From Puteibacter caeruleilacunae (lineage in GTDB: Bacteria; Bacteroidota; Bacteroidia; Bacteroidales; Prolixibacteraceae): 64,000 nt of DNA. Below, piece after piece: positions 1-64,000 of the stretch. Numbering within the stretch: the stretch's first letter is position 1; every line of letters begins with the position of its first letter. The notes below the pieces were generated by a model, which searched no databases, was not told the origin of the DNA, and was given only the letters and a program-made list of their open reading frames with translations. A program made the translations under genes and the position numbers. The DNA lies in NCBI GenBank assembly GCA_005217565.1, contig SJCO01000008.1:186001-250000 (forward strand). The letters are read 5' to 3'.

Positions 1-722
1 TTGAGTTTATTTCGGGCAATAGAAATAATAAGTTCTTCCTATACCTGGCTTATCCTATGCCTCATATCCCGCTATATGCTTCAGAGAAGTTTCAAGGAAC
101 ATCGCCCCGTGGATTGTATGGTGATGTTGTTTCTGAACTAGACTGGGGTGTGGGTGAGATTTTAGGCTTGTTGAAGAAGAAAGGTTTAGATGATAATACG
201 TTGGTAATTTTTACGTCTGATAATGGACCTTGGAAGGTGTTTAAAACTCATGGTGGTTCAGCTGGCCCTTTGCGTGGAGCTAAAGGTACCACCTGGGAAG
301 GTGGCGTGCGTGAGCCTGCTATATTTAGGTGGCCAGGTCATATTAACGGTGGACAGCAAATTACTGATGTTACAAGCGCCATGGATATCCTGCCTACTAT
401 TGCAAAACTTTGTAAAGCACCATTGCCTTCCCGTAAGATTGATGGACGGGATATTTCAAGTTTGTTATTGTCGAATGAGAGTCCTGAAGAGCGCCCATTT
501 ATCTACTATACTAAGATGGGGAAGCTAGCAGGTGTGCGTGAGGGAGCTTTTAAATTGGTTGCTGATGGTGATGCGTATTATCTGTATAATGTTGAAGAGG
601 ATATATCCGAAGAGTATGATTTAAAAGATAAGAAACCTGAACTTTATAAAAGAATGATGAGTTTGATGCACGAGCTTGATGCGGAGATGAATCGCGAAGC
701 GCGTGAAGTAGGACGTTTATAA
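1..722 (+). CDS. Sulfatase, C-terminal part (5' end outside window)
   Basis: This is the C-terminal part of a type I (S1 family) sulfatase, which would hydrolyse sulfate esters, probably on polysaccharides or glycans in the periplasm. The frame is open from the first bases of the window, so the ATG near 57 is internal. Visible family features are the FLYLAYPMPHIP stretch, the metal-binding TSDNGPW motif, the segment LRGAKGTTWEGGVREP that carries a conserved lysine and arginine region, and a C-terminal subdomain ending ..EVGRL. The Cys/Ser maturation site (CxPxR) lies upstream of the window, so formylglycine competence cannot be judged. Substrate is not predictable from this part. A strong terminator follows at 761-797. 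Family assignment is confident. Confidence 0.9.
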   Translation, partial: EFISGNRNNKFFLYLAYPMPHIPLYASEKFQGTSPRGLYGDVVSELDWGVGEILGLLKKKGLDDNTLVIFTSDNGPWKVFKTHGGSAGPLRGAKGTTWEGGVREPAIFRWPGHINGGQQITDVTSAMDILPTIAKLCKAPLPSRKIDGRDISSLLLSNESPEERPFIYYTKMGKLAGVREGAFKLVADGDAYYLYNVEEDISEEYDLKDKKPELYKRMMSLMHELDAEMNREAREVGRL

Positions 723-760
723 TAATGGCGATAATCACCCAATTATTAATTACCTTCTCT

Positions 761-797
761 AAGACCGTGATCGTTCTGATTACGGTCTTTCTTTTTG
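761..797 (+). terminator. Rho-independent terminator after the sulfatase
   Basis: A 12-bp stem (761-772 pairing with 778-789, one G-T wobble, arms AAGACCGT../..ACGGTCTT) closes a 5-nt loop and is followed by a T-rich run. It sits about 40 nt after the sulfatase stop codon and so ends that transcript. Confidence 0.85.
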
Positions 798-834
798 TAA
801 CACAAGTGAGTTTTTACGTTGAAGAATGTCGGCA

Positions 835-867
835 TTTGGTAGAAATTGATAAATTTATTTAGCTTTG
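835..867 (+). promoter_or_regulatory. Candidate Bacteroidota-type promoter for the AraC gene
   Basis: TTTG (835-838), a 21-bp spacer and TAGCTTTG (860-867) match the Bacteroidota -33/-7 pattern (TTG ... TAnnTTTG). Transcription would start near 874, giving a leader of about 120 nt before the ATG at 995. Based on motif matching only. Confidence 0.4.
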
Positions 868-994
868 AAAAAACAGTTGACAACGTGTGATGAAACGAAC
901 ATGAATTTTCATCTTTGCAAAATACACACACGCGGATGATTAAAATTCATCGAGAGTTCCATCTTATGCAATTGGAAATAATAAATATAATAAG

Positions 995-1864
995 ATGAAA
1001 CATATAAAGTTTAATAAAACGGTATGTGGTGTAGATTTTCTACTGAATGTTATTGACACCGATACGGGGGATGCCGATCTCATGTCGGAGGAGCTATATA
1101 CCACTGATTTTTTCCAGATCGTATTTGTTAATCAGGGGAAAGGGACGCTTTTGTTAAATGATCAAACCATTGAAATTAAGGCTAATGATGTGTTGTTTAT
1201 TTCACAACACCAGAAGCATAAATGGCATTTTGAACCAGATTCTTTTAATGCAACATTTCTTGTGTTTCAGGAGGATTTTTTAAATGATTTTTTCTCAGAT
1301 CAGTATTTCACTTATCGTCTGATGTATTTTTACCAGATCGATTCACCTTTATTTCTAAACCTTCCTTCTGATGCGAAAGATCAGTATATCAGTCAGCTAA
1401 AAGAAATAAAACAGGAGTTGGTTCATGTGCAAACCGATAGTGTGCATCTTATTCGATCAATCCTTTACTATGTTTTAACGAAACTTAATCGCACCTATTC
1501 CGAGGAATATAAGATATCTGCGACTGACACTAACAATAGTATTGCGCTGCAGTTTAGAAAACTTGTAGAGCAAAATATCAACACAAAGCAGCGTGTGGAA
1601 GATTATGCTGAAATGTTGAAAGTTAGTCGTATTTCATTGAATAAGGCGGTGAAGAAGCAGTTCAACCAAACGACTGCCGAGTTCCTGAAAGCTCGTTTGG
1701 TGTACAAGATTAAGATGGAGCTTATCTATTCAAATAAAAGTATCGATGAGCTGGCCATGGAGTTTAACTTTTCTGAATCGAATCATTTCTCGCGCTTTTT
1801 TAAAGCACAAACAGGACTTACTCCTTCTAATTATCGCGAGGATTATCAAAATGGTAGTTCTTAA
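995..1864 (+). CDS. AraC-family transcriptional regulator
   Basis: This is a cytoplasmic DNA-binding regulator of 289 aa. The N-terminal half (residues about 20-110) has the pattern of a cupin-like ligand-sensing domain, including GKGTLLLNDQTIEI and a QKHKWHFEP stretch. The C-terminal 90 residues form the double helix-turn-helix of AraC/XylS proteins; the second HTH is seen in IDELAMEFNFSESNHFSRFFK followed by the typical TGLTPSNYR. It stands alone between the sulfatase terminator and an MBL-fold hydrolase gene on the same strand, so its target may be that gene or itself. The inducer cannot be read from sequence. The family is certain; the role is not. Confidence 0.92.
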   Translation: MKHIKFNKTVCGVDFLLNVIDTDTGDADLMSEELYTTDFFQIVFVNQGKGTLLLNDQTIEIKANDVLFISQHQKHKWHFEPDSFNATFLVFQEDFLNDFFSDQYFTYRLMYFYQIDSPLFLNLPSDAKDQYISQLKEIKQELVHVQTDSVHLIRSILYYVLTKLNRTYSEEYKISATDTNNSIALQFRKLVEQNINTKQRVEDYAEMLKVSRISLNKAVKKQFNQTTAEFLKARLVYKIKMELIYSNKSIDELAMEFNFSESNHFSRFFKAQTGLTPSNYREDYQNGSS

Positions 1865-2006
1865 TACCTGGATGGTAGTCTGGCTGTTATTGAATTTCTG
1901 AACTTTGCAATGAAGGTATTCGAAACTTAATTCGGGTATCACAAGTTAAATAGTTAATGGTTGTAATCTTCGTATTTAGCCATTATGAAGCAAAAATAGA
2001 TATACG

Positions 2007-2762
2007 ATGAAGAAGACAGAAATTCAGTTGATTAGAAATGCTACTCTTAAGTTAAACTATGGAGGTAAGACTATCTTAGTTGATCCAATGTTATCACCTA
2101 AACATAGTTTCATGTCGTTTGTTGAGCAGGGAAAAGACCTAAATCCAACGGTGGATATGCCAATGTCTATCTCTGAGGTTGTAGGTAATGTGGATGCAGT
2201 CTTTCTCACGCATGCCCATCCTGATCATTTTGACCCTGCTGCCATGAAGGCATTACCAAGGGGGATAAGAATGTTTGCTCAGGTATCGGATGAAGCAACA
2301 TTGAATGACACACATTTTACGAATGTTTCATTGGTTGATGAAAGAGCTCAATATGATAATATAACGATTACTAGAATTGTTGGAAAGCATGGTCCTGATG
2401 CTCTTTTTGAAGTATTGGGTGTTGTGTCTGGATATATCCTTGAAGCTGAGGGGTATCCTACAATTTATATTGTTGGTGATTGTTTGTGGGATAATAATAT
2501 AGAACAGGCAATTGAGAAATACAATCCAGGTATCATTGTTACCAATTCTGGTGGTGCGTTATTTATGGGAGAGAATAGAATATTGATGGACGTAGAGGAG
2601 ACTGTAAAGGTAGCTCAGAAGGCTCCTGGCGCAAAGGTGATTGCTGTTCATGTTGAAGCTATTGATCATTGTAAAGTTTCAAGGAATGAACTTAAGGCTG
2701 TGAGTGAAAAAGAAGGATTAAATATCATTGCCCCTGAAGATGGTGAAGTGGTAAGTTTCTAG
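2007..2762 (+). CDS. MBL-fold metal-dependent hydrolase (UlaG/YtnP-like)
   Basis: This is a 251-aa cytoplasmic metallo-beta-lactamase-fold hydrolase. The metal-binding signature is intact: THAHPDHFD gives H69, H71, D73 and H74, a further acidic ligand lies in IVGDCLWDN, and a distal histidine lies in VIAVHVEAIDHC. The N-terminal LIRNATLKLNYGGKTILVDP is typical of the L-ascorbate-6-phosphate lactonase (UlaG) and related lactonase branch, but no substrate can be assigned. It lies about 140 bp downstream of the AraC regulator on the same strand, which makes regulation by that protein plausible. There is no signal peptide. Confidence 0.85.
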   Translation: MKKTEIQLIRNATLKLNYGGKTILVDPMLSPKHSFMSFVEQGKDLNPTVDMPMSISEVVGNVDAVFLTHAHPDHFDPAAMKALPRGIRMFAQVSDEATLNDTHFTNVSLVDERAQYDNITITRIVGKHGPDALFEVLGVVSGYILEAEGYPTIYIVGDCLWDNNIEQAIEKYNPGIIVTNSGGALFMGENRILMDVEETVKVAQKAPGAKVIAVHVEAIDHCKVSRNELKAVSEKEGLNIIAPEDGEVVSF

Positions 2763-2948
2763 TATTTAATCCTGATTGATTACACTATCAATCTCAAAAA
2801 TAGTATACTGTAGAGGGATGAAAGAATAGGGGGTAAGTTTGGTGTAAATGCGTTGTCATTGCTATGTTATTTTGGAAAAAAATGTGGAATGATAATTTAG
2901 GGACTCAAGCTATCTTCAGGCCTACTCAAATTTATACCAAGGCCTACA

Positions 2949-2992
2949 GATCTTCGATAAACCTTCGACCGATCTTCGATGAACTTTCGACG
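2949..2992. repeat. Two tandem 22-bp repeats
   Basis: Copies at 2949-2970 and 2971-2992 both begin GATCTTCGAT and continue with an AAC.TTCGAC core, differing at 3 of 22 positions. The TTCGA word recurs four times. Function unknown; could be a protein-binding array or a fragment of a dispersed element. Confidence 0.65.
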
Positions 2993-3000
2993 GGACGATA

Positions 3001-3058
3001 AAATGTCCTGTTTTTCGAAACACTTTTTCATTGAAATGTCCTGTTTTTGGAAACACTT
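3001..3058. repeat. Two 25-bp direct repeats with palindromic core
   Basis: Copies at 3001-3025 and 3034-3058 are identical except for one base and are spaced by 33 bp, about three helical turns. Each contains TGTTTTT(C/G)GAAACA, an imperfect inverted repeat (TGTTT/AAACA). The arrangement suits a paired operator, but the nearest gene start (3472) is more than 400 bp away. Confidence 0.6.
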
Positions 3059-3471
3059 CTTTGAAAGAACGATGGTGAAGTACCATGATTGTAAAGGTAC
3101 TAAAAATAAGGGATTTTAAATTCAGATTTTGCAGATTGTGATAAAATATGAAAGAAATCGTTTATAGCTAAGATCGGGGGGATTATGAAAAATGATGATC
3201 CTAAAAAATATCCTATGATCAATATATGGGTGGACGATTGATAATGTTTTTGTTATAAAGAAAACGTTGTATCAGAAACTGTTTTCAAAAAAGATTTGGT
3301 TTTTAAATTGGATATTTAGACATTTGTCTAAATATCCAATTGGAGCAAGTATGAATGTTCTTATGATTATACTTTCCAGCATGTCAGAATTGTTGAGTGA
3401 GTGAACATTTATATGCACTACTGGATGTTTAATAATGTAATAATCATCCAATAAAAATAAAAACTAAACAG

Positions 3472-4521
3472 ATGAAGACAGGATTAACCATTTTATTATT
3501 AGTTGTTTGCTTTGTTGTTAAAGGGCAGAACGCTCAAGTAAGTCAGCTTAACAAAACCTATATGTCGGGGAAATATGATCAGGCTATAACTCTGGCTGAA
3601 GAGATGCTGAAAAATGATCCTGATAATATTGATGCTAAACTAACTTTAGGTCGAGCATTAGCCGACAAAGGTCGTTATAAAGAGGCTATCCCTAATTTGA
3701 AATTTGCTGTTGAACGAGATAAGTCATGGAGAAAGGCATGGGCGCTTGGTTATTTGGGTAATAGTTATTTTATGTTAGGCGATTACGAGAAGTCAGAATT
3801 CGCCTTAAAGTCTTGCATTGAACTAAATGCAACCAGGAATGCAACAAATTTTGCTTACCGGGGGCAGTTACTGTTTGGCTATGATACTTTCTTCAAAGGT
3901 TGGAAAATAAAAGAAACTGCCCACATTCGTTTTCACTTTCAGAATATGAGCGATACTGATATCGATCGATATATGCAATTGCGAGAGGATGCATATGCTG
4001 AGGTGAACAAATTCTTCAATAGTTCTTTGCCTAAGAAGATTGATTTCTTTGTTTGGAGTTCACGTGAGGATGCCAAAAGAGTTCTTCGTGCAAACTTAGG
4101 CTTTGCTGATCCTAAATGTTGTATTGTACATTCTCATTTCCAACAGACAAGAGGGCATGAACTCACACACGTAATATCGAACTATTCATCACCTGTCACT
4201 CAGAAAACAGGTTTGATCAATGAAGGAACAGCTGTTTGCTTCGATCTTTCAAATAACGACAGACCACAGATGGTTGCCGACTGGATGAAAACTAATAGTC
4301 AAAAGGTTGATATTAAAGATATTTGGACGAATTGGAGAAAATATCCTGCAGCATTCTCTTATCCTCTAGCGGGATTGTTTATCGAGAAATTGATCAATAA
4401 GTTTGGGAAAGAGAAATTCCTATTGTTCTTTACGAATCAAACTTATGAGCATGCCAAATCGGTGTACGGCGACCAGCTAGACAAGCTAATTGAGGAGTTT
4501 GAAAAGAAATATAATGGGTAA
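3472..4521 (+). CDS. Secreted TPR protein with gluzincin-type HExxH domain
   Basis: This is a 349-aa exported protein. Residues 1-19 are a signal peptide ending ..VVKGQN. Residues about 24-125 have tetratricopeptide-like helices (SGKYDQAITLAEEMLKNDP, KGRYKEAIPNLKFAV, LGDYEKSEFALKSCIELN). Residues about 145-349 resemble the peptidase MA-like (gluzincin) domain: RGHELTHVI supplies H229-E-L-T-H233, and LINEGTAV supplies a probable third zinc ligand, E251. It is therefore likely a periplasmic zinc peptidase or a related protein. The long upstream gap carries repeats but no clear promoter. The substrate is unknown; the HExxH reading is direct, the family is inferred from motif spacing. Confidence 0.75.
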   Translation: MKTGLTILLLVVCFVVKGQNAQVSQLNKTYMSGKYDQAITLAEEMLKNDPDNIDAKLTLGRALADKGRYKEAIPNLKFAVERDKSWRKAWALGYLGNSYFMLGDYEKSEFALKSCIELNATRNATNFAYRGQLLFGYDTFFKGWKIKETAHIRFHFQNMSDTDIDRYMQLREDAYAEVNKFFNSSLPKKIDFFVWSSREDAKRVLRANLGFADPKCCIVHSHFQQTRGHELTHVISNYSSPVTQKTGLINEGTAVCFDLSNNDRPQMVADWMKTNSQKVDIKDIWTNWRKYPAAFSYPLAGLFIEKLINKFGKEKFLLFFTNQTYEHAKSVYGDQLDKLIEEFEKKYNG

Positions 4522-4631
4522 GAGGATTTGTAGGTAGGATTAATTGTATTATACCGGTATTGGGAAATGATCACTATTTAATGCTATATTTATTCTAGCC
4601 ATGTAAGAAACGGCTATTAGATTGATTGAGT

Positions 4632-5399
4632 ATGAAGATTGTTGTAGTCTGGATATTTAGTTTTAGTTTTCTAATTACCTGTAAAAGTAAACCGGATATT
4701 CAAAAGGAAATAGAATCTCAAGAGAATGTATATGCACAAATTGTTGATTCAATTAGGTATATATCAGATGTTGAAAATGACTTTGAAACTCATGGTGAAA
4801 TCTCTAATGATGAGGTTAGATTAAACTATAAAACCATACCAAAGGAGGAGTTCCTTGATGCGCTGAAAAGAAATCAAGGTCATGTAAGGCTCTTTAATAG
4901 GAAGGTTAAAATCAATGAGAATTTATCTGTAGGAAAAAGGATTGATGAGACGCTAACTGTAGGAGATTCTATTGATTACATTTATTTGATAGATCTTCAG
5001 TCAAACAAGTATCATCGAGCGCGTAACTTTTTTCTAGAGGATAAGCATGGTCCGTATTATATTGTTAAAAGGTTACAATTTGAAGATGCAGAAACGATTA
5101 TTTGGAATTCAAAGACTAATGAGGAAGAGCTAATTTTGAATGGAATTTCTGCTAGTTTTAGGAACTCACTATTGTTCCACTGCAATAGTTTTAGAGTGAC
5201 TCCAGAAGATAAATGTCCTGTACGTCTTTTTAAAATAACGGAAACGGGAGTGGATGCGCTAATTGAAAAATATGTAGATTGGTCTACCTTCTTTTCTTTC
5301 TTTGATAAAAATGGATCATCAATCTATTACATCCATGTTTGTAATCGGGATGGGGAATTTAAGTCTGCATTTGCAAGAATGGATTATGAAATATACTAA
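4632..5399 (+). CDS. Hypothetical lipoprotein
   Basis: I do not recognise the family. The 255-aa product begins MKIVVVWIFSFSFLITCKSK, a lipoprotein signal peptide with a lipidated cysteine at about residue 17, so it is expected at the cell envelope. I chose the ATG at 4632 rather than the TTG at 4626 because the signal peptide then starts correctly. The mature part is mixed alpha/beta, rich in charged residues and without repeats, catalytic motifs or membrane segments. It lies 110 bp after the HExxH protein on the same strand, and the two may share an envelope role, but nothing in the sequence proves this. Confidence 0.7.
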   Translation: MKIVVVWIFSFSFLITCKSKPDIQKEIESQENVYAQIVDSIRYISDVENDFETHGEISNDEVRLNYKTIPKEEFLDALKRNQGHVRLFNRKVKINENLSVGKRIDETLTVGDSIDYIYLIDLQSNKYHRARNFFLEDKHGPYYIVKRLQFEDAETIIWNSKTNEEELILNGISASFRNSLLFHCNSFRVTPEDKCPVRLFKITETGVDALIEKYVDWSTFFSFFDKNGSSIYYIHVCNRDGEFKSAFARMDYEIY

Positions 5400-5500
5400 T
5401 GTTTATTTGGGGGAGAATTGGCATGTCAAAAATGTATAAAAATTAAAGGACTATTGTAATTGAAGGATGTATTGTTGAACAATCCATAAGCAAAGAATTA

Positions 5501-6424
5501 ATGAACAAATACCAAAAAGAATATATCTACAGAATAAACAGGGTTATTGACTATATCGAGAATAATCTAGACGAAGAATTATCTCTAGAGAAACTGTCGA
5601 GTGTGGCAAACTTTTCTCAATATCATTTTCACCGTATCTTTTCTGCGTTTATAGGCGAAACAATCAATGAATTTGTGAAGCGCAAGAGAGTAGAAAAAGC
5701 TGCCAGTATGCTGCTTAACGAAAATGATAAGCCGATTTCAGAGATTGCCGAACTTTGTGGTTTTAATAGCTTCTCTGTATTCTGTCGTAACTTTAAAGAT
5801 CGATTTAATATTAGTGCAAATAAATTTCGGGAACTTCATCGTAATGGAAATAGCAAGATTAGTCAAATAGAAAGCAAGACTGGTAAATTGACTCCATCTT
5901 CGCGTGATTACGTTTGTGATGTTAATTCACATAAAAAATGTAACTCTATTATGAAGAAGGATTTTGAAATTATGGAAATGCCAGCGAGAAAGGTGATCTA
6001 CTGCCGACATACTGGCCCGTTTAATCAAATTGGAACTGCTTACGAGAAACTATTCAAGTGGGCAGGGCCCCGAGGTTTGTTAAAGTTCCCTGAAACGAAG
6101 GGATTAACTTACTATCATGATGATCCCAATGTTACTGAGATCAATAAGGTTCGACAAAGTGCTTGTATTACTGTTGATGAAGACGTAAAAACGGAAGGCG
6201 AAATTGGTAAAATGAATATTCCTGGAGGTAAGTATTTTGTAGGGCATTTTGAGATTTCAGCTTTGGAGTTTCAACAAGCTTGGGATTCGGCTTGTATGGG
6301 TGTCGCGGAGCGAGGTTTTCAACCTACTGATGGCAGTCCTTACGAGTTGTATCATAACAACCATGAGGAGCATCCTGAGAAGAAATTTATTGTAGATATT
6401 TGTATTCCAGTGAAACCATTGTAA
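5501..6424 (+). CDS. AraC-family regulator with GyrI-like effector domain
   Basis: This is a 307-aa regulator with domain order reversed relative to classic AraC, as in Rob/SoxS-like proteins. Residues about 8-110 form the double HTH (LSLEKLSSVANFSQYHFHRIFSAF and ISEIAELCGFNSFSVFCRNFK). Residues about 150-305 form a GyrI-like (SbmC) small-molecule binding domain beginning FEIMEMPARKVIYCRHTGPF. Such proteins typically sense hydrophobic compounds and switch on efflux or detoxification genes. Its place just upstream of methyltransferase and RND/MATE efflux genes on the same strand fits that pattern, though direct control is inferred. An imperfect inverted repeat at 6481-6512 follows the gene. 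Confidence 0.9.
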   Translation: MNKYQKEYIYRINRVIDYIENNLDEELSLEKLSSVANFSQYHFHRIFSAFIGETINEFVKRKRVEKAASMLLNENDKPISEIAELCGFNSFSVFCRNFKDRFNISANKFRELHRNGNSKISQIESKTGKLTPSSRDYVCDVNSHKKCNSIMKKDFEIMEMPARKVIYCRHTGPFNQIGTAYEKLFKWAGPRGLLKFPETKGLTYYHDDPNVTEINKVRQSACITVDEDVKTEGEIGKMNIPGGKYFVGHFEISALEFQQAWDSACMGVAERGFQPTDGSPYELYHNNHEEHPEKKFIVDICIPVKPL

Positions 6425-6480
6425 GTAAGAATACTTAGAGTTTTAGGTAGAGCCAGGGGCTTTCCTTAGGATGAGTTTAC

Positions 6481-6512
6481 ATTGCAAGCTATTTCTCGAG
6501 ATGGCTTGCAAT
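6481..6512. repeat. 9-bp inverted repeat, overlapping a promoter box
   Basis: ATTGCAAGC (6481-6489) and GCTTGCAAT (6504-6512) are perfect inverse copies 14 bp apart. The right arm overlaps the TTG of the candidate promoter at 6506. No T-run follows, so an operator is more likely than a terminator. Confidence 0.5.
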
Positions 6513-6534
6513 ATCTGAGGTTTTATTAACTTTG
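6506..6534 (+). promoter_or_regulatory. Candidate Bacteroidota promoter
   Basis: TTG (6506-6508), an 18-bp spacer and an exact TAACTTTG (6527-6534) match the Bacteroidota -33/-7 pattern. Expected start is near 6541, just upstream of the small ORF at 6585. Confidence 0.45.
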
Positions 6535-6584
6535 TTTTTAGGCCTAAATTGGCAAACCTGATAGAAAACTTAACGATATAACAT

Positions 6585-6683
6585 ATGCTAAAAGAGCTAT
6601 TGGCAGCGGGCTTCATTCTTGTAGTTTATATTCAATTTGCAATCTTCAGTAAAAAAGAAATCAAGACACATATTAAGTTTTAA
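6585..6683 (+). CDS. Possible small single-span membrane protein (32 aa)
   Basis: An ATG opens a 32-codon frame whose product starts MLKELLAAGFILVVYIQFAI and ends with a basic tail (KKEIKTHIKF). This is one hydrophobic helix with a positive C-terminal flank, as in small membrane proteins. A well-matched promoter lies about 45 nt upstream of the expected 5' end. There is no clear ribosome binding site, but these are often weak in Bacteroidota. The evidence is compositional only and the frame could be chance. Confidence 0.3.
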   Translation: MLKELLAAGFILVVYIQFAIFSKKEIKTHIKF

Positions 6684-6711
6684 TTAGACGGTGAAAATGG
6701 CCTTTTTGGAA

Positions 6712-6743
6712 AAATGTACACCTTGATGCGCATTTTGTGCACC
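6712..6743 (+). promoter_or_regulatory. Candidate AraC-type operator (two direct half-sites)
   Basis: TGTACACC (6715-6722) and TGTGCACC (6736-6743) are direct repeats exactly 21 bp apart, two helical turns, directly upstream of the -33 box at 6745. The longer 12-mer AAATGTACACCT (6712-6723) recurs at 8456-8467 upstream of the second methyltransferase. AraC-family proteins commonly bind direct repeats about 21 bp apart, and such a gene (7490) lies between the two sites. Confidence 0.5.
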
Positions 6744-6744
6744 A

Positions 6745-6772
6745 TTGGATAAAACAATAGTTGATAATTTTG
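6745..6772 (+). promoter_or_regulatory. Candidate Bacteroidota promoter of the methyltransferase gene
   Basis: TTG (6745-6747), a 17-bp spacer and an exact TAATTTTG (6765-6772). The start would be near 6779, about 30 nt before the ATG at 6810. Confidence 0.5.
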
Positions 6773-6809
6773 TTTTAAGGTAAAACAAGTATCATCAATT
6801 AATTAGTAT

Positions 6810-7433
6810 ATGAAAGAATTTTGGGACGATAGATATAGTAACGAGGAGTTTGCTTACGGTACTGATCCGAGTGATTATTTTAAGAAAAAACTTCCAATGT
6901 TGAATGTTGGAAAGATATTGTTCCCTGCTGATGGAGAAGGGCGAAACTCGGTGTATGCCGCACAGCTAGGATGGGAGGTGTCAGCATTTGACTTTAGTGA
7001 AAAAGCAAAAGTGAAGGCTGATAAGTTAGCTGAATCAAGAGGTGTTACTATTGATTATACAGTTCAGAGTATCCTGGAAGAGAAATATAAGCAAGCGGAA
7101 TTTGATGCTATTTTCTTGTCTTTCGTTCACTTTGAACAAGCAATGAAGCAAGAAATGCATAAACGATTAGACGGCTATCTGAAAGAAGGGGGTGTTTTTA
7201 TTTTGGAAGCTTTTAGCAGGGAGCATCGTGAAATAAATAGAGTTAATCCTGAAGCAGGAGGGCCGCCTGATGAAAATATGATGTACTCGATAGAAGATAT
7301 TAAACGTGACTTTAAGAATTATGAGATCATAGAATTGGAGAAGAAGAGAACTACATTGAAGCAAGGAATTCGTCATATGGGTGAAGCGGCTGTGATTCGT
7401 TTCATCGGTATCAAGCGAGGACTGTCAGAATAG
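6810..7433 (+). CDS. SAM-dependent methyltransferase (TehB/thiopurine-type)
   Basis: This is a 207-aa cytoplasmic class I methyltransferase. It opens with FWDDRYSNEEFAYGTDPSDYF, the N-terminal signature of the TehB/thiol-methyltransferase group, followed by the SAM-binding loop ILFPADGEGRNSVYA (residues 37-50) and an acidic motif II (FDAIFLSFVHFE). Members of this group methylate small toxic compounds such as tellurite or thiols, using S-adenosylmethionine; which compound applies here is unknown. It is clearly paralogous to residues 211-408 of the protein encoded at 8630. The gene is preceded by a good promoter and a candidate AraC operator, and an AraC gene follows directly. Confidence 0.85.
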   Translation: MKEFWDDRYSNEEFAYGTDPSDYFKKKLPMLNVGKILFPADGEGRNSVYAAQLGWEVSAFDFSEKAKVKADKLAESRGVTIDYTVQSILEEKYKQAEFDAIFLSFVHFEQAMKQEMHKRLDGYLKEGGVFILEAFSREHREINRVNPEAGGPPDENMMYSIEDIKRDFKNYEIIELEKKRTTLKQGIRHMGEAAVIRFIGIKRGLSE

Positions 7434-7489
7434 GAAGTTTTAATGTAACTTTATATGATAGAAGTTTTAGTCAATATAATTGAATTTTG

Positions 7490-8374
7490 ATGAGTAAAAG
7501 AGAAGTGGAAAATTTACCAATACGAAATCTCGATAATTCATTAAACGAAAAGGTATTATCGAAGTTTGAGATGGTATGGCTACTGCCAGAAGCAGATGAA
7601 CAGGCGGTTAATATTGAGGCGCATCGGCACGATTACTATCATATCATGTATATTAAAAAAGGTCGTGGTGTTCATTCTATCGATTTTAAAACATACGAAA
7701 TAAAGCCTGATTCTATCTTTTTTGTGTCGCCTGGACAGGTGCATGCGCTTAACGTTGAAGAACCATTAGAGGCCTATATTATTTCTTTCAACTCTGATTT
7801 TTATTTGCTGAATAACAGTGTCCAAAAGCTCATGGAGTTTCCGTTTTTTCACTCTTTATGTAATGATCCTGTTATCTATCTAGAGGAGTCTAACGATAAG
7901 ATTCAGAATGTTCTGAAGGATATGTTTGACGAATTTCAGATCTCAGAAAAGGGGAAAGAGAATATTCTGCGTGCATTGATGGAGGTATTCTTGATTAGAG
8001 CTTCGCGTTTGTATAAGCAGTTTGTCATTGAAGAAGCGCCTACACATCTAACTTTTCAACTCAGAAAACTAGAGGCTTTAATTGATACTCATTTCAAGGA
8101 ATTTAAACTGTTAAATGATTATGCTGATATGATGTATATCTCGCCAAAGCATTTAAATAGTTTATGCAAGAAAGGATTGAATAAAACTGTTACTAACTTG
8201 ATTCACGAAAGAACACTTACCGAAGCAAAACGATTGCTATTATTTACAGACAATACGATTTCTGAAATCGCTTTTGAACTAGGCTTTGCCGACAAGTCGT
8301 ACTTTATGAGATTCTTCAAGAAGCATACAAAACTTACTGCCGATGCTTATCGGAATGAGAATAAAGGAGTTTAA
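7490..8374 (+). CDS. AraC-family regulator with cupin sensing domain
   Basis: This is a 294-aa AraC-type regulator. The N-terminal cupin-like domain shows AHRHDYYHIMYIKKGRGVHSI and a second SPGQVHALNVEEP motif, the usual histidine-bearing strands. The C-terminal 100 residues hold the two HTH units (FKLLNDYADMMYISPKHLNSL; ISEIAFELGFADKSYFMRFFK). I chose the ATG at 7490 over the TTG at 7487. It sits between two homologous methyltransferase genes on the same strand, and both have an AAATGTACACCT word upstream, so it is the natural candidate to control them; this is inference. Confidence 0.9.
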   Translation: MSKREVENLPIRNLDNSLNEKVLSKFEMVWLLPEADEQAVNIEAHRHDYYHIMYIKKGRGVHSIDFKTYEIKPDSIFFVSPGQVHALNVEEPLEAYIISFNSDFYLLNNSVQKLMEFPFFHSLCNDPVIYLEESNDKIQNVLKDMFDEFQISEKGKENILRALMEVFLIRASRLYKQFVIEEAPTHLTFQLRKLEALIDTHFKEFKLLNDYADMMYISPKHLNSLCKKGLNKTVTNLIHERTLTEAKRLLLFTDNTISEIAFELGFADKSYFMRFFKKHTKLTADAYRNENKGV

Positions 8375-8449
8375 CATTTAATAAAGTGTTTAAACTCGAT
8401 TATTATTACGTTGCCTATCATAATATCTTCGCTTTCAACTCGTGCTTTT

Positions 8450-8468
8450 GAGGTGAAATGTACACCTC
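8450..8468. promoter_or_regulatory. Candidate operator upstream of the double methyltransferase
   Basis: A perfect inverted repeat GAGGTG/CACCTC with a 7-bp spacer, embedding AAATGTACACCT (8456-8467), which is also found at 6712-6723. A weaker, related word (TGAAACC, 8481) follows about 21 bp later. Probably read by the neighbouring AraC-type regulator. Confidence 0.45.
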
Positions 8469-8629
8469 TTCCTTCCTTTTTGAAACCTATACCGATGGTT
8501 ATTAAGACAATCTTTGCAATCAAATAATCATAGCATTGAGTGGCTATATTTTAAACAGATGAAGGGATCAATGGCTTTGATGGACATTGGTTTTTTCTCT
8601 AGAGTTGCAAATAACAAAATCATAACGTA

Positions 8630-9856
8630 ATGAAGGAATATGAAAAAGCCCACAAGCATCACCATGCGGTTGAAGAATTAATTAAGTATTTAGATGCTCC
8701 AGATCGTGATAATTGGCAGAAACCGCAGGAGATATTAGGAAAGATAGGTGATGTTAAGGATAAAACCATCATGGATCTGGGAGCAGGAACAGGTTACTTT
8801 GCCTTTAAACTAGCAATGTTGGGAGCAAATGTGATTGCTGCTGATGTTGAACAAGGTTTTCTCGATATTCTTCATAACAGAAAAAGAAAATTAGGTATAA
8901 AGAATGGCTGTTTTGAAATTCGCAAAGTAGAATTCGATGATCCGAAACTTAAAAAGAATGAAGTTGATGCTGTTTTGATTGTTGATACTTATCATCACAT
9001 TGAGAATACACTCAATTATTTCTCAAAGGTTTTCAACGGTATAGTTCCAAATGGAAAATTGATTATTGTAGATTCTAAAAAAGATAGCACTATTGATGAT
9101 GGGCCTTCTTATGAGATGAAAGTGGCTGAAGAAACGGTGATCGAAGAATTGAAGAAAGTAGGCTTTAATGATTTTAAAGTTACAAATGATCTATTAGCTG
9201 AGCAGTATGTAATAGAGGCATTTAAAGTTAAGCAGAAAAAGGTGTCAGGTACTGAAAATATGAAGAGTCATTGGAATAGATTGTATCGTGAGGAAGAGTA
9301 TGTCTTTGGTACTAAGCCTGATAAATATTTCAAGGAAATCCTATCTAAATTTAACGCTGGTAAAATTCTATTACCCGGAGAAGGTGAAGGTAGAAATGCT
9401 GTTTATGCTGCAAAGTTAGGGTGGGATGTTCACGCTTACGACTATAGTAAAGAGGCTAAACAAAAGGCCGAAAGATTAGCAAACCATAATAGTGTATCAA
9501 TCAGCTATGCAATCAGAGATATTGTAAATGCTCAATATCCAAAAGAATCATTTGATATGGTTGCCTTTCAATTTATACATTTCGAAGGTCAGGAACGAAC
9601 CGATATTCACAAGAATCTTGATAAACACCTAAAGACGGGAGGTATATTGATCATTCAGAATTTTAGCACAGAAAATCCAAAGTATAGTGAAGCAGGACCT
9701 CGCACAGCTAATTTACTGTATTCAAAAGAAGATATCTTACGAGATTTTCCTGATTATGAAATATTGGATTTAAAGGTGGAAATAGATCAGTTGCAGGAAG
9801 GAAGCAAAAAAGAACACACTTGCTCAATACTACGTTTTGTTGGAAAGAAACTATAG
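8630..9856 (+). CDS. Two-domain SAM-dependent methyltransferase (fusion)
   Basis: This 408-aa protein carries two complete class I methyltransferase domains. Residues 1-205 resemble UbiE/MerR-associated methyltransferases: a histidine-rich start (KAHKHHHAVEE), motif I IMDLGAGTGYF (47-57), acidic AADVE (70-74) and VDTYHHIENT. Residues about 211-408 are a TehB-like domain with MKSHWNRLYREEEYVFGTKP and ILLPGEGEGRNAVYA (246-260), closely matching the stand-alone enzyme at 6810. The second domain begins with its own internal Met (211), which points to fusion of two formerly separate genes. It may carry out two successive methylations on one substrate or handle two substrates. The adaptor gene of an RND pump follows about 100 bp downstream. 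Confidence 0.88.
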   Translation: MKEYEKAHKHHHAVEELIKYLDAPDRDNWQKPQEILGKIGDVKDKTIMDLGAGTGYFAFKLAMLGANVIAADVEQGFLDILHNRKRKLGIKNGCFEIRKVEFDDPKLKKNEVDAVLIVDTYHHIENTLNYFSKVFNGIVPNGKLIIVDSKKDSTIDDGPSYEMKVAEETVIEELKKVGFNDFKVTNDLLAEQYVIEAFKVKQKKVSGTENMKSHWNRLYREEEYVFGTKPDKYFKEILSKFNAGKILLPGEGEGRNAVYAAKLGWDVHAYDYSKEAKQKAERLANHNSVSISYAIRDIVNAQYPKESFDMVAFQFIHFEGQERTDIHKNLDKHLKTGGILIIQNFSTENPKYSEAGPRTANLLYSKEDILRDFPDYEILDLKVEIDQLQEGSKKEHTCSILRFVGKKL

Positions 9857-9953
9857 TTAATACTCTTTCTTTTAATTTAAGCTAGTGTCGAATCATAGGC
9901 ATCAGCTTTACTAACCTTGATTATCACATAAGTACTATAAATTAAAAATAATC

Positions 9954-11051
9954 ATGAATTGTAAAATGAAATATTACTTCATGCTAATCGTGATGGTAAG
10001 CGCCTTAGGATGTAAGCAGGAAGTACAAAAGGAGAATGAAAAAACAAATTATAAGTTATTGAATTTAAAAGAAGAAACACGAAAAGTTGTTTCACGGTAT
10101 TCTGCGGCAATAAAAGGGAAGCAGGATATTGAAATTTATCCTCAGATATCAGGATATCTATCTCAGGTTGCAGTGAAGGAGGGTGAAAAGGTGTGCAAAG
10201 GTGACGTACTGTTTGTGATAGAACAAACACCATTCAATGCAGCCTTAAAGGGGGCAAAAGCAAAGGTTGCAATCAGTATTGCAAAGGTAGCTACAGCAGA
10301 ACTTAACTACGAAAACACGCTAGCGCTACGAAAGAAGAATATCGTGTCGGACTCTGATCTCAAAGCAAAAGAAAACTTATTGAATAATGCTAAGGCCCAG
10401 CTTGAATTGGCTAAAGCAGAAGAATTAAGTGCTCAAACAGAACTTGACTTTACGGTGATTAAAAGTCCATCTAACGGGATTGTGGGTAAATTGCCATATC
10501 GAAGAGGAGCATTGGTGTCACCTACATTAATAGAATGTCTTACTGTTGTCTCTGATAATTCTGAGATGAATGTCTATTTCTCAATGAATGAGAATCAAAT
10601 TTTGGCGCTTATTGAGCAATATGGAAGTCTCGATAGCATTGTTGCTAAGATGCCCAAAATTGATTTACAACTAAACAATGGTTCTATATACGAGGAGAAG
10701 GGATATATAGAAAGTATTAGTGGAGTTATTGAAGACAATACCGGAGCGGTAAGTATACGTGCCGTATTCCCTAATCAAGCGTCGAAATTACTTAGTGGTG
10801 GAGTTGGTAATGTTCTTATCTCTGAGGAGCATCAGGGAGTAATTGTAATTCCTAAAACGGCTACGTATGAGATGCAGGATAAAGTGTGTGTATATCAGGT
10901 TGTTGATAATATGGCTAAGTCGAAGATTGTTGAAGTTATTCAGAATAGTAACGACAAGGAATATATTGTTGAGAAAGGTCTTGAAAAAAGTGATGTTATT
11001 ATCGCTGAAGGTGCAGGACTTGTTCTAGAGAATGCCCCTGTTAATCAATAA
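9954..11051 (+). CDS. RND efflux periplasmic adaptor (MFP) lipoprotein
   Basis: This is the membrane-fusion subunit of a tripartite efflux pump, bridging the RND permease and the outer-membrane channel. Of 365 aa, the N-terminus is a lipoprotein signal (..MLIVMVSALGC), with M5 at 9966 an equally good start. The first barrel-sandwich half is IYPQISGYLSQVAVKEGEKVCKGDVLFVIE, then comes an alpha hairpin (residues about 95-155) and the second half TVIKSPSNGIVGKLPYRRGALVSP, followed by the beta-barrel and membrane-proximal domains. The permease gene starts 30 bp later, so the two are co-transcribed. It looks full-length and intact. Confidence 0.93.
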   Translation: MNCKMKYYFMLIVMVSALGCKQEVQKENEKTNYKLLNLKEETRKVVSRYSAAIKGKQDIEIYPQISGYLSQVAVKEGEKVCKGDVLFVIEQTPFNAALKGAKAKVAISIAKVATAELNYENTLALRKKNIVSDSDLKAKENLLNNAKAQLELAKAEELSAQTELDFTVIKSPSNGIVGKLPYRRGALVSPTLIECLTVVSDNSEMNVYFSMNENQILALIEQYGSLDSIVAKMPKIDLQLNNGSIYEEKGYIESISGVIEDNTGAVSIRAVFPNQASKLLSGGVGNVLISEEHQGVIVIPKTATYEMQDKVCVYQVVDNMAKSKIVEVIQNSNDKEYIVEKGLEKSDVIIAEGAGLVLENAPVNQ

Positions 11052-11081
11052 AGATGATCCATTTAAATATTAGATTTTACA

Positions 11082-14000
11082 ATGAATATAAAAGCGTTTA
11101 TTAATCGTCCTATTTTTTCAATAGGGGTTGCGATTTTTATTGTCCTCTTTGGGATCATTTCAATCTTTTCAATACCTGTGGAATTGTATCCCAATATAGC
11201 GCCACCTGTGGTTCGAGTAACAACAAAATACCCTGGTGCTAGCGCTGATGCAATTCAAAAAAGTGTTATTGTTCCTTTGGAAGAAGCAATCAACGGTGTA
11301 GAGAATATGCTATATATGACCTCTGCAGCTAGTAATAGTGGAGAAGCAACTATAAGTATCTTTTTTGAACAAGGAACCGATGCCGATATGGCAACAGTAA
11401 ATGTTCAAAATCGGGTGTCTATTGGTTCTGGAACTTTGCCTGCCGAGGTGGTACAAATGGGGGTTGTAACACAAAAACAACAACCTAGTATCCTTCGTTC
11501 GTTTGCCATATATAGTCCTAATCAAACTTACGATGAGAACTTTATTGGGAACTATTTTAATATTAATATAAAGCCTGTTATTGAAAGGTTAAAGGGTGTA
11601 GCTAGCGTTAATAGCTTTGGTGCAAACTATGGAATGCGCATTTGGTTAAAACCCGATGTAATGGCACAGTACAAATTAATTCCATCGGATATTACAACTG
11701 TGCTGAAGGAGCAAAATATTGAAATTCCGGCAGGTTCATTTGGAGAGAATGCCGATCAGGTATTTCAGTATACCATGAAGTATTCAGGACGAAAACAGTC
11801 GGTTGAAGAATTTAAAAACCTCGTGATACGGTCGTTAGACGATGGAGAGGTATTGCGGATTAAAGATGTTGCAAGAGTAGAATTGGGACAGGATTCATAC
11901 AAGTTTGCTGCTATGGCTAATGGAGTTCCGGGTGCATCGGCAATGATTTATCAAACAGCAGGATCTAATGGTACTAAGCTTAATTTACAGCTGGATGACT
12001 TGTTTGAGGAGATACAGGCAAACATGCCTCCGGATATGAAAATCATAACCATGCGAAATACCAATAGCTTTTTATTCGCTTCTATTGAGGAGATTATTGA
12101 AACCTTGATATTGGCAATAGTTCTGGTATTCTTTGTTGTTTATTTCTTCTTGCAAGATTTTAAAGCAACATTGATACCAACCATCTCAATTATTGTATCG
12201 CTTATTGGAACTTTTGTTTTTATTCTTGCTGCTGATTTTACGCTAAATTTGGTTACACTGTTTGCCTTGGTATTGGTGATTGGTACGGTGGTGGATGATT
12301 CCATTGTTGTGGTTGAAGCTGTGCAAGCACGTTTTGAGCAAGGGTATACCTCGGCGTATAAAGCCACTTATGATGCAATGGGAGGTTTGATATCTGCACT
12401 GTTTACAACTAGTTTAGTGTTTATGGCCGTATCCATTCCTGTTTCGTTTATGAGTGGAACAACGGGTACTTTTTATAGGCAATTTGGTTTAACAATGGCT
12501 GTTGCCGTAGGTATCTCATTTGTGGTTTCTATCATACTAAGTCCGGCATTATGTGCAATCATGTTAAAACCTAATTCTAGTGAAAAGAAGGGTAGTAGAA
12601 TTACAAGTCAAGTGCGAAAAACATACACTGCCGGTTTCAAGTCTTTGCTAAATAGATATGCAAAAGGTGTAGGCTTTTTTATTCGAAGACGTTGGGTAGT
12701 ACATGGTGCACTTATACTTAGTGTGGTGTTACTGGTGTTCTTTGTAAAGACTACCAAACAAGGCTTTGTTCCTAAGGAAGATACTGGAAACTTTATTATT
12801 GATGTTACAGCTCCTCCAGGAACGTCTCTGGATGAAACCAGGGAAATTGTGTCAGAGGTCTATCAATCGATTCATGATATTCCACAGATTGATAATTTCG
12901 TTACCGAGATAGGTTGGGGATTTATTTCAGGAGTGAGTGTGAATTCTGGAACCTTCTTTGTGATAATGAAAGATTGGGATGAACGTGAGGGTGAGGAGAA
13001 TTCGCGTGATGCGGTAATTAAAGAAGTATATAAACGTACTGCTCACATAAAGGCAGCAAGTATATTTGTTATTCCTCCTGGTATGATTCCTGGTTATGGA
13101 GGTGGTGGAGGTTTTGAGTTTCAGGTTCAAGATCGTCAAGGAGTGGATATCCAAACCTTGGCAAAAACAACGCAATCTTTCTTAGCAAAACTTCGTGAGC
13201 GTCCTGAAATTGAAATCGCTTATAGCTCATATAACACGAACTATCCACAGTATGTGGTGGATGTTGATGCTGCAAAATGTAAACGAGCAGGAGTATCTCC
13301 CAAGGAGGTGCTTTCGGTACTTGGCGACTATTATGGAGGTTATTATGCTTCTAATTTTAATCGTTTCTCCAAAGTCTACAAGGTGATGATTCAAGCTGAA
13401 CCTGATTTGTCAAAGAATAAGGAAACACTTGATAATATCTATGTGCGTATTGGTGATGACATGGCTGCTATTTCCCAATTTGTTACGTTAACAAAGGTGT
13501 ACGATCCTGTTGAACTTCGTCGTTTTAACATGTACAACAGTATTCCTGTTAATGGTGCTATCGCAGAAGGCTATAGCTCGAAAGATGCTATTCTAGCTAT
13601 CAAGGAGGTAGCCCAGGGTTATATGCCAAAAGGTTATGGAATTGAGTTTAGTGGTATTACACGTGAGGAAGAGAAAGATGATAACACAACAGCTATTGTG
13701 TTTGCAATCTGTATCATCTTCATTTTTGTGCTGATGAGTATGCTTTACGAAAGTTATTTTATCCCAATGGCTATTATATTGTCGGTTCCTTTTAGTTTGC
13801 TCGGAAGTTTTCTGTTGGCCAATGCATTAGGACTTGAAAATAATATTTACCTGCAATTGGGATTAATCATGATTATTGGTTTACAGGCTAAAACAGCCAT
13901 CTTGTTAACCGAGTATGCAACACAATGTCGACAAGCAGGAATGAGTATTAAACAAGCTGTGTTTTTCGCTGCCAAAGTTCGTTTGCGCCCTATATTAATG

Positions 14001-14279
14001 ACCGCACTTACTATGGTTTTTGGGATGTTCCCTCTTTTGTTTGCTTCGGGAGTTGGAGCTAATGGAAGTAGAACTCTTGGTGCTGGTGTTGTTGGAGGAA
14101 TGATCGTTGGGGTATTTGCTCTGTTATTTATTGTTCCGGTACTATTTATCATATTTCAAACACTTCAAGAGAAGTTTAAGCCTGTAACACTTGTTAAATC
14201 GGAAGATCGAATGATTCAGCAGGAGTTAGGATCATTAAAGAATGTAAATCAAATTGTATACGAAATCCATGAAGCATAA
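11082..14279 (+). CDS. RND multidrug efflux permease (HAE1/AcrB family)
   Basis: This is a 1065-aa inner-membrane, proton-driven exporter of the AcrB/MexB (HAE1) type, the energised part of the tripartite pump. The start FINRPIFSIGVAIFIVLFGI is the family N-terminus. The proton-relay residues are present: the double aspartate in TM4 (GTVVDDSIVVVEA) and the lysine in TM10 (IIGLQAKTAILLTEYA). The two large periplasmic loops and 12 membrane segments are all present, so it should be functional. It lies between the adaptor and outer-membrane factor genes and overlaps the latter by 11 bp. The HAE1 class usually exports organic compounds rather than metals. Confidence 0.95.
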   Translation: MNIKAFINRPIFSIGVAIFIVLFGIISIFSIPVELYPNIAPPVVRVTTKYPGASADAIQKSVIVPLEEAINGVENMLYMTSAASNSGEATISIFFEQGTDADMATVNVQNRVSIGSGTLPAEVVQMGVVTQKQQPSILRSFAIYSPNQTYDENFIGNYFNINIKPVIERLKGVASVNSFGANYGMRIWLKPDVMAQYKLIPSDITTVLKEQNIEIPAGSFGENADQVFQYTMKYSGRKQSVEEFKNLVIRSLDDGEVLRIKDVARVELGQDSYKFAAMANGVPGASAMIYQTAGSNGTKLNLQLDDLFEEIQANMPPDMKIITMRNTNSFLFASIEEIIETLILAIVLVFFVVYFFLQDFKATLIPTISIIVSLIGTFVFILAADFTLNLVTLFALVLVIGTVVDDSIVVVEAVQARFEQGYTSAYKATYDAMGGLISALFTTSLVFMAVSIPVSFMSGTTGTFYRQFGLTMAVAVGISFVVSIILSPALCAIMLKPNSSEKKGSRITSQVRKTYTAGFKSLLNRYAKGVGFFIRRRWVVHGALILSVVLLVFFVKTTKQGFVPKEDTGNFIIDVTAPPGTSLDETREIVSEVYQSIHDIPQIDNFVTEIGWGFISGVSVNSGTFFVIMKDWDEREGEENSRDAVIKEVYKRTAHIKAASIFVIPPGMIPGYGGGGGFEFQVQDRQGVDIQTLAKTTQSFLAKLRERPEIEIAYSSYNTNYPQYVVDVDAAKCKRAGVSPKEVLSVLGDYYGGYYASNFNRFSKVYKVMIQAEPDLSKNKETLDNIYVRIGDDMAAISQFVTLTKVYDPVELRRFNMYNSIPVNGAIAEGYSSKDAILAIKEVAQGYMPKGYGIEFSGITREEEKDDNTTAIVFAICIIFIFVLMSMLYESYFIPMAIILSVPFSLLGSFLLANALGLENNIYLQLGLIMIIGLQAKTAILLTEYATQCRQAGMSIKQAVFFAAKVRLRPILMTALTMVFGMFPLLFASGVGANGSRTLGAGVVGGMIVGVFALLFIVPVLFIIFQTLQEKFKPVTLVKSEDRMIQQELGSLKNVNQIVYEIHEA

Positions 14280-15633
14280 TATACAACTCGCTGTGATCAC
14301 CACACTAACCCTCTTAATGGGGGCGTGTGGTATTCACTCTAACTATACAACTCCGGAATTGAAGAAGAAACAATTCGTTGGAGAACAATTTACACTTCCG
14401 GATAGCTCTATCGTGGAGCTTCCTTCGTGGGAGAATGTATTTGTAGATTCAAGTCTGAGAGTTTTGATTGAAAAAGCTCTTGAAGCGAATAGTGATCTGC
14501 GCATTGCCAGTCTAAATATCGCGCAAGCTGAAAGTATGTTGCAAACAGCGAAGTTTGCATTTCTACCATCGTTAGGATTATCTCCTAAAGGAGAGGTTCG
14601 TAAGTTTGGCGATGCTAGTTATGCCAGAAGTTATTCTTTGCCTTTGACCACCAGTTGGGAGATTGATGTGTTTGGAAAACTACGTTATAGTAAGGAGCAA
14701 GCAAAGAGTGTTTTGGAGCAAAGTAGAGAATACGAACAAATGGTCAGAACTCAGTTGATTGCTAATGTTGCTGTGAACTATTATTCATTAGTGATGTTCG
14801 ATGCACAATTGGAGATCACTGAAGAGAGCGCTTTGACTTTATACGAGACTCTTAATTGTATGAAAAGTCTGAAAGAGGTAGGTCTACAGAATGATGCAGC
14901 AGTACGTCAGGCTGCAGCAAACTATAAGAGAATTGAAATATCATTGGAGGAGCTTCGTAAGCAAATTAGTATCTGTGAGAATAATATTAGCTTATTGATT
15001 AATCAAATACCTCAAAAGATTAAGAGAAATGCTATTGGTGATGTGGATTTAAATGCCGATTTTAAAAAGAATATATCATTGAAAGCATTAGCGAATCGTC
15101 CTGATGTGCGTTATGCAGAGCTTAGACTTAGAGAGAGTTTTTACGGAGTTTCGTATGCTCGTGCTTCATTATATCCTACTATCAAATTGAGTGGAAGTAT
15201 TGGGTGGACCAACAATGCAGGAGTAATTGCGAACCCTGGAGATATGCTATTTTCAGCATTAGCATCACTTACTCAGCCTATCTTCATGGCTGGCGTGAAT
15301 AAGGCAAATTTAAAAATTGCAAAAGCTAAATATGAACAGCAGTTGATTGGATTCGAAAAATCATTATTACGCGCAGGTAATGAGATCAATGATGCACTAA
15401 TGGATTGTGAGATTGCGAAACGTAAACAGGTGCTTAGATCAGAAGAGATGGATGAATTACGTTATGCAGTAGAAGTTACCAAAGACCTTATGAAAAACGG
15501 ACAGGTCAACTACCTGGAAGTTTTAACCGCACAAAACGCTCTATTGTCTTCGCGTATCAATTATTCCGTTGATTGGTTTGAGTTGGTAAAAGGAAAGATA
15601 AGTTTATATAAATCACTAGGGGGGCATAATTAG
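14269..15633 (+). CDS. Outer-membrane efflux lipoprotein (TolC/NodT family)
   Basis: This is the outer-membrane channel of the tripartite pump. I chose the ATG at 14269, inside the end of the permease gene, since it gives a clean lipoprotein signal (MKHNIQLAVITTLTLLMGAC); the frame also has a TTG at 14254. Two repeated OEP domains are visible, with VDSSLRVLIEKALEANSDLRIASLNIAQAES in the first and ANRPDVRYAELRLRESFYGV in the second, matching NodT-type factors of about 455 aa. Translational coupling to the permease is likely because of the overlap. A terminator hairpin overlaps its stop codon. Confidence 0.93.
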   Translation: MKHNIQLAVITTLTLLMGACGIHSNYTTPELKKKQFVGEQFTLPDSSIVELPSWENVFVDSSLRVLIEKALEANSDLRIASLNIAQAESMLQTAKFAFLPSLGLSPKGEVRKFGDASYARSYSLPLTTSWEIDVFGKLRYSKEQAKSVLEQSREYEQMVRTQLIANVAVNYYSLVMFDAQLEITEESALTLYETLNCMKSLKEVGLQNDAAVRQAAANYKRIEISLEELRKQISICENNISLLINQIPQKIKRNAIGDVDLNADFKKNISLKALANRPDVRYAELRLRESFYGVSYARASLYPTIKLSGSIGWTNNAGVIANPGDMLFSALASLTQPIFMAGVNKANLKIAKAKYEQQLIGFEKSLLRAGNEINDALMDCEIAKRKQVLRSEEMDELRYAVEVTKDLMKNGQVNYLEVLTAQNALLSSRINYSVDWFELVKGKISLYKSLGGHN

Positions 15634-15645
15634 CCCCTTTTATTA
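15618..15645 (+). terminator. Terminator at the end of the RND operon
   Basis: A GC-rich stem (15619-15625 pairing with 15633-15639, loop ATAATTA) runs into a T-run (15638 onward). It overlaps the stop codon of the outer-membrane factor and closes the RND operon. Confidence 0.7.
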
Positions 15646-15699
15646 TTCAGAGTCAAATTCTGTTCAGATGAGGCTATGAATTGAAAAATCACAATAGTA

Positions 15700-17079
15700 A
15701 TGAGGCAAGAAAGTGATAACATTAGGGATCTTAGAGATGAGCCTATTTCTAAGCTAATGTGGAGATATTTTATACCAGCAGTGGCAAGTATGATTTTGAA
15801 TTCGGTTTACACTATTGTTGATCGAATTTTTATTGGGCAAGGAGTGGGGGCAAGTGCACTGGCGGCAATTGGTTCTGTTTTTCCGATTATAATGATTATT
15901 GCTGCTTTTATTACGATGTTAGGTATGGGAGGCGGTGTAAATGTCTCGATTAATCTAGGACGGAAGAAATATGAAAAGGCAGAGCGAGTACTCGGGAATA
16001 CATTGTTATTAGCGATACTTTCTGCTGCGATTCTTACCGAAGTAGGGTATTGGGTATCTTCTCCCATTTTGACTTACATGGGAGTGGAATCAATAACTCA
16101 CCATAATGGACTTGATTATTTGACGATCATAGTTTCAGGGATCACGTTTAATATTGTGGGTAATGCATTGAATAATCTGATTCATTCAGAAGGTAATCCT
16201 CGCTTAGCTGTTATATTTATGCTATGTAGTTTAGTCCTGAATGTATTCCTCGATTATATCTTCATTTTCCAATTGATGATGGGATTGAAGGGGGCTGCTT
16301 ATGCTACTATTTTGTCACAAGCCTTTTTAGCTATCCTGGGAGTATTACACTTTAGAAGTCGAAGGTCGGTAATCAAACTGCGTTTGGTATATATGAAATT
16401 TAACAAGAATATTGTGCGCTCTATAATAGTAGTTGGTTTTGCTCCATTTTGTATGCATTTATCATCTAGTGTCGGATACAGCATTGTAAATATGCAATTG
16501 CTGAAGTTTGGTGACGAGTTGGCTGTTGCTGCTTTTGGTGTAATTATGGGAGTTGTGATGTTTGTTATGATGTCAATGGTTGCAGTAACTACCGCAATGC
16601 AACCTATTGTGAGCTTCAACTATGGAGCAAAAAACTATGGGAGAGTTAGAAGTACACTTATACTAGGAATTGGGGCTGCAACTGTGATTTCCTTAATCGG
16701 ATTCGCAATCATTAATATTTTCCCGCAGCAGCTTATTTCATTGTTTAATAGTGACAATACCCGTATGGTCGCTATAGGCATTGAAGGGATACAAATATAT
16801 TTATGTGTATTACCTCTTGCGGGATTTCCAATCGTGATGGAAAGCTATTTTCAATCTATTGGTAAGGGGGCACGTGCCACTTGTCTAACACTTACACGAC
16901 AGGTCATGATTTTTATCCCTTTGCTTTTGATTCTTCCCAACTATTTTGGTTTGAGGGGAGTCTGGATGTCGGCACCAGTAGCTGACCTAATCTATGCTAT
17001 AATTGTGGTATTTTATGTGATCTATGAGTTTAGGAAAATCACAGGAAAGCTCCAGTTGAATAGTGTTAAGTCTGTTTAA
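15700..17079 (+). CDS. MATE-family multidrug exporter
   Basis: This is a 459-aa inner-membrane antiporter of the MATE/DinF type with about 12 hydrophobic segments. The two homologous halves begin at SKLMWRYFIPAVASMILNSVYTIVDRIFIG and at VRSIIVVGFAPFCMHLSSSVGY; the conserved PIVSFNYGAKNYGRVR follows the seventh segment. These proteins export cationic organic compounds by Na+ or H+ exchange. It follows the RND operon terminator by about 55 bp and may have its own promoter, though I cannot see a good match. The gene appears intact. Confidence 0.93.
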   Translation: MRQESDNIRDLRDEPISKLMWRYFIPAVASMILNSVYTIVDRIFIGQGVGASALAAIGSVFPIIMIIAAFITMLGMGGGVNVSINLGRKKYEKAERVLGNTLLLAILSAAILTEVGYWVSSPILTYMGVESITHHNGLDYLTIIVSGITFNIVGNALNNLIHSEGNPRLAVIFMLCSLVLNVFLDYIFIFQLMMGLKGAAYATILSQAFLAILGVLHFRSRRSVIKLRLVYMKFNKNIVRSIIVVGFAPFCMHLSSSVGYSIVNMQLLKFGDELAVAAFGVIMGVVMFVMMSMVAVTTAMQPIVSFNYGAKNYGRVRSTLILGIGAATVISLIGFAIINIFPQQLISLFNSDNTRMVAIGIEGIQIYLCVLPLAGFPIVMESYFQSIGKGARATCLTLTRQVMIFIPLLLILPNYFGLRGVWMSAPVADLIYAIIVVFYVIYEFRKITGKLQLNSVKSV

Positions 17080-17121
17080 GCATTTTGCTCACTTTTCTAT
17101 CATTTGTTAATCAGAATAAAA

Positions 17122-19434
17122 ATGAGAAATATATTGTTATTAATATTCTTCCTGTTTCCTCTTTTGAGTTATTCTCAGGCAGATGCGACAGAAGCAATAA
17201 TCACTGGCAGAGTAACAGGTAATGGTAAAAATGTACCTTTTGCAACAGTAAGTATTGAGGGATCGACTTTAGGCGTTTCTACAGATGCTGATGGTACCTA
17301 TAGGTTACTTGCTGTTGTTGATGGAGAGGTAACTTTTATTGTTAGGTCCATGGGATTTAAGTCTCAGGAAAAGACAGTGGTTATTGAGCGGGGTGAAATA
17401 TCAGAAATAAACTTTGTCTTAGAGAAGGATTTTCTAGGACTGGAAGAGGTGATAATCCTCGGAGAGAAAGCTGTGTTTGATAGAAAAATAAGCCCAAAGA
17501 TAATAAATACCATTAGTGCTAAGCTGTTCACCAATACCCAATCAATATCCTTGAGCGAGGGATTGAACTATAGTCCTGGACTTAGAATGGAAATTAACTG
17601 CGTGAATAGTGGTTTCCCACAGTTAAGGATGAATGGTATGCAGGGAGTATATTCACAAATTCTAATTAATGGACGTCGAATTTTTAGAGGAATAGCTAGT
17701 GTGTTTGGTTTGGAACAGATTCCTTCAAATATGCTTGAACGGGTTGAAATAATAAGAGGTGGAGGCTCGGTTTTGAGTGGTAGTAATTCGATTGCCGGTA
17801 CTGTTGATTTAATTCTAAAGGATCCTGCATTAAATTCTTATGAGTTAGGTGTTAATACTGGTTTAGTGGGTGTTGGACTTCAGAATACAGGGGGCTCAGC
17901 TTTTGATTATTCCTTGAATTTTAATACTTCAGTGGTATCTGATGACACTAATTCTGGTGTATGTTTATATGGATTTTACAGAAATAGAGATCCGTTTGAT
18001 GCTAATGATGATTCGTTCTCCGAAATTCCGCAAGTTGAGAATATTTCCCTGGGAACTCGATTATTACATCGACTAAATGGTCGCAATAAAATTACCGTTG
18101 ATTTTTTTAATATACATGAAAATCGTCGTGGAGGCAATCAATTTGAGTATCCATTATCAGAGGCACAGATGGCTGCAGGTATAACTCAAAATATGCAGAC
18201 TGGGTCATTGGAGTATGAGCAAAACTTCAAGGAAGATAATAAGCTATTAGTCTACTTGTCTGGACAGCATGTTATTCGTGATGCTTATCGGGGAGTAAAG
18301 GGGGTGTTTGGCATTTTCGATAAAACAGAAGAAAATTCATATACGGCAGGGATCCAATATCGATTACATGTTAATTCAATGAACTTGGCGTTTGGCATTG
18401 AGAATGATGGAGCATGGTTAAAAAACAATCAGATCCTAAAGAAACGGGATAACACTATCGGTGACCGAATTAAGGTTGCTGATCAGTTTGTAAATACAAC
18501 AGGTTTGTTTACACAATATGAACAGGCATGGAATAGGTTTTTATTATCTGCAGGATTACGGTTGGATATATATGATGTTAAAGATGAGAGTAATGCGAGC
18601 TTTTCAAATTCAGGAGCTGTTGTAAGTCCGAGGATAACATTGAAATACGATTTGCGAAAGGATTTACAGGCTCGATTTAGTTATGCTGAAGGGTATAGAG
18701 TGCCAGAAATAACAGATGATGATCTTCACATAGAAATATCCGGTTCTTCAAAGATCGTAAATGCTGTATGTCCAGACTTGAAAAAAGAGAGTAGCCGTAG
18801 TTACATGTTTTCTATGGATTTTAATAAGCATGTTGGAGGTGTTGGTGTTGGATTATTGGTAGAAGGTTTTATTAATCAACTAAACGATCCGTTTGTTACA
18901 GAGGTCAAAGGTCCAAACAAGGAGGGAACGATTCAGTATATTAGATGCAATGCAGATAAAACTGCCACTATAAAAGGAGTAAACCTTGAATTTAAGTTAG
19001 AGTCTCACCAAAATGTAATGATGAGTGGTGGTTACACATTTCAAAGCAGTAGATATAATGAAATTCATGAGTTTGGAGAAAAGAAATTTTTTCGAACACC
19101 TGATGCATATGGTTACATGACTGTGGATTGGAATGCAACTAAAAAACTGAGGATATCAATTAATAGCAATTATACTGATCGTATGCTGGTCCCAATTTAT
19201 GGAGCTAATCCTGAATTACGACGAACGAAACGTTTTCTGGAAATAGCATGTGGTATAAAGTATAACATTCAACTGGGACAAACAGTATTGCAACTTTCAT
19301 CGGGGATGAAAAATATAAATAACTCGTATCAGAAGGATTTTCTTTCAGGGATTGATCGTTTCCCAGGATATATCTATGGGCCTAGATACCCTAGAATGAT
19401 ATATTTAGGTGTTAAGTTAGGAAACTTGCTTTGA
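17122..19434 (+). CDS. TonB-dependent outer-membrane receptor
   Basis: This is a 770-aa outer-membrane receptor for active uptake, or possibly export-linked sensing, of an unknown ligand. I chose the ATG at 17122 (MRNILLLIFFLFPLLSYSQ, signal peptide) rather than the TTG at 17104. Next comes a carboxypeptidase-regulatory-like beta-sandwich (VTGNGKNVPFATVSIEGSTLGVSTDADGTY), common in Bacteroidota receptors, then a plug domain (LRMNGMQGVYSQILINGRRIF; LERVEIIRGGGSVLSGSNSIAGTVDLI) and a 22-strand-type barrel to the end. No SusD partner follows, so it is not a classical glycan locus. Siderophore, cobalamin or metal chelate are all possible ligands. Confidence 0.92.
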   Translation: MRNILLLIFFLFPLLSYSQADATEAIITGRVTGNGKNVPFATVSIEGSTLGVSTDADGTYRLLAVVDGEVTFIVRSMGFKSQEKTVVIERGEISEINFVLEKDFLGLEEVIILGEKAVFDRKISPKIINTISAKLFTNTQSISLSEGLNYSPGLRMEINCVNSGFPQLRMNGMQGVYSQILINGRRIFRGIASVFGLEQIPSNMLERVEIIRGGGSVLSGSNSIAGTVDLILKDPALNSYELGVNTGLVGVGLQNTGGSAFDYSLNFNTSVVSDDTNSGVCLYGFYRNRDPFDANDDSFSEIPQVENISLGTRLLHRLNGRNKITVDFFNIHENRRGGNQFEYPLSEAQMAAGITQNMQTGSLEYEQNFKEDNKLLVYLSGQHVIRDAYRGVKGVFGIFDKTEENSYTAGIQYRLHVNSMNLAFGIENDGAWLKNNQILKKRDNTIGDRIKVADQFVNTTGLFTQYEQAWNRFLLSAGLRLDIYDVKDESNASFSNSGAVVSPRITLKYDLRKDLQARFSYAEGYRVPEITDDDLHIEISGSSKIVNAVCPDLKKESSRSYMFSMDFNKHVGGVGVGLLVEGFINQLNDPFVTEVKGPNKEGTIQYIRCNADKTATIKGVNLEFKLESHQNVMMSGGYTFQSSRYNEIHEFGEKKFFRTPDAYGYMTVDWNATKKLRISINSNYTDRMLVPIYGANPELRRTKRFLEIACGIKYNIQLGQTVLQLSSGMKNINNSYQKDFLSGIDRFPGYIYGPRYPRMIYLGVKLGNLL

Positions 19435-19462
19435 TAATTGTAGAGCTCGTTATGATTGATTT

Positions 19463-19490
19463 AAAAAGTGCATCTCGAAGCACCTTTTGT
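19463..19490 (+). terminator. Weak terminator-like hairpin after the receptor gene
   Basis: AAAAAGTGC (19463-19471) pairs with GCACCTTTT (19480-19488) with one mismatch around an 8-nt loop; the pyrimidine arm serves as the T-run. It lies 30 nt after the receptor stop codon. Confidence 0.45.
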
Positions 19491-19610
19491 GAACCAATAA
19501 AGAGTAATAGCCATCCTAAATTTGTAATGTTAGAACTGAGATTGATCTCTGAACTCTTGAGAAAGAGCTTGGTTTTAACTCCATAGAATTAAGCATGTAA
19601 TCAAAATTAA

Positions 19611-21035
19611 ATGATGATGGATGATTTAATAGTAAAGGACATTCCCTATGGGGTGGCTGATATTTCATTGGCCGACTTTGGAAGAAAGGAAATAGAAATT
19701 GCCGAGAAAGAAATGCCTGGATTGATGGCAATTCGTAAAAAGTTCAAAGAGAGTAAACCATTGCAAGGAGCTAGAATTACAGGTTCGTTGCATATGACTA
19801 TTCAAACAGCTGTGTTAATTGAGACATTGGTTGAGTTAGGAGCAAATGTGCGTTGGTGTTCATGCAATATTTATTCAACGCAAGATCACGCTGCAGCTGC
19901 TATTGCTGCGGCTGGAGTACCTGTATTTGCATGGAAAGGGGAGACTTTAGAGGAGTATTGGTGGTGTACAGCACAAGCTCTTTCTTTTCCTGAAGGAAAG
20001 GGGCCACAGTTGATTGTGGACGATGGAGGTGATGCAACATTGTTAATTCATAAAGGTTTTGCAGCTGAGATAGATGCATCAGTTCTGGATGTTGCTCCTC
20101 AAAGTAGCGAGGAAAAGGAAATTCTTGAATTGTTGAAAGGATTCTTGCAGCATGACAATCAAAAGTGGCATCGTACAGTTGATGAATTGAGGGGAGTGTC
20201 GGAGGAGACTACAACAGGAGTTCATCGATTATATCAGATGATGGATCGAGGAGAATTGCTGATTCCTGCAATTAATGTTAATGATTCTGTCACTAAATCT
20301 AAGTTTGATAATCTTTATGGATGTAGAGAATCTCTTGCTGATGGAATTAAACGGGCAACGGATGTAATGATTGCAGGTAAGGTTGTGGTTGTATGTGGTT
20401 ATGGAGATGTGGGAAAAGGCTGTGCTCATTCAATGAGAGGTTATGGTGCTCGGGTAATTGTTACTGAAATTGATCCAATATGCGCATTGCAGGCTGCGAT
20501 GGAGGGATTTGAAGTAACTCAATTGGAAGAGGTACTGAATGAAGGTAATATTTTTGTTACAACAACTGGGAATAAGGATATTATTTGTATTGAGCATATG
20601 GAGAAAATGAAAGACCAGGCAATTGTTTGTAATATTGGTCATTTTGACAATGAGATACAGGTTGATAAGTTAGAGGCATATCCTGGAATAAAAAAGACGA
20701 ATATTAAGCTACAGGTCGATAAGTATACATTTCCGCATGGTAACTCAATTTTCTTGTTGGCCGATGGTCGATTGGTGAATCTTGGTTGTGCTACTGGACA
20801 CCCTTCATTTGTAATGAGTAGTTCGTTTACAAATCAGACTTTAGCGCAGATTGAATTGTGGAATAATGATTATGATATAGATGTTTATCGATTGCCGAAG
20901 CATTTGGATGAAGAGGTTGCACGTTTGCATCTTGAACAATTAGATGTGAAGCTGACTGTGCTATCAGTGGATCAGGCTAATTATATTGGAGTACCACTGA
21001 ATGGCCCATATAAGCCTGAGCATTACAGGTACTAG
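19611..21035 (+). CDS. ahcY: Adenosylhomocysteinase
   Basis: This is S-adenosyl-L-homocysteine hydrolase, the NAD+-dependent cytosolic enzyme that splits SAH into adenosine and homocysteine and so relieves product inhibition of methyltransferases. Of 474 aa, visible motifs are [21 protein letters not shown] and [11 protein letters not shown] at the N-terminus, the NAD-binding GYGDVGKG in the Rossmann domain, [11 protein letters not shown], and the family C-terminus ending KPEHYRY. Length matches the long form that has the 40-residue insert. It lies downstream of the two methyltransferase genes in the same orientation but behind other transcription units, so linkage is suggestive only. A bidirectional hairpin follows. 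Confidence 0.97.
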
Positions 21036-21048
21036 GCTTGGAAATTAT

Positions 21049-21083
21049 AACACCCAATCAGCATGTGCGCTGACTGGGTGTTT
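21049..21083. terminator. Bidirectional terminator between ahcY and thiC
   Basis: A 14-bp stem with one mismatch (21049-21062 with 21069-21082, loop ATGTGC) carries an AACACCC arm and a GGGTGTT arm. It lies between two convergent genes and can end transcription from both sides. Confidence 0.75.
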
Positions 21084-21128
21084 ACAGATATGAAATCTTA
21101 CAATAGTTCTATAGTCTTAAGACAAAGC

Positions 21129-23541
<2,413 letters not shown>

Positions 23542-23553
23542 AGCATTCTTGTT

Positions 23554-24672
23554 TTAAACAACCTCATAACATGGATCCCAGTCTTTCCATACTGGCTCAT
23601 AGTTCTTCGACTTTAGCATCGCTACAATTTCTTCAGGCGTACGGTCATCAGATACCTGGAATTGCTCCAATTCTTTATTTGGATGAGCATAACCTCCCGG
23701 ATCAGTCTTTGAACCTGCGCTCATGGCGGTTATTCCTAATGGGAAGGCATGATCGCGATAGTAAGCGCTTTCTCTTGTTGAAAGCGACAATTCAACTTCT
23801 TGATTGAATATGCGATAAGCACAGATAAGCTGTAAAAGCTCTTTATCAGATATCGCTACATTCGGTTCGAAATGACCAGCATGTGGTCGCAGTCTTGGAA
23901 ATGAAATAGAGTATTTAGTCTGCCAGTAATTCTTCTCCAAATACTGAAGATGCATCGCAGTAAGTAATGAATCAGTGCGCCAGTCCTCTAGTCCCAGTAG
24001 GCAACCTAGACCTACTTTATGGATTCCTGCCTGTCCTAAGCGATCAGGGGTTTCTAATCGATATTGATAGTTTGATTTTTTCCCTGCTGGGTGATAGTTT
24101 TTATAGGTCTCTTCACGATAGGTCTCCTGGTAAACATACACTGCGTGAAGTCCTTTGTCCACCAATAGCTTATAGTCGCATGTGTCAAGAGGCTGTACTT
24201 CCATCGATATCTGTGCGAAATGAGGTTTCAACAGATCCAATGAATTGGCAAGGTAATCTGTCCCAGCTACACGTTTGTGCTCGCCAGTCACCAATAATAG
24301 GTGTTCGTACCCCATGGACTTGATAACCTCTGCTTCTTCCATGATCTGTTCATCAGTAAGCGTAGCTCTAAGGATATCGTTCTTGTGATTGAATCCACAA
24401 TATACACATGAGTTAGAACATGCATTCGATAAGTATAGTGGCACATACAGCTGAATGGTTTTCCCAAATCGTTGTTGTGTTAGCTGAAAACTCTTTTGAG
24501 CCATTTGCTCCAAATAGGGAGCAGCGGCAGGAGAGATTAGTGCTTTGAAATCCTCTAAATTAGGATTCTTGGTTTGAAGGGCTTGCAATACATCGTCCTC
24601 GGTCTTGCCTTGGATGCTTTCCCGTAGTGCTTCCCAATCTAAACCATGTATGGTATCATAAAAGGTGCTCAT
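23554..24672 (-). CDS. thiH: 2-iminoacetate synthase ThiH
   Basis: This radical-SAM tyrosine lyase makes dehydroglycine (2-iminoacetate) for the thiazole moiety, releasing p-cresol. Of 372 aa, the CxxxCxxC [4Fe-4S] motif is C85-SNS-C89-VY-C92 in YLSNACSNSCVYCGF. The C-terminal half contains SFPRLRPHAGHF, typical of ThiH. Oxygen-independent ThiH in place of the glycine oxidase ThiO suggests an anaerobic or facultative lifestyle. It starts 2 bp after the thiG stop codon, so the two are tightly coupled. Confidence 0.97.
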   Translation of the reverse strand: MSTFYDTIHGLDWEALRESIQGKTEDDVLQALQTKNPNLEDFKALISPAAAPYLEQMAQKSFQLTQQRFGKTIQLYVPLYLSNACSNSCVYCGFNHKNDILRATLTDEQIMEEAEVIKSMGYEHLLLVTGEHKRVAGTDYLANSLDLLKPHFAQISMEVQPLDTCDYKLLVDKGLHAVYVYQETYREETYKNYHPAGKKSNYQYRLETPDRLGQAGIHKVGLGCLLGLEDWRTDSLLTAMHLQYLEKNYWQTKYSISFPRLRPHAGHFEPNVAISDKELLQLICAYRIFNQEVELSLSTRESAYYRDHAFPLGITAMSAGSKTDPGGYAHPNKELEQFQVSDDRTPEEIVAMLKSKNYEPVWKDWDPCYEVV

Positions 24673-24674
24673 TA

Positions 24675-25442
24675 TTAATCTAAAAATGCTGTTAACGGAC
24701 TGCTGGCTTGTGCTTGTTGTGATGTTTTGCCTAGCTTGGCTTCGTAGGCCATTCTACCTGCTTCAACGGCCATTTTGAAAGCTTTGGCCATTGCTACCGG
24801 ATCACTCGATACGGCAATAGCTGTATTTACCAATACTGCATCGGCGCCCATCTCCATGGCTTCAGCGGCATGTGATGGTGCTCCAATTCCTGCATCCACT
24901 ACTACTGGTACAGATGCTTGTTCAATGATGATGCGGATAAAATCTCTGGTCTGCAGTCCGTTGTTTGTTCCAATAGGTGAGCCCAATGGCATTACTGCTG
25001 CAGATCCTGCTTCTTCCAATTGTTTGGCAAGTACCGGGTCGGCTTGCATATAAGGTAAAACATGGAAGCCTTTTTTCGCTAGCTCTTCGCATGCTTTTAA
25101 TGTTTCCAATGAATCAGGAAGTAAGTATTTAGGATCAGGATGGATTTCCAACTTCAGCCAATTGGTCTCAAGTGCCTGACGTGCTAGTTCTGCTGCAAAT
25201 ACAGCTTCCTTAGCATTTCTAACTCCCGAGGTGTTTGGTAATAACTGAATAGTATCGGCATTGATATGTTTTAGCATATCATCTTCCGGATTATTCATAT
25301 CAACCCTGCGAAGTGCAAGTGTTACCATTTCTGATCCAGAGGCAATGATCGCCTCTTCCATTAATTGGTTTGAACTAAATTTTCCTGTTCCAAGAAATAG
25401 TCTTGAATTAAATGTCTTGTCTGCGAGATTAAGCTTGCTCAT
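24675..25442 (-). CDS. thiG: Thiazole synthase ThiG
   Basis: ThiG joins 1-deoxyxylulose-5-phosphate, dehydroglycine and sulfur from ThiS thiocarboxylate into thiazole phosphate. Of 255 aa, the Schiff-base lysine is K97 in [17 protein letters not shown], and the phosphate-binding end [24 protein letters not shown] is intact. The start overlaps the end of thiE by 14 bp, and thiH begins 2 bp after its stop. This packing means one mRNA for the thiazole branch. Confidence 0.98.
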
Positions 25443-26070
25443 AGCTATTTGTGATTTGAGTGATTAAACATTGTGTTGCTTCAATAGGATTAGCTTTTCC
25501 TGTAACGGCTGAGGAAATAGCAATTCCTTGAACGCCTGTGGTCATGATATCAGTTACATCAGCTGTATCGATCCCTCCAATGGCAACTGTAGGGATGTTG
25601 ATGTGATGTGTTTTACATTGATTCATAATGGTGCGATAACCTTCCAGTCCCACGATAGGAGAGAGGTTTTTCTTGGTGCTTGTAAAACGAAATGGTCCTA
25701 GTCCGATATAATCAACCTTTTGCTGGTGTAGTGATTGAATATCTTCAAAGGTATTGGCTGTACCACCAATAATATATTCTGCTCCAAGTAACTCTCGTGC
25801 TTCAGAAGGAGGCATGTCATTTTTCCCCAGGTGTACTCCGTTAGCACCGATCTTTTTAACAAGATGAGGGTAGTCGTTAAGGATAAATGTGGCATTGTAT
25901 TGTTTACAAATGGCTGCAACTGCCTGTCCTAGTTCAATGATTTCATCTTCGGTCTTATCTTTCAAGCGAAGTTGAATCCATCGTCCTCCTCCCTCGCAGA
26001 CTTGCTTCACTTGCTCGGTCTCCGATAAGGTAGGATTGGTTATGTATTGAAAATTTGAAAAACGGATCAT
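25429..26070 (-). CDS. thiE: Thiamine-phosphate synthase ThiE
   Basis: ThiE couples HMP pyrophosphate with thiazole phosphate to give thiamine phosphate. Of 213 aa, a TIM-barrel protein: [16 protein letters not shown] near the N-terminus, [26 protein letters not shown] with the catalytic Asp/Lys region, and [28 protein letters not shown] at the phosphate site. It overlaps the TenI-like gene before it by 4 bp. This one has the fuller set of active-site motifs and is taken as the true synthase. Confidence 0.95.
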
Positions 26071-26741
26071 CTTGATGATTTTTTGATTACTCGATTATTA
26101 GATGTTTGGATTACGGGACTGTTTGTTGATGCCCGCTCCAATGGCGTTTGTGATTGTTGGACTAATTGTTCATAGTAGTTTACTGTATCCTGAATTGATT
26201 GACACTTGTTTTTCCATATCGATCCAATGACTGCAGCTCCTGAGAATCCAATGGTTGTTAATGCTGAGATATTCTTTGCAGAAATACCTCCTAATGCTAC
26301 AATATTGTTTATTTCAGGATGAGCAAGAAAGAATTCATGGCATTGTTCAAGTGTGAAGTTGCTGTGATACTTATCTTTTGAGATTGAGTCGAAAATAGGA
26401 CTCAGGAAAAGATATTCATAGTTTGAATGATATCTTTTTAGCTCCTCAAAAGAATGGCACGAGCGACTATATCCTTTATTGATCCCAGCATCGTTGATGT
26501 CATGGGTACTCTTATGATGTATGCCTCTCAATGCAAATTCATTGCCTAAATCATAATGCTGATGCACACGAATACACGCATGATATTGTGCCGGAATCTG
26601 TGCGATTAAATACCTGATTTCTTCTTTGGTAGCCAACGGCTTTCTGAGATGTAATCGCTTCAGACCTTTAGAGAATAGAGCATTTAAATGTTCGGCTTCA
26701 AAAGGTAATAATTCAGGATGAGTAATAACGATAATGTCCAT
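26067..26741 (-). CDS. TenI/ThiE-like protein
   Basis: This is a second ThiE-superfamily TIM-barrel protein of 224 aa. It has the barrel pattern (KRLHLRKPLATKEEIRYLI; YEYLFLSPIFDSISKDKYHSNF; NIVALGGISAKNISALTTIGFSGAAVIGSIW) but a reduced first active-site region, like B. subtilis TenI, which isomerises a thiazole tautomer rather than making thiamine phosphate. Such paralogues are common in Bacteroidota thi operons. The last 25 residues (..[17 protein letters not shown]) are an unusual polar tail with no match to the family. It starts 11 bp after thiS and overlaps thiE by 4 bp. Confidence 0.82.
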   Translation of the reverse strand: MDIIVITHPELLPFEAEHLNALFSKGLKRLHLRKPLATKEEIRYLIAQIPAQYHACIRVHQHYDLGNEFALRGIHHKSTHDINDAGINKGYSRSCHSFEELKRYHSNYEYLFLSPIFDSISKDKYHSNFTLEQCHEFFLAHPEINNIVALGGISAKNISALTTIGFSGAAVIGSIWKNKCQSIQDTVNYYEQLVQQSQTPLERASTNSPVIQTSNNRVIKKSSR

Positions 26742-26752
26742 AATGGTAATGA

Positions 26753-26953
26753 TTAACCGCCCTGTGTTGCGCGAATAATTAACACCTGATCGTTTTCCGT
26801 CATCTTAAATTGATCCCATTCTGTACGTTGAATCACTTGCTGATTAACCGCCACAGCTATTCCTTTGGTTGGAGTGTTGAGTTGCTCCAGAAGAAATGTA
26901 AGACTAGCATCGGTTTGAAGTTCAATGACCTCTTCATTTACAAAAACATTCAT
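26753..26953 (-). CDS. thiS: Sulfur carrier protein ThiS
   Basis: This ubiquitin-fold sulfur carrier delivers sulfide to ThiG as a C-terminal thiocarboxylate. At 66 aa it has normal length, and it ends in the required Gly-Gly (..IIRATQGG). The ThiF-like enzyme in the same operon would activate it. It is the first gene of the operon, its ATG lying 48 nt after the nearer of two TPP riboswitches, so translation or elongation here is the likely control point. Confidence 0.96.
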   Translation of the reverse strand: MNVFVNEEVIELQTDASLTFLLEQLNTPTKGIAVAVNQQVIQRTEWDQFKMTENDQVLIIRATQGG

Positions 26954-27001
26954 AATTCTTTGTTTTTTGGGTAAAGTGAAAGAGGTACATCAGTCTTGAA
27001 A

Positions 27002-27071
27002 ATCCCTTCGACAGCATTATCTGCATCAGGTTCATAGGGTATAATCTCAGCCAATTTATGGCACCCCTTAT
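27002..27071 (-). ncRNA. TPP riboswitch, proximal copy (THI element)
   Basis: Read on the minus strand, the segment contains all conserved TPP aptamer parts: GGGGTGCC, CTGAGA, CCCT, GAACCTGAT, an ATAATGCTG loop region and the closing GAAGGGA. It lies 48 nt before thiS. No separate terminator hairpin is seen between it and thiS, so control of translation initiation is possible. Confidence 0.95.
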
Positions 27072-27141
27072 CAATTTACCAATTTATTTTAATGATGTTC
27101 TACAGTGAATGTGTCGTCAGAATAGTGTAATTCTATCGTTA

Positions 27142-27215
27142 CTCCCTTCGGCAGTATTAACTGCATCAGGTTCGTAGGGTATGATCTCAGCCTGTTCTGT
27201 TAAGGCACCCCTGTA
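27142..27215 (-). ncRNA. TPP riboswitch, distal copy (THI element)
   Basis: A second complete aptamer in the same orientation, 70 nt upstream of the first: AGGGGTGCC, CTGAGA, CCCT, GAACCTGATGCAGTTAATACTG and GAAGGGAG. Both copies keep the pyrimidine-sensing and pyrophosphate-sensing consensus. Two aptamers in series sharpen or widen the response to thiamine pyrophosphate in known tandem cases. Confidence 0.95.
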
Positions 27216-27224
27216 AAACGATAA

Positions 27225-27232
27225 CAAATATA
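27225..27232 (-). promoter_or_regulatory. Candidate -7 box of the thi operon
   Basis: TATATTTG on the minus strand matches TAnnTTTG exactly. It lies just upstream of the distal riboswitch, so the RNA would begin about where the aptamer begins. No clear -33 TTG is seen at the right distance. Confidence 0.4.
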
Positions 27233-27466
27233 TTAGTTTTTTCTGAATTTTAGGTGTTGTGAGCGAGTGAATGGCGAATCTGCTCCCGTCATTCTGTCAT
27301 TGAAATCTAAAGAAGTTGTGTAAATAGTGGGAAATAGCCTGCCAAATGTTGTGTTAAATTTTGTTTATCTGTTATTTTGACCGACGAAGAGATCACAAAT
27401 CCATGTGGCATGATTATTATATGTAAATTTGGCGAGGCATTATTAATGTACTTTCAAGTTTTAAGT

Positions 27467-27474
27467 TACTTTTG
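27467..27474 (+). promoter_or_regulatory. Candidate -7 box of secA
   Basis: TACTTTTG matches TAnnTTTG and lies 41 bp before the secA ATG. The -33 element is not evident. The rest of 27233-27515 shows no other structure. Confidence 0.35.
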
Positions 27475-27515
27475 TGATGTCTGAAAAATGAGGAAATATT
27501 CAAAAAAAATATATA

Positions 27516-30500
27516 ATGGCATTTGTATCTAAAATTCTTGGCAAATTTCTGGGCAACAAGTCTGACAGGGACATTGCGGAAGTTATGCCAATCGTAAAGC
27601 AGATAAAAGCTGAATTCGCGAGACTTGAGTCTTTGTCGAATGATGAACTAAGGGCTGAATCTGCTGGCCTCCGAGAAAAAATTACAGCTCATATTAAGCC
27701 AGAGACTGACGAAATCGCTAAATTAAAAGCAGAAGTCGAGACTGTAGATATTGAAGCAAGTGAGAAAATCTACAATCAAATCGATAAGATTGAGGAGCAA
27801 ATTGATGAGAAACTTGAGGAGTTTCTTGCAGTTATCCTTCCTACGGCTTTCGCAATTGTAAAAGATACAGCTCGCCGTTTTGCTCAGGCTGATGCCTTAG
27901 AGGTAACAGCTAATGATTTCGACCGTGAGATTGCTGCCGGTCGTGATAGCGTTGCTATTGAAGGTGATAAAGCTACATGGAATAGTACATGGAATGCTGG
28001 TGGTAACGATGTTTCGTGGGAAATGATCCACTACGATGTTCAGCTTATTGGTGGTATCGTATTGCACAAGGGTAAAGTTGCAGAGATGGCAACCGGTGAA
28101 GGTAAAACATTGGTGGCGACATTGCCTGTGTTCTTGAATGCATTGACTGGTAGAGGTGTTCACGTTGTGACGGTTAACGACTACCTATCTAAGCGTGACT
28201 CTGAGTGGATGGGACCTATCTACGAATTCCACGGTTTAAGTGTTGATTGTATCGATAAGCACCAGCCTAACTCTGCTGCTCGTCGTAAAGCATATAACTC
28301 AGATATTACTTTCGGTACAAACAATGAGTTTGGTTTCGATTACCTGAGAGATAATATGGCTATCAATCCTGAGGATTTGGTACAGCGTAAACACAATTAT
28401 GCGATTGTCGATGAGGTCGACTCAGTATTGATTGATGATGCGCGTACACCTTTGATCATCTCAGGTCCAATTCCTAAAGGAGATAACCAGAAATTTGATG
28501 AGTTAAAGCCACCTGTAGTAAAGTTGTTTGAAGCACAACGTCAGATGGTAACCAAACTTCTTTCTGAAGCAAAGGCATTGTTGAACAAGCCTAATGCAAC
28601 GAAAGATGAATTAGAAGAGGGTGCATTGCTTTTATATCGTGCTCACAAAGGTCTTCCTAAAAACAAGGCCATTATCAAGTATTTGAGTGAGGAAGGTGTG
28701 AAGGCTCGCATGAACAAAACAGAGAATTTCTATATGCAGGATAACAACAAGAACATGCATATTGTTACCGATCCTCTGTTGTTTGTTATTGAAGAGAAAA
28801 TGAACTCAGTAGAGCTTACTGATAAAGGTATCGACTTGATTTCAGGTAAAGATGATCCTGAATTCTTCGTATTACCTGATGTTGGTAGCGAGATCGCTGA
28901 GATTGAAAATAGCAGTCTTTCTAAGGAAGAGCAACTTGCTAAGAAGGATGAAATGCTTCAGAACTATTCAGTGAAATCAGAGCGTGTGCATACTGTGAAC
29001 CAGTTGCTGAAAGCTTACGCAATGTTCGAGAAGGATACTGAGTATGTTGTGATGGATAACAAGGTTAAGATTGTTGATGAGCAGACTGGTCGTATCATGG
29101 AAGGTCGCCGTTACTCTGATGGTCTTCACCAGGCAATTGAAGCAAAAGAGAATGTGAAGATTGAGGCTGCTACGCAAACATTCGCAACTGTTACTTTGCA
29201 GAACTACTTCCGTATGTACCACAAGTTATCGGGTATGACCGGTACAGCGGAGACTGAAGCAGGAGAATTGTGGGACATCTATGAATTGGATGTGGTGGTT
29301 ATTCCAACTAACCGTCCTATTCAAAGAGATGACCAGGAAGATCTTGTATATAAGACTAAGCGTGAGAAATATAGCGCAGTAATCGATGAGGTTGTTAAAC
29401 TGAATAAGCAAGGCCGTCCGGTATTGGTTGGTACTACTTCGGTAGAGATCTCTGAGTTATTAGCGCGTATGCTTAAGATTAGAGGTATTAAGCACAACGT
29501 ACTGAACGCGAAGTTACACCAGCGAGAGGCTGATATTGTAGCCGAAGCAGGTAAAGAAGGTGCAGTGACTATTGCTACTAACATGGCAGGTCGTGGTACC
29601 GATATTAAGCTTTCGAAAGAAGTAAAAGATGCCGGAGGTTTGGCAATCATCGGTACTGAGCGTCACGAATCTCGTCGTGTAGACCGTCAGTTACGTGGTC
29701 GTGCTGGTCGTCAAGGAGATCCAGGTAGCTCAATGTTCTTTGTTTCTCTTGAGGACGATTTGATGCGTCTATTCGGTTCTGATCGTATTACTGGTATCAT
29801 GGACAAGATGGGACTTAAGGATGGTGAAGTAATTCAGCATTCAATGATCTCTAAATCTATCGAGCGTGCTCAGAAGAAAGTTGAGGAGAACAACTTCGGT
29901 ATTCGTAAGCGTTTGCTTGAGTATGATGATGTAATGAACAATCAGCGTGAGGTAATCTACAAGAAACGTCGCCATGCATTATTCGGAGAGCGTTTGGAGG
30001 TAGATTTGCTGAACATGATGTACGATACAATCGAGGCTATTGTTAACGACTTCTATGGATCTAACGACTTTGAAGAGTTTAAGCTTGAATTGCTTCGCTT
30101 AATGTCGGTTGAGGCTCCATTCGATGAGACTGAATTTATGAAGTCAAATCCTGCTGATCTTACTGAGAAGATCTATCGTGAGATGATCAAGACTTATACT
30201 CGTAAGGTTGATTCAATTGCTAAGCAGGCATGGCCAGTAATTAAGAATGTATTTGAGACCAAGTCTCATGTATACCAAAATATCGTAGTTCCTATTTCTG
30301 ATGGTAAGCGTATCTTCCAGATTGTTACTAACCTGGAGAAAGCTTACGGAAACGAAGGTAAAGAACTAGTAAAATCTTACCAAAAGCAGTCGGTTCTTTC
30401 AACTATTGATGAATTGTGGAAAGAGCAACTTCGCGAGATGGATGATTTGAAACAATCAGTACAGAATGCTACTTACGAGCAGAAGGATCCATTGTTGATC

Positions 30501-30815
30501 TACAAGTTTGAGTCGTTCAACTTGTTCAAGGATATGGTTCAGAATGTAAACCGTAAGGTTGTTTCTACATTGATGAAAGGACATATTCCTATCAGTGATC
30601 CAAATGAAGTGAGAGAGGCTGAGGCAAGAAAGCAAACTGATATGAGCCGTATGCAAACAGAGCGAACTAATTTGCCTGGTGCTACAGGTCCTGGACAGGA
30701 GAAAGAAAAACCAAAACCACAGCCTGTAAGGGTAGAAAAGAAGGTGGGACGTAATGATCCTTGTCCTTGTGGTAGTGGCAAGAAATTCAAGAGCTGTCAC
30801 GGAAAAGGAATGTAA
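27516..30815 (+). CDS. secA: Preprotein translocase ATPase SecA
   Basis: SecA is the ATPase motor that drives unfolded proteins through SecYEG. Of 1099 aa, it has the Walker A loop [14 protein letters not shown], the DEVD box [21 protein letters not shown], the second ATPase domain with [13 protein letters not shown] and [12 protein letters not shown], and the C-terminal zinc-binding [16 protein letters not shown] that contacts SecB or ribosomes. Compared with the 901-aa E. coli protein it has long insertions, notably after LIISGP (residues about 315-430), as is usual in Bacteroidota. A terminator follows directly. Codon usage shows more optimised, GC-richer codons than its neighbours, fitting high expression. 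Confidence 0.98.
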
Positions 30816-30837
30816 TTCATTCAACAATATCTTCGCA

Positions 30838-30869
30838 AAATCCGGGTAACAAACCCGGATTTTTCTTTT
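30838..30869 (+). terminator. Rho-independent terminator after secA
   Basis: A perfect 10-bp stem (30838-30847 with 30853-30862, arms AAATCCGGGT/ACCCGGATTT) around a 5-nt loop, followed by a T-rich tail. Confidence 0.9.
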
Positions 30870-30876
30870 ATATTTG
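30869..30876 (+). promoter_or_regulatory. Candidate -7 box of lgt
   Basis: TATATTTG directly after the secA terminator matches TAnnTTTG; the ATG of lgt follows 38 bp later. The -33 element would fall in the terminator hairpin and no TTG is seen there. Confidence 0.35.
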
Positions 30877-30914
30877 GAAGGTATATTTTAAAAATTCCCA
30901 AAAACGAACTTAAA

Positions 30915-31724
30915 ATGATTGCAGCAATTAAATGGAATGTAAGTCCGGAGCTCTTCGATTTAGGCTTTATTGCTCCTAGATGGTACGGTCTCCTGTTTGC
31001 AATAGGTTTCTTCATTGGTTATAAGATCATGGAGAAGATGTTTCGCCTTGAAGGTGAAAATGAAAAGTGGATTGAAAGTTTATTTGTATATGTGTTTGTC
31101 GCGACGATCATCGGTTCACGTTTAGGACACGTATTCTTCTATAGCTGGGATTATTACTCTCAACATCTATTAGAGATTCCAATGATTTGGAAAGGCGGAT
31201 TGGCAAGTCACGGTGGTACTTTAGGAATTATCATTGCGATATGGTGGTACTCTAAGAAAATTACCAAGCGCCCTATGCTTTGGACTCTTGACCGTTTAGC
31301 TGTTCCTGTTGCATTGGTTGCAGCAATGATTCGCTTAGGTAACTTGATGAATTCTGAAATTTATGGTGTTGCTACGTCACTTCCTTGGGGATTTATCTTC
31401 GAGCGTAATGGAGAGACTGTCGCTAAGCATCCAACGCAGTTATATGAGACATTGGCTTATCTATTAACCTTTGCTGTAGTGTGGAAGTTATTCTTTAAAA
31501 CAGAAGATAAGCGCTACCGACAAGGATTTATCCTTGGTGTATTCTTCATCGGTATTTTCTTCTCGCGATTCTTGATTGAGTTTGTGAAAGAGAATCAGGA
31601 AAACTTTGAAGAAGGAATGCTATTGAATATGGGACAATTATTGAGTATCCCGTTTGTTTTGGCTGGTTGTTATTTGATTTGGAATGGCTTGCGAAAACCA
31701 ATTGTAGTGTACAAAAAGAAATAA
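30915..31724 (+). CDS. lgt: Prolipoprotein diacylglyceryl transferase
   Basis: Lgt transfers diacylglycerol from phosphatidylglycerol to the lipobox cysteine of prelipoproteins, the first step of lipoprotein maturation. This is a 269-aa integral membrane protein with about seven segments; the Lgt signature IRLGNLMNSEIYG and the essential histidine in GGLASHGGTLGIII are present, along with PTQLYE. The window encodes several lipoproteins that would be its substrates. It lies between two strong terminators and is therefore a single-gene unit. Confidence 0.97.
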   Translation: MIAAIKWNVSPELFDLGFIAPRWYGLLFAIGFFIGYKIMEKMFRLEGENEKWIESLFVYVFVATIIGSRLGHVFFYSWDYYSQHLLEIPMIWKGGLASHGGTLGIIIAIWWYSKKITKRPMLWTLDRLAVPVALVAAMIRLGNLMNSEIYGVATSLPWGFIFERNGETVAKHPTQLYETLAYLLTFAVVWKLFFKTEDKRYRQGFILGVFFIGIFFSRFLIEFVKENQENFEEGMLLNMGQLLSIPFVLAGCYLIWNGLRKPIVVYKKK

Positions 31725-31758
31725 AATATAAAGGCCTCAAACGAGGCCTTTATATTTT
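31723..31758. terminator. Bidirectional terminator between lgt and the lipoprotein gene
   Basis: A perfect 16-bp stem (31723-31738 with 31743-31758, loop AAAC) with A-rich and T-rich ends on either side, lying between convergent genes. Confidence 0.92.
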
Positions 31759-32314
31759 ATTTTATCATTTCTTCTCCGTCCATATAGAACACCGAAATAT
31801 AGCCTTTAGGTAGTTCCTTTATTTTTGCACGATAATCATTGATTTGTTCAAGCGTGCTTTCCAGTTCTGATTCTTCTTCGTGCTCATGATCTCCATCGTG
31901 TTTTTCATGACCATCAAGGTGTCTTTGTTCAACAGTAGCTTCCTCTTCGTCTCTTGCCTCTTGTTCCCAGTTATCAAGATAAGTCGCATCAATTTTAATA
32001 TGGCGAAGTGTGCCTTTAACTTTGATATCTGTTCCAATCTGATCTTGAGAGAATGCCTTTATTTTACTGTTGGTCTCAATTCTGATGGTTTGATCTTCAT
32101 CGGTACCCATGATAAAGCAACGTTCACCTCCATGGCGACAAACATGAATTACAGTTCCTTCGATTGTTATTGACTGATCAGCATATTTCTCTCCATCAGT
32201 ATAAACTTTATCGACCGACATAGATGTTGGTTTCTCTGCTTTGTCTTTGTTGGCCTGCTTGGTACCACATGATGCCAGCGTTATTGCCAGAAATAAGTAA
32301 AGTAGATTTTTCAT
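31757..32314 (-). CDS. OB-fold lipoprotein with His-rich segment (metal-linked)
   Basis: This is a 185-aa envelope lipoprotein (signal MKNLLYLFLAITLASC). Residues about 35-115 look like an OB-fold of the tRNA_anti-like/NirD-like kind (SITIEGTVIHVCRHGGERCFIMGTDEDQTIRI; DIKVKGTLRHIKI). Two cysteines in VCRHGGERC and a histidine/acid-rich stretch (HLDGHEKHDGDHEHEEE) look suited to metal binding. It is the last gene of a group with a PepSY-type membrane protein and a Cu/Zn exporter, suggesting that it buffers or senses metal in the periplasm. The family is not named with certainty. Confidence 0.72.
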   Translation of the reverse strand: MKNLLYLFLAITLASCGTKQANKDKAEKPTSMSVDKVYTDGEKYADQSITIEGTVIHVCRHGGERCFIMGTDEDQTIRIETNSKIKAFSQDQIGTDIKVKGTLRHIKIDATYLDNWEQEARDEEEATVEQRHLDGHEKHDGDHEHEEESELESTLEQINDYRAKIKELPKGYISVFYMDGEEMIK

Positions 32315-32370
32315 TGTGCAATAGATTATAAGGTTTTAGATAAAGTAATGTCTTTAAAAATACTTTAGGC

Positions 32371-32928
32371 TTACATCACAAACACCAGGAACAGAATCGG
32401 TATAATTAATCCTGCCAGAGTATAAATCAATCCTCTGCGTGTTATTCCATGCTTTCCCTTGAGGATAAATATTCCACTAAGGGAAACAATAATCAATAAT
32501 ACGGCAAAAATATCGGAAAACCATTTCCATGCTATTTGTTTTCCGTAATGCAGTTTGTTTATCTGGAAAAAGAATGGTCGCTTGCTCACTGTTTCAATCC
32601 ATGCTCGCTTGGTCGATGGATTTAGCTCAACTGTACCTCCGGGAACAAATACTTTGATGGTTTGGTCCTTTGTAGTGTAATGTTTTCGATATTTTAGATG
32701 TTCTTTTTCTAAAGCTTGTTTAAGCTCCTCTTTGCTGAACTTATCTGCGTCAGGGAGTTGTAGTTCTACCGATTCCGATCGAATGATATAATCAGGATTC
32801 CATGTATCATTATGGTTTAAGGCTATTCCAGATATACTGTATACAATGGTTAGCGCAGCAATGAAATATCCAAAATCACGATGGATGATTCTTAGGAATC
32901 GTCGAAAGTTGAATGGTTTTGTTGTCAT
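32371..32928 (-). CDS. PepSY-associated membrane protein
   Basis: This is a 185-aa inner-membrane protein. I chose the ATG at 32928 (MTTKPFNFRRFLRIIHRDFG) over the TTG at 32958. It has an N-terminal membrane segment (residues about 18-38), a periplasmic PepSY-like region, then two C-terminal segments (WFSDIFAVLLIIVSLSGIFILK and LIYTLAGLIIPILFLVFVM). The HRDFGYFIAALTIVYSISGIALNH and LHYGKQIAWKWFSDI motifs are typical of PepSY-associated TM proteins found with iron/copper uptake or reduction systems. It sits between the lipoprotein and the metal permease and belongs to the same unit. Confidence 0.82.
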   Translation of the reverse strand: MTTKPFNFRRFLRIIHRDFGYFIAALTIVYSISGIALNHNDTWNPDYIIRSESVELQLPDADKFSKEELKQALEKEHLKYRKHYTTKDQTIKVFVPGGTVELNPSTKRAWIETVSKRPFFFQINKLHYGKQIAWKWFSDIFAVLLIIVSLSGIFILKGKHGITRRGLIYTLAGLIIPILFLVFVM

Positions 32929-32961
32929 ATTGATGAATAATTTGCCTGAAAATAGCAAAAA

Positions 32962-34359
32962 TTATTCATCTATTACCTGATATCCTAACTCTGTTATTGT
33001 TGTGCGAATCACTGATGGATTGATCTTCCCTTTTACAGTTACGAGCCCTGCAGCCAGATTAACCATCACACTATCAACATGGTCAATTGCTGCAAGATTA
33101 CGCTCCACATTGGCTTTACAGTGATTGCAAGTCATCCCTGTAACTTTGAGCGTTAATTCATTTTTTGCGTCTTTACTAATTGTTTTCAGTCCTTTATATT
33201 TCTGAATCAACTCATTAATGAATGCATAAGCAATGAAGCCAATTAGTACCACAGATGAACTGAGCATTAACCAATGTGGTATGATTGAATGAACATGATC
33301 GCCAGAATAAGTAATGAAGCTTGCCAGCCAATCACCAGGAAATATTTCATTAATTAGAATTCCGGATAGTACTGCACCTCCTATAATAGAGAATAAGTAT
33401 GCAAACAATGAACGTTTTCCCATTGTTTTCCCTATCACTGTTATGGTTGCCATGTTAGTAGCAGGTCCTGCCATTAAAAATACCAATGCTGCGCCAGGTG
33501 ATACTCCCTTCAGAATGAGTACTGCTGCAATAGGAATTGATCCGGTAGCACAGATATATAGAGGTACAGAGGCTGCAAGGATAAGGAATATTTCCAATAA
33601 GCCAGAACCTATATAACGATCAAAGAAATCGGGTGGAATAATCACTGCGATTAATGCAGCTAACATGAGTCCGATGACCAACCACTTGGCAATGTCACTC
33701 AGCATTTCAATAAATGCATAGTGGAGCATCCTGATAATTTTATTGCCTTCTTGAGGTGGAGTAGCGGTGCTACAGCAACTATCATCCTTACAGGTTGTAA
33801 CTGCTTCAGACTTGTGTCCCGTCTGTATTGGTTGAAATGTACCTACGTTTCCAATATTCACTTTATTTGCTGACGGAGAGGCAGGAGCAAAAGCATAACT
33901 TACCTTTTTCGAAGGCGCTGTCTTCTTTGGTGGTTGTTGTCCAGTTGCGAATCTATTGGTGATGATACCCCCTAAAACTCCTGTAAAGAGGGCAACTATT
34001 GGGCGTATTAATGCGAAAGGCCATCCCATTAGAGAATAGGTAGCCAGAATAGAATCTACTCCTGTTTGTGGTGTGGAGATTAAGAAAGAGTTTGTAGCTC
34101 CTTTAGATGCTCCATTACGATAGAATGATATTCCAGTTGGGATAACTCCACAAGAGCATAAAGGCATAGGAATACCTAGCAGCGAGGCATTGAGTACAGA
34201 TTTAGTATTGGATTTACCCATAAATCTGTTGATGTGTTTCTGCGGGAAGTATACCTTAAGAACTCCTGCAAACACTAAACCTATAATTAACCAAGGGGCC
34301 ATTTCTAAAGTGAGGTCCCACAACTCAGTCAAATATTTTATGATGAACTCTACTATCAT
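32962..34359 (-). CDS. SO_0444-like Cu/Zn efflux permease with HMA domain
   Basis: This is a 465-aa inner-membrane permease of the pfam03773 (DUF318/ArsP-like) group that matches SO_0444-type Cu/Zn exporters. It has two bundles of hydrophobic segments; the first carries GIPMPLCSCGVIPTG, with a CSC metal motif, and the second mirrors it with VPLYICATGSIPIAA. Between them lies a linker with CKDDSCCS. The C-terminal 70 residues are a heavy-metal-associated domain (VTGMTCNHCKANVERNL, CxxC intact). The fused HMA suggests that metal is delivered to the pore from the cytosol. A TATCTTTG box precedes the gene. Confidence 0.88.
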   Translation of the reverse strand: MIVEFIIKYLTELWDLTLEMAPWLIIGLVFAGVLKVYFPQKHINRFMGKSNTKSVLNASLLGIPMPLCSCGVIPTGISFYRNGASKGATNSFLISTPQTGVDSILATYSLMGWPFALIRPIVALFTGVLGGIITNRFATGQQPPKKTAPSKKVSYAFAPASPSANKVNIGNVGTFQPIQTGHKSEAVTTCKDDSCCSTATPPQEGNKIIRMLHYAFIEMLSDIAKWLVIGLMLAALIAVIIPPDFFDRYIGSGLLEIFLILAASVPLYICATGSIPIAAVLILKGVSPGAALVFLMAGPATNMATITVIGKTMGKRSLFAYLFSIIGGAVLSGILINEIFPGDWLASFITYSGDHVHSIIPHWLMLSSSVVLIGFIAYAFINELIQKYKGLKTISKDAKNELTLKVTGMTCNHCKANVERNLAAIDHVDSVMVNLAAGLVTVKGKINPSVIRTTITELGYQVIDE

Positions 34360-34386
34360 TTCACTAGTCCTTTACAAATAATACTA

Positions 34387-34394
34387 CAAAGATA
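34387..34394 (-). promoter_or_regulatory. Candidate -7 box of the metal-export group
   Basis: TATCTTTG on the minus strand, an exact TAnnTTTG, 28 bp before the permease ATG. No clear -33 partner. Confidence 0.35.
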
Positions 34395-34461
34395 GCGCCA
34401 ACAGAGGTAGATTATCCTCCAGAGTACTCATAATTTGTTATGATTTCACGACGGAAAAGGG

Positions 34462-35193
34462 CTAATATGATGCTTCCTCTGTCTTACTCGATCCTTTTAT
34501 CGAGTTGTTTAAAGTGGTGAATTCTTCTTTAGTCAATGAACGATACTTGCCAATTTTAAGGTTGCCAAGATGTACATTCATTATGCGTACTCTTTTTAGC
34601 TTTTTAACCTCATAATTAAGGAAACTGCACATTCTCCTAATCTGGCGGTTTAATCCCTGAGTAAGAATGATTCTGAATGTAAAATCATCTATTTGGGTAA
34701 CCTTACATTCTTTTGCGAAAGTATCTAATACAGGGATATTTCCTCCTCCCATTCTTCTAATAAAAGTTGCTGTTATTCGCTTATTTACAGTTACTTCATA
34801 TTCCTTCTCGTGATTGTTCTTTGCACGGAGAATTTTATTGACAATATCTCCATCGTTGGTCATGAAAATCAATCCCTCACTAGGTTTGTCTAACCTACCA
34901 ATAGGGAATATCCTTTCAGGATGATTGATGTAATCGATAATATTGCCTTTTATGCTGGTATCTGTGGTACAAGTAATACCAACAGGCTTATTGAATGCAA
35001 GATATATATGAGCAACCTCTTTGGTGATGATCTCGTCATTTACGCTAATCTGATCATCAGGAGAAACCTTAACTCCCATTTCAGCGACCTTGCCATTTAC
35101 CTTCACTTTTCCCTCTTCAATAAGTTTATCTGCTCCACGTCTTGAACAGTAACCCGTTTCAGAAATGGCTTTATTAAGTCTTTTCAGCACCAT
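34462..35193 (-). CDS. rluF: 23S rRNA pseudouridine synthase RluF
   Basis: RluF isomerises U2604 of 23S rRNA to pseudouridine. The 243-aa protein starts with an S4 RNA-binding domain (residues 1-55, LNKAISETGYCSRRGADKLI) followed by the RsuA/RluB/E/F catalytic domain with D102 in IGRLDKPSEGLIF and the long QGLNRQIRRMC motif. The string KILRAKNNHEKEYEV is the RluF-type variant and separates it from RluB and RsuA. Single gene. Confidence 0.9.
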   Translation of the reverse strand: MVLKRLNKAISETGYCSRRGADKLIEEGKVKVNGKVAEMGVKVSPDDQISVNDEIITKEVAHIYLAFNKPVGITCTTDTSIKGNIIDYINHPERIFPIGRLDKPSEGLIFMTNDGDIVNKILRAKNNHEKEYEVTVNKRITATFIRRMGGGNIPVLDTFAKECKVTQIDDFTFRIILTQGLNRQIRRMCSFLNYEVKKLKRVRIMNVHLGNLKIGKYRSLTKEEFTTLNNSIKGSSKTEEASY

Positions 35194-35232
35194 GTTATAA
35201 TTTTAGGAGTTTGAATTCAGCGCGCAAGATAG

Positions 35233-35278
35233 CTAAAAAAAGTAAAGCCCCTACGCTATGTATATATAACGCAGGGGG
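35233..35278 (-). terminator. Terminator of the flavoprotein gene
   Basis: On the minus strand a 12-bp stem with two G-T pairs (35248-35259 with 35266-35277) is followed by CTTTACTTTTTTT. It lies directly after the stop codon of the oxidoreductase at 35284. Confidence 0.85.
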
Positions 35279-35283
35279 ATTAT

Positions 35284-36678
35284 TTAGTGTTTATTTGAAG
35301 GATCAATATTTTGATTCATTCTGAATGTATTGTCCGGATCCCAGACCTTCTTCACTTCAACCAGTCGCTCCCAAACAGTGGCAGTATAGGCGTCTTTTAC
35401 CCGATCGGCACCTTCCTGACTGATAAAATTGACATATACTCCCTGGGCAAAAGGATTAGTGTCGTCATGTATTTCTTTAGCCCATTGGATACACCTTTCA
35501 TCGTCGACTTTATCTCGCCATCTGGTGTGTACATTGAGGACAAAAGGTGTATGGCGATGTGGAAATGCAGTTGCCTCAGCAGATATTCTCGATGGTGCTC
35601 CTTCCATATGTGGGATAAAGATTTCGCATTCCTGTGTTGGAAGCCTTAGTGCATGGTGTTTTAGAACAGCAATACACTCATCTGAGAGTTCTGTAAGATG
35701 ATGTGATTTCCAATAATTACGTGCACCGTGACTCACCAATCCATCGAATGCCGCTTGCCAGTCTACCCATGGGTAAACACCAGAACCATCACCAAGGGTA
35801 GTTCCAAAGTCGCGAACAGGTTGAATGAGTTTTTCTCCTTGGTCCTTGTCTCCTAACCAAACAAAAGGAACAATAACTACTAATTGACCATGAACCTCTT
35901 CCGACAAGAATGGGAGAGGAGGTGCATGTCTTATCACTGCTGTGATAGTCATTTCATCGGGCATAGTTCTCACATAGTCTCTATGAAATTTTAGATATTC
36001 TTCCATGCCATCGAATGATTTTACTATCGGTCCACAGAAGATTTCAGTACCTATATTAGCGGCTTTAAACTCGAATGTAGTGGCAATACCGAAGTTGCCT
36101 CCTCCACCTCTGACAGCCCAAAATAGATCAGGATTCTCAGTTTCACTAGCCGTTACTATTTCTCCTTTTGCAGTGACTAATTCAACCGATAATAGATTGT
36201 CGATCGTTAGTCCGTGTTTGCGACTAATCCAACCGAAGCCGCCACCTAACGTAAGACCTCCAACACCTGTATGAGATACTATTCCTGCCGAAACAGCGAG
36301 ACCGTGTTCTTGTGTGGCTTTATCGACATCTCCCAATAAAGCTCCTCCTTGCACTTTCACTGTTTGATTTGAGGGATCAACAGCTATGGCGTTCAAAAGG
36401 GAGAGGTCGATCATTAAACCGTCATCACAAACCGATGTGCCAGCTGAGTTGTGTCCTCCTCCGCGGACTGCAATAAGCAGGTTGTGTTGAGTACCGAATT
36501 TAACGGCATGTGCCACATCTTCAATACTTGTACATTGAATAATCAGGGCTGGCTTTCTATCGAACATTGCATTCCAGATGGTGCGACATTCATCATATTT
36601 AGAATCCATGGGAAGAATTACATTGCCATCAATGACGGCTTTCAGATTTGCTGCATTACTTTGATCAAAGGACATCAT
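35284..36678 (-). CDS. FAD-linked oxidase, BBE-like (PCMH fold)
   Basis: This is a 464-aa cytoplasmic flavoprotein of the berberine-bridge-enzyme-like group, typically oxidising sugars, alcohols or secondary metabolites. The FAD domain shows RGGGHNSAGTSVCDDG, where the histidine is the usual covalent FAD site, and SHTGVGGLTLGGGFGWISRKHGL. The cysteine that makes a second FAD link in classical BBEs is not present at the matching position (AGIVSHTGVGG), so single attachment is expected. The C-terminal BBE domain ends with KKVWDPDNTFRMNQNI, as in the family. Substrate unknown. It has its own terminator. Confidence 0.92.
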   Translation of the reverse strand: MMSFDQSNAANLKAVIDGNVILPMDSKYDECRTIWNAMFDRKPALIIQCTSIEDVAHAVKFGTQHNLLIAVRGGGHNSAGTSVCDDGLMIDLSLLNAIAVDPSNQTVKVQGGALLGDVDKATQEHGLAVSAGIVSHTGVGGLTLGGGFGWISRKHGLTIDNLLSVELVTAKGEIVTASETENPDLFWAVRGGGGNFGIATTFEFKAANIGTEIFCGPIVKSFDGMEEYLKFHRDYVRTMPDEMTITAVIRHAPPLPFLSEEVHGQLVVIVPFVWLGDKDQGEKLIQPVRDFGTTLGDGSGVYPWVDWQAAFDGLVSHGARNYWKSHHLTELSDECIAVLKHHALRLPTQECEIFIPHMEGAPSRISAEATAFPHRHTPFVLNVHTRWRDKVDDERCIQWAKEIHDDTNPFAQGVYVNFISQEGADRVKDAYTATVWERLVEVKKVWDPDNTFRMNQNIDPSNKH

Positions 36679-36850
36679 TCACAGTTTTAAATTAATAAAA
36701 GAGAATTGCTCATATGCAGACTGGGGATCAGAGCAAATGAATATTCATGAAAAGGGCATAACAATGTTATTCCTTTAATACGAAGGATAATGAACAAAGT
36801 TTACTAAAATGAAATTTTAACGGTTGCTAATAAAGTCAACGGCTTGAATA

Positions 36851-37378
36851 TTAGGTTGTGCTACAATAATCTTTTGCTTTAAGCACAAACGACTTAAATG
36901 CATCACCGTCGGCTGTAATTCCTTCAGCATCGAGTTTCATACCGCATTTTTCTGATACTTTAATAGAGCCAATATTTGTTGCAAACATACGCGTGATAAT
37001 CTTCTCTACATGAAGTTTGTTGAAGGCATAATCTATTAATCCTCTCGAAAGCTCAGTGCCCAACCCTTTATTCCAATAGCCTTTATTGATGATGTATCCC
37101 AGCTCTAAAATTGAAGGATTATCAAAGGAATTAAACAAACCAGCTTCACCAATGATTTCTCCTGATGATTTCTCAATAACAGTGAAGATCCCATAACCTT
37201 GTGGGTAATACTTCATGTTATCGGTATATTTTTCCCAAAGAAGATCGTGATCCCATTCCTTATCGGAATTAGGGATATGGTGCATTGTTTCCTGGCATTT
37301 GTATAAATCCAGTAGAATCTCCAAGTCGTCAGACTTGATTTCACGGACACTAAGTCGTTCGGTTGAGAATATGATCAT
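36851..37378 (-). CDS. GNAT-family N-acetyltransferase (RimJ/RimL-like)
   Basis: This is a 175-aa acetyl-CoA-dependent acetyltransferase. The N-terminus FSTERLSVREIKSDDLEILLDL is that of the Acetyltransf_3/RimJ-RimL group; the acetyl-CoA site lies in ELGYIINKGYWNKGLGTELSRGLIDYAF; and the C-terminal ATNIGSIKVSEKCGMKLD is also typical. It overlaps the end of the WG-repeat gene by 4 bp (ATGA), so it is translationally coupled to that protein. The acceptor substrate is unknown; amino acids, peptides and small molecules are all possible. Confidence 0.88.
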   Translation of the reverse strand: MIIFSTERLSVREIKSDDLEILLDLYKCQETMHHIPNSDKEWDHDLLWEKYTDNMKYYPQGYGIFTVIEKSSGEIIGEAGLFNSFDNPSILELGYIINKGYWNKGLGTELSRGLIDYAFNKLHVEKIITRMFATNIGSIKVSEKCGMKLDAEGITADGDAFKSFVLKAKDYCSTT

Positions 37379-38355
37379 AGTAGGCCTCTGGTGTGTTTCT
37401 TTTTTAGTTTTATTTCTGTTGTTTTTCCTGCTTTAACACAACGTGCAGTATGTTCCAATAGTTCAATTCTATCGTATTCACAAGGGCTAATAACGTCACC
37501 AGTGATATCGTAAAGTCCTACTTTCCCATTTTTAGTTACGATTGATAATAAACCCTTGCATTTTATTTCATCATATTCGCAAGGTATAATAACATTACCA
37601 ACCAGATCAATAGTTCCAACTCTTCCATTTTTGGAAACCAATCCTTGTAGATCTTTAAATACAATTTCATCATACTCGCAAGGCACGAGAACATTTCCAA
37701 CCAGATCAATAATGCCTACTTTACCATTCTTGGTTACCCATCCTCGTAGATCTTTAAATTCAATTTCATCATATTCACAAGGTACGAGAACATTTCCAAC
37801 CAGATCAATAATGCCTACTTTACCATTCTTGGTTACCCATCCTCGTAGATCTTTAAATTCAATTTCATCATATTCACAAGGTACGAGAACATTTCCAACT
37901 AGGTCTATAATACCTACTTTACCATTCTTGGTTACCCATCCTCGTAAATCTATAAATTCAATTTCATCATATTCGCAAGGCACGAGAACATTTCCAACTA
38001 GATCAATAATACCTACTTTCCCATTCTTGGCTACCCATCCTCTCATATCTTTGAACTCAATTTCATCGTACTCGCAAGGTACGAGAACATTTCCAACCAG
38101 GTCAATAATACCCACTTTCCCATTCTTGGCTACCCATCCTCTCATATCTTTGAACTCAATTTTATCGTATTCACAAGGCACAATGACATTGCCAACAATA
38201 TCAATAACGCCGACTTTGCCATTTTTTGAGACGAAGGCTTTATCATTATGGGTTTCAACCTTATCATATTGCTGAAGAAGTTTTTCCTTATCGAATTCCT
38301 GAGCAAAAGATGTATTAAGAACAATTAATAATAGAAGGAGTATAGAATATTTCAT
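37375..38355 (-). CDS. Secreted WG-repeat protein
   Basis: This is a 326-aa exported protein (signal peptide MKYSILLLLLIVLNTSFA). Apart from a short linker it consists of about nine WG-like repeats of 33 aa with consensus WVxKNGKVGIIDLVGNVLVPCEYDEIEFKDLRG, of the WG-repeat family (PF14903). The central copies are almost identical, including at DNA level (99-bp period). The repeats should stack as short beta-hairpins and probably act as a binding surface outside the membrane. No enzymatic motif is visible. It is followed by a GNAT gene with a 4-bp overlap. Confidence 0.88.
   Translation of the reverse strand: MKYSILLLLLIVLNTSFAQEFDKEKLLQQYDKVETHNDKAFVSKNGKVGVIDIVGNVIVPCEYDKIEFKDMRGWVAKNGKVGIIDLVGNVLVPCEYDEIEFKDMRGWVAKNGKVGIIDLVGNVLVPCEYDEIEFIDLRGWVTKNGKVGIIDLVGNVLVPCEYDEIEFKDLRGWVTKNGKVGIIDLVGNVLVPCEYDEIEFKDLRGWVTKNGKVGIIDLVGNVLVPCEYDEIVFKDLQGLVSKNGRVGTIDLVGNVIIPCEYDEIKCKGLLSIVTKNGKVGLYDITGDVISPCEYDRIELLEHTARCVKAGKTTEIKLKKKHTRGLL
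37571..38263. repeat. 99-bp tandem coding repeats
   Basis: Seven repeat starts are visible at about 37571, 37670, 37769, 37868, 37967, 38066 and 38165, each 99 bp apart; the inner ones (37670-38100) differ at only a few third positions. They encode the WG repeats of the minus-strand gene. Such identity makes copy number likely to vary through slippage or unequal recombination. Confidence 0.85.
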
Positions 38356-38437
38356 GGTTGTTTATTTTTTGAGGATTATAATTCTTATTAATGATTTAAA
38401 TGATAAACTTATAAGATAGCCGTTGGAAAAAGGCATC

Positions 38438-38737
38438 CTATTCAGGTGAAAAGAACTCAACTTTTCCACACTTAGGACAAAGGTATAGATCGAAGCTTTC
38501 ACGATTTTGAAATGCTTCAAAAATACTTCCCATAACGCCAACTCTTGTTCCTTCATGGAATTTATAGTTGCCAGCGTATTGCATTGGGATATGGCAACGC
38601 AGACAATCTATCTTACGACTACCTTGCTGGGGTTCTTCAAACTGAACTATTTTCTGTTCGGTAAGACTGTAGTCACAATTCCAGCAAACATTAAAATTAT
38701 CTTCTAATTCAGCATTGCAGTTAGGACAATTCTTCAT
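38438..38737 (-). CDS. Small double zinc-ribbon protein
   Basis: This is a 99-aa cytoplasmic protein with four CxxC pairs: CPNC and CWNC at the N-terminus (residues 4-20), CLRC in the middle and CPKC near the C-terminus. Two zinc ribbons are therefore expected. The middle contains FHEGTRVGVMGSIFEAFQNRESFDLYLCPKCGKVEFF, typical of small DUF-type zinc-ribbon proteins in Bacteroidota. It has no further domains. Role unknown; nucleic acid or protein contacts are common for such folds. A TAAATTTG box (38745-38752, minus strand) lies within 10 bp of the start codon, which would give a very short leader. Confidence 0.75.
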   Translation of the reverse strand: MKNCPNCNAELEDNFNVCWNCDYSLTEQKIVQFEEPQQGSRKIDCLRCHIPMQYAGNYKFHEGTRVGVMGSIFEAFQNRESFDLYLCPKCGKVEFFSPE

Positions 38738-39038
38738 CTGTTACAAATTTATAGATCTCTAGATAAAACTATTGCTATGTCTAGTACACTATTCAATGAC
38801 AATTTAAATTTACAATAGTTTACAAATTGATTATATGAGCATGAATTTTTTCTTTTACAAGTGCATATAACTTGTTGCGTTTGTGACATGAAAGGAGTAT
38901 CAACTCAGGCGCTTGGCGTGGTATGATACATTTAAGGTTATTGCATCTTCCGTTTATTTAGAGGGCTGTTTTTTGCAGCAATCGCTAACCAAAACAGCCC
39001 TTAAAATCTTTAATCGTGTTGTTTATGTTTCCTGTAAA
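38738..39038. other. 301-bp gap with one long hairpin
   Basis: AT-rich intergenic stretch between two minus-strand genes. Apart from the hairpin at 38962-39001 and a TAAATTTG box at 38745-38752 I see no gene or RNA. Confidence 0.5.
38962..39001 (-). terminator. Terminator-like hairpin after the 3-helix membrane protein gene
   Basis: A perfect 11-bp stem (AGGGCTGTTTT, 38962-38972, with AAAACAGCCCT, 38991-39001) spans an 18-nt loop. It follows the gene at 39039 on the minus strand. The T-run on that strand is weak, so it could equally be a processed 3' end. Confidence 0.5.
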
Positions 39039-39458
39039 CTATTCAGAGATTTGCTTGTTCTGTACCTCAGCCATTTTCTCTTCGCGTTTAATTACTTCTC
39101 GTCCTTTACTGAAACCAATGCCAATAAAGATGATGATAAGACCAAAAGCCAGGTTATCCCACTTTCCACTAAAGGATAATGAAGAGTGATTTCTTGACAT
39201 TTCATTGAACATTGCCTGAAGTAGGTTAGATGCAATAAAACCTAAACCAGCGAAAACACAAAGTTTGTGCAGAATAGCCAGTAGGTCGGTAATGCAATGT
39301 TTCACCACTGTCGACTGCTTGTTGATAAACTTATCACGAAGGAAATTAAACAAGATAATGATCAGGAAAACCAAAATAATGGCCATCATAATCTTAATAA
39401 ATATGGCTGGGAAGCCACCTAAAAAGTCAGCATTCAAATTAAAGGATTGTTTGTCCAT
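39039..39458 (-). CDS. Hypothetical three-helix membrane protein
   Basis: I do not recognise the family. The 139-aa product has three hydrophobic segments (about residues 18-40, 58-82 and 101-120) and a charged C-terminal tail (SKGREVIKREEKMAEVQNKQ). It is probably an inner-membrane protein with a cytoplasmic tail. It lies between the zinc-ribbon protein and the PiT transporter but is separated from both by more than 150 bp. Confidence 0.65.
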   Translation of the reverse strand: MDKQSFNLNADFLGGFPAIFIKIMMAIILVFLIIILFNFLRDKFINKQSTVVKHCITDLLAILHKLCVFAGLGFIASNLLQAMFNEMSRNHSSLSFSGKWDNLAFGLIIIFIGIGFSKGREVIKREEKMAEVQNKQISE

Positions 39459-39632
39459 TGTTGTCGTTTTTTGTTTATAGTTAAATTAAAAAAATAGTCT
39501 AGTTATATATCCGCTTTTCAAACGAACAACCCAATGTAGATAATCTATCATAAAATTAGGCAATAACGTCTGTTAGAATAATTCTAAATTGATAAACGTA
39601 ACTTTACAGTGAGTATTTGGCGAAAACTTGTC

Positions 39633-40673
39633 TTATAAGTACCCTAAATTATCAGCCAGATAGACCAATCCTAAGGATAGAGAAAAGGCAATTACAGGCG
39701 CTATAATCCACATTAGGAAAAACTTCTTTACCTCTGTTCTCTTGAAGATATTTTTCGTGCCAAGTTTCGCAACTCCAATACCTAATATGGCAGCAACATT
39801 CAATTGAACAAGTGATGTTGGTACTCCTTTTGTAATGGAGGCAATTAGCAACAGACTCGCTGAGATAAAGGCAATAATTACAGCCTCAAACTTTCCAAAT
39901 AGGATAATCTCCTTACCCGTGTTTTTTACAATCTTATGCCCGAATATAGAGCTCCCTATCCCAAAACAAGGCGCTACAATCAGTGTTGAAAGAATCATGA
40001 TAATAATGAACTGATTATCGTCGGTTATGCCTAGCTCATTAATCGTCATCGATGCAATGGGACCCGCTGCATTGGCTACGTTGTTTGCTCCAATTGCAAA
40101 AGCTACATATAGCGACATGAATACGAGTAAACCATTCCATATGGGTTTCAGGTTTTCATTCTGTGCTCTCGGCATTGTTAGTCCTCTTCTGCGCATGGGC
40201 TTGTAGATATATTTCCCACAGAACAGACTAATAAAAAATGAGAGGACAGGAAGGATAAACCAAGCTGGAATAATCTCCAGAAGTAGCTTGTCGGTATTCA
40301 AACTCTCAAAGTATAGCGCAGGTGCTGTAACCGCCATAACTGTAGCCTGGCTGGTTGATTGTGGGATGCCTGCAATATTGGCGATTAATAGTGCGATTGC
40401 GACTGAAAAGAGGATGATCGTTACGACTGTGAATGATAGAAATTGTGGTGCTAACAAGTCTTTTCCCATTGTTGTGGCTGTGCCTTTTCCTGCTACAATG
40501 GCTCCAATAAAAACGATAATTCCAAAGAGTCCTGGTATAATGGTTTTCCTAATTACATTGGCTCCATAAGCTGCAGAGAATGCTGGTGCAGTGCCACTTC
40601 CTCCCATCGTTATTGCAAGGATCATGGCAACAATATAGGGGATAAGGAGTTGATTTAATATTGGTGAAATCAT
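39633..40673 (-). CDS. PiT-family inorganic anion transporter
   Basis: This inner-membrane permease of the PiT family takes up phosphate (or, in the CysP branch, sulfate) using a cation gradient. I chose the ATG at 40673 (MISPILNQLLIPYIVAMILA); longer forms from 40700 or the TTG at 40712 add a poor polar leader. Both family repeats are present: GGSGTAPAFSAAYGANVIRK near the N-terminus and AIGANNVANAAGPIASM in the second half. The 347-aa length is short for a PiT protein but similar to CysP-like members. About ten membrane segments. Phosphate and sulfate cannot be told apart here. Confidence 0.87.
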   Translation of the reverse strand: MISPILNQLLIPYIVAMILAITMGGSGTAPAFSAAYGANVIRKTIIPGLFGIIVFIGAIVAGKGTATTMGKDLLAPQFLSFTVVTIILFSVAIALLIANIAGIPQSTSQATVMAVTAPALYFESLNTDKLLLEIIPAWFILPVLSFFISLFCGKYIYKPMRRRGLTMPRAQNENLKPIWNGLLVFMSLYVAFAIGANNVANAAGPIASMTINELGITDDNQFIIIMILSTLIVAPCFGIGSSIFGHKIVKNTGKEIILFGKFEAVIIAFISASLLLIASITKGVPTSLVQLNVAAILGIGVAKLGTKNIFKRTEVKKFFLMWIIAPVIAFSLSLGLVYLADNLGYL

Positions 40674-41047
40674 GTGCTTAATGTTTAATGTATGATACAT
40701 TGAGTTGCTCAATTGATGATGTACCCAATAGGATTCATCCTTATGAGTTAAAGATTATTGAAGAGATGTACTATTGCAGATCTCTTCCCTAAAATGGTTA
40801 TGTGGTTTACACAACTTAAGGTGATGAGTCGCTATAGGAGTGACTCTTTAATGGTTGCTGTATTTTTAAACGATCAAATTGCATTGTGCCTAACAAATAA
40901 GGATTTGAAATTAAGTGAAATGGGGGCAAATTCCAATGATATTTGTTTGAATTATGACAAATTGAGTATATCAACCTAACGCCTAATTAAGTATTAGTAC
41001 TTATGTGAAGTTTTCCACACATCCCTTGAAAAATGGGGCCTTCATTA

Positions 41048-41076
41048 TTGTTGAATGAAATTAAACATTACATTTG
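41048..41076 (+). promoter_or_regulatory. Candidate Bacteroidota promoter of corA
   Basis: TTG (41048-41050), an 18-bp spacer and TACATTTG (41069-41076), both matching the Bacteroidota pattern. Transcription would start near 41083, leaving a leader of about 110 nt. Confidence 0.5.
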
Positions 41077-41146
41077 CCGCGAAATAAAAATTTATGAGAA
41101 ATGGACGAAGGCCCGTGTCATAAGAAAACGCAACAATAATACTTCT

Positions 41147-41193
41147 GTAAGGTCTCTTTTGAGTTCCTTACGGAACAAGTAAAGGAGGCTTGT
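41147..41193 (+). promoter_or_regulatory. Structured leader and strong Shine-Dalgarno of corA
   Basis: GTAAGG (41147-41152) pairs with CCTTAC (41166-41171). A second small hairpin, ACAAG (41175-41179) with CTTGT (41189-41193), places the sequence AAAGGAGG (41181-41188) in its loop, 6 nt before the ATG. So strong an SD is unusual in Bacteroidota and suggests control of translation. Confidence 0.45.
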
Positions 41194-41194
41194 A

Positions 41195-42124
41195 ATGATT
41201 AAAATCTTCAAAACTTTTGGCGGCTATAGTAAAATTAGCGAGCCAGAGAAGGGATGTTGGATTAATGCAATTAGTCCGACAGATTCAGAGATAGAGAGAC
41301 TAACAAATGATTTTGGAGTTCCAGATGATATCATTAGCGATATTCTGGATATTGATGAACGACCGCGTGTAGAATTCGAGGACGATTGGACACTTATAAT
41401 TTTACGTGTACCTGTACCCGGATTTTCAAATGGTATGCCTTTTCAGACTGTCCCTTTGGGTATTTTCATGAGTCATGACTTTACCTTGACCTTGTGCTTG
41501 AATGAGAATGAGATTCTTCCTATCGGAAAGCCATCTCCATTCAGGGAGCAGTATAGTGAAATAACTGATGGTATCAACTTTATTCTAAGACTATTCCTGC
41601 GCTCTGCCAGCACTTACTTACGGTACCTAAAGCAGATCAGCCAAATGACTGCCTTTATTGAGCAGGATCTTGAGAAATCGATTAAGAATAAGGAACTGAA
41701 TAAGTTGTTGAAGCTTGAGAAGTGTATGGTGTTCTTCATTACTTCATTGAAAGGCAATGAGATGGTGCTTGCAAAGCTTCGAAATTCAAGACGCATCAAT
41801 AATGAGATCAATGAGGATTTGTTGGAAGATGCCGCGATTGAAAATCAGCAGGCATTGGAGACTGCCCAAATATATGCCGATATTCAGAGTGGGATGATGG
41901 ATACGTTTGCTTCGGTGATTTCCAACAACCTTAATGTAGTGATGAAACAGTTAACCCTTATCTCCATCATCTTAATGATCCCCACATTGGTGGCTAGTTT
42001 CATTGGAATGAACGTGCCTAACGGACTTGAAAACTCAGGATGGGCAATGCCTGGAATTATCCTTGGATCACTAATCTTATCCATTATAGGTGTACTTCTA
42101 TTTAAACGCCAACAGTGGCTTTAA
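41195..42124 (+). CDS. corA: CorA-family magnesium/cobalt transporter
   Basis: CorA is a pentameric channel for Mg2+ (also Co2+ and Ni2+). The 309-aa protein has the large cytoplasmic alpha/beta and long-helix domain, then two C-terminal membrane segments joined by the diagnostic GMN loop (LVASFIGMNVPNGLENSG). The C-terminus ends with basic residues (FKRQQWL), as expected. The leader contains hairpins and a strong SD that may allow feedback control, perhaps by Mg2+, though I recognise no known riboswitch class. Confidence 0.94.
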   Translation: MIKIFKTFGGYSKISEPEKGCWINAISPTDSEIERLTNDFGVPDDIISDILDIDERPRVEFEDDWTLIILRVPVPGFSNGMPFQTVPLGIFMSHDFTLTLCLNENEILPIGKPSPFREQYSEITDGINFILRLFLRSASTYLRYLKQISQMTAFIEQDLEKSIKNKELNKLLKLEKCMVFFITSLKGNEMVLAKLRNSRRINNEINEDLLEDAAIENQQALETAQIYADIQSGMMDTFASVISNNLNVVMKQLTLISIILMIPTLVASFIGMNVPNGLENSGWAMPGIILGSLILSIIGVLLFKRQQWL

Positions 42125-42152
42125 TTGTCGTTCTGCCATTTAAAAAGGAGTG

Positions 42153-42201
42153 TTAAGTTGTTTCTATTTCAAGAATTAAGTCTTGAATAAAAGCAACTTA
42201 A
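42153..42201 (+). terminator. Long hairpin after corA
   Basis: TTAAGTTG (42153-42160) and CAACTTAA (42194-42201) enclose a second inverted repeat TCAAGA/TCTTGA (42169-42174 and 42181-42186, loop ATTAAG). Together they form an interrupted hairpin of nearly 50 nt, 30 nt after the corA stop, followed by GCGCTTTT. Probably the corA terminator. Confidence 0.5.
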
Positions 42202-42288
42202 TGCGCTTTTAAAACGTTAACTAGATTACCTTGGTCAGGTTGAGAAAGCTATTACTGCATAAGGGAAAATTCAGCTAACGGAAATAAA

Positions 42289-43395
42289 ATGACAGAAACG
42301 TCTTTTCTATTTATACCGGACATAAGCGGCTTTACAGAATTTGTTACGGGAGTCGAAAGCGAACATAGTCAGCATATTATCTCAGAACTACTTGAGCTGA
42401 TTATCGATTCGAATGAGCTTGGTCTGTCGGTAGCAGAGGTGGAAGGCGACGCTGTATTTTTCTATAAGAAGGGAGATGTTCCTTCAGTACCTGAGGTGAT
42501 CAAGCAGGTAAAGAAAACTTTTATCGATTTCAATAATCATTTGCGCTTGTATGAGCATCGCCGTATTTGTGGCTGTGGAGCCTGTTCGGGGGCTGTGAAT
42601 CTTTCCCTGAAGTTTGTTGTCCATACTGGTGAGATAAGTATGGTGAGTGTAAAGGATCGTGTAAAGCCTTTCGGTGAGCCTGTAATTACCATTCATCGCC
42701 TATTGAAGAATAAGATTCCTGATGATGAATATGTAATGGTAACCGATGATTACCTTAATAAATGGGGTGATGAGGAAACAGTGGGAGATACCCTTGGTAA
42801 TTGGGAGAAAGGAAATGATTGTTACGACAAGATTGGTAATGTGAAGTATAATTTCCTAAGGCTGTCGCCCTTAAAGGATATGGCATTTCATGGACCAACA
42901 CCTATTGAATCGCTAAAGTTTCAGCATCCTTTGGTGTTTGAAGAGACTATTAACGCCCGAAAGGATATTGTGTTTGAGTTGGTGAGTAACTTGAACTACA
43001 GACACCTGTGGACTAAAGGGGTTGATGCCATGGAGTTTGATAAGGAAAAACTGAATAGAGTAGGAACAAAGCATATTTGTGTGATTGGTGACAGGCGATT
43101 GGAATTTGAGACTGTTACCAGTAATTTTGGAAATGATCAGCTGGTGTTAGGTGAGCGTACTCAAAGTATTCCGTTGGTGCGTGAATCTATTGCTTATTAT
43201 ATCCTCGAAGGTGAGGATGACGTTACCAAGTTACGGATTGAGATTCATTTTAAGCCTCGCAAATTTATTGGTTGGTTGCTGAATCCTATCTTTAAACGAT
43301 TCATGATTAAAAGCTTTAAGCAGGGAATAACTTTACTGAAAGAGGTTGCTGAAAAATCCAGGTCTGTTATTCCCGAGCCGATTATTGCTGATTAA
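42289..43395 (+). CDS. DUF2652 cyclase-like protein with SRPBCC-like domain
   Basis: This is a 368-aa cytoplasmic protein. Residues 1-200 belong to DUF2652, which resembles a class III nucleotidyl cyclase domain: FLFIPDISGFTEFV carries D11 and VAEVEGDAVFFYK carries D54, the positions expected for the two metal-binding aspartates. An unusual Cys-rich insert CGCGACSG follows. Residues about 215-365 look like a SRPBCC (START-like) ligand-binding fold (VFEETINARKDIVFELVSNLNY). Whether it makes a cyclic nucleotide is unknown. It is separate from corA and convergent with the response regulator gene. Confidence 0.78.
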   Translation: MTETSFLFIPDISGFTEFVTGVESEHSQHIISELLELIIDSNELGLSVAEVEGDAVFFYKKGDVPSVPEVIKQVKKTFIDFNNHLRLYEHRRICGCGACSGAVNLSLKFVVHTGEISMVSVKDRVKPFGEPVITIHRLLKNKIPDDEYVMVTDDYLNKWGDEETVGDTLGNWEKGNDCYDKIGNVKYNFLRLSPLKDMAFHGPTPIESLKFQHPLVFEETINARKDIVFELVSNLNYRHLWTKGVDAMEFDKEKLNRVGTKHICVIGDRRLEFETVTSNFGNDQLVLGERTQSIPLVRESIAYYILEGEDDVTKLRIEIHFKPRKFIGWLLNPIFKRFMIKSFKQGITLLKEVAEKSRSVIPEPIIAD

Positions 43396-43411
43396 GCACT
43401 GATAAAAGCTT

Positions 43412-44161
43412 TTACTTCAATTTAAGTATTCGAAGTACATTCTCCTTTCGCTGTCTTGAAATACTGATGGTCGAGTCGTCAGTCATCTTGATGTATCCGC
43501 CATCTTGCTTTTCGTATGATCGGATATATTCCCTATTGATTAAATGTGATTGATGAACACGTATAAAACCACTTTCTCCTAAAAGCTCTTCATACTCCTT
43601 GAGCGTTTTCGATACCAATACATGATCTCCATTCGTTAGATAGATATGGGTATAGTTATTCTCTCCCTGACAACGGATGATCTCGTGAAGCTGCACAAAT
43701 AAAATCCGTTCAGCAGTAGGCAGCGCAATCTTTCGATCACTCCCTTGTCGTTGTTGGTTCTCAAGATAGTTCAGCAACTGCTCATTCGGACTTCCTTTTT
43801 GTTTTTCTATAGCCCTTGAAATAGCAGTCTTTAACTCCATGATATTTACTGGCTTTAGCAGATAATCAATGGCACTCATCCTGATGGCTTTAATGGCATA
43901 CTGATCATAGGCTGTGATGAAGATAACGTCAAAATCGGGCTGTGTAAAGTGGTCCAGTAAATCAAAACCTGTTCCGTCAGGCATGCGAATGTCAAGGAAT
44001 ACCAACTCTGGATTAAGCTGTTTAATGAGGTCTATCCCATCAAGGGCCCCATGTGCCATTCCAAGTACTTCAACCTCATTGCAATAGCGTTGTAAAAGGT
44101 TTTCAAGGTTTTTACAGTTGTTTATTTCATCGTCAATGATGACTGATTTTATTTTATTCAT
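43412..44161 (-). CDS. LytTR-family response regulator
   Basis: This is a 249-aa cytoplasmic transcriptional response regulator. The receiver domain (1-120) keeps the acidic pocket IIDDE, the phospho-acceptor D57 in LVFLDIRMPDG, FITAYD and the LKPV lysine. Residues about 150-248 are a LytTR DNA-binding domain (LFVQLHEIIRCQGENNYTHIYLTNG; FIRVHQSHLINREYI). Its ATG overlaps the stop of the adjacent sensor kinase by 4 bp (ATGA), so the two form a cognate pair. It is the only response regulator beside three homologous kinases and may serve all three. Confidence 0.95.
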   Translation of the reverse strand: MNKIKSVIIDDEINNCKNLENLLQRYCNEVEVLGMAHGALDGIDLIKQLNPELVFLDIRMPDGTGFDLLDHFTQPDFDVIFITAYDQYAIKAIRMSAIDYLLKPVNIMELKTAISRAIEKQKGSPNEQLLNYLENQQRQGSDRKIALPTAERILFVQLHEIIRCQGENNYTHIYLTNGDHVLVSKTLKEYEELLGESGFIRVHQSHLINREYIRSYEKQDGGYIKMTDDSTISISRQRKENVLRILKLK

Positions 44162-47115
44162 AGAGTTTGTTTTTCCAGTTCAAAGATAATCTCAGCAACG
44201 GTTCCAGCCTCATTTGGATCGATTTCTTTTGCATCTTTCAGATCAATGGAGATGTCATGTTTAAATTTCTCCATCATCAGATCTACCCTTCGCTGCGTAA
44301 TATGCAGTCCTTTACCATTTGATTGTTTGGAACTGCACTTTTGGTGCAGTCCCTTTCCATTATCAATAATCTGAATGCGTATATGATCCCCATTCAGTCG
44401 CGATACTTCTACCGCGATCTTTCCATTGGTGTTCATTCCGTTGATACCATGAACCACTGCGTTCTCAACGAATGGCTGCAATAGCATAGGTGGGATTTCA
44501 ATGTTGTATTGATCAATACCTTCTTCCAAATTGATGGTGTAGGTAAAGCGATGACGCAGTGCCTCCAACTCCAGATAAGTTGAGATGGTTTCTAGCTCAT
44601 CAGCAAGAGGAATAAGTTCTTCTTCAGACTGATTCAATACCTTCCGCATCAGACTTCCAAATTTAGAAAGGAAGATATTGGCCTTCTCATTTTCATCAGC
44701 ATTCACAAGGTGCTGAATAGAATTCATAGAGTTGAACAGGAAATGAGGATTCAATTGTGATCGTACCGCTTGCATCTCCAATTCCAACCGCTCCCTGCGC
44801 TCTTCTTCCTTTTTGCGAAGCTGTTTTAATCTAAGACGATTGATGAACAAAGTTAATCCCAGACTCACTGCAAATCCAAGGATGAAGTAGAGAATATCCA
44901 TTATCGATGTACCAGATTCTTGTCGATCTATCTTCGCTTTTAGAAATTCTATGATGTAATCTTCAAACGAGATGATAGGACTGCTGATATTAATTGCCTC
45001 TATTTTACCTTCAGGATTGATCAAATAGTTTTGTACTGAATTGGATGCCTCAAAGTATTTTTGATCAGTTTGATGGAAATTGAGATCATGAAACATTATA
45101 GCATTAATATGGTGACTATTAATGAAGCTATTTACAACCACATGAGGATCCGCACAAGAAACAATCAATTGAAAATCTTCACGATCAAGCTTCTCTGATA
45201 GTTTCGAATAACCAAACAATACCTCTTGATGTTCTTCAATATCCAAATTGCAATGAACTAAAAAGACCCACTTACCTCTAAACTCATCCAGAGATGTATG
45301 TTGTCCTGCTGCGTCGTTTATCGAAAAGTTGGGAGCAGTACTTCCAATGTTTAGCTTATGCTGTTTATTATACTGTTTTTGCAATAAGGAGGTATAGCTT
45401 GTTTGAGGATATTCTTCAACAAAGTCAGTGTATATATTGTTGTACGACTTCGGATCATTGGTCTTAAGTGCTTCTGATACAAAATACGCCATTGTATAAT
45501 ATCTGGATTCTCCTAAGAATGCATATTTTGCATGCATATAAGCCAGTTCAGAAAGATTCTTTTTATTCAAAGTTCTTTCATAAAGACCTTTAATTTTTTC
45601 TTTAGTGTATTGAGATATAAAGTCTCTAAAATCAATGGAAGATGAAGAGTCGAAGTTATTGATATCGGCTATAGCTTCTTTGAATAACTTTACGAAAAGA
45701 GTTTCATCAAAAGGCTTATAAGGATTTTGATTCTTCTTGTAATACTCCATTAGATGATTTAGATTGGCATATAACGCATTTGTTTGTAGATGTTTATATG
45801 CCCATATACTTAGTGAGTCTTTTGACGAATCAATCAGTTTCCATTTGGCGTGATTACTCTCCTTAAATTTCTTAATGACCTGATCTATAGGTGTATTTGT
45901 GCGGATTAGTAAAGGTAGATCTTGTAACTCCCTGTTGAGATTATTTTTGAATGCTCCTGGTCCACTGAACACAAGGTTTCCATTAGGTATTGATGAAATA
46001 CGGATATTGTCATAAGGTTCAAGCATGATATTGCATGATTGTTTAACCTGGTTTTTATCCGTATATGAATATAAAATCTCCGCAGGCTTGTCAATTTCAA
46101 CTGTTGTTATTGTATATTGAGCTCCATTGCTGTGCTTATGTGAGGGGAGTAGGTCCTTATCGAAGAAGTCTGAGGGGAATGAGATTTTTACAGCGTTAAG
46201 GTGCTGCATGTCAATGTTGCTATTTGTTACATATACATTGGACGTTGCTTTTAGGGTATCTATCTTTTCAATGATTAGTTTTCTCGATGCATTAGCTAAT
46301 TGAGAATTTTGGGGCTTATTCCTATCTGCAACAAACAGAATCTGTGAAGTATCCTGAACGTTTATACGAATAGTAAGTCGTGTGTCGGGATGAAGCAAAT
46401 AGTTAGCTTTTCTGTTCGCAAATTTAGGCGTTACTTGAGCACCAAAGGCTGTGGGGATTAGCGTAGAATCAGCCTTTGAATATTGGTAATTAGCAAGTGC
46501 GCTAATAGAAATAGGATCTTTGGAATGTTTATCGATTGAATAATGCTCCCATGCAGGAAATACATCATCAATTAGGGTAGGGTATTTCCAGGGATTACTT
46601 TCAAACTCGAGGAATTTAATGAAGATCTGCTGAATAAATTGAGCCAGTTCTTTGGGCTTAAAATATATTGATGAGTGAGCCAATACAAGGTCTTCGAAAG
46701 ACTTAAAGTTTGATTTATTAAGTATTTTGTTTGATTGCTCATCAGAAAGACTAATTGGCTCAATTTTCCCATTTCGTTTCATGATGAATTTGAATGGAAT
46801 ACCTGTGATAAGCTGGTCAGTTTTCGCTAATTTATCCTGATTAAAGTATTCAAGTTTAGTGTCTGTAATACTCCCTGTCACATCAGACCTTTTGATTCTG
46901 TAAAACTCGACCGAAAGTTGATAGTCTTTTGTAAAATCCCATAACACTTTAAACTTAAGCCAATAAATATGGGTACTTGGATAGCTCCCGTTTAATTTTG
47001 TTTCTGTCACTTTATAATAAAACTCATCCCCAACGTTGAGGTTGTATTTTAATATTTCCTTGCAGTTGCCTGAGAATACGGTAAGTAAAAGTATCAGTGT
47101 TATTATTTGTTTCAT
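44158..47115 (-). CDS. Sensor histidine kinase with periplasmic thioredoxin-like domain (copy 1)
   Basis: This is a 985-aa membrane sensor. Order: signal peptide (1-18), a region starting LKYNLNVGDEFYYKV (about 22-300), a beta-rich middle (about 340-390, with LVFSGPGAFKNNL), an alpha-helical region, a thioredoxin/AhpC-like domain (about 585-715, GSTAPNFSINDAAG ... GKWVFLVHCNL), one membrane segment (about 738-758), then a LytS-type kinase: QLNPHFLFNSMNSIQHL with H791 and an ATPase domain with IDNGKGLH. At the thioredoxin active site there is VHCNLDIEEHQE, so the CxxC is absent. The kinase part is nearly identical to those of the next two genes. Coupled to the regulator gene by a 4-bp overlap. 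Confidence 0.9.
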   Translation of the reverse strand: MKQIITLILLLTVFSGNCKEILKYNLNVGDEFYYKVTETKLNGSYPSTHIYWLKFKVLWDFTKDYQLSVEFYRIKRSDVTGSITDTKLEYFNQDKLAKTDQLITGIPFKFIMKRNGKIEPISLSDEQSNKILNKSNFKSFEDLVLAHSSIYFKPKELAQFIQQIFIKFLEFESNPWKYPTLIDDVFPAWEHYSIDKHSKDPISISALANYQYSKADSTLIPTAFGAQVTPKFANRKANYLLHPDTRLTIRINVQDTSQILFVADRNKPQNSQLANASRKLIIEKIDTLKATSNVYVTNSNIDMQHLNAVKISFPSDFFDKDLLPSHKHSNGAQYTITTVEIDKPAEILYSYTDKNQVKQSCNIMLEPYDNIRISSIPNGNLVFSGPGAFKNNLNRELQDLPLLIRTNTPIDQVIKKFKESNHAKWKLIDSSKDSLSIWAYKHLQTNALYANLNHLMEYYKKNQNPYKPFDETLFVKLFKEAIADINNFDSSSSIDFRDFISQYTKEKIKGLYERTLNKKNLSELAYMHAKYAFLGESRYYTMAYFVSEALKTNDPKSYNNIYTDFVEEYPQTSYTSLLQKQYNKQHKLNIGSTAPNFSINDAAGQHTSLDEFRGKWVFLVHCNLDIEEHQEVLFGYSKLSEKLDREDFQLIVSCADPHVVVNSFINSHHINAIMFHDLNFHQTDQKYFEASNSVQNYLINPEGKIEAINISSPIISFEDYIIEFLKAKIDRQESGTSIMDILYFILGFAVSLGLTLFINRLRLKQLRKKEEERRERLELEMQAVRSQLNPHFLFNSMNSIQHLVNADENEKANIFLSKFGSLMRKVLNQSEEELIPLADELETISTYLELEALRHRFTYTINLEEGIDQYNIEIPPMLLQPFVENAVVHGINGMNTNGKIAVEVSRLNGDHIRIQIIDNGKGLHQKCSSKQSNGKGLHITQRRVDLMMEKFKHDISIDLKDAKEIDPNEAGTVAEIIFELEKQTL

Positions 47116-47127
47116 GGGTGTTTGTTT

Positions 47128-50124
47128 TTATTGTTCCAGTTCAACAATGATTTCAGCTACAGTGCCTGTTGTTGTCGTAGTAGCTTCCGATTCTTTTGCA
47201 TCTTTCAGATCAATGGAGATGTCGTGTTTAAATTTCTCCATCATCAGATCTACTCTTCGCTGCGTAATATGTAGTCCTTTACCATTTGATTGTTTGGAAC
47301 TGCACTTATGGTGCAGCCCCTTTCCATTATCAATAATCTGAATGCGTATATGATCCCCATTCAGTCGCGATACTTCTACCGCGATCTTTCCATTTGTGTT
47401 CATTCCGCTGATACCATGAACCACTGCGTTTTCAACGAATGGCTGCAATAGCATAGGTGGGATTTCAATGTTGTACTGATCAATACCTTCCTCCACATTA
47501 ATAGCGTAGGTAAAGCGATGTCGTAGTGCCTCCAACTCCAGATAAGTTGAGATGGTTTCTAGCTCATCAGCAAGAGGAATAAGTTCTTCTTCAGATTGAT
47601 TTAAAACTTTACGCATCAAGCTGCCAAACTTAGAAAGAAAGATGTTGGCCTTCTCATTTTCATCAGCATTCACAAGGTGCTGAATAGAATTCATAGAGTT
47701 GAACAGGAAATGAGGATTCAATTGTGATCGTACCGCTTGCATCTCCAATTCCAACCGCTCCCTGCGCTCTTCCTCCTTTTTGCGAAGCTGTTTTAATCTA
47801 AGACGATTGATGAACAAAGTTAATCCCAGACTCAGTGCAAATCCAAGGATGAAGTAGAGAACCTGGATCCATGAAGATTCAGATTTCATCAACTTCTTTT
47901 GTGTTTCAATAGCGTCCTTAATATAGTCCGACACATAAGCTGCGTCATGTCTAAATACATTTCCATCTTCAGCATATTCAATATAACCACGAGGATTAAT
48001 CATATAGGTAGGGTTTTGTTTGATGGTAAGGTATTTGTCAAGATCTGTATTCTGGTCATAATTTGAGACAATTGTTCCTCTGATTTTTTCTTTTGAAACA
48101 AACGCTTTGATTTGTTTTGAAGGATTATTCAATGCAATAATTAATTCAAAATCTTCATCTCCTAGCTCTTTTTGCAAATTAGCAATCAGTTGCAGTTGCT
48201 CTTTATCCCACTTGTTGTCGAGATTCCCAAACACAAGGAGTACCCATTTCCCATAGGTGTTATACAGACTACATTCATCACCATTAATGTCGGTAACAAC
48301 AAAGTTAGGAGCACTGGCACCGACTTTTAATTGCTTAATTTTATTATGAATCAAATTAAGTAGTGCTGTATATTCCGAACCAGGATACTCTTTTATAAAG
48401 TCATTATATATCACGTCGACATTCTGCTTCCATGAATTCTCCAATGCTTGAAGAATATAGTAAGCTAAAGTGAAGTAACGAATATCTCCAGTAAGTTGCT
48501 CTTTCGCATAATAATATGATTTAGAGAAACTTGGTTGCAATCTGTTTGAGTATAATGGATTGTTTATTTTCTGCTTTTCTTGAATGTACTTAGTGATGAA
48601 CATTCGGAACTCATAGGATGAAATTGTTGAATATTGATCAATTTTAATATCTCCAAACAAGTTGTTAAACATTTCAGTATTTGGCTTTTGACGATTCTTG
48701 GCTGTGTAGTAGTTCAACAATTTATGCATCTCAGCATAGTAGATATCTGTTGTTAGATGATTATAAGCCCATTCAGATAGTTGATTCTTGTATGGTTCCA
48801 CAACCTCGAATTTTGTATCTAGATTGTCGAGATGAAACTCTTTAGCTCTCCTGAGATTAAGTCTTGAATTGATATCATGCCCCATCTTCCGAACCTTATC
48901 AGAAAGTTGACATTTCAAAGCTCCTTTCCCTGAGAACATTGCTACCTTATCGGTTCCAAAATCAAGAAAAATACTATCTCCTGGTTCTAGTAGTAGATTA
49001 TTGAAGCTATAGTTCATTTTCCATGGCTTGTTGTTATGTGATACTTCCATGGCTTTGGGGATTGATGTTTTGAACTTGAAGGTCTTGTTTTTATTTAATT
49101 TAGCCCTTTCATCAAACATTGTTTTCTCCATGTAGTTGTTCCACACAAAAAACTTGATGGAATCCAATTCTGAATCATGGCGTAGTTTGCCTGCTATTAT
49201 AACATTGGAATCTTTATCTGGCGATTCTATTCGCTTTATTTTATATAGATAGTGATTGGTAAAAGTATGTTTTCTTTGAGTTTTAGTGCGATATGTAGTA
49301 ATTGAGGTGTAATTAACTGCTTGTTTTATGGTTGCCTCTTGCATGATGTACATAGATGGATGAAGAATTATTTCTCCAGTCTGTTGTACATTGTTAGGCA
49401 TAAACGATTGATCTCGCGTAAATGGGATTATTATTGAATCAACGTTGTTATAATCTATTTTTGACGTGATCAATGGATTTTTAACAGAGTCGGATGACAA
49501 TGTATATGACTTTTCAAGAGGGGGATATAATATAGTTTTTGAGGATTTGGTGGTCCATTGTTGGGTGTTGTTTTTAGGGAACCGACAAAAGATCATTTCG
49601 AGGATTTCTTGTTGAATAGATGGCGAGAGAATTGAAATCTTTTTCGCTGCAACTCTTAACATCAAATTGTTCACTTTAGCCTTAGTGAGGATATCAGATT
49701 GTACCACTGGAGGAATTATTTGTGTAGAGATCTTTCCATCGAATCCAAGAGTGAAGTTTATATCGCGATTAAGCATCTGAAGATTTACTTTTTCCACAAA
49801 ATCATTAAAAGCGGCTAATTTGGAGATATCACCAGCTTTTAGATTAAATTGCTTTTTGTAATCAACAAGCTTCATAGCCATTTGATAATGATCTTTCTTC
49901 TTTGCTTTGACTATGATCTTAATACTTGTTTCCACGAATGGAGGAGCGTGATCTCCAATTTCTTTTGAGATTTTGTAAAAGAAGTCTTGTGTTACCTGAT
50001 GGCGTTTTACTTTATAATAAAACTCATCGCCAACGTTGAGGTTGTATTGTAATGTTTCTTTGCAGTTGCCTGAGAATGTGGTAAGCAATAGGATAAGGGT
50101 GAATAGTTGTTTGATGTATTTCAT
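47128..50124 (-). CDS. Sensor histidine kinase with periplasmic thioredoxin-like domain (copy 2)
   Basis: This is a 998-aa paralogue of copy 1 with the same domain order: signal peptide, LQYNLNVGDEFYYKV region, a DUF4369-like middle (SNVIIAGKLRHDSELDSIKFFVWNN; LLLEPGDSIFLDF; MFSGKGALKCQL), a helical region, a thioredoxin-like domain (ASAPNFVVTDINGDECS ... WVLLVFGNLDNKWD, no cysteine at the active site), a membrane segment and the LytS kinase with H805. The sensor half differs strongly from copy 1 but the last 250 residues are nearly identical. It ends 12 bp before copy 1, so the two are co-transcribed. Confidence 0.9.
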   Translation of the reverse strand: MKYIKQLFTLILLLTTFSGNCKETLQYNLNVGDEFYYKVKRHQVTQDFFYKISKEIGDHAPPFVETSIKIIVKAKKKDHYQMAMKLVDYKKQFNLKAGDISKLAAFNDFVEKVNLQMLNRDINFTLGFDGKISTQIIPPVVQSDILTKAKVNNLMLRVAAKKISILSPSIQQEILEMIFCRFPKNNTQQWTTKSSKTILYPPLEKSYTLSSDSVKNPLITSKIDYNNVDSIIIPFTRDQSFMPNNVQQTGEIILHPSMYIMQEATIKQAVNYTSITTYRTKTQRKHTFTNHYLYKIKRIESPDKDSNVIIAGKLRHDSELDSIKFFVWNNYMEKTMFDERAKLNKNKTFKFKTSIPKAMEVSHNNKPWKMNYSFNNLLLEPGDSIFLDFGTDKVAMFSGKGALKCQLSDKVRKMGHDINSRLNLRRAKEFHLDNLDTKFEVVEPYKNQLSEWAYNHLTTDIYYAEMHKLLNYYTAKNRQKPNTEMFNNLFGDIKIDQYSTISSYEFRMFITKYIQEKQKINNPLYSNRLQPSFSKSYYYAKEQLTGDIRYFTLAYYILQALENSWKQNVDVIYNDFIKEYPGSEYTALLNLIHNKIKQLKVGASAPNFVVTDINGDECSLYNTYGKWVLLVFGNLDNKWDKEQLQLIANLQKELGDEDFELIIALNNPSKQIKAFVSKEKIRGTIVSNYDQNTDLDKYLTIKQNPTYMINPRGYIEYAEDGNVFRHDAAYVSDYIKDAIETQKKLMKSESSWIQVLYFILGFALSLGLTLFINRLRLKQLRKKEEERRERLELEMQAVRSQLNPHFLFNSMNSIQHLVNADENEKANIFLSKFGSLMRKVLNQSEEELIPLADELETISTYLELEALRHRFTYAINVEEGIDQYNIEIPPMLLQPFVENAVVHGISGMNTNGKIAVEVSRLNGDHIRIQIIDNGKGLHHKCSSKQSNGKGLHITQRRVDLMMEKFKHDISIDLKDAKESEATTTTTGTVAEIIVELEQ

Positions 50125-50236
50125 GAGTGTCTGTTTTTATTAAGGGATAAAGGTTATACTGCAAAGATGCTGATTCAAATCTGAACTCCTCTGGTTAAAT
50201 TAGGAATTGGTAGCTGTACATGAGAATCTGGTAAAT

Positions 50237-53191
50237 TTATTGTTCCAGTTCAACAATGATTTCAGCTATGGTACCTGTTGTTGTCGTAGTAGCTTCCGAT
50301 TCTTTTGCATCTTTCAGATCAATGGAGATGTCGTGTTTAAATTTCTCCATCATCAGATCTACCCTTCGCTGCGTAATATGCAGTCCTTTACCATTTGATT
50401 GTTTGGAACTGCACTTATGGTGCAGTCCCTTTCCATTATCAATAATTTGAATGCGTATATGATCCCCATTCAGTCGCGATACTTCTACCGCGATCTTACC
50501 ATTGGTGTTCATTCCGTTGATACCATGAACCACAGCGTTCTCAACGAATGGCTGCAATAGCATTGGAGGGATTTCAATGTTGTACTGATCAATACCTTCC
50601 TCCACATTAATAGCGTAGGTAAAGCGATGTCGTAGTGCCTCCAACTCCAGATAAGTTGAGATGGTTTCTAGCTCATCAGCAAGAGGAATAAGTTCTTCTT
50701 CCGACTGATTTAATACCTTACGCATCAGACTGCCAAACTTAGAAAGGAAGATGTTGGCCTTCTCATTTTCATCAGCATTCACAAGGTGCTGAATAGAATT
50801 CATAGAGTTGAACAGGAAATGAGGATTCAATTGTGATCGTACCGCTTGCATCTCCAATTCCAACCGCTCCCTTCTTTCTCCTTCCTTCTTGCGTAGTCTG
50901 CTCATTCGCAAACGATAAAACAAATACGTTGCTCCAAGTCCTAATGAAATACCAAGGATGAAGAAGAGAACAACCCAAATATCAATGCCTGCTTCTTCAT
51001 TTTCAGCTCTATCTTTAATGTCCTTTTGGATATAAGAAATAAATGAAATAATAGAATGTTCAAGAGGCGTGATACTACCTGAAAACTCAACTTCTCCATC
51101 AGGATTTATTAAAAAATGTTGATCACTACTTTCAAGCTTGTACTTCTTTGCACCGTCATTTTTCCAACCATGATTATCAAGCAATACACCATCAATAGCA
51201 TGCTCTTTAAGGAAGTCTTTTGTGGCTTGGGGATCATCGTTACTAAATGCAGCGATGAATTGAAAATGATTCTCAGGGAGCTCTTGAGCCATTTTTTGAT
51301 ATGCCAATAAGACTTTCTGATAACGCTCAAGCCTTAGGTCGCAGAATGTTAGGAAAATCCATTTGTCTTTATAATCACTCAATCGAACCTCATTACCAGA
51401 TAAATCTTTCAGTGTAAAGTCTGGGGCAATTGATCCTTCATCAAGGTTAACACTATTGTCGTACATTTTCTTTAACGACTGTGCCAGCTCTGTTCCCGGA
51501 TAACGTTGTTGGAAATCATGGTATATATCTTCAGCTCTTGATTTGTCAGCACCTTTCAGAGCATCAAACACATAAAAAGCTAAAGCGTAGTATTCCAATT
51601 TCCCATTAAAATATATCTTAGAGAGCATGTATCCCTCATTGGCTGGATGATGTCGGTTGTGTTTGTTATTATGAAGGATTAGTAGCTGTCGGAAAATATA
51701 AGACTCCATAAAGAATCGAAAGTTCTGGGATGTATAATCATTATAGCCCTCGAAGCTTATATCGTCAAAAAGCTCATGAAACATTTCCTTATTGACTTCT
51801 CCACCATTTGAGTTATAGTAATAGGAGAGTAAGCTTCGTTGTTGCGAAAAGAAGGCATTTGTTTTTAAATTATCATAAGCCCAATCACTTAATGAATCTT
51901 TGTGCTCTTCAATAATTGACAATCTCTCTTCAATAGCTTGAGAAGCCTTCGATAATGCTTCCTTAGGAGTCATCGACTCGTTAATGCCAGCATTAATATG
52001 ACTTAGTTTATGATACAAATTACATTTATAGGCACCTTTACCTGAAAAGTAAATATTCTGATTATCATCTACCGATAGGAAGATACTATCTCCTGGTTCA
52101 AGCAACATCTGATTATGACTGCTAACATAACCCATGTCTTTGATAGTATGTGTTAACTCAATAGGGCGCGAAAGAGTCGACTTAATCTTAAATTGCTTGT
52201 TAGAATCGATATGAGCCATTGCTCTAAATACATCTCTGTCTGCACATTGGTTCCAAAGGAAGAATTGTATTGAGTCGCCTGGTGCTCTTTTAGAAACTTC
52301 TCCTGCAATAATTATAGATGAATTCTCGGTGGGATCAACTTTCTGAATAACAGTATTACTCTTTGCTGATTGCTGCATTTTTGATTTAGCATTAGTGGTA
52401 GATCTGGAAATAAAGCTACTCTTATTGGCCCCGTTAGCCTTCATGCTGTGAATTAATCCTGTCTGCTTATCAATAGAATATGTCGCATTATAGCTAATTT
52501 TTACTGGCATATTAGAATACATTGGGGCATTTGTAGTGAGTGTATCATCTGTTTCGTATTGGGTGTTCTGAAGAATACTAATGCTATTATCTTTAGAATC
52601 AAGAGTGTAGTCTGTCGAAATAGGAATTTGTTGATTAGGGATAGTGTCGGTTCTTGTCCATTGGGATACTTTGTTTTTAGGGAATTGAATAAATACACCT
52701 CTAAGCGTATTGTTTAAGATCATGGGAGAGATAAATGCAACATTATTGACTTCCATTTTGTCGAATATGCCTTTTGCACCAGCCTTTAGTAGGATTCTAT
52801 CTTTTAATTGTTTGGAAATCTTTGATTTAGTTATTGTTCCATCGAAGCTTAAGTGAAAGCTGAATTTTTCTCCTACAGTCGCTTTATCCACCTTATGACT
52901 AATACGTTGACTAGCAGTGATGCCTTTTGTGTCAAATGATTCCCAAGGTGAAGATTTTACAAGTCGCAATAATTGGTACTGAATTGTATAACCTTCAGCG
53001 TCTTTATCCAAAACATTGAATTTTATCCAACGTTTATCAGTTGAGGTACTGGATCCTTCTTTTGTATTACTTTCCAGTTTATAGGTAAACTCATCCCCAA
53101 CGTTGAGGTTGTAGCGTAGTTTTTCTTTGCTTATACCTGTCAATGAGGCGAGCAAAAGGATTAAAATTAGTAGTTGTTTCATGTGTCTCAT
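50237..53191 (-). CDS. Sensor histidine kinase with periplasmic thioredoxin-like domain (copy 3)
   Basis: This is a 984-aa third paralogue. It shares the start LRYNLNVGDEFTYKL, a DUF4369-like middle (NSSIIIAGEVSKRAPGDSIQFFLWNQ; LLEPGDSIFLSV), a thioredoxin-like domain (GSIAPDFTLKDLSGNEVRLSDYKDKWIFLTFCDLRLERY, CxxC absent) and the kinase with H791. The membrane segment and linker (GISLGLGATYLFYRLRMSRLRKKEG) differ from copies 1 and 2, whereas from ERRERLELEMQAVRSQ on they are almost the same. It is the first of the three; the 112-bp gap to copy 2 shows no terminator. It may also start at M4. Confidence 0.9.
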   Translation of the reverse strand: MRHMKQLLILILLLASLTGISKEKLRYNLNVGDEFTYKLESNTKEGSSTSTDKRWIKFNVLDKDAEGYTIQYQLLRLVKSSPWESFDTKGITASQRISHKVDKATVGEKFSFHLSFDGTITKSKISKQLKDRILLKAGAKGIFDKMEVNNVAFISPMILNNTLRGVFIQFPKNKVSQWTRTDTIPNQQIPISTDYTLDSKDNSISILQNTQYETDDTLTTNAPMYSNMPVKISYNATYSIDKQTGLIHSMKANGANKSSFISRSTTNAKSKMQQSAKSNTVIQKVDPTENSSIIIAGEVSKRAPGDSIQFFLWNQCADRDVFRAMAHIDSNKQFKIKSTLSRPIELTHTIKDMGYVSSHNQMLLEPGDSIFLSVDDNQNIYFSGKGAYKCNLYHKLSHINAGINESMTPKEALSKASQAIEERLSIIEEHKDSLSDWAYDNLKTNAFFSQQRSLLSYYYNSNGGEVNKEMFHELFDDISFEGYNDYTSQNFRFFMESYIFRQLLILHNNKHNRHHPANEGYMLSKIYFNGKLEYYALAFYVFDALKGADKSRAEDIYHDFQQRYPGTELAQSLKKMYDNSVNLDEGSIAPDFTLKDLSGNEVRLSDYKDKWIFLTFCDLRLERYQKVLLAYQKMAQELPENHFQFIAAFSNDDPQATKDFLKEHAIDGVLLDNHGWKNDGAKKYKLESSDQHFLINPDGEVEFSGSITPLEHSIISFISYIQKDIKDRAENEEAGIDIWVVLFFILGISLGLGATYLFYRLRMSRLRKKEGERRERLELEMQAVRSQLNPHFLFNSMNSIQHLVNADENEKANIFLSKFGSLMRKVLNQSEEELIPLADELETISTYLELEALRHRFTYAINVEEGIDQYNIEIPPMLLQPFVENAVVHGINGMNTNGKIAVEVSRLNGDHIRIQIIDNGKGLHHKCSSKQSNGKGLHITQRRVDLMMEKFKHDISIDLKDAKESEATTTTTGTIAEIIVELEQ

Positions 53192-53329
53192 GGGATAACA
53201 ATTTTAATTAAAAATTTAGAGTTGATGAAACAAATGTGAAATTTATGTAGAAGACATATTGGGGTAAATGAGGAATTGGTAATTATAAATGAGAATGTGG
53301 TTGAAATGAGGAGAATTTAGAAAAACAAC

Positions 53330-53360
53330 TTGCCAATGAAACTTTTATCTTATAACTTTG
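53330..53360 (+). promoter_or_regulatory. Promoter of the toxin-antitoxin pair
   Basis: TTG (53330-53332), a 20-bp spacer and TAACTTTG (53353-53360). Expected start near 53367, only about 7 nt before the ATG at 53374, so the mRNA would be almost leaderless. Confidence 0.55.
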
Positions 53361-53373
53361 CTATAATTAATAG

Positions 53374-53595
53374 ATGAAAAGCAAGATGCACAGGTTCGTG
53401 ATAGACATACCAGATCATAAATTAAAATTCTTTTTGGAGATTATAAAGCAACTTGGACTAAAGAAAGTTAAGCGATTATCAAAAGATCAAAAAGAGTTTG
53501 TTGATGGAATTCATGATTCATTGAAACAGGTCGAGAAACATCAACAGGGAAGAACAGACCTGCAATCAGCAAGAGATTTTTTAAATGAGTTATAA
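53374..53595 (+). CDS. Probable antitoxin of a RelE/ParE-type pair
   Basis: This is a 73-aa, strongly charged, mostly helical protein: MHRFVIDIPDHKLKFFLEII, then KRLSKDQKEFVDGIHDSLKQVEKHQQGR and LQSARDFLNEL. It looks like an N-terminal beta strand plus helices as in small type II antitoxins, although I do not recognise a named family. The toxin gene overlaps its end by 11 bp, the usual antitoxin-first order. A good promoter lies just upstream. Confidence 0.75.
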   Translation: MKSKMHRFVIDIPDHKLKFFLEIIKQLGLKKVKRLSKDQKEFVDGIHDSLKQVEKHQQGRTDLQSARDFLNEL

Positions 53596-53917
53596 AGTTT
53601 TTGTTACAGCTGATTTTAAAAAGCAGGCCAAACGTATTTCAAAAAAACATCCATCCTTAAAGTCTGACCTAAGCAAGTTAATTGATTCCTTAGAAGTTAA
53701 CCCAATTCAAGGCACAGCTCTAAAACACGATTGCTATAAAATACGTATGGCAATTAGTTCCAAAGGAAAAGGAAAACGAGGAGGTGCTCGTATTATCTCC
53801 TGTGTTAAAATTATTAATGAAGTTGTTTACTTAGTATCTATCTACGATAAATCAAGAAAAGAAAGCATTTCAGATTCAGAACTTAATGAACTTTTGTTTG
53901 TCGCAGGACTTCTGTGA
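53585..53917 (+). CDS. RelE/ParE-family toxin
   Basis: This is a 110-aa toxin of the RelE/ParE superfamily. Visible motifs are the N-terminal strand YKVFVTADFKKQAKRISKKHPSLKSDL, the loop LEVNPIQGTALKHDCYKIRMAI, and the core strands RIISCVKIINEVVYLVSIYDKS. The lysine-rich loop SKGKGKRGGARI is common in the family. Whether it cleaves mRNA on ribosomes (RelE) or inhibits gyrase (ParE) cannot be decided. It starts within the last codons of the antitoxin gene, so expression is coupled. Confidence 0.85.
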   Translation: MSYKVFVTADFKKQAKRISKKHPSLKSDLSKLIDSLEVNPIQGTALKHDCYKIRMAISSKGKGKRGGARIISCVKIINEVVYLVSIYDKSRKESISDSELNELLFVAGLL

Positions 53918-53931
53918 TCATATCCATAATC

Positions 53932-56346
53932 TTACTCATATCTCAATGCATCCACAGGATTTCTTGTTGCAGCTCTCCAGCTCTGCCAGCTTACCGTTAA
54001 TAGGGCAATACCCAGCGCTAGTACACCAGCCAAAGCAAAGATCCACCAGCTTAATTCAGTCTTGTAGGCAAAGTTCTCAAGCCATTTATTCATGGCATAA
54101 TATGCAATAGGGCAGGCGAGGACAAAAGCAATGGCCACCCATTTGATGAAGTCGCGGTTCAGCATCGCCAGAATTTCTGAAATCTTGGCTCCGTTTACTT
54201 TTCTGATGCCAATTTCTTTGGTACGCTGCTCAGCAACAAATGTAGCTAGTGCAAGAAGTCCCAGGCAGGTAATTAGTATCCCTAAAACTGCAAATACTGT
54301 AGTTATCTTTTTGGTTCGTTTCTCAAAAGCATATAAGCGTCCAAAATCTTCATCAAAAAATGAATATACAAAAGGTTGTCCGCCAGCATATTTATTCCAT
54401 GTTTTTTCTATGTTTTTCAAGTTCTCTTGTATATTCCCCGATATACGAACACTTAAGAACTGGCCACTAGACTTTAACGCACGATCATTGTTAATCAATA
54501 CCAACGGACTCATTTCCTGATGTAAGGAGTGGAGATGAAAGTCCTTTATTACTCCAATAATGGTCAACGCAGTTTCATCAGTCTTTTTACCTTTATATAA
54601 TTTTTTACCTATCGGATCATCTATATTTAAATCTTTCAATGCTGATTCAATTAGCACTATCGACTTGGAATTTGTAGGATTTCCTTCTTCGAAGAAACGA
54701 CCTTGTACAAGCTCAATTTCATATGTCTTCAAAAAGTTATTATCTACCCAAAGTTGATTCATCCATTTCGCATCGTTGGCTAATTCATTAAAAAATAGAT
54801 TTGCAGAAGAACTTCGTCCAGGAACCTGAATCGAGTTACTTACTTCTAAAATACCCGATTGTTCGCGCAATTCACTAATAAGTGCCGACTTTTGATTCCA
54901 TAGGTAATGTGCATTTTTTACGATTATCAGGTTCTCTTTGTTAAAGCCTAATTCTTTGCTTTGTAGAAAATTAAGTTGCTTGTTGATTAAAAAGGTACCT
55001 GAAAAAAGAATAATGGTTACAATTAATTGAAATACAACTAAACCACTGCGTAAGTAGCTATGCGAACCTTCAGATTTATTTATCCCTTTTAGAACCTTCA
55101 ATGGACTAAAGGATGACATAATGAATGCGGGGTAACTACCTGCAACTATTCCAATGACAACTCCAAAGACAAGCAGTAATGGAATTGTGCTAAGATTATC
55201 GGTATAAGAAAATACAAGTCGCTTATCAATTAAATTACTAATGGTGGGGAGCAATACTTTGATTAATATCAGTGCAAGTACTAATGCGATAAGTGTAACA
55301 AAAATTGATTCTGATAAAAACTGCAATACAAGATGCTTACGGTTTGATCCTAATGATTTTTTCAATCCTACTTCTTTTGCCCGGTTTACCGATCTTGCAG
55401 TGGACATGTTCATGTAGTTAATACAGGCAATTATTAATATAGAAACAGCAATTATCGAAAATAATACCATATAAATGCTATTCACTGGCAATTCCAAATC
55501 GCCTACAACTTCTTTATCGAAATGTATTTTGTGTAAGGACTGCGTATAGTACTTATATTTGTTCCCTTTTGCTGTGAATTCCTCAAGCGATGTGCCTTTA
55601 TGCTGCATCAAATACTGTCCAACATGATTGCTCACAATAGCTTCAAGTTTTGTATCAAAAGCCTGACTTGAAGCTCCCTCCTTTAATAGCACATAAGTAT
55701 AGAGCATATTGTTAATCCAGTTGGAACTGGTGTTGTATGGCCGACTTTTTATTGATGCAATAAAATCGGGTTTTAAATGCGAGTTTTCAGGAAAATCCTT
55801 TATCACCCCGGTAACGGTCCAGTCGTAGTTATACTTTCTGGTAAGGGTTTTACCGAGTGGATTTTCATCTCCGAAGTAACGTTTCGCTGTTGACTCAGTT
55901 AAAACCACAGTATAAGGTTTCACCAAAGCCTCACTGGGACCTCCTTGAATAAACGAACTTGTAAAAACATTGAAGAAGTTATCATCTGCAAAACACCACT
56001 TAGTTTCGTTGAATACTTTGTCGTTATACTGCATTACAGGCTTCCAATAAGTCGTCACACGAACTGCCTCTTCAACTTCGGGTATTTCATCTAGCATGGC
56101 GTTCTTCAAGGGAGCACTCGATTTAGCCCAATTATTATTGTCGTTGTTCCCAGTAGAAAGCAAATTCACACGGTAAATCCTATGCGAGTTTTCATGAAAT
56201 TTATCGTAGCTTAATTCCGATTGAACATACAGCATTATAAATACACATGCCATAATTCCAATTGTTAAACCAACAATATTAATTACAGAATAGAACTTGT
56301 TTTTAACTAAGTTTCTAAATGCAGATTGGGCGTAGAATTTTATCAT
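53932..56346 (-). CDS. MacB/FtsX-like ABC transporter permease (copy A)
   Basis: This is an 804-aa inner-membrane permease with the MacB-like arrangement: an N-terminal segment (NIVGLTIGIMACVFIMLYV), a MacB_PCD periplasmic domain (to about 270), three segments with a FtsX core (AKEVGLKKSLGSNRKHLVLQFLSE), a fourth segment, a second periplasmic domain and a last FtsX unit (RTKEIGIRKVNGAKISEILAML). Proteins with two FtsX halves are typical of Bacteroidota; no ATPase is encoded nearby. The last 115 residues are nearly identical to copy B. It runs convergently to the toxin gene. Peptide, lipid or drug export is possible. Confidence 0.92.
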   Translation of the reverse strand: MIKFYAQSAFRNLVKNKFYSVINIVGLTIGIMACVFIMLYVQSELSYDKFHENSHRIYRVNLLSTGNNDNNNWAKSSAPLKNAMLDEIPEVEEAVRVTTYWKPVMQYNDKVFNETKWCFADDNFFNVFTSSFIQGGPSEALVKPYTVVLTESTAKRYFGDENPLGKTLTRKYNYDWTVTGVIKDFPENSHLKPDFIASIKSRPYNTSSNWINNMLYTYVLLKEGASSQAFDTKLEAIVSNHVGQYLMQHKGTSLEEFTAKGNKYKYYTQSLHKIHFDKEVVGDLELPVNSIYMVLFSIIAVSILIIACINYMNMSTARSVNRAKEVGLKKSLGSNRKHLVLQFLSESIFVTLIALVLALILIKVLLPTISNLIDKRLVFSYTDNLSTIPLLLVFGVVIGIVAGSYPAFIMSSFSPLKVLKGINKSEGSHSYLRSGLVVFQLIVTIILFSGTFLINKQLNFLQSKELGFNKENLIIVKNAHYLWNQKSALISELREQSGILEVSNSIQVPGRSSSANLFFNELANDAKWMNQLWVDNNFLKTYEIELVQGRFFEEGNPTNSKSIVLIESALKDLNIDDPIGKKLYKGKKTDETALTIIGVIKDFHLHSLHQEMSPLVLINNDRALKSSGQFLSVRISGNIQENLKNIEKTWNKYAGGQPFVYSFFDEDFGRLYAFEKRTKKITTVFAVLGILITCLGLLALATFVAEQRTKEIGIRKVNGAKISEILAMLNRDFIKWVAIAFVLACPIAYYAMNKWLENFAYKTELSWWIFALAGVLALGIALLTVSWQSWRAATRNPVDALRYE

Positions 56347-56405
56347 GGTACTTATTTTGTCGTATTTTAATAGTTGTTTGTCTTGTTTTTGATTTTAGCA
56401 TTTGG

Positions 56406-58766
56406 TTACTCATACCTCAATGCTTCCACAGGATTTCTTGTAGCAGCTCTCCAGCTCTGCCAACTTACCGTTAATAGGGCAATACCCAGCGCCAGTACAC
56501 CAGCCAAAGCAAATATCCACCAGCTTAATTCTGTCTTGTAGGCAAAGTTCTCAAGCCATTTGTTCATGGCGTAATATGCAATCGGACAGGCGAGCACAAA
56601 AGCAATGGCTACCCATTTAATGAAATCTTTGTTCAGCATTGCCAGAATTTCTGAAATCTTTGCTCCGTTTACTTTCCTAATACCAATTTCCTTGGTGCGC
56701 TGCTCGCTAATAAAATGTACCATCGCAAATAAACCTAGCGATGTCAATAGCAGGGCAATAAATGTAAACCACGATATAATACTTCTTGTCTTCTCTTCAG
56801 CACGATATAAAGCATCATAGGTGTCATCAAGAAAGTGGAAATCAAATGGTTGATCAGGGTAGTTTGCTGCCCAGTAGCTTTCAATCGTCTTGATTGCGTT
56901 GTTTCTATCCCCACCAATTTTAAACATCATTACTCCAGAATTACTTGCCCACAGCGGTTTTGTATATAAACAAGGATCAATATGTTGCGCCAGCGATTTC
57001 GTATTTAAATTACGGGTAACACCTTTTATGATGTACTCCTTACCAAAACTTATAGAATACAAACTTCTGCCAACATAAGGAGCTTCAAATCCAAGTAGTT
57101 CTGCAGCTTTCTCATTTATAATACAATAGTTCAGGGAGTCACTTGTCGTTGTGCGAAACCTGCTTCCCTCTATAAATTCAATATCAGCAAGATCGAAGTA
57201 ATCTTCATCTATCTGTATCCACTCAAAATTTAGGTCGTACTTATCCTTTGCGGCACCAACGGTCGATCCATTTGCCCATTCAGTCGGTAATGCAGCCCGG
57301 AAGGCAATATGCTTAATGGAAGGATTACGAAGCAGTTCACTTTTCAAATTCTTTTGCTCATCCCAGTTTTGTAACTTTCCCTCAGTAAAAACATAGAGCG
57401 TATTCTCTTTGTTAAAACCAAGGTTTTTATTTTGCAGATAATCAACTTGCTTAAAGATCGTTATCATGGCAAAAATCAAGACTGTAGTGATGACAAACTG
57501 TGTGGTTACCAATATCTTCTGATATTTAGCCTTGGAGTTCTCTAAACGTGAACCTTTAATCACTTTTACAATGTTCAATTGATATAAGAACATGGCTGGT
57601 AATACTCCCGCAAGAAGTGTTGAGCCCACAATTAAGATGATGCTAATGAATGCAAAACCAAGACTAAGGTATTTCACCTTTATTACGGAACCCGATAAGG
57701 CATTAAAAAACGGGAGTACCCCTTCGCATAACAGCAAAGAAATAGCAAATGAAAGTAAAACATAAAGCAATACTTCTACAAGATATTCTTTGGTAATCGT
57801 TGCTTTATTGGCTCCATTGCTAACCTTTATCCCTATTTCTTTTTTACGCTTTAATGCTGAAGAAAGAAACAGATTGGTAAAGTTTACACAAGCAATAAAC
57901 AAAATGAGGAACGCAACCACTGATAGGATGTAAATATTTCGTTTACTCGTTTTTTTAGAATTATCCCATTTAAAGTCGTTATCAAAAGGAATATTTTTTA
58001 CTGGTTGAAGAATAAAGCTTAGGTCGTAAGCTTTCATCCTTGGAATCCGCGTTTTTACAATAGATGTTAATTTATCATTCAACTCCTGAATGTTGGCATT
58101 TTCAATGGTCTGAAAATAGGTTATCGCAAAATCTCCACCCCATTCGTTATTGTGCCAATTATGACCAAGACTTAAAGTAGAGACGACATACTGAAATTGT
58201 AAATGTGAATTGGAGGGAACGTTCTCAACAACAGCAGCAACTGTATAAACCTTTCCGTTCATCTGTAGTGTTTTACCCATAGCTGATTGGTCTCCAAAAC
58301 ACTTTTGAGCCAATGTTTCATCAATAACAATGTTGCTTTTATCTTGTAAAATATTGGAAAGATCTCCTACAATTGCGCGAAAAGGGAACATATTAAAGAA
58401 ACCAGGATCTGCAGCAAATCCATTTGATCTAAAAAACTTATTGTCGTTGGTTTTTATAAGGTTACCATCTTTCTTCTTGTCTATCCTAATAGTCTTCTTT
58501 ATTTCAGGAATTGAGTGGAGTGCTTCAGCTGCTAATCCGGGGAAACTACCTGCCGATTTAATGTGCTCACCATTAACACTACCATCCATATTCACTCGAT
58601 ATAGGCTACCTTTTTCAGGGATAAAACTATCGTAGTTTAATTCGTGAGTCACCCAGAAAAAAAGCAATATACTGCAGGTAAATCCCAATGTCAGACCTAA
58701 AATGTTAAGTGCAGTTGTCCATTTATGTTTGAAGGCATTTCGGAAGATTGACTTTAGATGGTTCAT
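56406..58766 (-). CDS. MacB/FtsX-like ABC transporter permease (copy B)
   Basis: This is a 786-aa paralogue of copy A and probably in the same transcript (59-bp gap). The first segment is LNILGLTLGFTCSILLFFWV, followed by a MacB_PCD domain with LYRVNMDGSVNGEHIKS, an FtsX block (KRKKEIGIKVSNGANKATITKEYLVEVLLY), a second periplasmic domain and the final FtsX block (RTKEIGIRKVNGAKISEILAML). Outside the C-terminal 115 residues it differs widely from copy A. A decayed third copy lies just upstream at 58804-58893. Confidence 0.92.
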   Translation of the reverse strand: MNHLKSIFRNAFKHKWTTALNILGLTLGFTCSILLFFWVTHELNYDSFIPEKGSLYRVNMDGSVNGEHIKSAGSFPGLAAEALHSIPEIKKTIRIDKKKDGNLIKTNDNKFFRSNGFAADPGFFNMFPFRAIVGDLSNILQDKSNIVIDETLAQKCFGDQSAMGKTLQMNGKVYTVAAVVENVPSNSHLQFQYVVSTLSLGHNWHNNEWGGDFAITYFQTIENANIQELNDKLTSIVKTRIPRMKAYDLSFILQPVKNIPFDNDFKWDNSKKTSKRNIYILSVVAFLILFIACVNFTNLFLSSALKRKKEIGIKVSNGANKATITKEYLVEVLLYVLLSFAISLLLCEGVLPFFNALSGSVIKVKYLSLGFAFISIILIVGSTLLAGVLPAMFLYQLNIVKVIKGSRLENSKAKYQKILVTTQFVITTVLIFAMITIFKQVDYLQNKNLGFNKENTLYVFTEGKLQNWDEQKNLKSELLRNPSIKHIAFRAALPTEWANGSTVGAAKDKYDLNFEWIQIDEDYFDLADIEFIEGSRFRTTTSDSLNYCIINEKAAELLGFEAPYVGRSLYSISFGKEYIIKGVTRNLNTKSLAQHIDPCLYTKPLWASNSGVMMFKIGGDRNNAIKTIESYWAANYPDQPFDFHFLDDTYDALYRAEEKTRSIISWFTFIALLLTSLGLFAMVHFISEQRTKEIGIRKVNGAKISEILAMLNKDFIKWVAIAFVLACPIAYYAMNKWLENFAYKTELSWWIFALAGVLALGIALLTVSWQSWRAATRNPVEALRYE

Positions 58767-58803
58767 TTTAGTGTGTTTTTATCTTTCGTTTCAACTAATG
58801 GTT

Positions 58804-58893
58804 TCATTCATATCTCTGCACCTCGATAGGATTTTGTGTAGCTGCCTTTCAGCTTTGCCAACTTACCGTAATTAGCGCAATTCCCATAGCCAG
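58804..58893 (-). pseudogene. Remnant of a third FtsX permease C-terminus
   Basis: On the minus strand 30 codons read LAMGIALITVSWQS, a TGA stop in place of Trp, then KAATQNPIEVQRYE and a stop. This lines up with the last residues of copies A and B (..LTVSWQSWRAATRNPVEALRYE). The in-frame stop and the loss of everything upstream show a dead fragment; a similar-looking word (TTCTCAA, 58894-58900) suggests an internal deletion. Confidence 0.85.
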
Positions 58894-59229
58894 TTCTCAA
58901 ATTTACAATACAGGAAAGAGAAAGGCTAATGAAATTTCATATGCCAGAATGATGCCATGATGTTAAGTGCCTGATATCTATTGGGGTGAGCGTGTTGGTG
59001 TTGCAATTTAATGTGAAAAAGGTTTACATACGATGTTAAATAATTTTACAATAATGCAAATAGAGATAGGGAGATGTTTGTCTGTTCTCTAGCCAAACTG
59101 GCTTCTCATTTTTGTATTTTAAGAAACAATGTTGGTTTCTTTTAGATATAGTATTTGCTAAAATGCGGGGACTTGATACAAAAAGGAGAACAAAAATCAA
59201 GGTTGCCTGAAAAGAGCAATTGATTTATT

Positions 59230-59266
59230 GCAGTTGGTAGGGTCTGCTGTGAGATCTTACCAACTG
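59230..59266. repeat. 10-bp inverted repeat
   Basis: GCAGTTGGTA (59230-59239) and TACCAACTGC (59257-59266) are perfect inverse copies 17 bp apart, lying in the intergenic spacer. Could be the terminator of the Xre/TrlF operon or a relic. Confidence 0.5.
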
Positions 59267-59376
59267 CGCCTTAAGCTTCCCTGCTTACCTAATCATCTGC
59301 TGCTAAGTCTATTACTTTTTTAGGGAGGCCAATTTTATTGCAATGGCTAGTGCTTTGATTAGCAATTTCACAGCTT

Positions 59377-59391
59377 TGTCCCAGCGGGACA
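59377..59391. promoter_or_regulatory. Palindrome TGTCCC-AGC-GGGACA
   Basis: A perfect 6-bp inverted repeat with a 3-bp centre lies 23 bp after the stop of the AlbA_2 gene. It looks like a regulator binding site but no gene starts nearby. Confidence 0.4.
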
Positions 59392-59413
59392 TTCTTTATC
59401 CCATGACGAGGAA

Positions 59414-60589
59414 TTAGTGAGTCGTGGGATAACTTTCTGATCTAGGTCGTGGAATTATTACTTTAAACTGTTCGCCATCAATATCGTTGATTAATTCAGT
59501 ATTCGGTTGAGCATCCAAGGCACGTGAAACACCAGATCCTAAACCTCGATAATTCATTATTTTACTGCAATAACTAACCATTAAATTGTTGCGAACTACG
59601 GCATTCCCCATTTTAATATTCTCAATGGTTAAACTGTTAGGTAATTTCCCTGGACTAATAATTTCAACACGATCATCAAAAACCAGTAGGCGAATAGGGG
59701 AGTTTTTTAAGTAGTCTCTATGGATTAAAGCATTTTGCAATAGCTCTTCCAATGCTATTTCCGAGATTTCTAACAAACCGGTAGTATTAAAATTCTGTCC
59801 TTGTTGTGTATGTCTTAGATTGTTGCGCATAAAACGCATTGCATCATCAAATAATTCAGGAATAGTTCCTTCAATATCGATACTTTCTCTATACTCTGTA
59901 CCGCCAATGTCGTTACCGAAGAAAGAGACTGCTTTGATTAGAAATACAGGTTTATATCGTTGTGGATTATCTCCGAAAAACAGTAATCCACCTAATGTTA
60001 ATTTTCCATTTTTAACAATTCCAAGATTAACTAAAAGAGTTTCGTTTATTGTTTCTGCATCTTTGTTCTGTGCTTTAAGGTAGTCATGTACTTTATCTAA
60101 ATCGACATCATAAACAGTACTGTTCTCAATAAGCATTTCATCGGCATATAAGTTTCCAGAGGTTTGATAAAGTCTTAGAATTTCATCCTTATCCGTTAAT
60201 GCTCTTTTTGTACTCCCTTGTCGAACAAATATTGCTCCTCGAGTATTATACGGTTTATTAACTCCTTTGGGAATGAAAATAAGAAATAGTAATTTTTCTT
60301 CAATGATTACTGTTTTTGTGATGATTTGAAGAAATGGTTTAATCAGATCATTTGTAATATTGGCAACTTTTTTGTCAATTTCATCAATCTGTTCTTTTGT
60401 TAAACCAACAATATTATCGGTATTATCCTCTACACCAAAAATAATTATTCCTCCTTCGGTATTTGCAAATGCAACTATTTCCTGTAGTAATGATTCTTGA
60501 TGTATTGAATTTTCTTTTAATTCGACAGTACTATTTTCACCTGCACGGATTAAATCAATAATCTCTAAATTTGTTATTGTAGTATCCAT
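59414..60589 (-). CDS. AlbA_2/HATPase_c_4 ATP-binding protein
   Basis: This is a 391-aa cytoplasmic protein. I chose the ATG at 60589 (MDTTITNLEIIDLIRAGEN), just after the TrlF stop codon; longer readings run into the TrlF gene. Residues about 10-130 form the Schlafen-type AlbA_2 nucleic-acid-binding domain (STVELKENSIHQESLLQEIVAFANTEGGIIIFGVEDN). The C-terminal half has a HATPase_c_4 fold (LEELLQNALIHRDYLKNSPIRLLVFDDRVEIISPG). Such proteins are seen as regulators and in defence loci. It is the last gene of a three-gene unit with Xre and TrlF. Confidence 0.85.
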   Translation of the reverse strand: MDTTITNLEIIDLIRAGENSTVELKENSIHQESLLQEIVAFANTEGGIIIFGVEDNTDNIVGLTKEQIDEIDKKVANITNDLIKPFLQIITKTVIIEEKLLFLIFIPKGVNKPYNTRGAIFVRQGSTKRALTDKDEILRLYQTSGNLYADEMLIENSTVYDVDLDKVHDYLKAQNKDAETINETLLVNLGIVKNGKLTLGGLLFFGDNPQRYKPVFLIKAVSFFGNDIGGTEYRESIDIEGTIPELFDDAMRFMRNNLRHTQQGQNFNTTGLLEISEIALEELLQNALIHRDYLKNSPIRLLVFDDRVEIISPGKLPNSLTIENIKMGNAVVRNNLMVSYCSKIMNYRGLGSGVSRALDAQPNTELINDIDGEQFKVIIPRPRSESYPTTH

Positions 60590-60590
60590 G

Positions 60591-63251
60591 TTAATTTTGT
60601 TTATTAAGATTCCAAATGCTATAAATATTCTTTCTGCGATTGAAAGCCTCTTCTCCACCTTCCATTATCTGAACAATGTGCTGCTGCATTTTATGACAAT
60701 CAATTGTTCCATCTGTTATTTCAATCTTTGATTCTGAATACTCACATGCAATTATTTTTTCGCTATCACCAAGTACCGGAATATTGGCATTATGTGTTGC
60801 AAATATAAATTGCATTTCACCCTTAAGTGCCTTTAATTGTTTAATAACCTGCTCGTATATTGTTTGGTTATCTAGATCATCTTCCGGCTGATCGATAATT
60901 AACACATCTGTTTCTTTCTGTGCCAAAAGAAATAAGATTAGAGCTGTTGCTCTTTGTCCCAAAGAATGATTCTTTAGAGGTTTCCCATTGTAATTAATTG
61001 TGAATTTATCTTGAACTCTAAACGTCAGTAAATTTCCAAGATTATTAAGAAGTCGTTCCTTAAATTCAGCAATAATCTTGTCACTTACTTTAAGTTTCGA
61101 TCGGATATTTTTATAGTCTTTATATATTTCAATAAAGTCGGGATATTCCTCAATTATGGCTTCATACGTAGTATTACGCATTCCACTTCCTTTAAATATT
61201 TCCTGTATCTTATCGCGAAACATATCCCTACGACCTTTGTAGGCAACTGAAATTGACAAGCTATTCTCGTATTGATTAATCCGGGATACTTCTTGTTCTA
61301 ATATCTTAAATTCCTCATGCCATAGTGAGTTCAATTCTGCGAGATTATTATTTAATAGCTTTGTTAACTCTGCTTTTCGTTGTTCTGATTTGGTTATTTC
61401 ACTAAGTTTAATTCTTGATGTATCAATAATCTTGTTGAATTTCAGATAATCATCGGGATTAACATTCGGAATATCAATTTCCCTTTTAATTTTAGCGAAT
61501 TCTTCTTTTAAAGTCTCCTTTTTGTCTTTAAGATTTTCGAAAAGCTCATTAAGCTTTTGTACTTTATGTGCAACTGTCGAGTTTGTTGATGTCAGCTTTT
61601 CAAATTCAATAACAATTTCTTTAAAAATAGAATCGGCTTGCTGAAAAATATCGGTATTTTCTTTTGTAATAAACTTTGAATCAGTGAAAAATGACTGATA
61701 GTTACGGCATAACGTTGATAAATCATATTGGAAAGTAGTTAATTCAGTTAATATTGATTGGAACCGAGCAATATCAGTGTCAAATCTACCTTGCTGTTTT
61801 AGTTTGTCTTCAATACCTTTTTCTTTAAATATTTTAAGTTTAAATTGAGCATCAGCTATATTGGCCTCTATCTCTTTTTTTAATTCGTTGAGGTTTGTTA
61901 ATTGTTTTATGCTATGAACAATTTCCTGAATATCTCTTGATTTGTTTTCAATCTGCGACTTGATAGCGTCAAGCTTATTGCCAATTAATTTGCGAACTAA
62001 ATCAGCTTCAAAATCAATATTTTGATTTGACAAATCTTTCTGTCCAAAGTAAACAGGAGTCCCAAAAATTGTTTCAACAGAAGGAACATCCAAACGATTA
62101 CCTTCCTCGTATATATCAGTTCGTTGTCCATATATTTTTTCAATTCTGAAAATCTTGTTATGCCTGTCGATAAGTGTTGCAATAACTTTACCACCACTTT
62201 TTAGAACATGTTCTATTAAATGATTTTTGTAACCAGGATCTGCAGCCTGACCACTTAAGGAAATTCCTAATGTGTAACGCAATATTTCCAGAATAGAAGA
62301 TTTTCCACTACCGCGAATACCAATGAAGTTGTTCAATTCAGGAGAAAAGCCAATCCTTGTTCCGTCTAATAATCCTCCTTCAAAAGAGATTGATTTAATA
62401 AAAGAGTTATTGTTTCTTAGATATCTATATGAAACTCTGTTTACCGAATCAGTTAGAGCATATTTAATTGCTTCAAAATTGAAATCGCCAATTTTGAGCC
62501 AGGTTTCTTTTTCAATAACATCTCCATTTTCATTCTTTTGGGTGCCACAATGGCCTATTTCAGAAAGCTTTTTACAATCAGATCCTTCTACCAGAGCGGG
62601 GAGACTTTGATTGCCATTGAACCATGTTCTCAACTTTTGCTTGATATCGTTGGTTCTTAATTTTTGAAATGCCAATACATTGCGCTTGAAGAGTTCGTCA
62701 TTAAGAATAGTTGTAATTCTACCTCCATTTAATTCACTACAAAAACCACTACGTTGCTCAATATGGGCCATAGTAATAAACGAATCTCGTCCGTTTTTAC
62801 GATGCAATTCTAATTTGTCAAATAAATCGGTCAAACTATAATTGCAAGTAGTATTTTCATTCTCATGGTTTGCAATGCCTTCAAACGCTGAATTCAGGAA
62901 TTGTTCTATGAAATTATCTCCGTTAACAATCCATGATTCATATTCGAATGCAATGAGACAGTGTATCCCGTTTGAACCATCGTTGACCGATAACTCTACG
63001 CCAGGTAATAGATATATATTTTCTTTATTTGCCTTTCTACGAAGCGCTTTAAATTCGTCTAAGTCAAACTTATTGTGATTGGTGATGACACCAATTGATA
63101 TATTTGAAGACTTTAGACACTCAATGTATTTTTTGATAAAATCATTGGGTTCTTCAGTATATTTAAATTCCTTGTCAGCTTTTGTATGAAGATGAAAATC
63201 TGCTTTTAACCAAGAAGAGCCGTTTATAAAAGTTGATTGTTTTTTTTCCAT
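60591..63251 (-). CDS. TrlF-family PHP plus SMC-like ATPase
   Basis: This is an 886-aa cytoplasmic protein. Residues about 14-290 form a PHP metal-dependent hydrolase domain: DFHLHT (H20, H22), ITNHN and LLPGVELS (E86). A Walker A motif NNFIGIRGSGKSSILEIL follows at about residue 310; a long coiled-coil region (about 420-700) is flanked by it and a C-terminal head with SLGQRATALILFLL (signature-like) and LIIDQPEDDLDNQ (Walker B, about 780). This head-coil-head layout is that of SMC/RecN-like ATPases. It matches the TrlF family, often found in defence islands. It likely acts on nucleic acid or nucleotides; the substrate is not known. Confidence 0.85.
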   Translation of the reverse strand: MEKKQSTFINGSSWLKADFHLHTKADKEFKYTEEPNDFIKKYIECLKSSNISIGVITNHNKFDLDEFKALRRKANKENIYLLPGVELSVNDGSNGIHCLIAFEYESWIVNGDNFIEQFLNSAFEGIANHENENTTCNYSLTDLFDKLELHRKNGRDSFITMAHIEQRSGFCSELNGGRITTILNDELFKRNVLAFQKLRTNDIKQKLRTWFNGNQSLPALVEGSDCKKLSEIGHCGTQKNENGDVIEKETWLKIGDFNFEAIKYALTDSVNRVSYRYLRNNNSFIKSISFEGGLLDGTRIGFSPELNNFIGIRGSGKSSILEILRYTLGISLSGQAADPGYKNHLIEHVLKSGGKVIATLIDRHNKIFRIEKIYGQRTDIYEEGNRLDVPSVETIFGTPVYFGQKDLSNQNIDFEADLVRKLIGNKLDAIKSQIENKSRDIQEIVHSIKQLTNLNELKKEIEANIADAQFKLKIFKEKGIEDKLKQQGRFDTDIARFQSILTELTTFQYDLSTLCRNYQSFFTDSKFITKENTDIFQQADSIFKEIVIEFEKLTSTNSTVAHKVQKLNELFENLKDKKETLKEEFAKIKREIDIPNVNPDDYLKFNKIIDTSRIKLSEITKSEQRKAELTKLLNNNLAELNSLWHEEFKILEQEVSRINQYENSLSISVAYKGRRDMFRDKIQEIFKGSGMRNTTYEAIIEEYPDFIEIYKDYKNIRSKLKVSDKIIAEFKERLLNNLGNLLTFRVQDKFTINYNGKPLKNHSLGQRATALILFLLAQKETDVLIIDQPEDDLDNQTIYEQVIKQLKALKGEMQFIFATHNANIPVLGDSEKIIACEYSESKIEITDGTIDCHKMQQHIVQIMEGGEEAFNRRKNIYSIWNLNKQN

Positions 63252-63255
63252 AACT

Positions 63256-63477
63256 TTATCTGCTTTCTTGTTTTGTTGATACTAATAGTTCTCTAACATC
63301 AATATTTAGTATTTGGGCAATTTGAACCATCGTTTCAATGCCTGGTTGCGTCTCGTTAGTGCACCACCTTGATACAGTAGTAACATTTTTGCCAAGATGT
63401 TCGGCTAACCATTTATTTGTTCTATTTTGTTCAACGAGAACTATCTTAAGTCTATTAATTTGCTTTTTGTTCGTCAT
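63256..63477 (-). CDS. Xre-family helix-turn-helix regulator
   Basis: This is a 73-aa DNA-binding protein with the Xre/Cro helix-turn-helix (NKWLAEHLGKNVTTVSRWCTNETQPGIETMVQIAQILNIDVRELL). I chose the ATG at 63477 over the TTG at 63486. It ends 4 bp before TrlF, so it leads a three-gene operon and most likely autoregulates it. An inverted repeat (AAATTAG 63485-63491, CTAATTT 63514-63520) just upstream of the gene is a candidate operator. Confidence 0.9.
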   Translation of the reverse strand: MTNKKQINRLKIVLVEQNRTNKWLAEHLGKNVTTVSRWCTNETQPGIETMVQIAQILNIDVRELLVSTKQESR

Positions 63478-63484
63478 AATATGC

Positions 63485-63520
63485 AAATTAGGTATATTAT
63501 TCTATTTTCTATGCTAATTT
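63485..63520. promoter_or_regulatory. Candidate Xre operator
   Basis: AAATTAG (63485-63491) and CTAATTT (63514-63520) are inverse copies upstream of the xre start, within related words ATGCAAATTA and ATGCTAATTT. Such sites are typical for Xre autoregulation. Confidence 0.4.
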
Positions 63521-64000
63521 ATGAAACTATGCTGATAAAAGTATTAAAGAGACGTATTTTTTACTAAGATGAATGCGTTAGCGAGTCGTGAGATATGACG
63601 CTTACGACGCCATGCTTTTGGTTTGGCAGGCTAATAATTGCTTCACGGTGCAAATTACCTCCTCAGTAATCATTCGCATTCATAGCTCTTTTGTCAGGTT
63701 TTTTTTAATATTATAATACGAAAGTAATCTTAAAGATAGTATGTAGTAAAAGGCGTGTAGAATGAGAGTAAAGTTTGACTAAAATTTGTCTAGCAATTTT
63801 CTGATGTCATTTTGGAAATTTAATAAATATTGAAGGGAGTCAAAATATAGAAGAAACATAACCAATTCCTTCCCGAATACCTACCAAAGCCTTCTCCGAG
63901 CCAACTTTTTTCTTAGATTTCTCTAGATTATCTCTTCCTTGGCTCTTCCAAGATGTTCATTTTGCTACATCTGGTGTTGCAATTACGTTTTTTTACGACA
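63487..64000. other. 514-bp end region without a clear gene
   Basis: Upstream of the Xre gene. It contains the candidate operator, a TTAGCGAGTCGTGAGATA word (63578-63595) similar to one at the end of the AlbA_2 gene, and AT-rich sequence. A minus-strand frame near 63840-63970 spells basic residues but has no start within the window; I do not call it. Confidence 0.5.

Follow-up and report, generated by a model that had tools for sequence, protein, structure and literature searches.

The analyzed window is a 64,000-nucleotide stretch of DNA from Puteibacter caeruleilacunae. Three kinase genes and one regulator gene form a same-strand run on its minus strand (positions 43412-53191). The first gene of the array encodes K1, a periplasmic-sensor LytS-type histidine kinase of 984 amino acids (aa) (50237..53191), and is followed by the genes for K2 (998 aa; 47128..50124), K3 (985 aa; 44158..47115) and the only LytTR response regulator of the array (249 aa; 43412..44161), all on the minus strand. 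K1 and K2 are separated by 112 bp and K2 and K3 by 12 bp, while K3 and the regulator gene overlap by 4 bp (44158-44161). Gene calls and Pfam searches confirmed an earlier note on this DNA, which had described three consecutive large kinases, a LytTR regulator behind them and the 4-bp overlap; the genes are giants of similar size as stated there, but their products measure 984 to 998 residues instead of the given 985 to 998 codons. Pfam assigned AhpC-TSA (E 1.4e-12 to 1.5e-8), His_kinase (PF06580; E 4e-22 to 1.4e-21) and HATPase_c (E about 1e-6) to each kinase, the two kinase domains above their curated cut-offs, and Response_reg plus LytTR, i.e., a receiver and a LytTR domain, to the regulator. 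K1 to K3 contain the motifs NPHF, ENAVVHG, DNGKG and NGKGL, which we take to represent the phospho-acceptor histidine and the N/G-box. All three share a signal-peptide-like start and an NLNVGDEF stretch, and a single membrane helix, located by eye from the sequence without a predictor, lies ahead of the kinase. Pfam and alignment reproduced the domain order of the earlier note, from the signal-peptide-like start and NLNVGDEF through a thioredoxin-like (AhpC-TSA) domain to the LytS kinase. A promoter scan returned fewer sites than shuffled sequences did, and no regulon was found. Two adjacent MacB/FtsX permeases of the window (53932-56346 and 56406-58766) are near-identical over their last ~100 codons.

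LytS/LytTR two-component systems, e.g., BtsS/BtsR, YpdA/YpdB and LytS/LytR, pair a PF06580 kinase with a PF04397 regulator. The array resembles them in its kinase and regulator domains, gene order and LytTR output, but differs in the large single-pass periplasmic sensors, in having three kinases per regulator and in its homogenized transmitters. The earlier note knew of no described system of this kind. This held insofar as no NCBIfam model matched K1 to K3 above its cut-off (the best match of the regulator, BtsR, was likewise below cut-off) and word searches of the open-access literature found no paper describing the sensor-kinase architecture; however, the architecture is not confined to the source genome. 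Seventy large kinases (at least 700 aa) were collected among the best matches from the same family and order, picked by hand and not at random. A thioredoxin-region profile also matched 66 of the 70, and the next gene was a regulator in 53. Two further loci were added because of the adjacent position of their matches. Depending on the search, at most 3, 9, 10 or 21 candidates per genome were scored (all in one search) and long lists were capped, so that the tally of arrays is a lower bound. Pieces shorter than 700 aa were dropped before tree building (L084, broken into 759 + 232 aa; L134; the 373-aa kinase of L151; L153; L155), as was the TPR kinase L080; the sensor tree did not include L135, and L077 and L078 entered as truncated by their contig ends.

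The thioredoxin-fold domain of K1 (aa 582-729; 51005..51448, minus strand) is ResA/TlpA-like both in sequence (E 9e-14) and in its predicted model, which matched 3gl3 (Z 19.1), 3fw2 of Bacteroides thetaiotaomicron (Z 18.0) and ResA (Z about 17). Unlike ResA/TlpA thiol-disulfide oxidoreductases, the domain is fused to a kinase and lacks CxxC in K1, K2 and K3; CGPC occurs at that site in 2 of the 70 relatives. As judged from sequence, K1 to K3 carry the fold of these enzymes and not their CxxC site. For the N-terminal domain of K1 (aa 25-288; 52328..53119, minus strand), weak homology and the predicted fold point to a barrel. Its sequence had no Pfam match to DUF6263 (PF19777) at E 0.1. Within the candidate set, tblastn with residues 4-138 retrieved three Aquimarina loci and one MAG (25-27%, E 4e-7 to 7e-6); one of the matched proteins was scanned and belongs to DUF6263 (E 1e-37), which suggests a weak, distant similarity of the barrel to stand-alone DUF6263-type proteins of Aquimarina. 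A separate N-terminal model (pLDDT 72.9, pTM 0.71), the only one used for the barrel comparison, matched 1lsh (Z 13.1, 210 residues, rmsd 5.0), ApoB (Z 12.2) and MTP (Z 11.4), with 10-11% identity to this lipid-transfer set, as well as the type VI cargo complex 9jg8 (11.7) and porin-like barrels (up to 8.9). The predicted barrel may share its fold with those of the large lipid-transfer proteins lipovitellin, ApoB and MTP. Matches of the whole sensor to MTP and ApoB were disregarded, as their rmsd exceeded 20.

The two halves of K1 to K3 differ sharply in divergence. The sensor halves are 26-28% identical in amino acid sequence and near-saturated at synonymous sites (dS 2.5, 2.8 or not computable), whereas identity reaches 89.5-94.6% in the halves made up of membrane helix and LytS kinase, with a dS of 0.25-0.32. 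Fourfold-site identity is 0.32-0.39 in the sensors and 0.87-0.88 in the kinases (21/54 versus 61/70, 18/54 versus 61/69 and 17/53 versus 60/69 for the three pairs). No residue differs at all in the segment that begins 17 residues ahead of the phospho-acceptor motif and ends about 70 residues behind it. In blastn comparisons the last 671-736 bp of the genes were 91-96% identical and the first 107-114 bp 74-86%; the sole match between these ends measured 26 bp and occurred in one of the three pairs. DNA identity and repeat families place the homogenized transmitter tracts, all on the minus strand, at 50300..50971 in K1 (91-93% identical to K3 and K2), 47191..47861 in K2 and 44224..44894 in K3 (95.7% identical to K2). 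The conserved 5′ end of K1, which covers the signal peptide and NLNVGDEF (53076..53183, minus strand), has similar counterparts in K2 (50009-50116) and K3 (47009-47116), and kinase 5′ ends are alike in both arrays of the source genome. The break in identity is no more than about 30 residues away from the membrane helix, which in K2/K3 is part of the homogenized segment; K3, next to the regulator, retains its own C-terminal tail. Sensor halves are old and diverged, and transmitter halves have been homogenized recently. We consider the homogenization of the kinase half, which the earlier note had missed, the more surprising part of the array. Assembly collapse was rejected as the source of the identity, because the copies differ at 4-9% of their kinase bases and the window is internal to a contig that measures at least 250 kb.

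The same contrast was found in a second array of the source genome (array B), which comprises at least three kinases and one regulator. Fourfold sites differed sharply between the halves in all eight shared-regulator pairs tested (p 3.3e-6 or less), and in 7 of 8 shared-regulator pairs kinase identity was higher than in any background pair with comparable sensor identity. Two related genomes, G041 and G139, contain arrays of two kinases per regulator whose trees conflict: kinase copies join within each genome (support 99 and 99), whereas in the sensor tree the second copies join across genomes (support 98). AU tests supported the conflict (p 7.8e-6 with kinase data; 2.5e-5 and 4.9e-41 with sensor data); the groups were picked after quick trees had been inspected. 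The TPR-sensor arrays of G061 and G143 displayed a weaker form of the pattern. Their sensors pair by orthologue (identity 0.63 and 0.52 versus 0.20 and 0.23 within genome) and their kinases do not (AU p 0.016 and 0.006 against kinase orthologue pairing; 3e-5 against sensor genome pairing). The fourfold contrast was significant in G061 (p 0.0013) but not in G143 (p 0.17), and in a small kinase tree the G143 copies join (86/98) while those of G061 form no pair. Paralogues within a genome that are closer than orthologues between genomes, in one segment only, mark concerted evolution by gene conversion; the sequences display this in G041/G139 and, more weakly, in G061/G143. No orthologous array of K1 to K3 was present among the matches listed, and the window's own evidence is the synonymous contrast.

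We propose that the array constitutes a many-to-one switch in which gene conversion keeps the transmitter uniform while the sensors diverge, a reading to which we give a probability of roughly 70%. The three membrane-bound kinases differ in their periplasmic sensors but have virtually the same transmitter (dimerization/phospho-acceptor and ATPase parts), and K1, K2 and K3 are predicted to phosphorylate the single LytTR regulator of their gene run. Gene conversion, or an equivalent recombination, between neighboring copies would homogenize the kinase halves, and selection would maintain this state, as every copy has to match the one regulator. The sensors may each read a different envelope-related ligand, possibly hydrophobic, via the barrel and the noncatalytic thioredoxin-fold domain. 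Since the inside halves are near-identical and the sensors differ, a common switch can probably be driven by several different signals. Across the source genome, 25 of 30 LytS-type kinases have a LytTR gene on their strand no more than 2.6 kb away, with one such gene shared by two of the 25; the five exceptions are K1, K2, both upstream kinases of array B and a kinase on contig C35. The near-identical kinase domains make convergence a well-supported inference for K1 to K3, and together with the single regulator gene and the missing LytTR genes of K1 and K2 they speak for the many-to-one arrangement suggested in the earlier note. However, 16 of the 40 LytTR genes lack a kinase in this 2.6-kb range, so that a second partner for K1 to K3 is possible. 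Several sensors also converge on one response in many-to-one phosphorelays and quorum-sensing systems, such as LuxN/LuxQ/CqsS and KinA-E; to our knowledge, those kinases, unlike K1 to K3, neither have near-identical transmitters nor form a tandem array. A contrast of this kind exists among the paralogous receptors Tlp2/3/4 of Campylobacter jejuni and PctA/B/C of Pseudomonas, which are chemoreceptors and not kinases: according to excerpts of the two reports (PMC9769880 and PMC6974571, respectively), a signaling domain that is identical or more than 96% identical underlies sensors of ~30% or less than 56% identity. The uniformity of PctA/B/C is attributed there to strict selection (PMC6974571), and neither excerpt describes homogenization of the signaling domain by conversion. 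Word searches of the open-access literature likewise found no report of gene conversion among kinase paralogues with one shared regulator.

The few residue differences between the kinase halves would also be expected if the kinase domain were under strong purifying selection while the sensors diverged fast and adaptively, with no recombination. The fourfold-site test rejects this explanation in its pure form, and we regard it as very improbable: the contrast found in all eight shared-regulator pairs was not significant in 7 of 10 close between-genome pairs (p 0.051 to 0.86; controls chosen by hand), extreme codon constraint in the kinase half was not seen in these seven concordant pairs, and kinase and sensor trees are discordant. 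The remaining three control pairs, in which old sensors sit on young kinases, indicate that part of the pattern could arise in another way, namely if whole genes were duplicated recently and their sensor halves were then exchanged for ones imported by recombination, the kinases being alike because they are young. A single-copy locus compared between two genomes (L124/L128) looks like such a swap: flanks (0.80-0.91), kinase (0.92) and regulator (0.94) are conserved, but the sensor is not (0.42; fourfold sites 29/83 versus 52/56 in the kinase), and a third flanking gene of similar length had no match. L130/L133 behaves likewise (sensor 0.46, kinase 0.90), and L142/L147, with flanks outside the comparison, displays the fourfold contrast. 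For the arrays themselves we consider replacement improbable. The sensors of the window form one group (support 92) and those of array B another (99), as expected of divergence in place and not of random imports, and in G061/G143 both sensors have a clear orthologue in the other genome, a pairing that the kinases do not follow.

Conversion might also be a neutral habit of neighboring repeats in this genome, unconnected with the shared regulator. The near-identical 3′ ends of the adjacent permeases suggest that it may be general among neighboring paralogues here, and the similarity of kinase 5′ ends in both arrays fits this as well. Regulator sharing is also not always accompanied by homogenization, as a tandem of short LytS kinases with one regulator in the source genome (L175) is only 25% identical. 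Against a neutral habit, four arrays from three genomes have their tract edge close to the membrane helix, and the regulator-adjacent copies K3 and B3 retain their own tails; we hold it to be unlikely, though a serious contender. The two neighboring pairs with their own regulators, L116 and L119, speak for the proposed switch, as their kinases are only 52% and 38% identical, with dS high or incomputable; they are weak controls, however, since they belong to different kinase lineages, and L116 has a slight kinase fourfold excess (11/45 versus 19/41, p 0.028).

The usual view, as given in an excerpt of PMC9208753, is that duplicated kinases diverge at their interface and become insulated. The arrays repeatedly show the opposite, with kinases that diverge in sensing yet stay together in signaling, and the array would offer a natural case, testable by sequence, of several envelope signals converging on one regulator. 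It would also make a case for sensor kinases that heterodimerize and for the origin of new sensors through recombination at the membrane boundary. The identical dimerization parts of K1 to K3 could allow all homo- and heterodimers, up to six receptors for one regulator. That they form such a combinatorial set, with recombination acting as a cassette system and a barrel akin to animal lipid-transfer barrels, is a speculative extension that we judge doubtful. If it were true, paired sensors would vary over a fixed engine, diversifying or being swapped like a variable-receptor repertoire, and the barrel would read lipids or lipoproteins of the envelope. The array also draws attention to a family of large sensors with a possible lipid-binding barrel and a thioredoxin fold mostly devoid of its active site. 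Permeases like the MacB/FtsX pair of the window lie near such kinases in two further loci (L119 and L153).

Gene calling placed three kinase genes, K1 (50237-53191), K2 (47128-50124) and K3 (44158-47115), and a LytTR regulator gene (43412-44161) in succession on the minus strand, with intergenic gaps of 112 bp and 12 bp and a 4-bp overlap at the last junction. These calls agree with the positions and overlap that an earlier note had read from the sequence, and its thioredoxin-like and LytS-type kinase domains were recovered by Pfam, which found AhpC-TSA (thioredoxin-fold), His_kinase and HATPase_c in each kinase and Response_reg and LytTR in the regulator. The gene layout of that note therefore stood; however, it had overlooked that the three genes match in DNA at both ends and hardly at all in the middle. 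In the DNA comparison, the 3′ 671-736 bp were 91-96% identical and the 5′ 107-114 bp were 74-86% identical, with hardly any match between them. Codon alignments gave 26-28% identity for the periplasmic sensor halves (dS 2.8 and 2.5, one value not computable) and 89.5-94.6% for the membrane helix plus kinase (dS 0.25-0.32). Fourfold sites were alike at 61/70, 61/69 and 60/69 positions in the kinase pairs versus 21/54, 18/54 and 17/53 in the sensor pairs (p at most 1.6e-8). Had selection on the protein been all that kept the kinases uniform, their silent sites should match the sensors' silent sites in age, which was not the case. Therefore, either the kinase half was copied between the genes or the sensors were replaced. 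The switch between the two regimes fell at most about 30 residues from the membrane helix (at the helix in K2/K3, just past it in the pairs involving K1), and K3, the copy overlapping the regulator, retained its own last ~20 residues.

Such an arrangement departs from the usual pairing in this kinase family. At E 1e-20, a profile built on the thioredoxin-to-kinase part found matches in 136 of the 140 genomes from the taxonomic family, but many of the matches listed were confined to the kinase part. At E 1e-75, there were matches in at least 18 of 393 genomes from the order and at least 2 of 395 from the phylum (own genome counted in both, best three candidates per genome). Among 70 large kinases (≥700 aa) taken from the best matches, 66 also matched a profile of the thioredoxin region. 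A LytTR regulator was the next downstream same-strand gene in 53 of the 70 and lay a few genes farther on in 8; another kinase came first in 4 (K1, K2 and one each in genomes G041 and G139), and the run ended without a regulator in 5, two of them from a second array of the same genome (array B), with contig ends in the cases inspected. Within this genome, a LytTR gene lay no more than 2.6 kb from 25 of the 30 LytS-type kinases, two of which had the same one. The five exceptions were K1 and K2, both upstream members of array B, and a kinase on contig C35 whose nearest LytTR gene was about 3 kb off; conversely, 16 of 40 LytTR genes had no kinase within 2.6 kb. At two relatives' loci (L142, L143), the kinase and regulator were separated by two small genes, which we take to resemble a RES-Xre toxin-antitoxin pair, and at L117 by an M56 peptidase gene and a presumably BlaI-like gene.

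Array B was read through exact 95-base overlaps joining contigs C101, C190 and C47. C190 carries the identical 95 bases at both its ends, and at least one C190 unit is present. The array encodes three kinases (1063, about 1035 and 999 aa) and, after them, a single 248-aa LytTR regulator. In the unjoined stretches, the kinase halves were 89.7-99.5% identical (dS 0.16-0.43) and the sensors 33-49%. One C-terminal tail was common to the two upstream copies, and another was found in the regulator-adjacent copy.

Genomes G041 and G139 each carried a pair of kinases ahead of a single regulator, which is preceded by two other genes in G041 and by one in G139. Kinase identity was 0.96 and 1.00 within these genomes and 0.76-0.78 between them. 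Like sensors across genomes shared only 0.38 and 0.34, against 0.27-0.31 for the remaining combinations. The kinase tree (70 rows) joined the copies within G041 and within G139 (support 99 and 99), the three of the window (98) and the three of array B (99), but not the kinases of the two neighbouring pairs with their own regulators (L116, L119). The sensor tree (69 rows) paired the second sensors of G041 and G139 (98) and placed the first among single-copy relatives. AU tests on 21 rows rejected the cross-genome pairing for the kinases (p 7.8e-6) and the within-genome pairings for the sensors (p 2.5e-5 and 4.9e-41), for groups named after quick trees had been seen and with long sensor branches.

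A weaker, independent case of the pattern was found in G061 and G143, where tandem LytS kinases with TPR sensors precede one 249-aa regulator and, past it, an extra LytTR-like frame (117-120 aa). Sensor identities of 0.63 and 0.52 across genomes, against 0.20 and 0.23 within, plainly indicate orthology. Kinase identity was 0.77 and 0.66 within genomes versus 0.68 and 0.60 between orthologues. AU tests rejected both orthologue pairings for the kinases (p 0.016 and 0.006) and the genome pairing for the sensors (p 3e-5). The G143 kinases joined (86/98), but those of G061 formed no pair; the fourfold contrast was 44/53 versus 11/24 in G061 (p 0.0013) and 20/41 versus 6/19 in G143 (p 0.17). Contrary to the rule, two short LytS kinases at L175 had one regulator between them, yet were only 25% identical.

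Diverged sensors joined to uniform transmitters ahead of a single regulator gene occur repeatedly. The earlier note had proposed a many-to-one switch, and we give a probability of about 70% that the pattern reflects a real and recurring LytS/LytTR switch of this kind with concerted evolution of the transmitters; the weaker TPR case keeps the figure from being higher. Among the 2346 pairs from 69 rows, 8 share a regulator in an array, and 7 of these 8 had kinase identities of 0.89-0.99, compared to at most 0.79-0.82 in pairs of similar sensor identity, while the eighth tied with the background at 0.90. The fourfold difference between halves was insignificant in 7 of 10 hand-picked between-genome pairs (one p 0.051) and significant in 3. 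For the pairs with their own regulators, it was 11/45 versus 19/41 at L116 (p 0.028) and 10/42 versus 9/29 at L119 (p 0.34). Replacement of sensors also has a candidate: L124/L128, with flanking genes at 0.80 and 0.91 (two conserved), kinase at 0.92, regulator at 0.94 and sensor at 0.42, looks like a sensor-only replacement. Single loci, too, thus seem to undergo recombination close to the membrane junction. At L124/L128, L130/L133 and L142/L147, all in other genomes, the sensor was replaced or anciently split and the kinase remained close, as did flanking genes and regulator where compared; trans-species sensor alleles at one locus are possible. Another local conversion-like tract lies in the window, in two adjacent MacB/FtsX permeases (804 and 786 aa) that share 19-42% identity per 50-residue block apart from the last ~100 codons (53932-54231 and 56406-56705), where identity is 90-98% (92% DNA over 300 bp). 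Thus, conversion may be common in this genome regardless of any shared regulator.

Kinase-regulator specificity resides in the dimerisation and phospho-acceptor part. In the stretch that begins 17 residues ahead of the phospho-acceptor motif and extends about 70 residues past it, K1-K3 did not differ; hence, judged by sequence, K1 and K2 should phosphorylate whatever K3 does. Under the many-to-one reading, the signals of all three would converge on the regulator at 43412-44161, heterodimers might form, and conversion would be favoured because a drifting kinase copy would lose its regulator. In published work, chemoreceptors are reported to carry identical signalling domains beneath diverged sensors (PMC9769880, PMC6974571), which the PctA paper ascribes to strict selection (PMC6974571); duplicated two-component systems are described as becoming insulated (PMC9208753), with cross talk favoured at times (PMC9765234), and a myxobacterial survey names gene conversion as a possibility only (PMC4603909). 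Word searches of an open-access collection brought up nothing that we recognised as describing arrays of converted kinases that share one regulator.

The predicted model of the 740-residue sensor (pLDDT 69.5, pTM 0.43) suggests four parts: a barrel, a small beta domain, a helical region and a thioredoxin fold. The thioredoxin fold matched proteins of the ResA/TlpA type, with Z scores of up to 19.1 across about 140 residues. A CxxC motif was absent from K1, K2 and K3; among the 70 relatives, only L083 and L156 kept CGPC at this site, and L148 had a CxxC at another. The first ~140 residues resemble secreted Aquimarina proteins, of which the single one scanned is a DUF6263 protein. The best matches of the N-terminal model (pLDDT 72.9, pTM 0.71) were lipovitellin (Z 13.1, 210 residues, rmsd 5.0), ApoB (12.2) and microsomal triglyceride transfer protein (11.4), but one chain of a cargo complex of type VI secretion scored similarly (11.7). 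Porins (at most 8.9), LolA3 (7.9) and RseB, a stress sensor (7.2), matched more weakly. From this predicted fold, we infer that the sensors might detect lipids or lipoproteins.

A RelE-like toxin gene (53585-53917) separates the kinase array from the permeases, and a short open frame just upstream of this gene may encode its antitoxin. A Schlafen AlbA_2-type protein beside a TrlF family AAA-like ATPase (NF045780, above its cut-off; 59414-63251) may form a defence pair. The window also holds two tandem TPP riboswitch aptamers on the minus strand (26985-27078, 27126-27222) and a WG-repeat protein (37375-38355) whose DNA contains similar repeats at a 99-bp offset.
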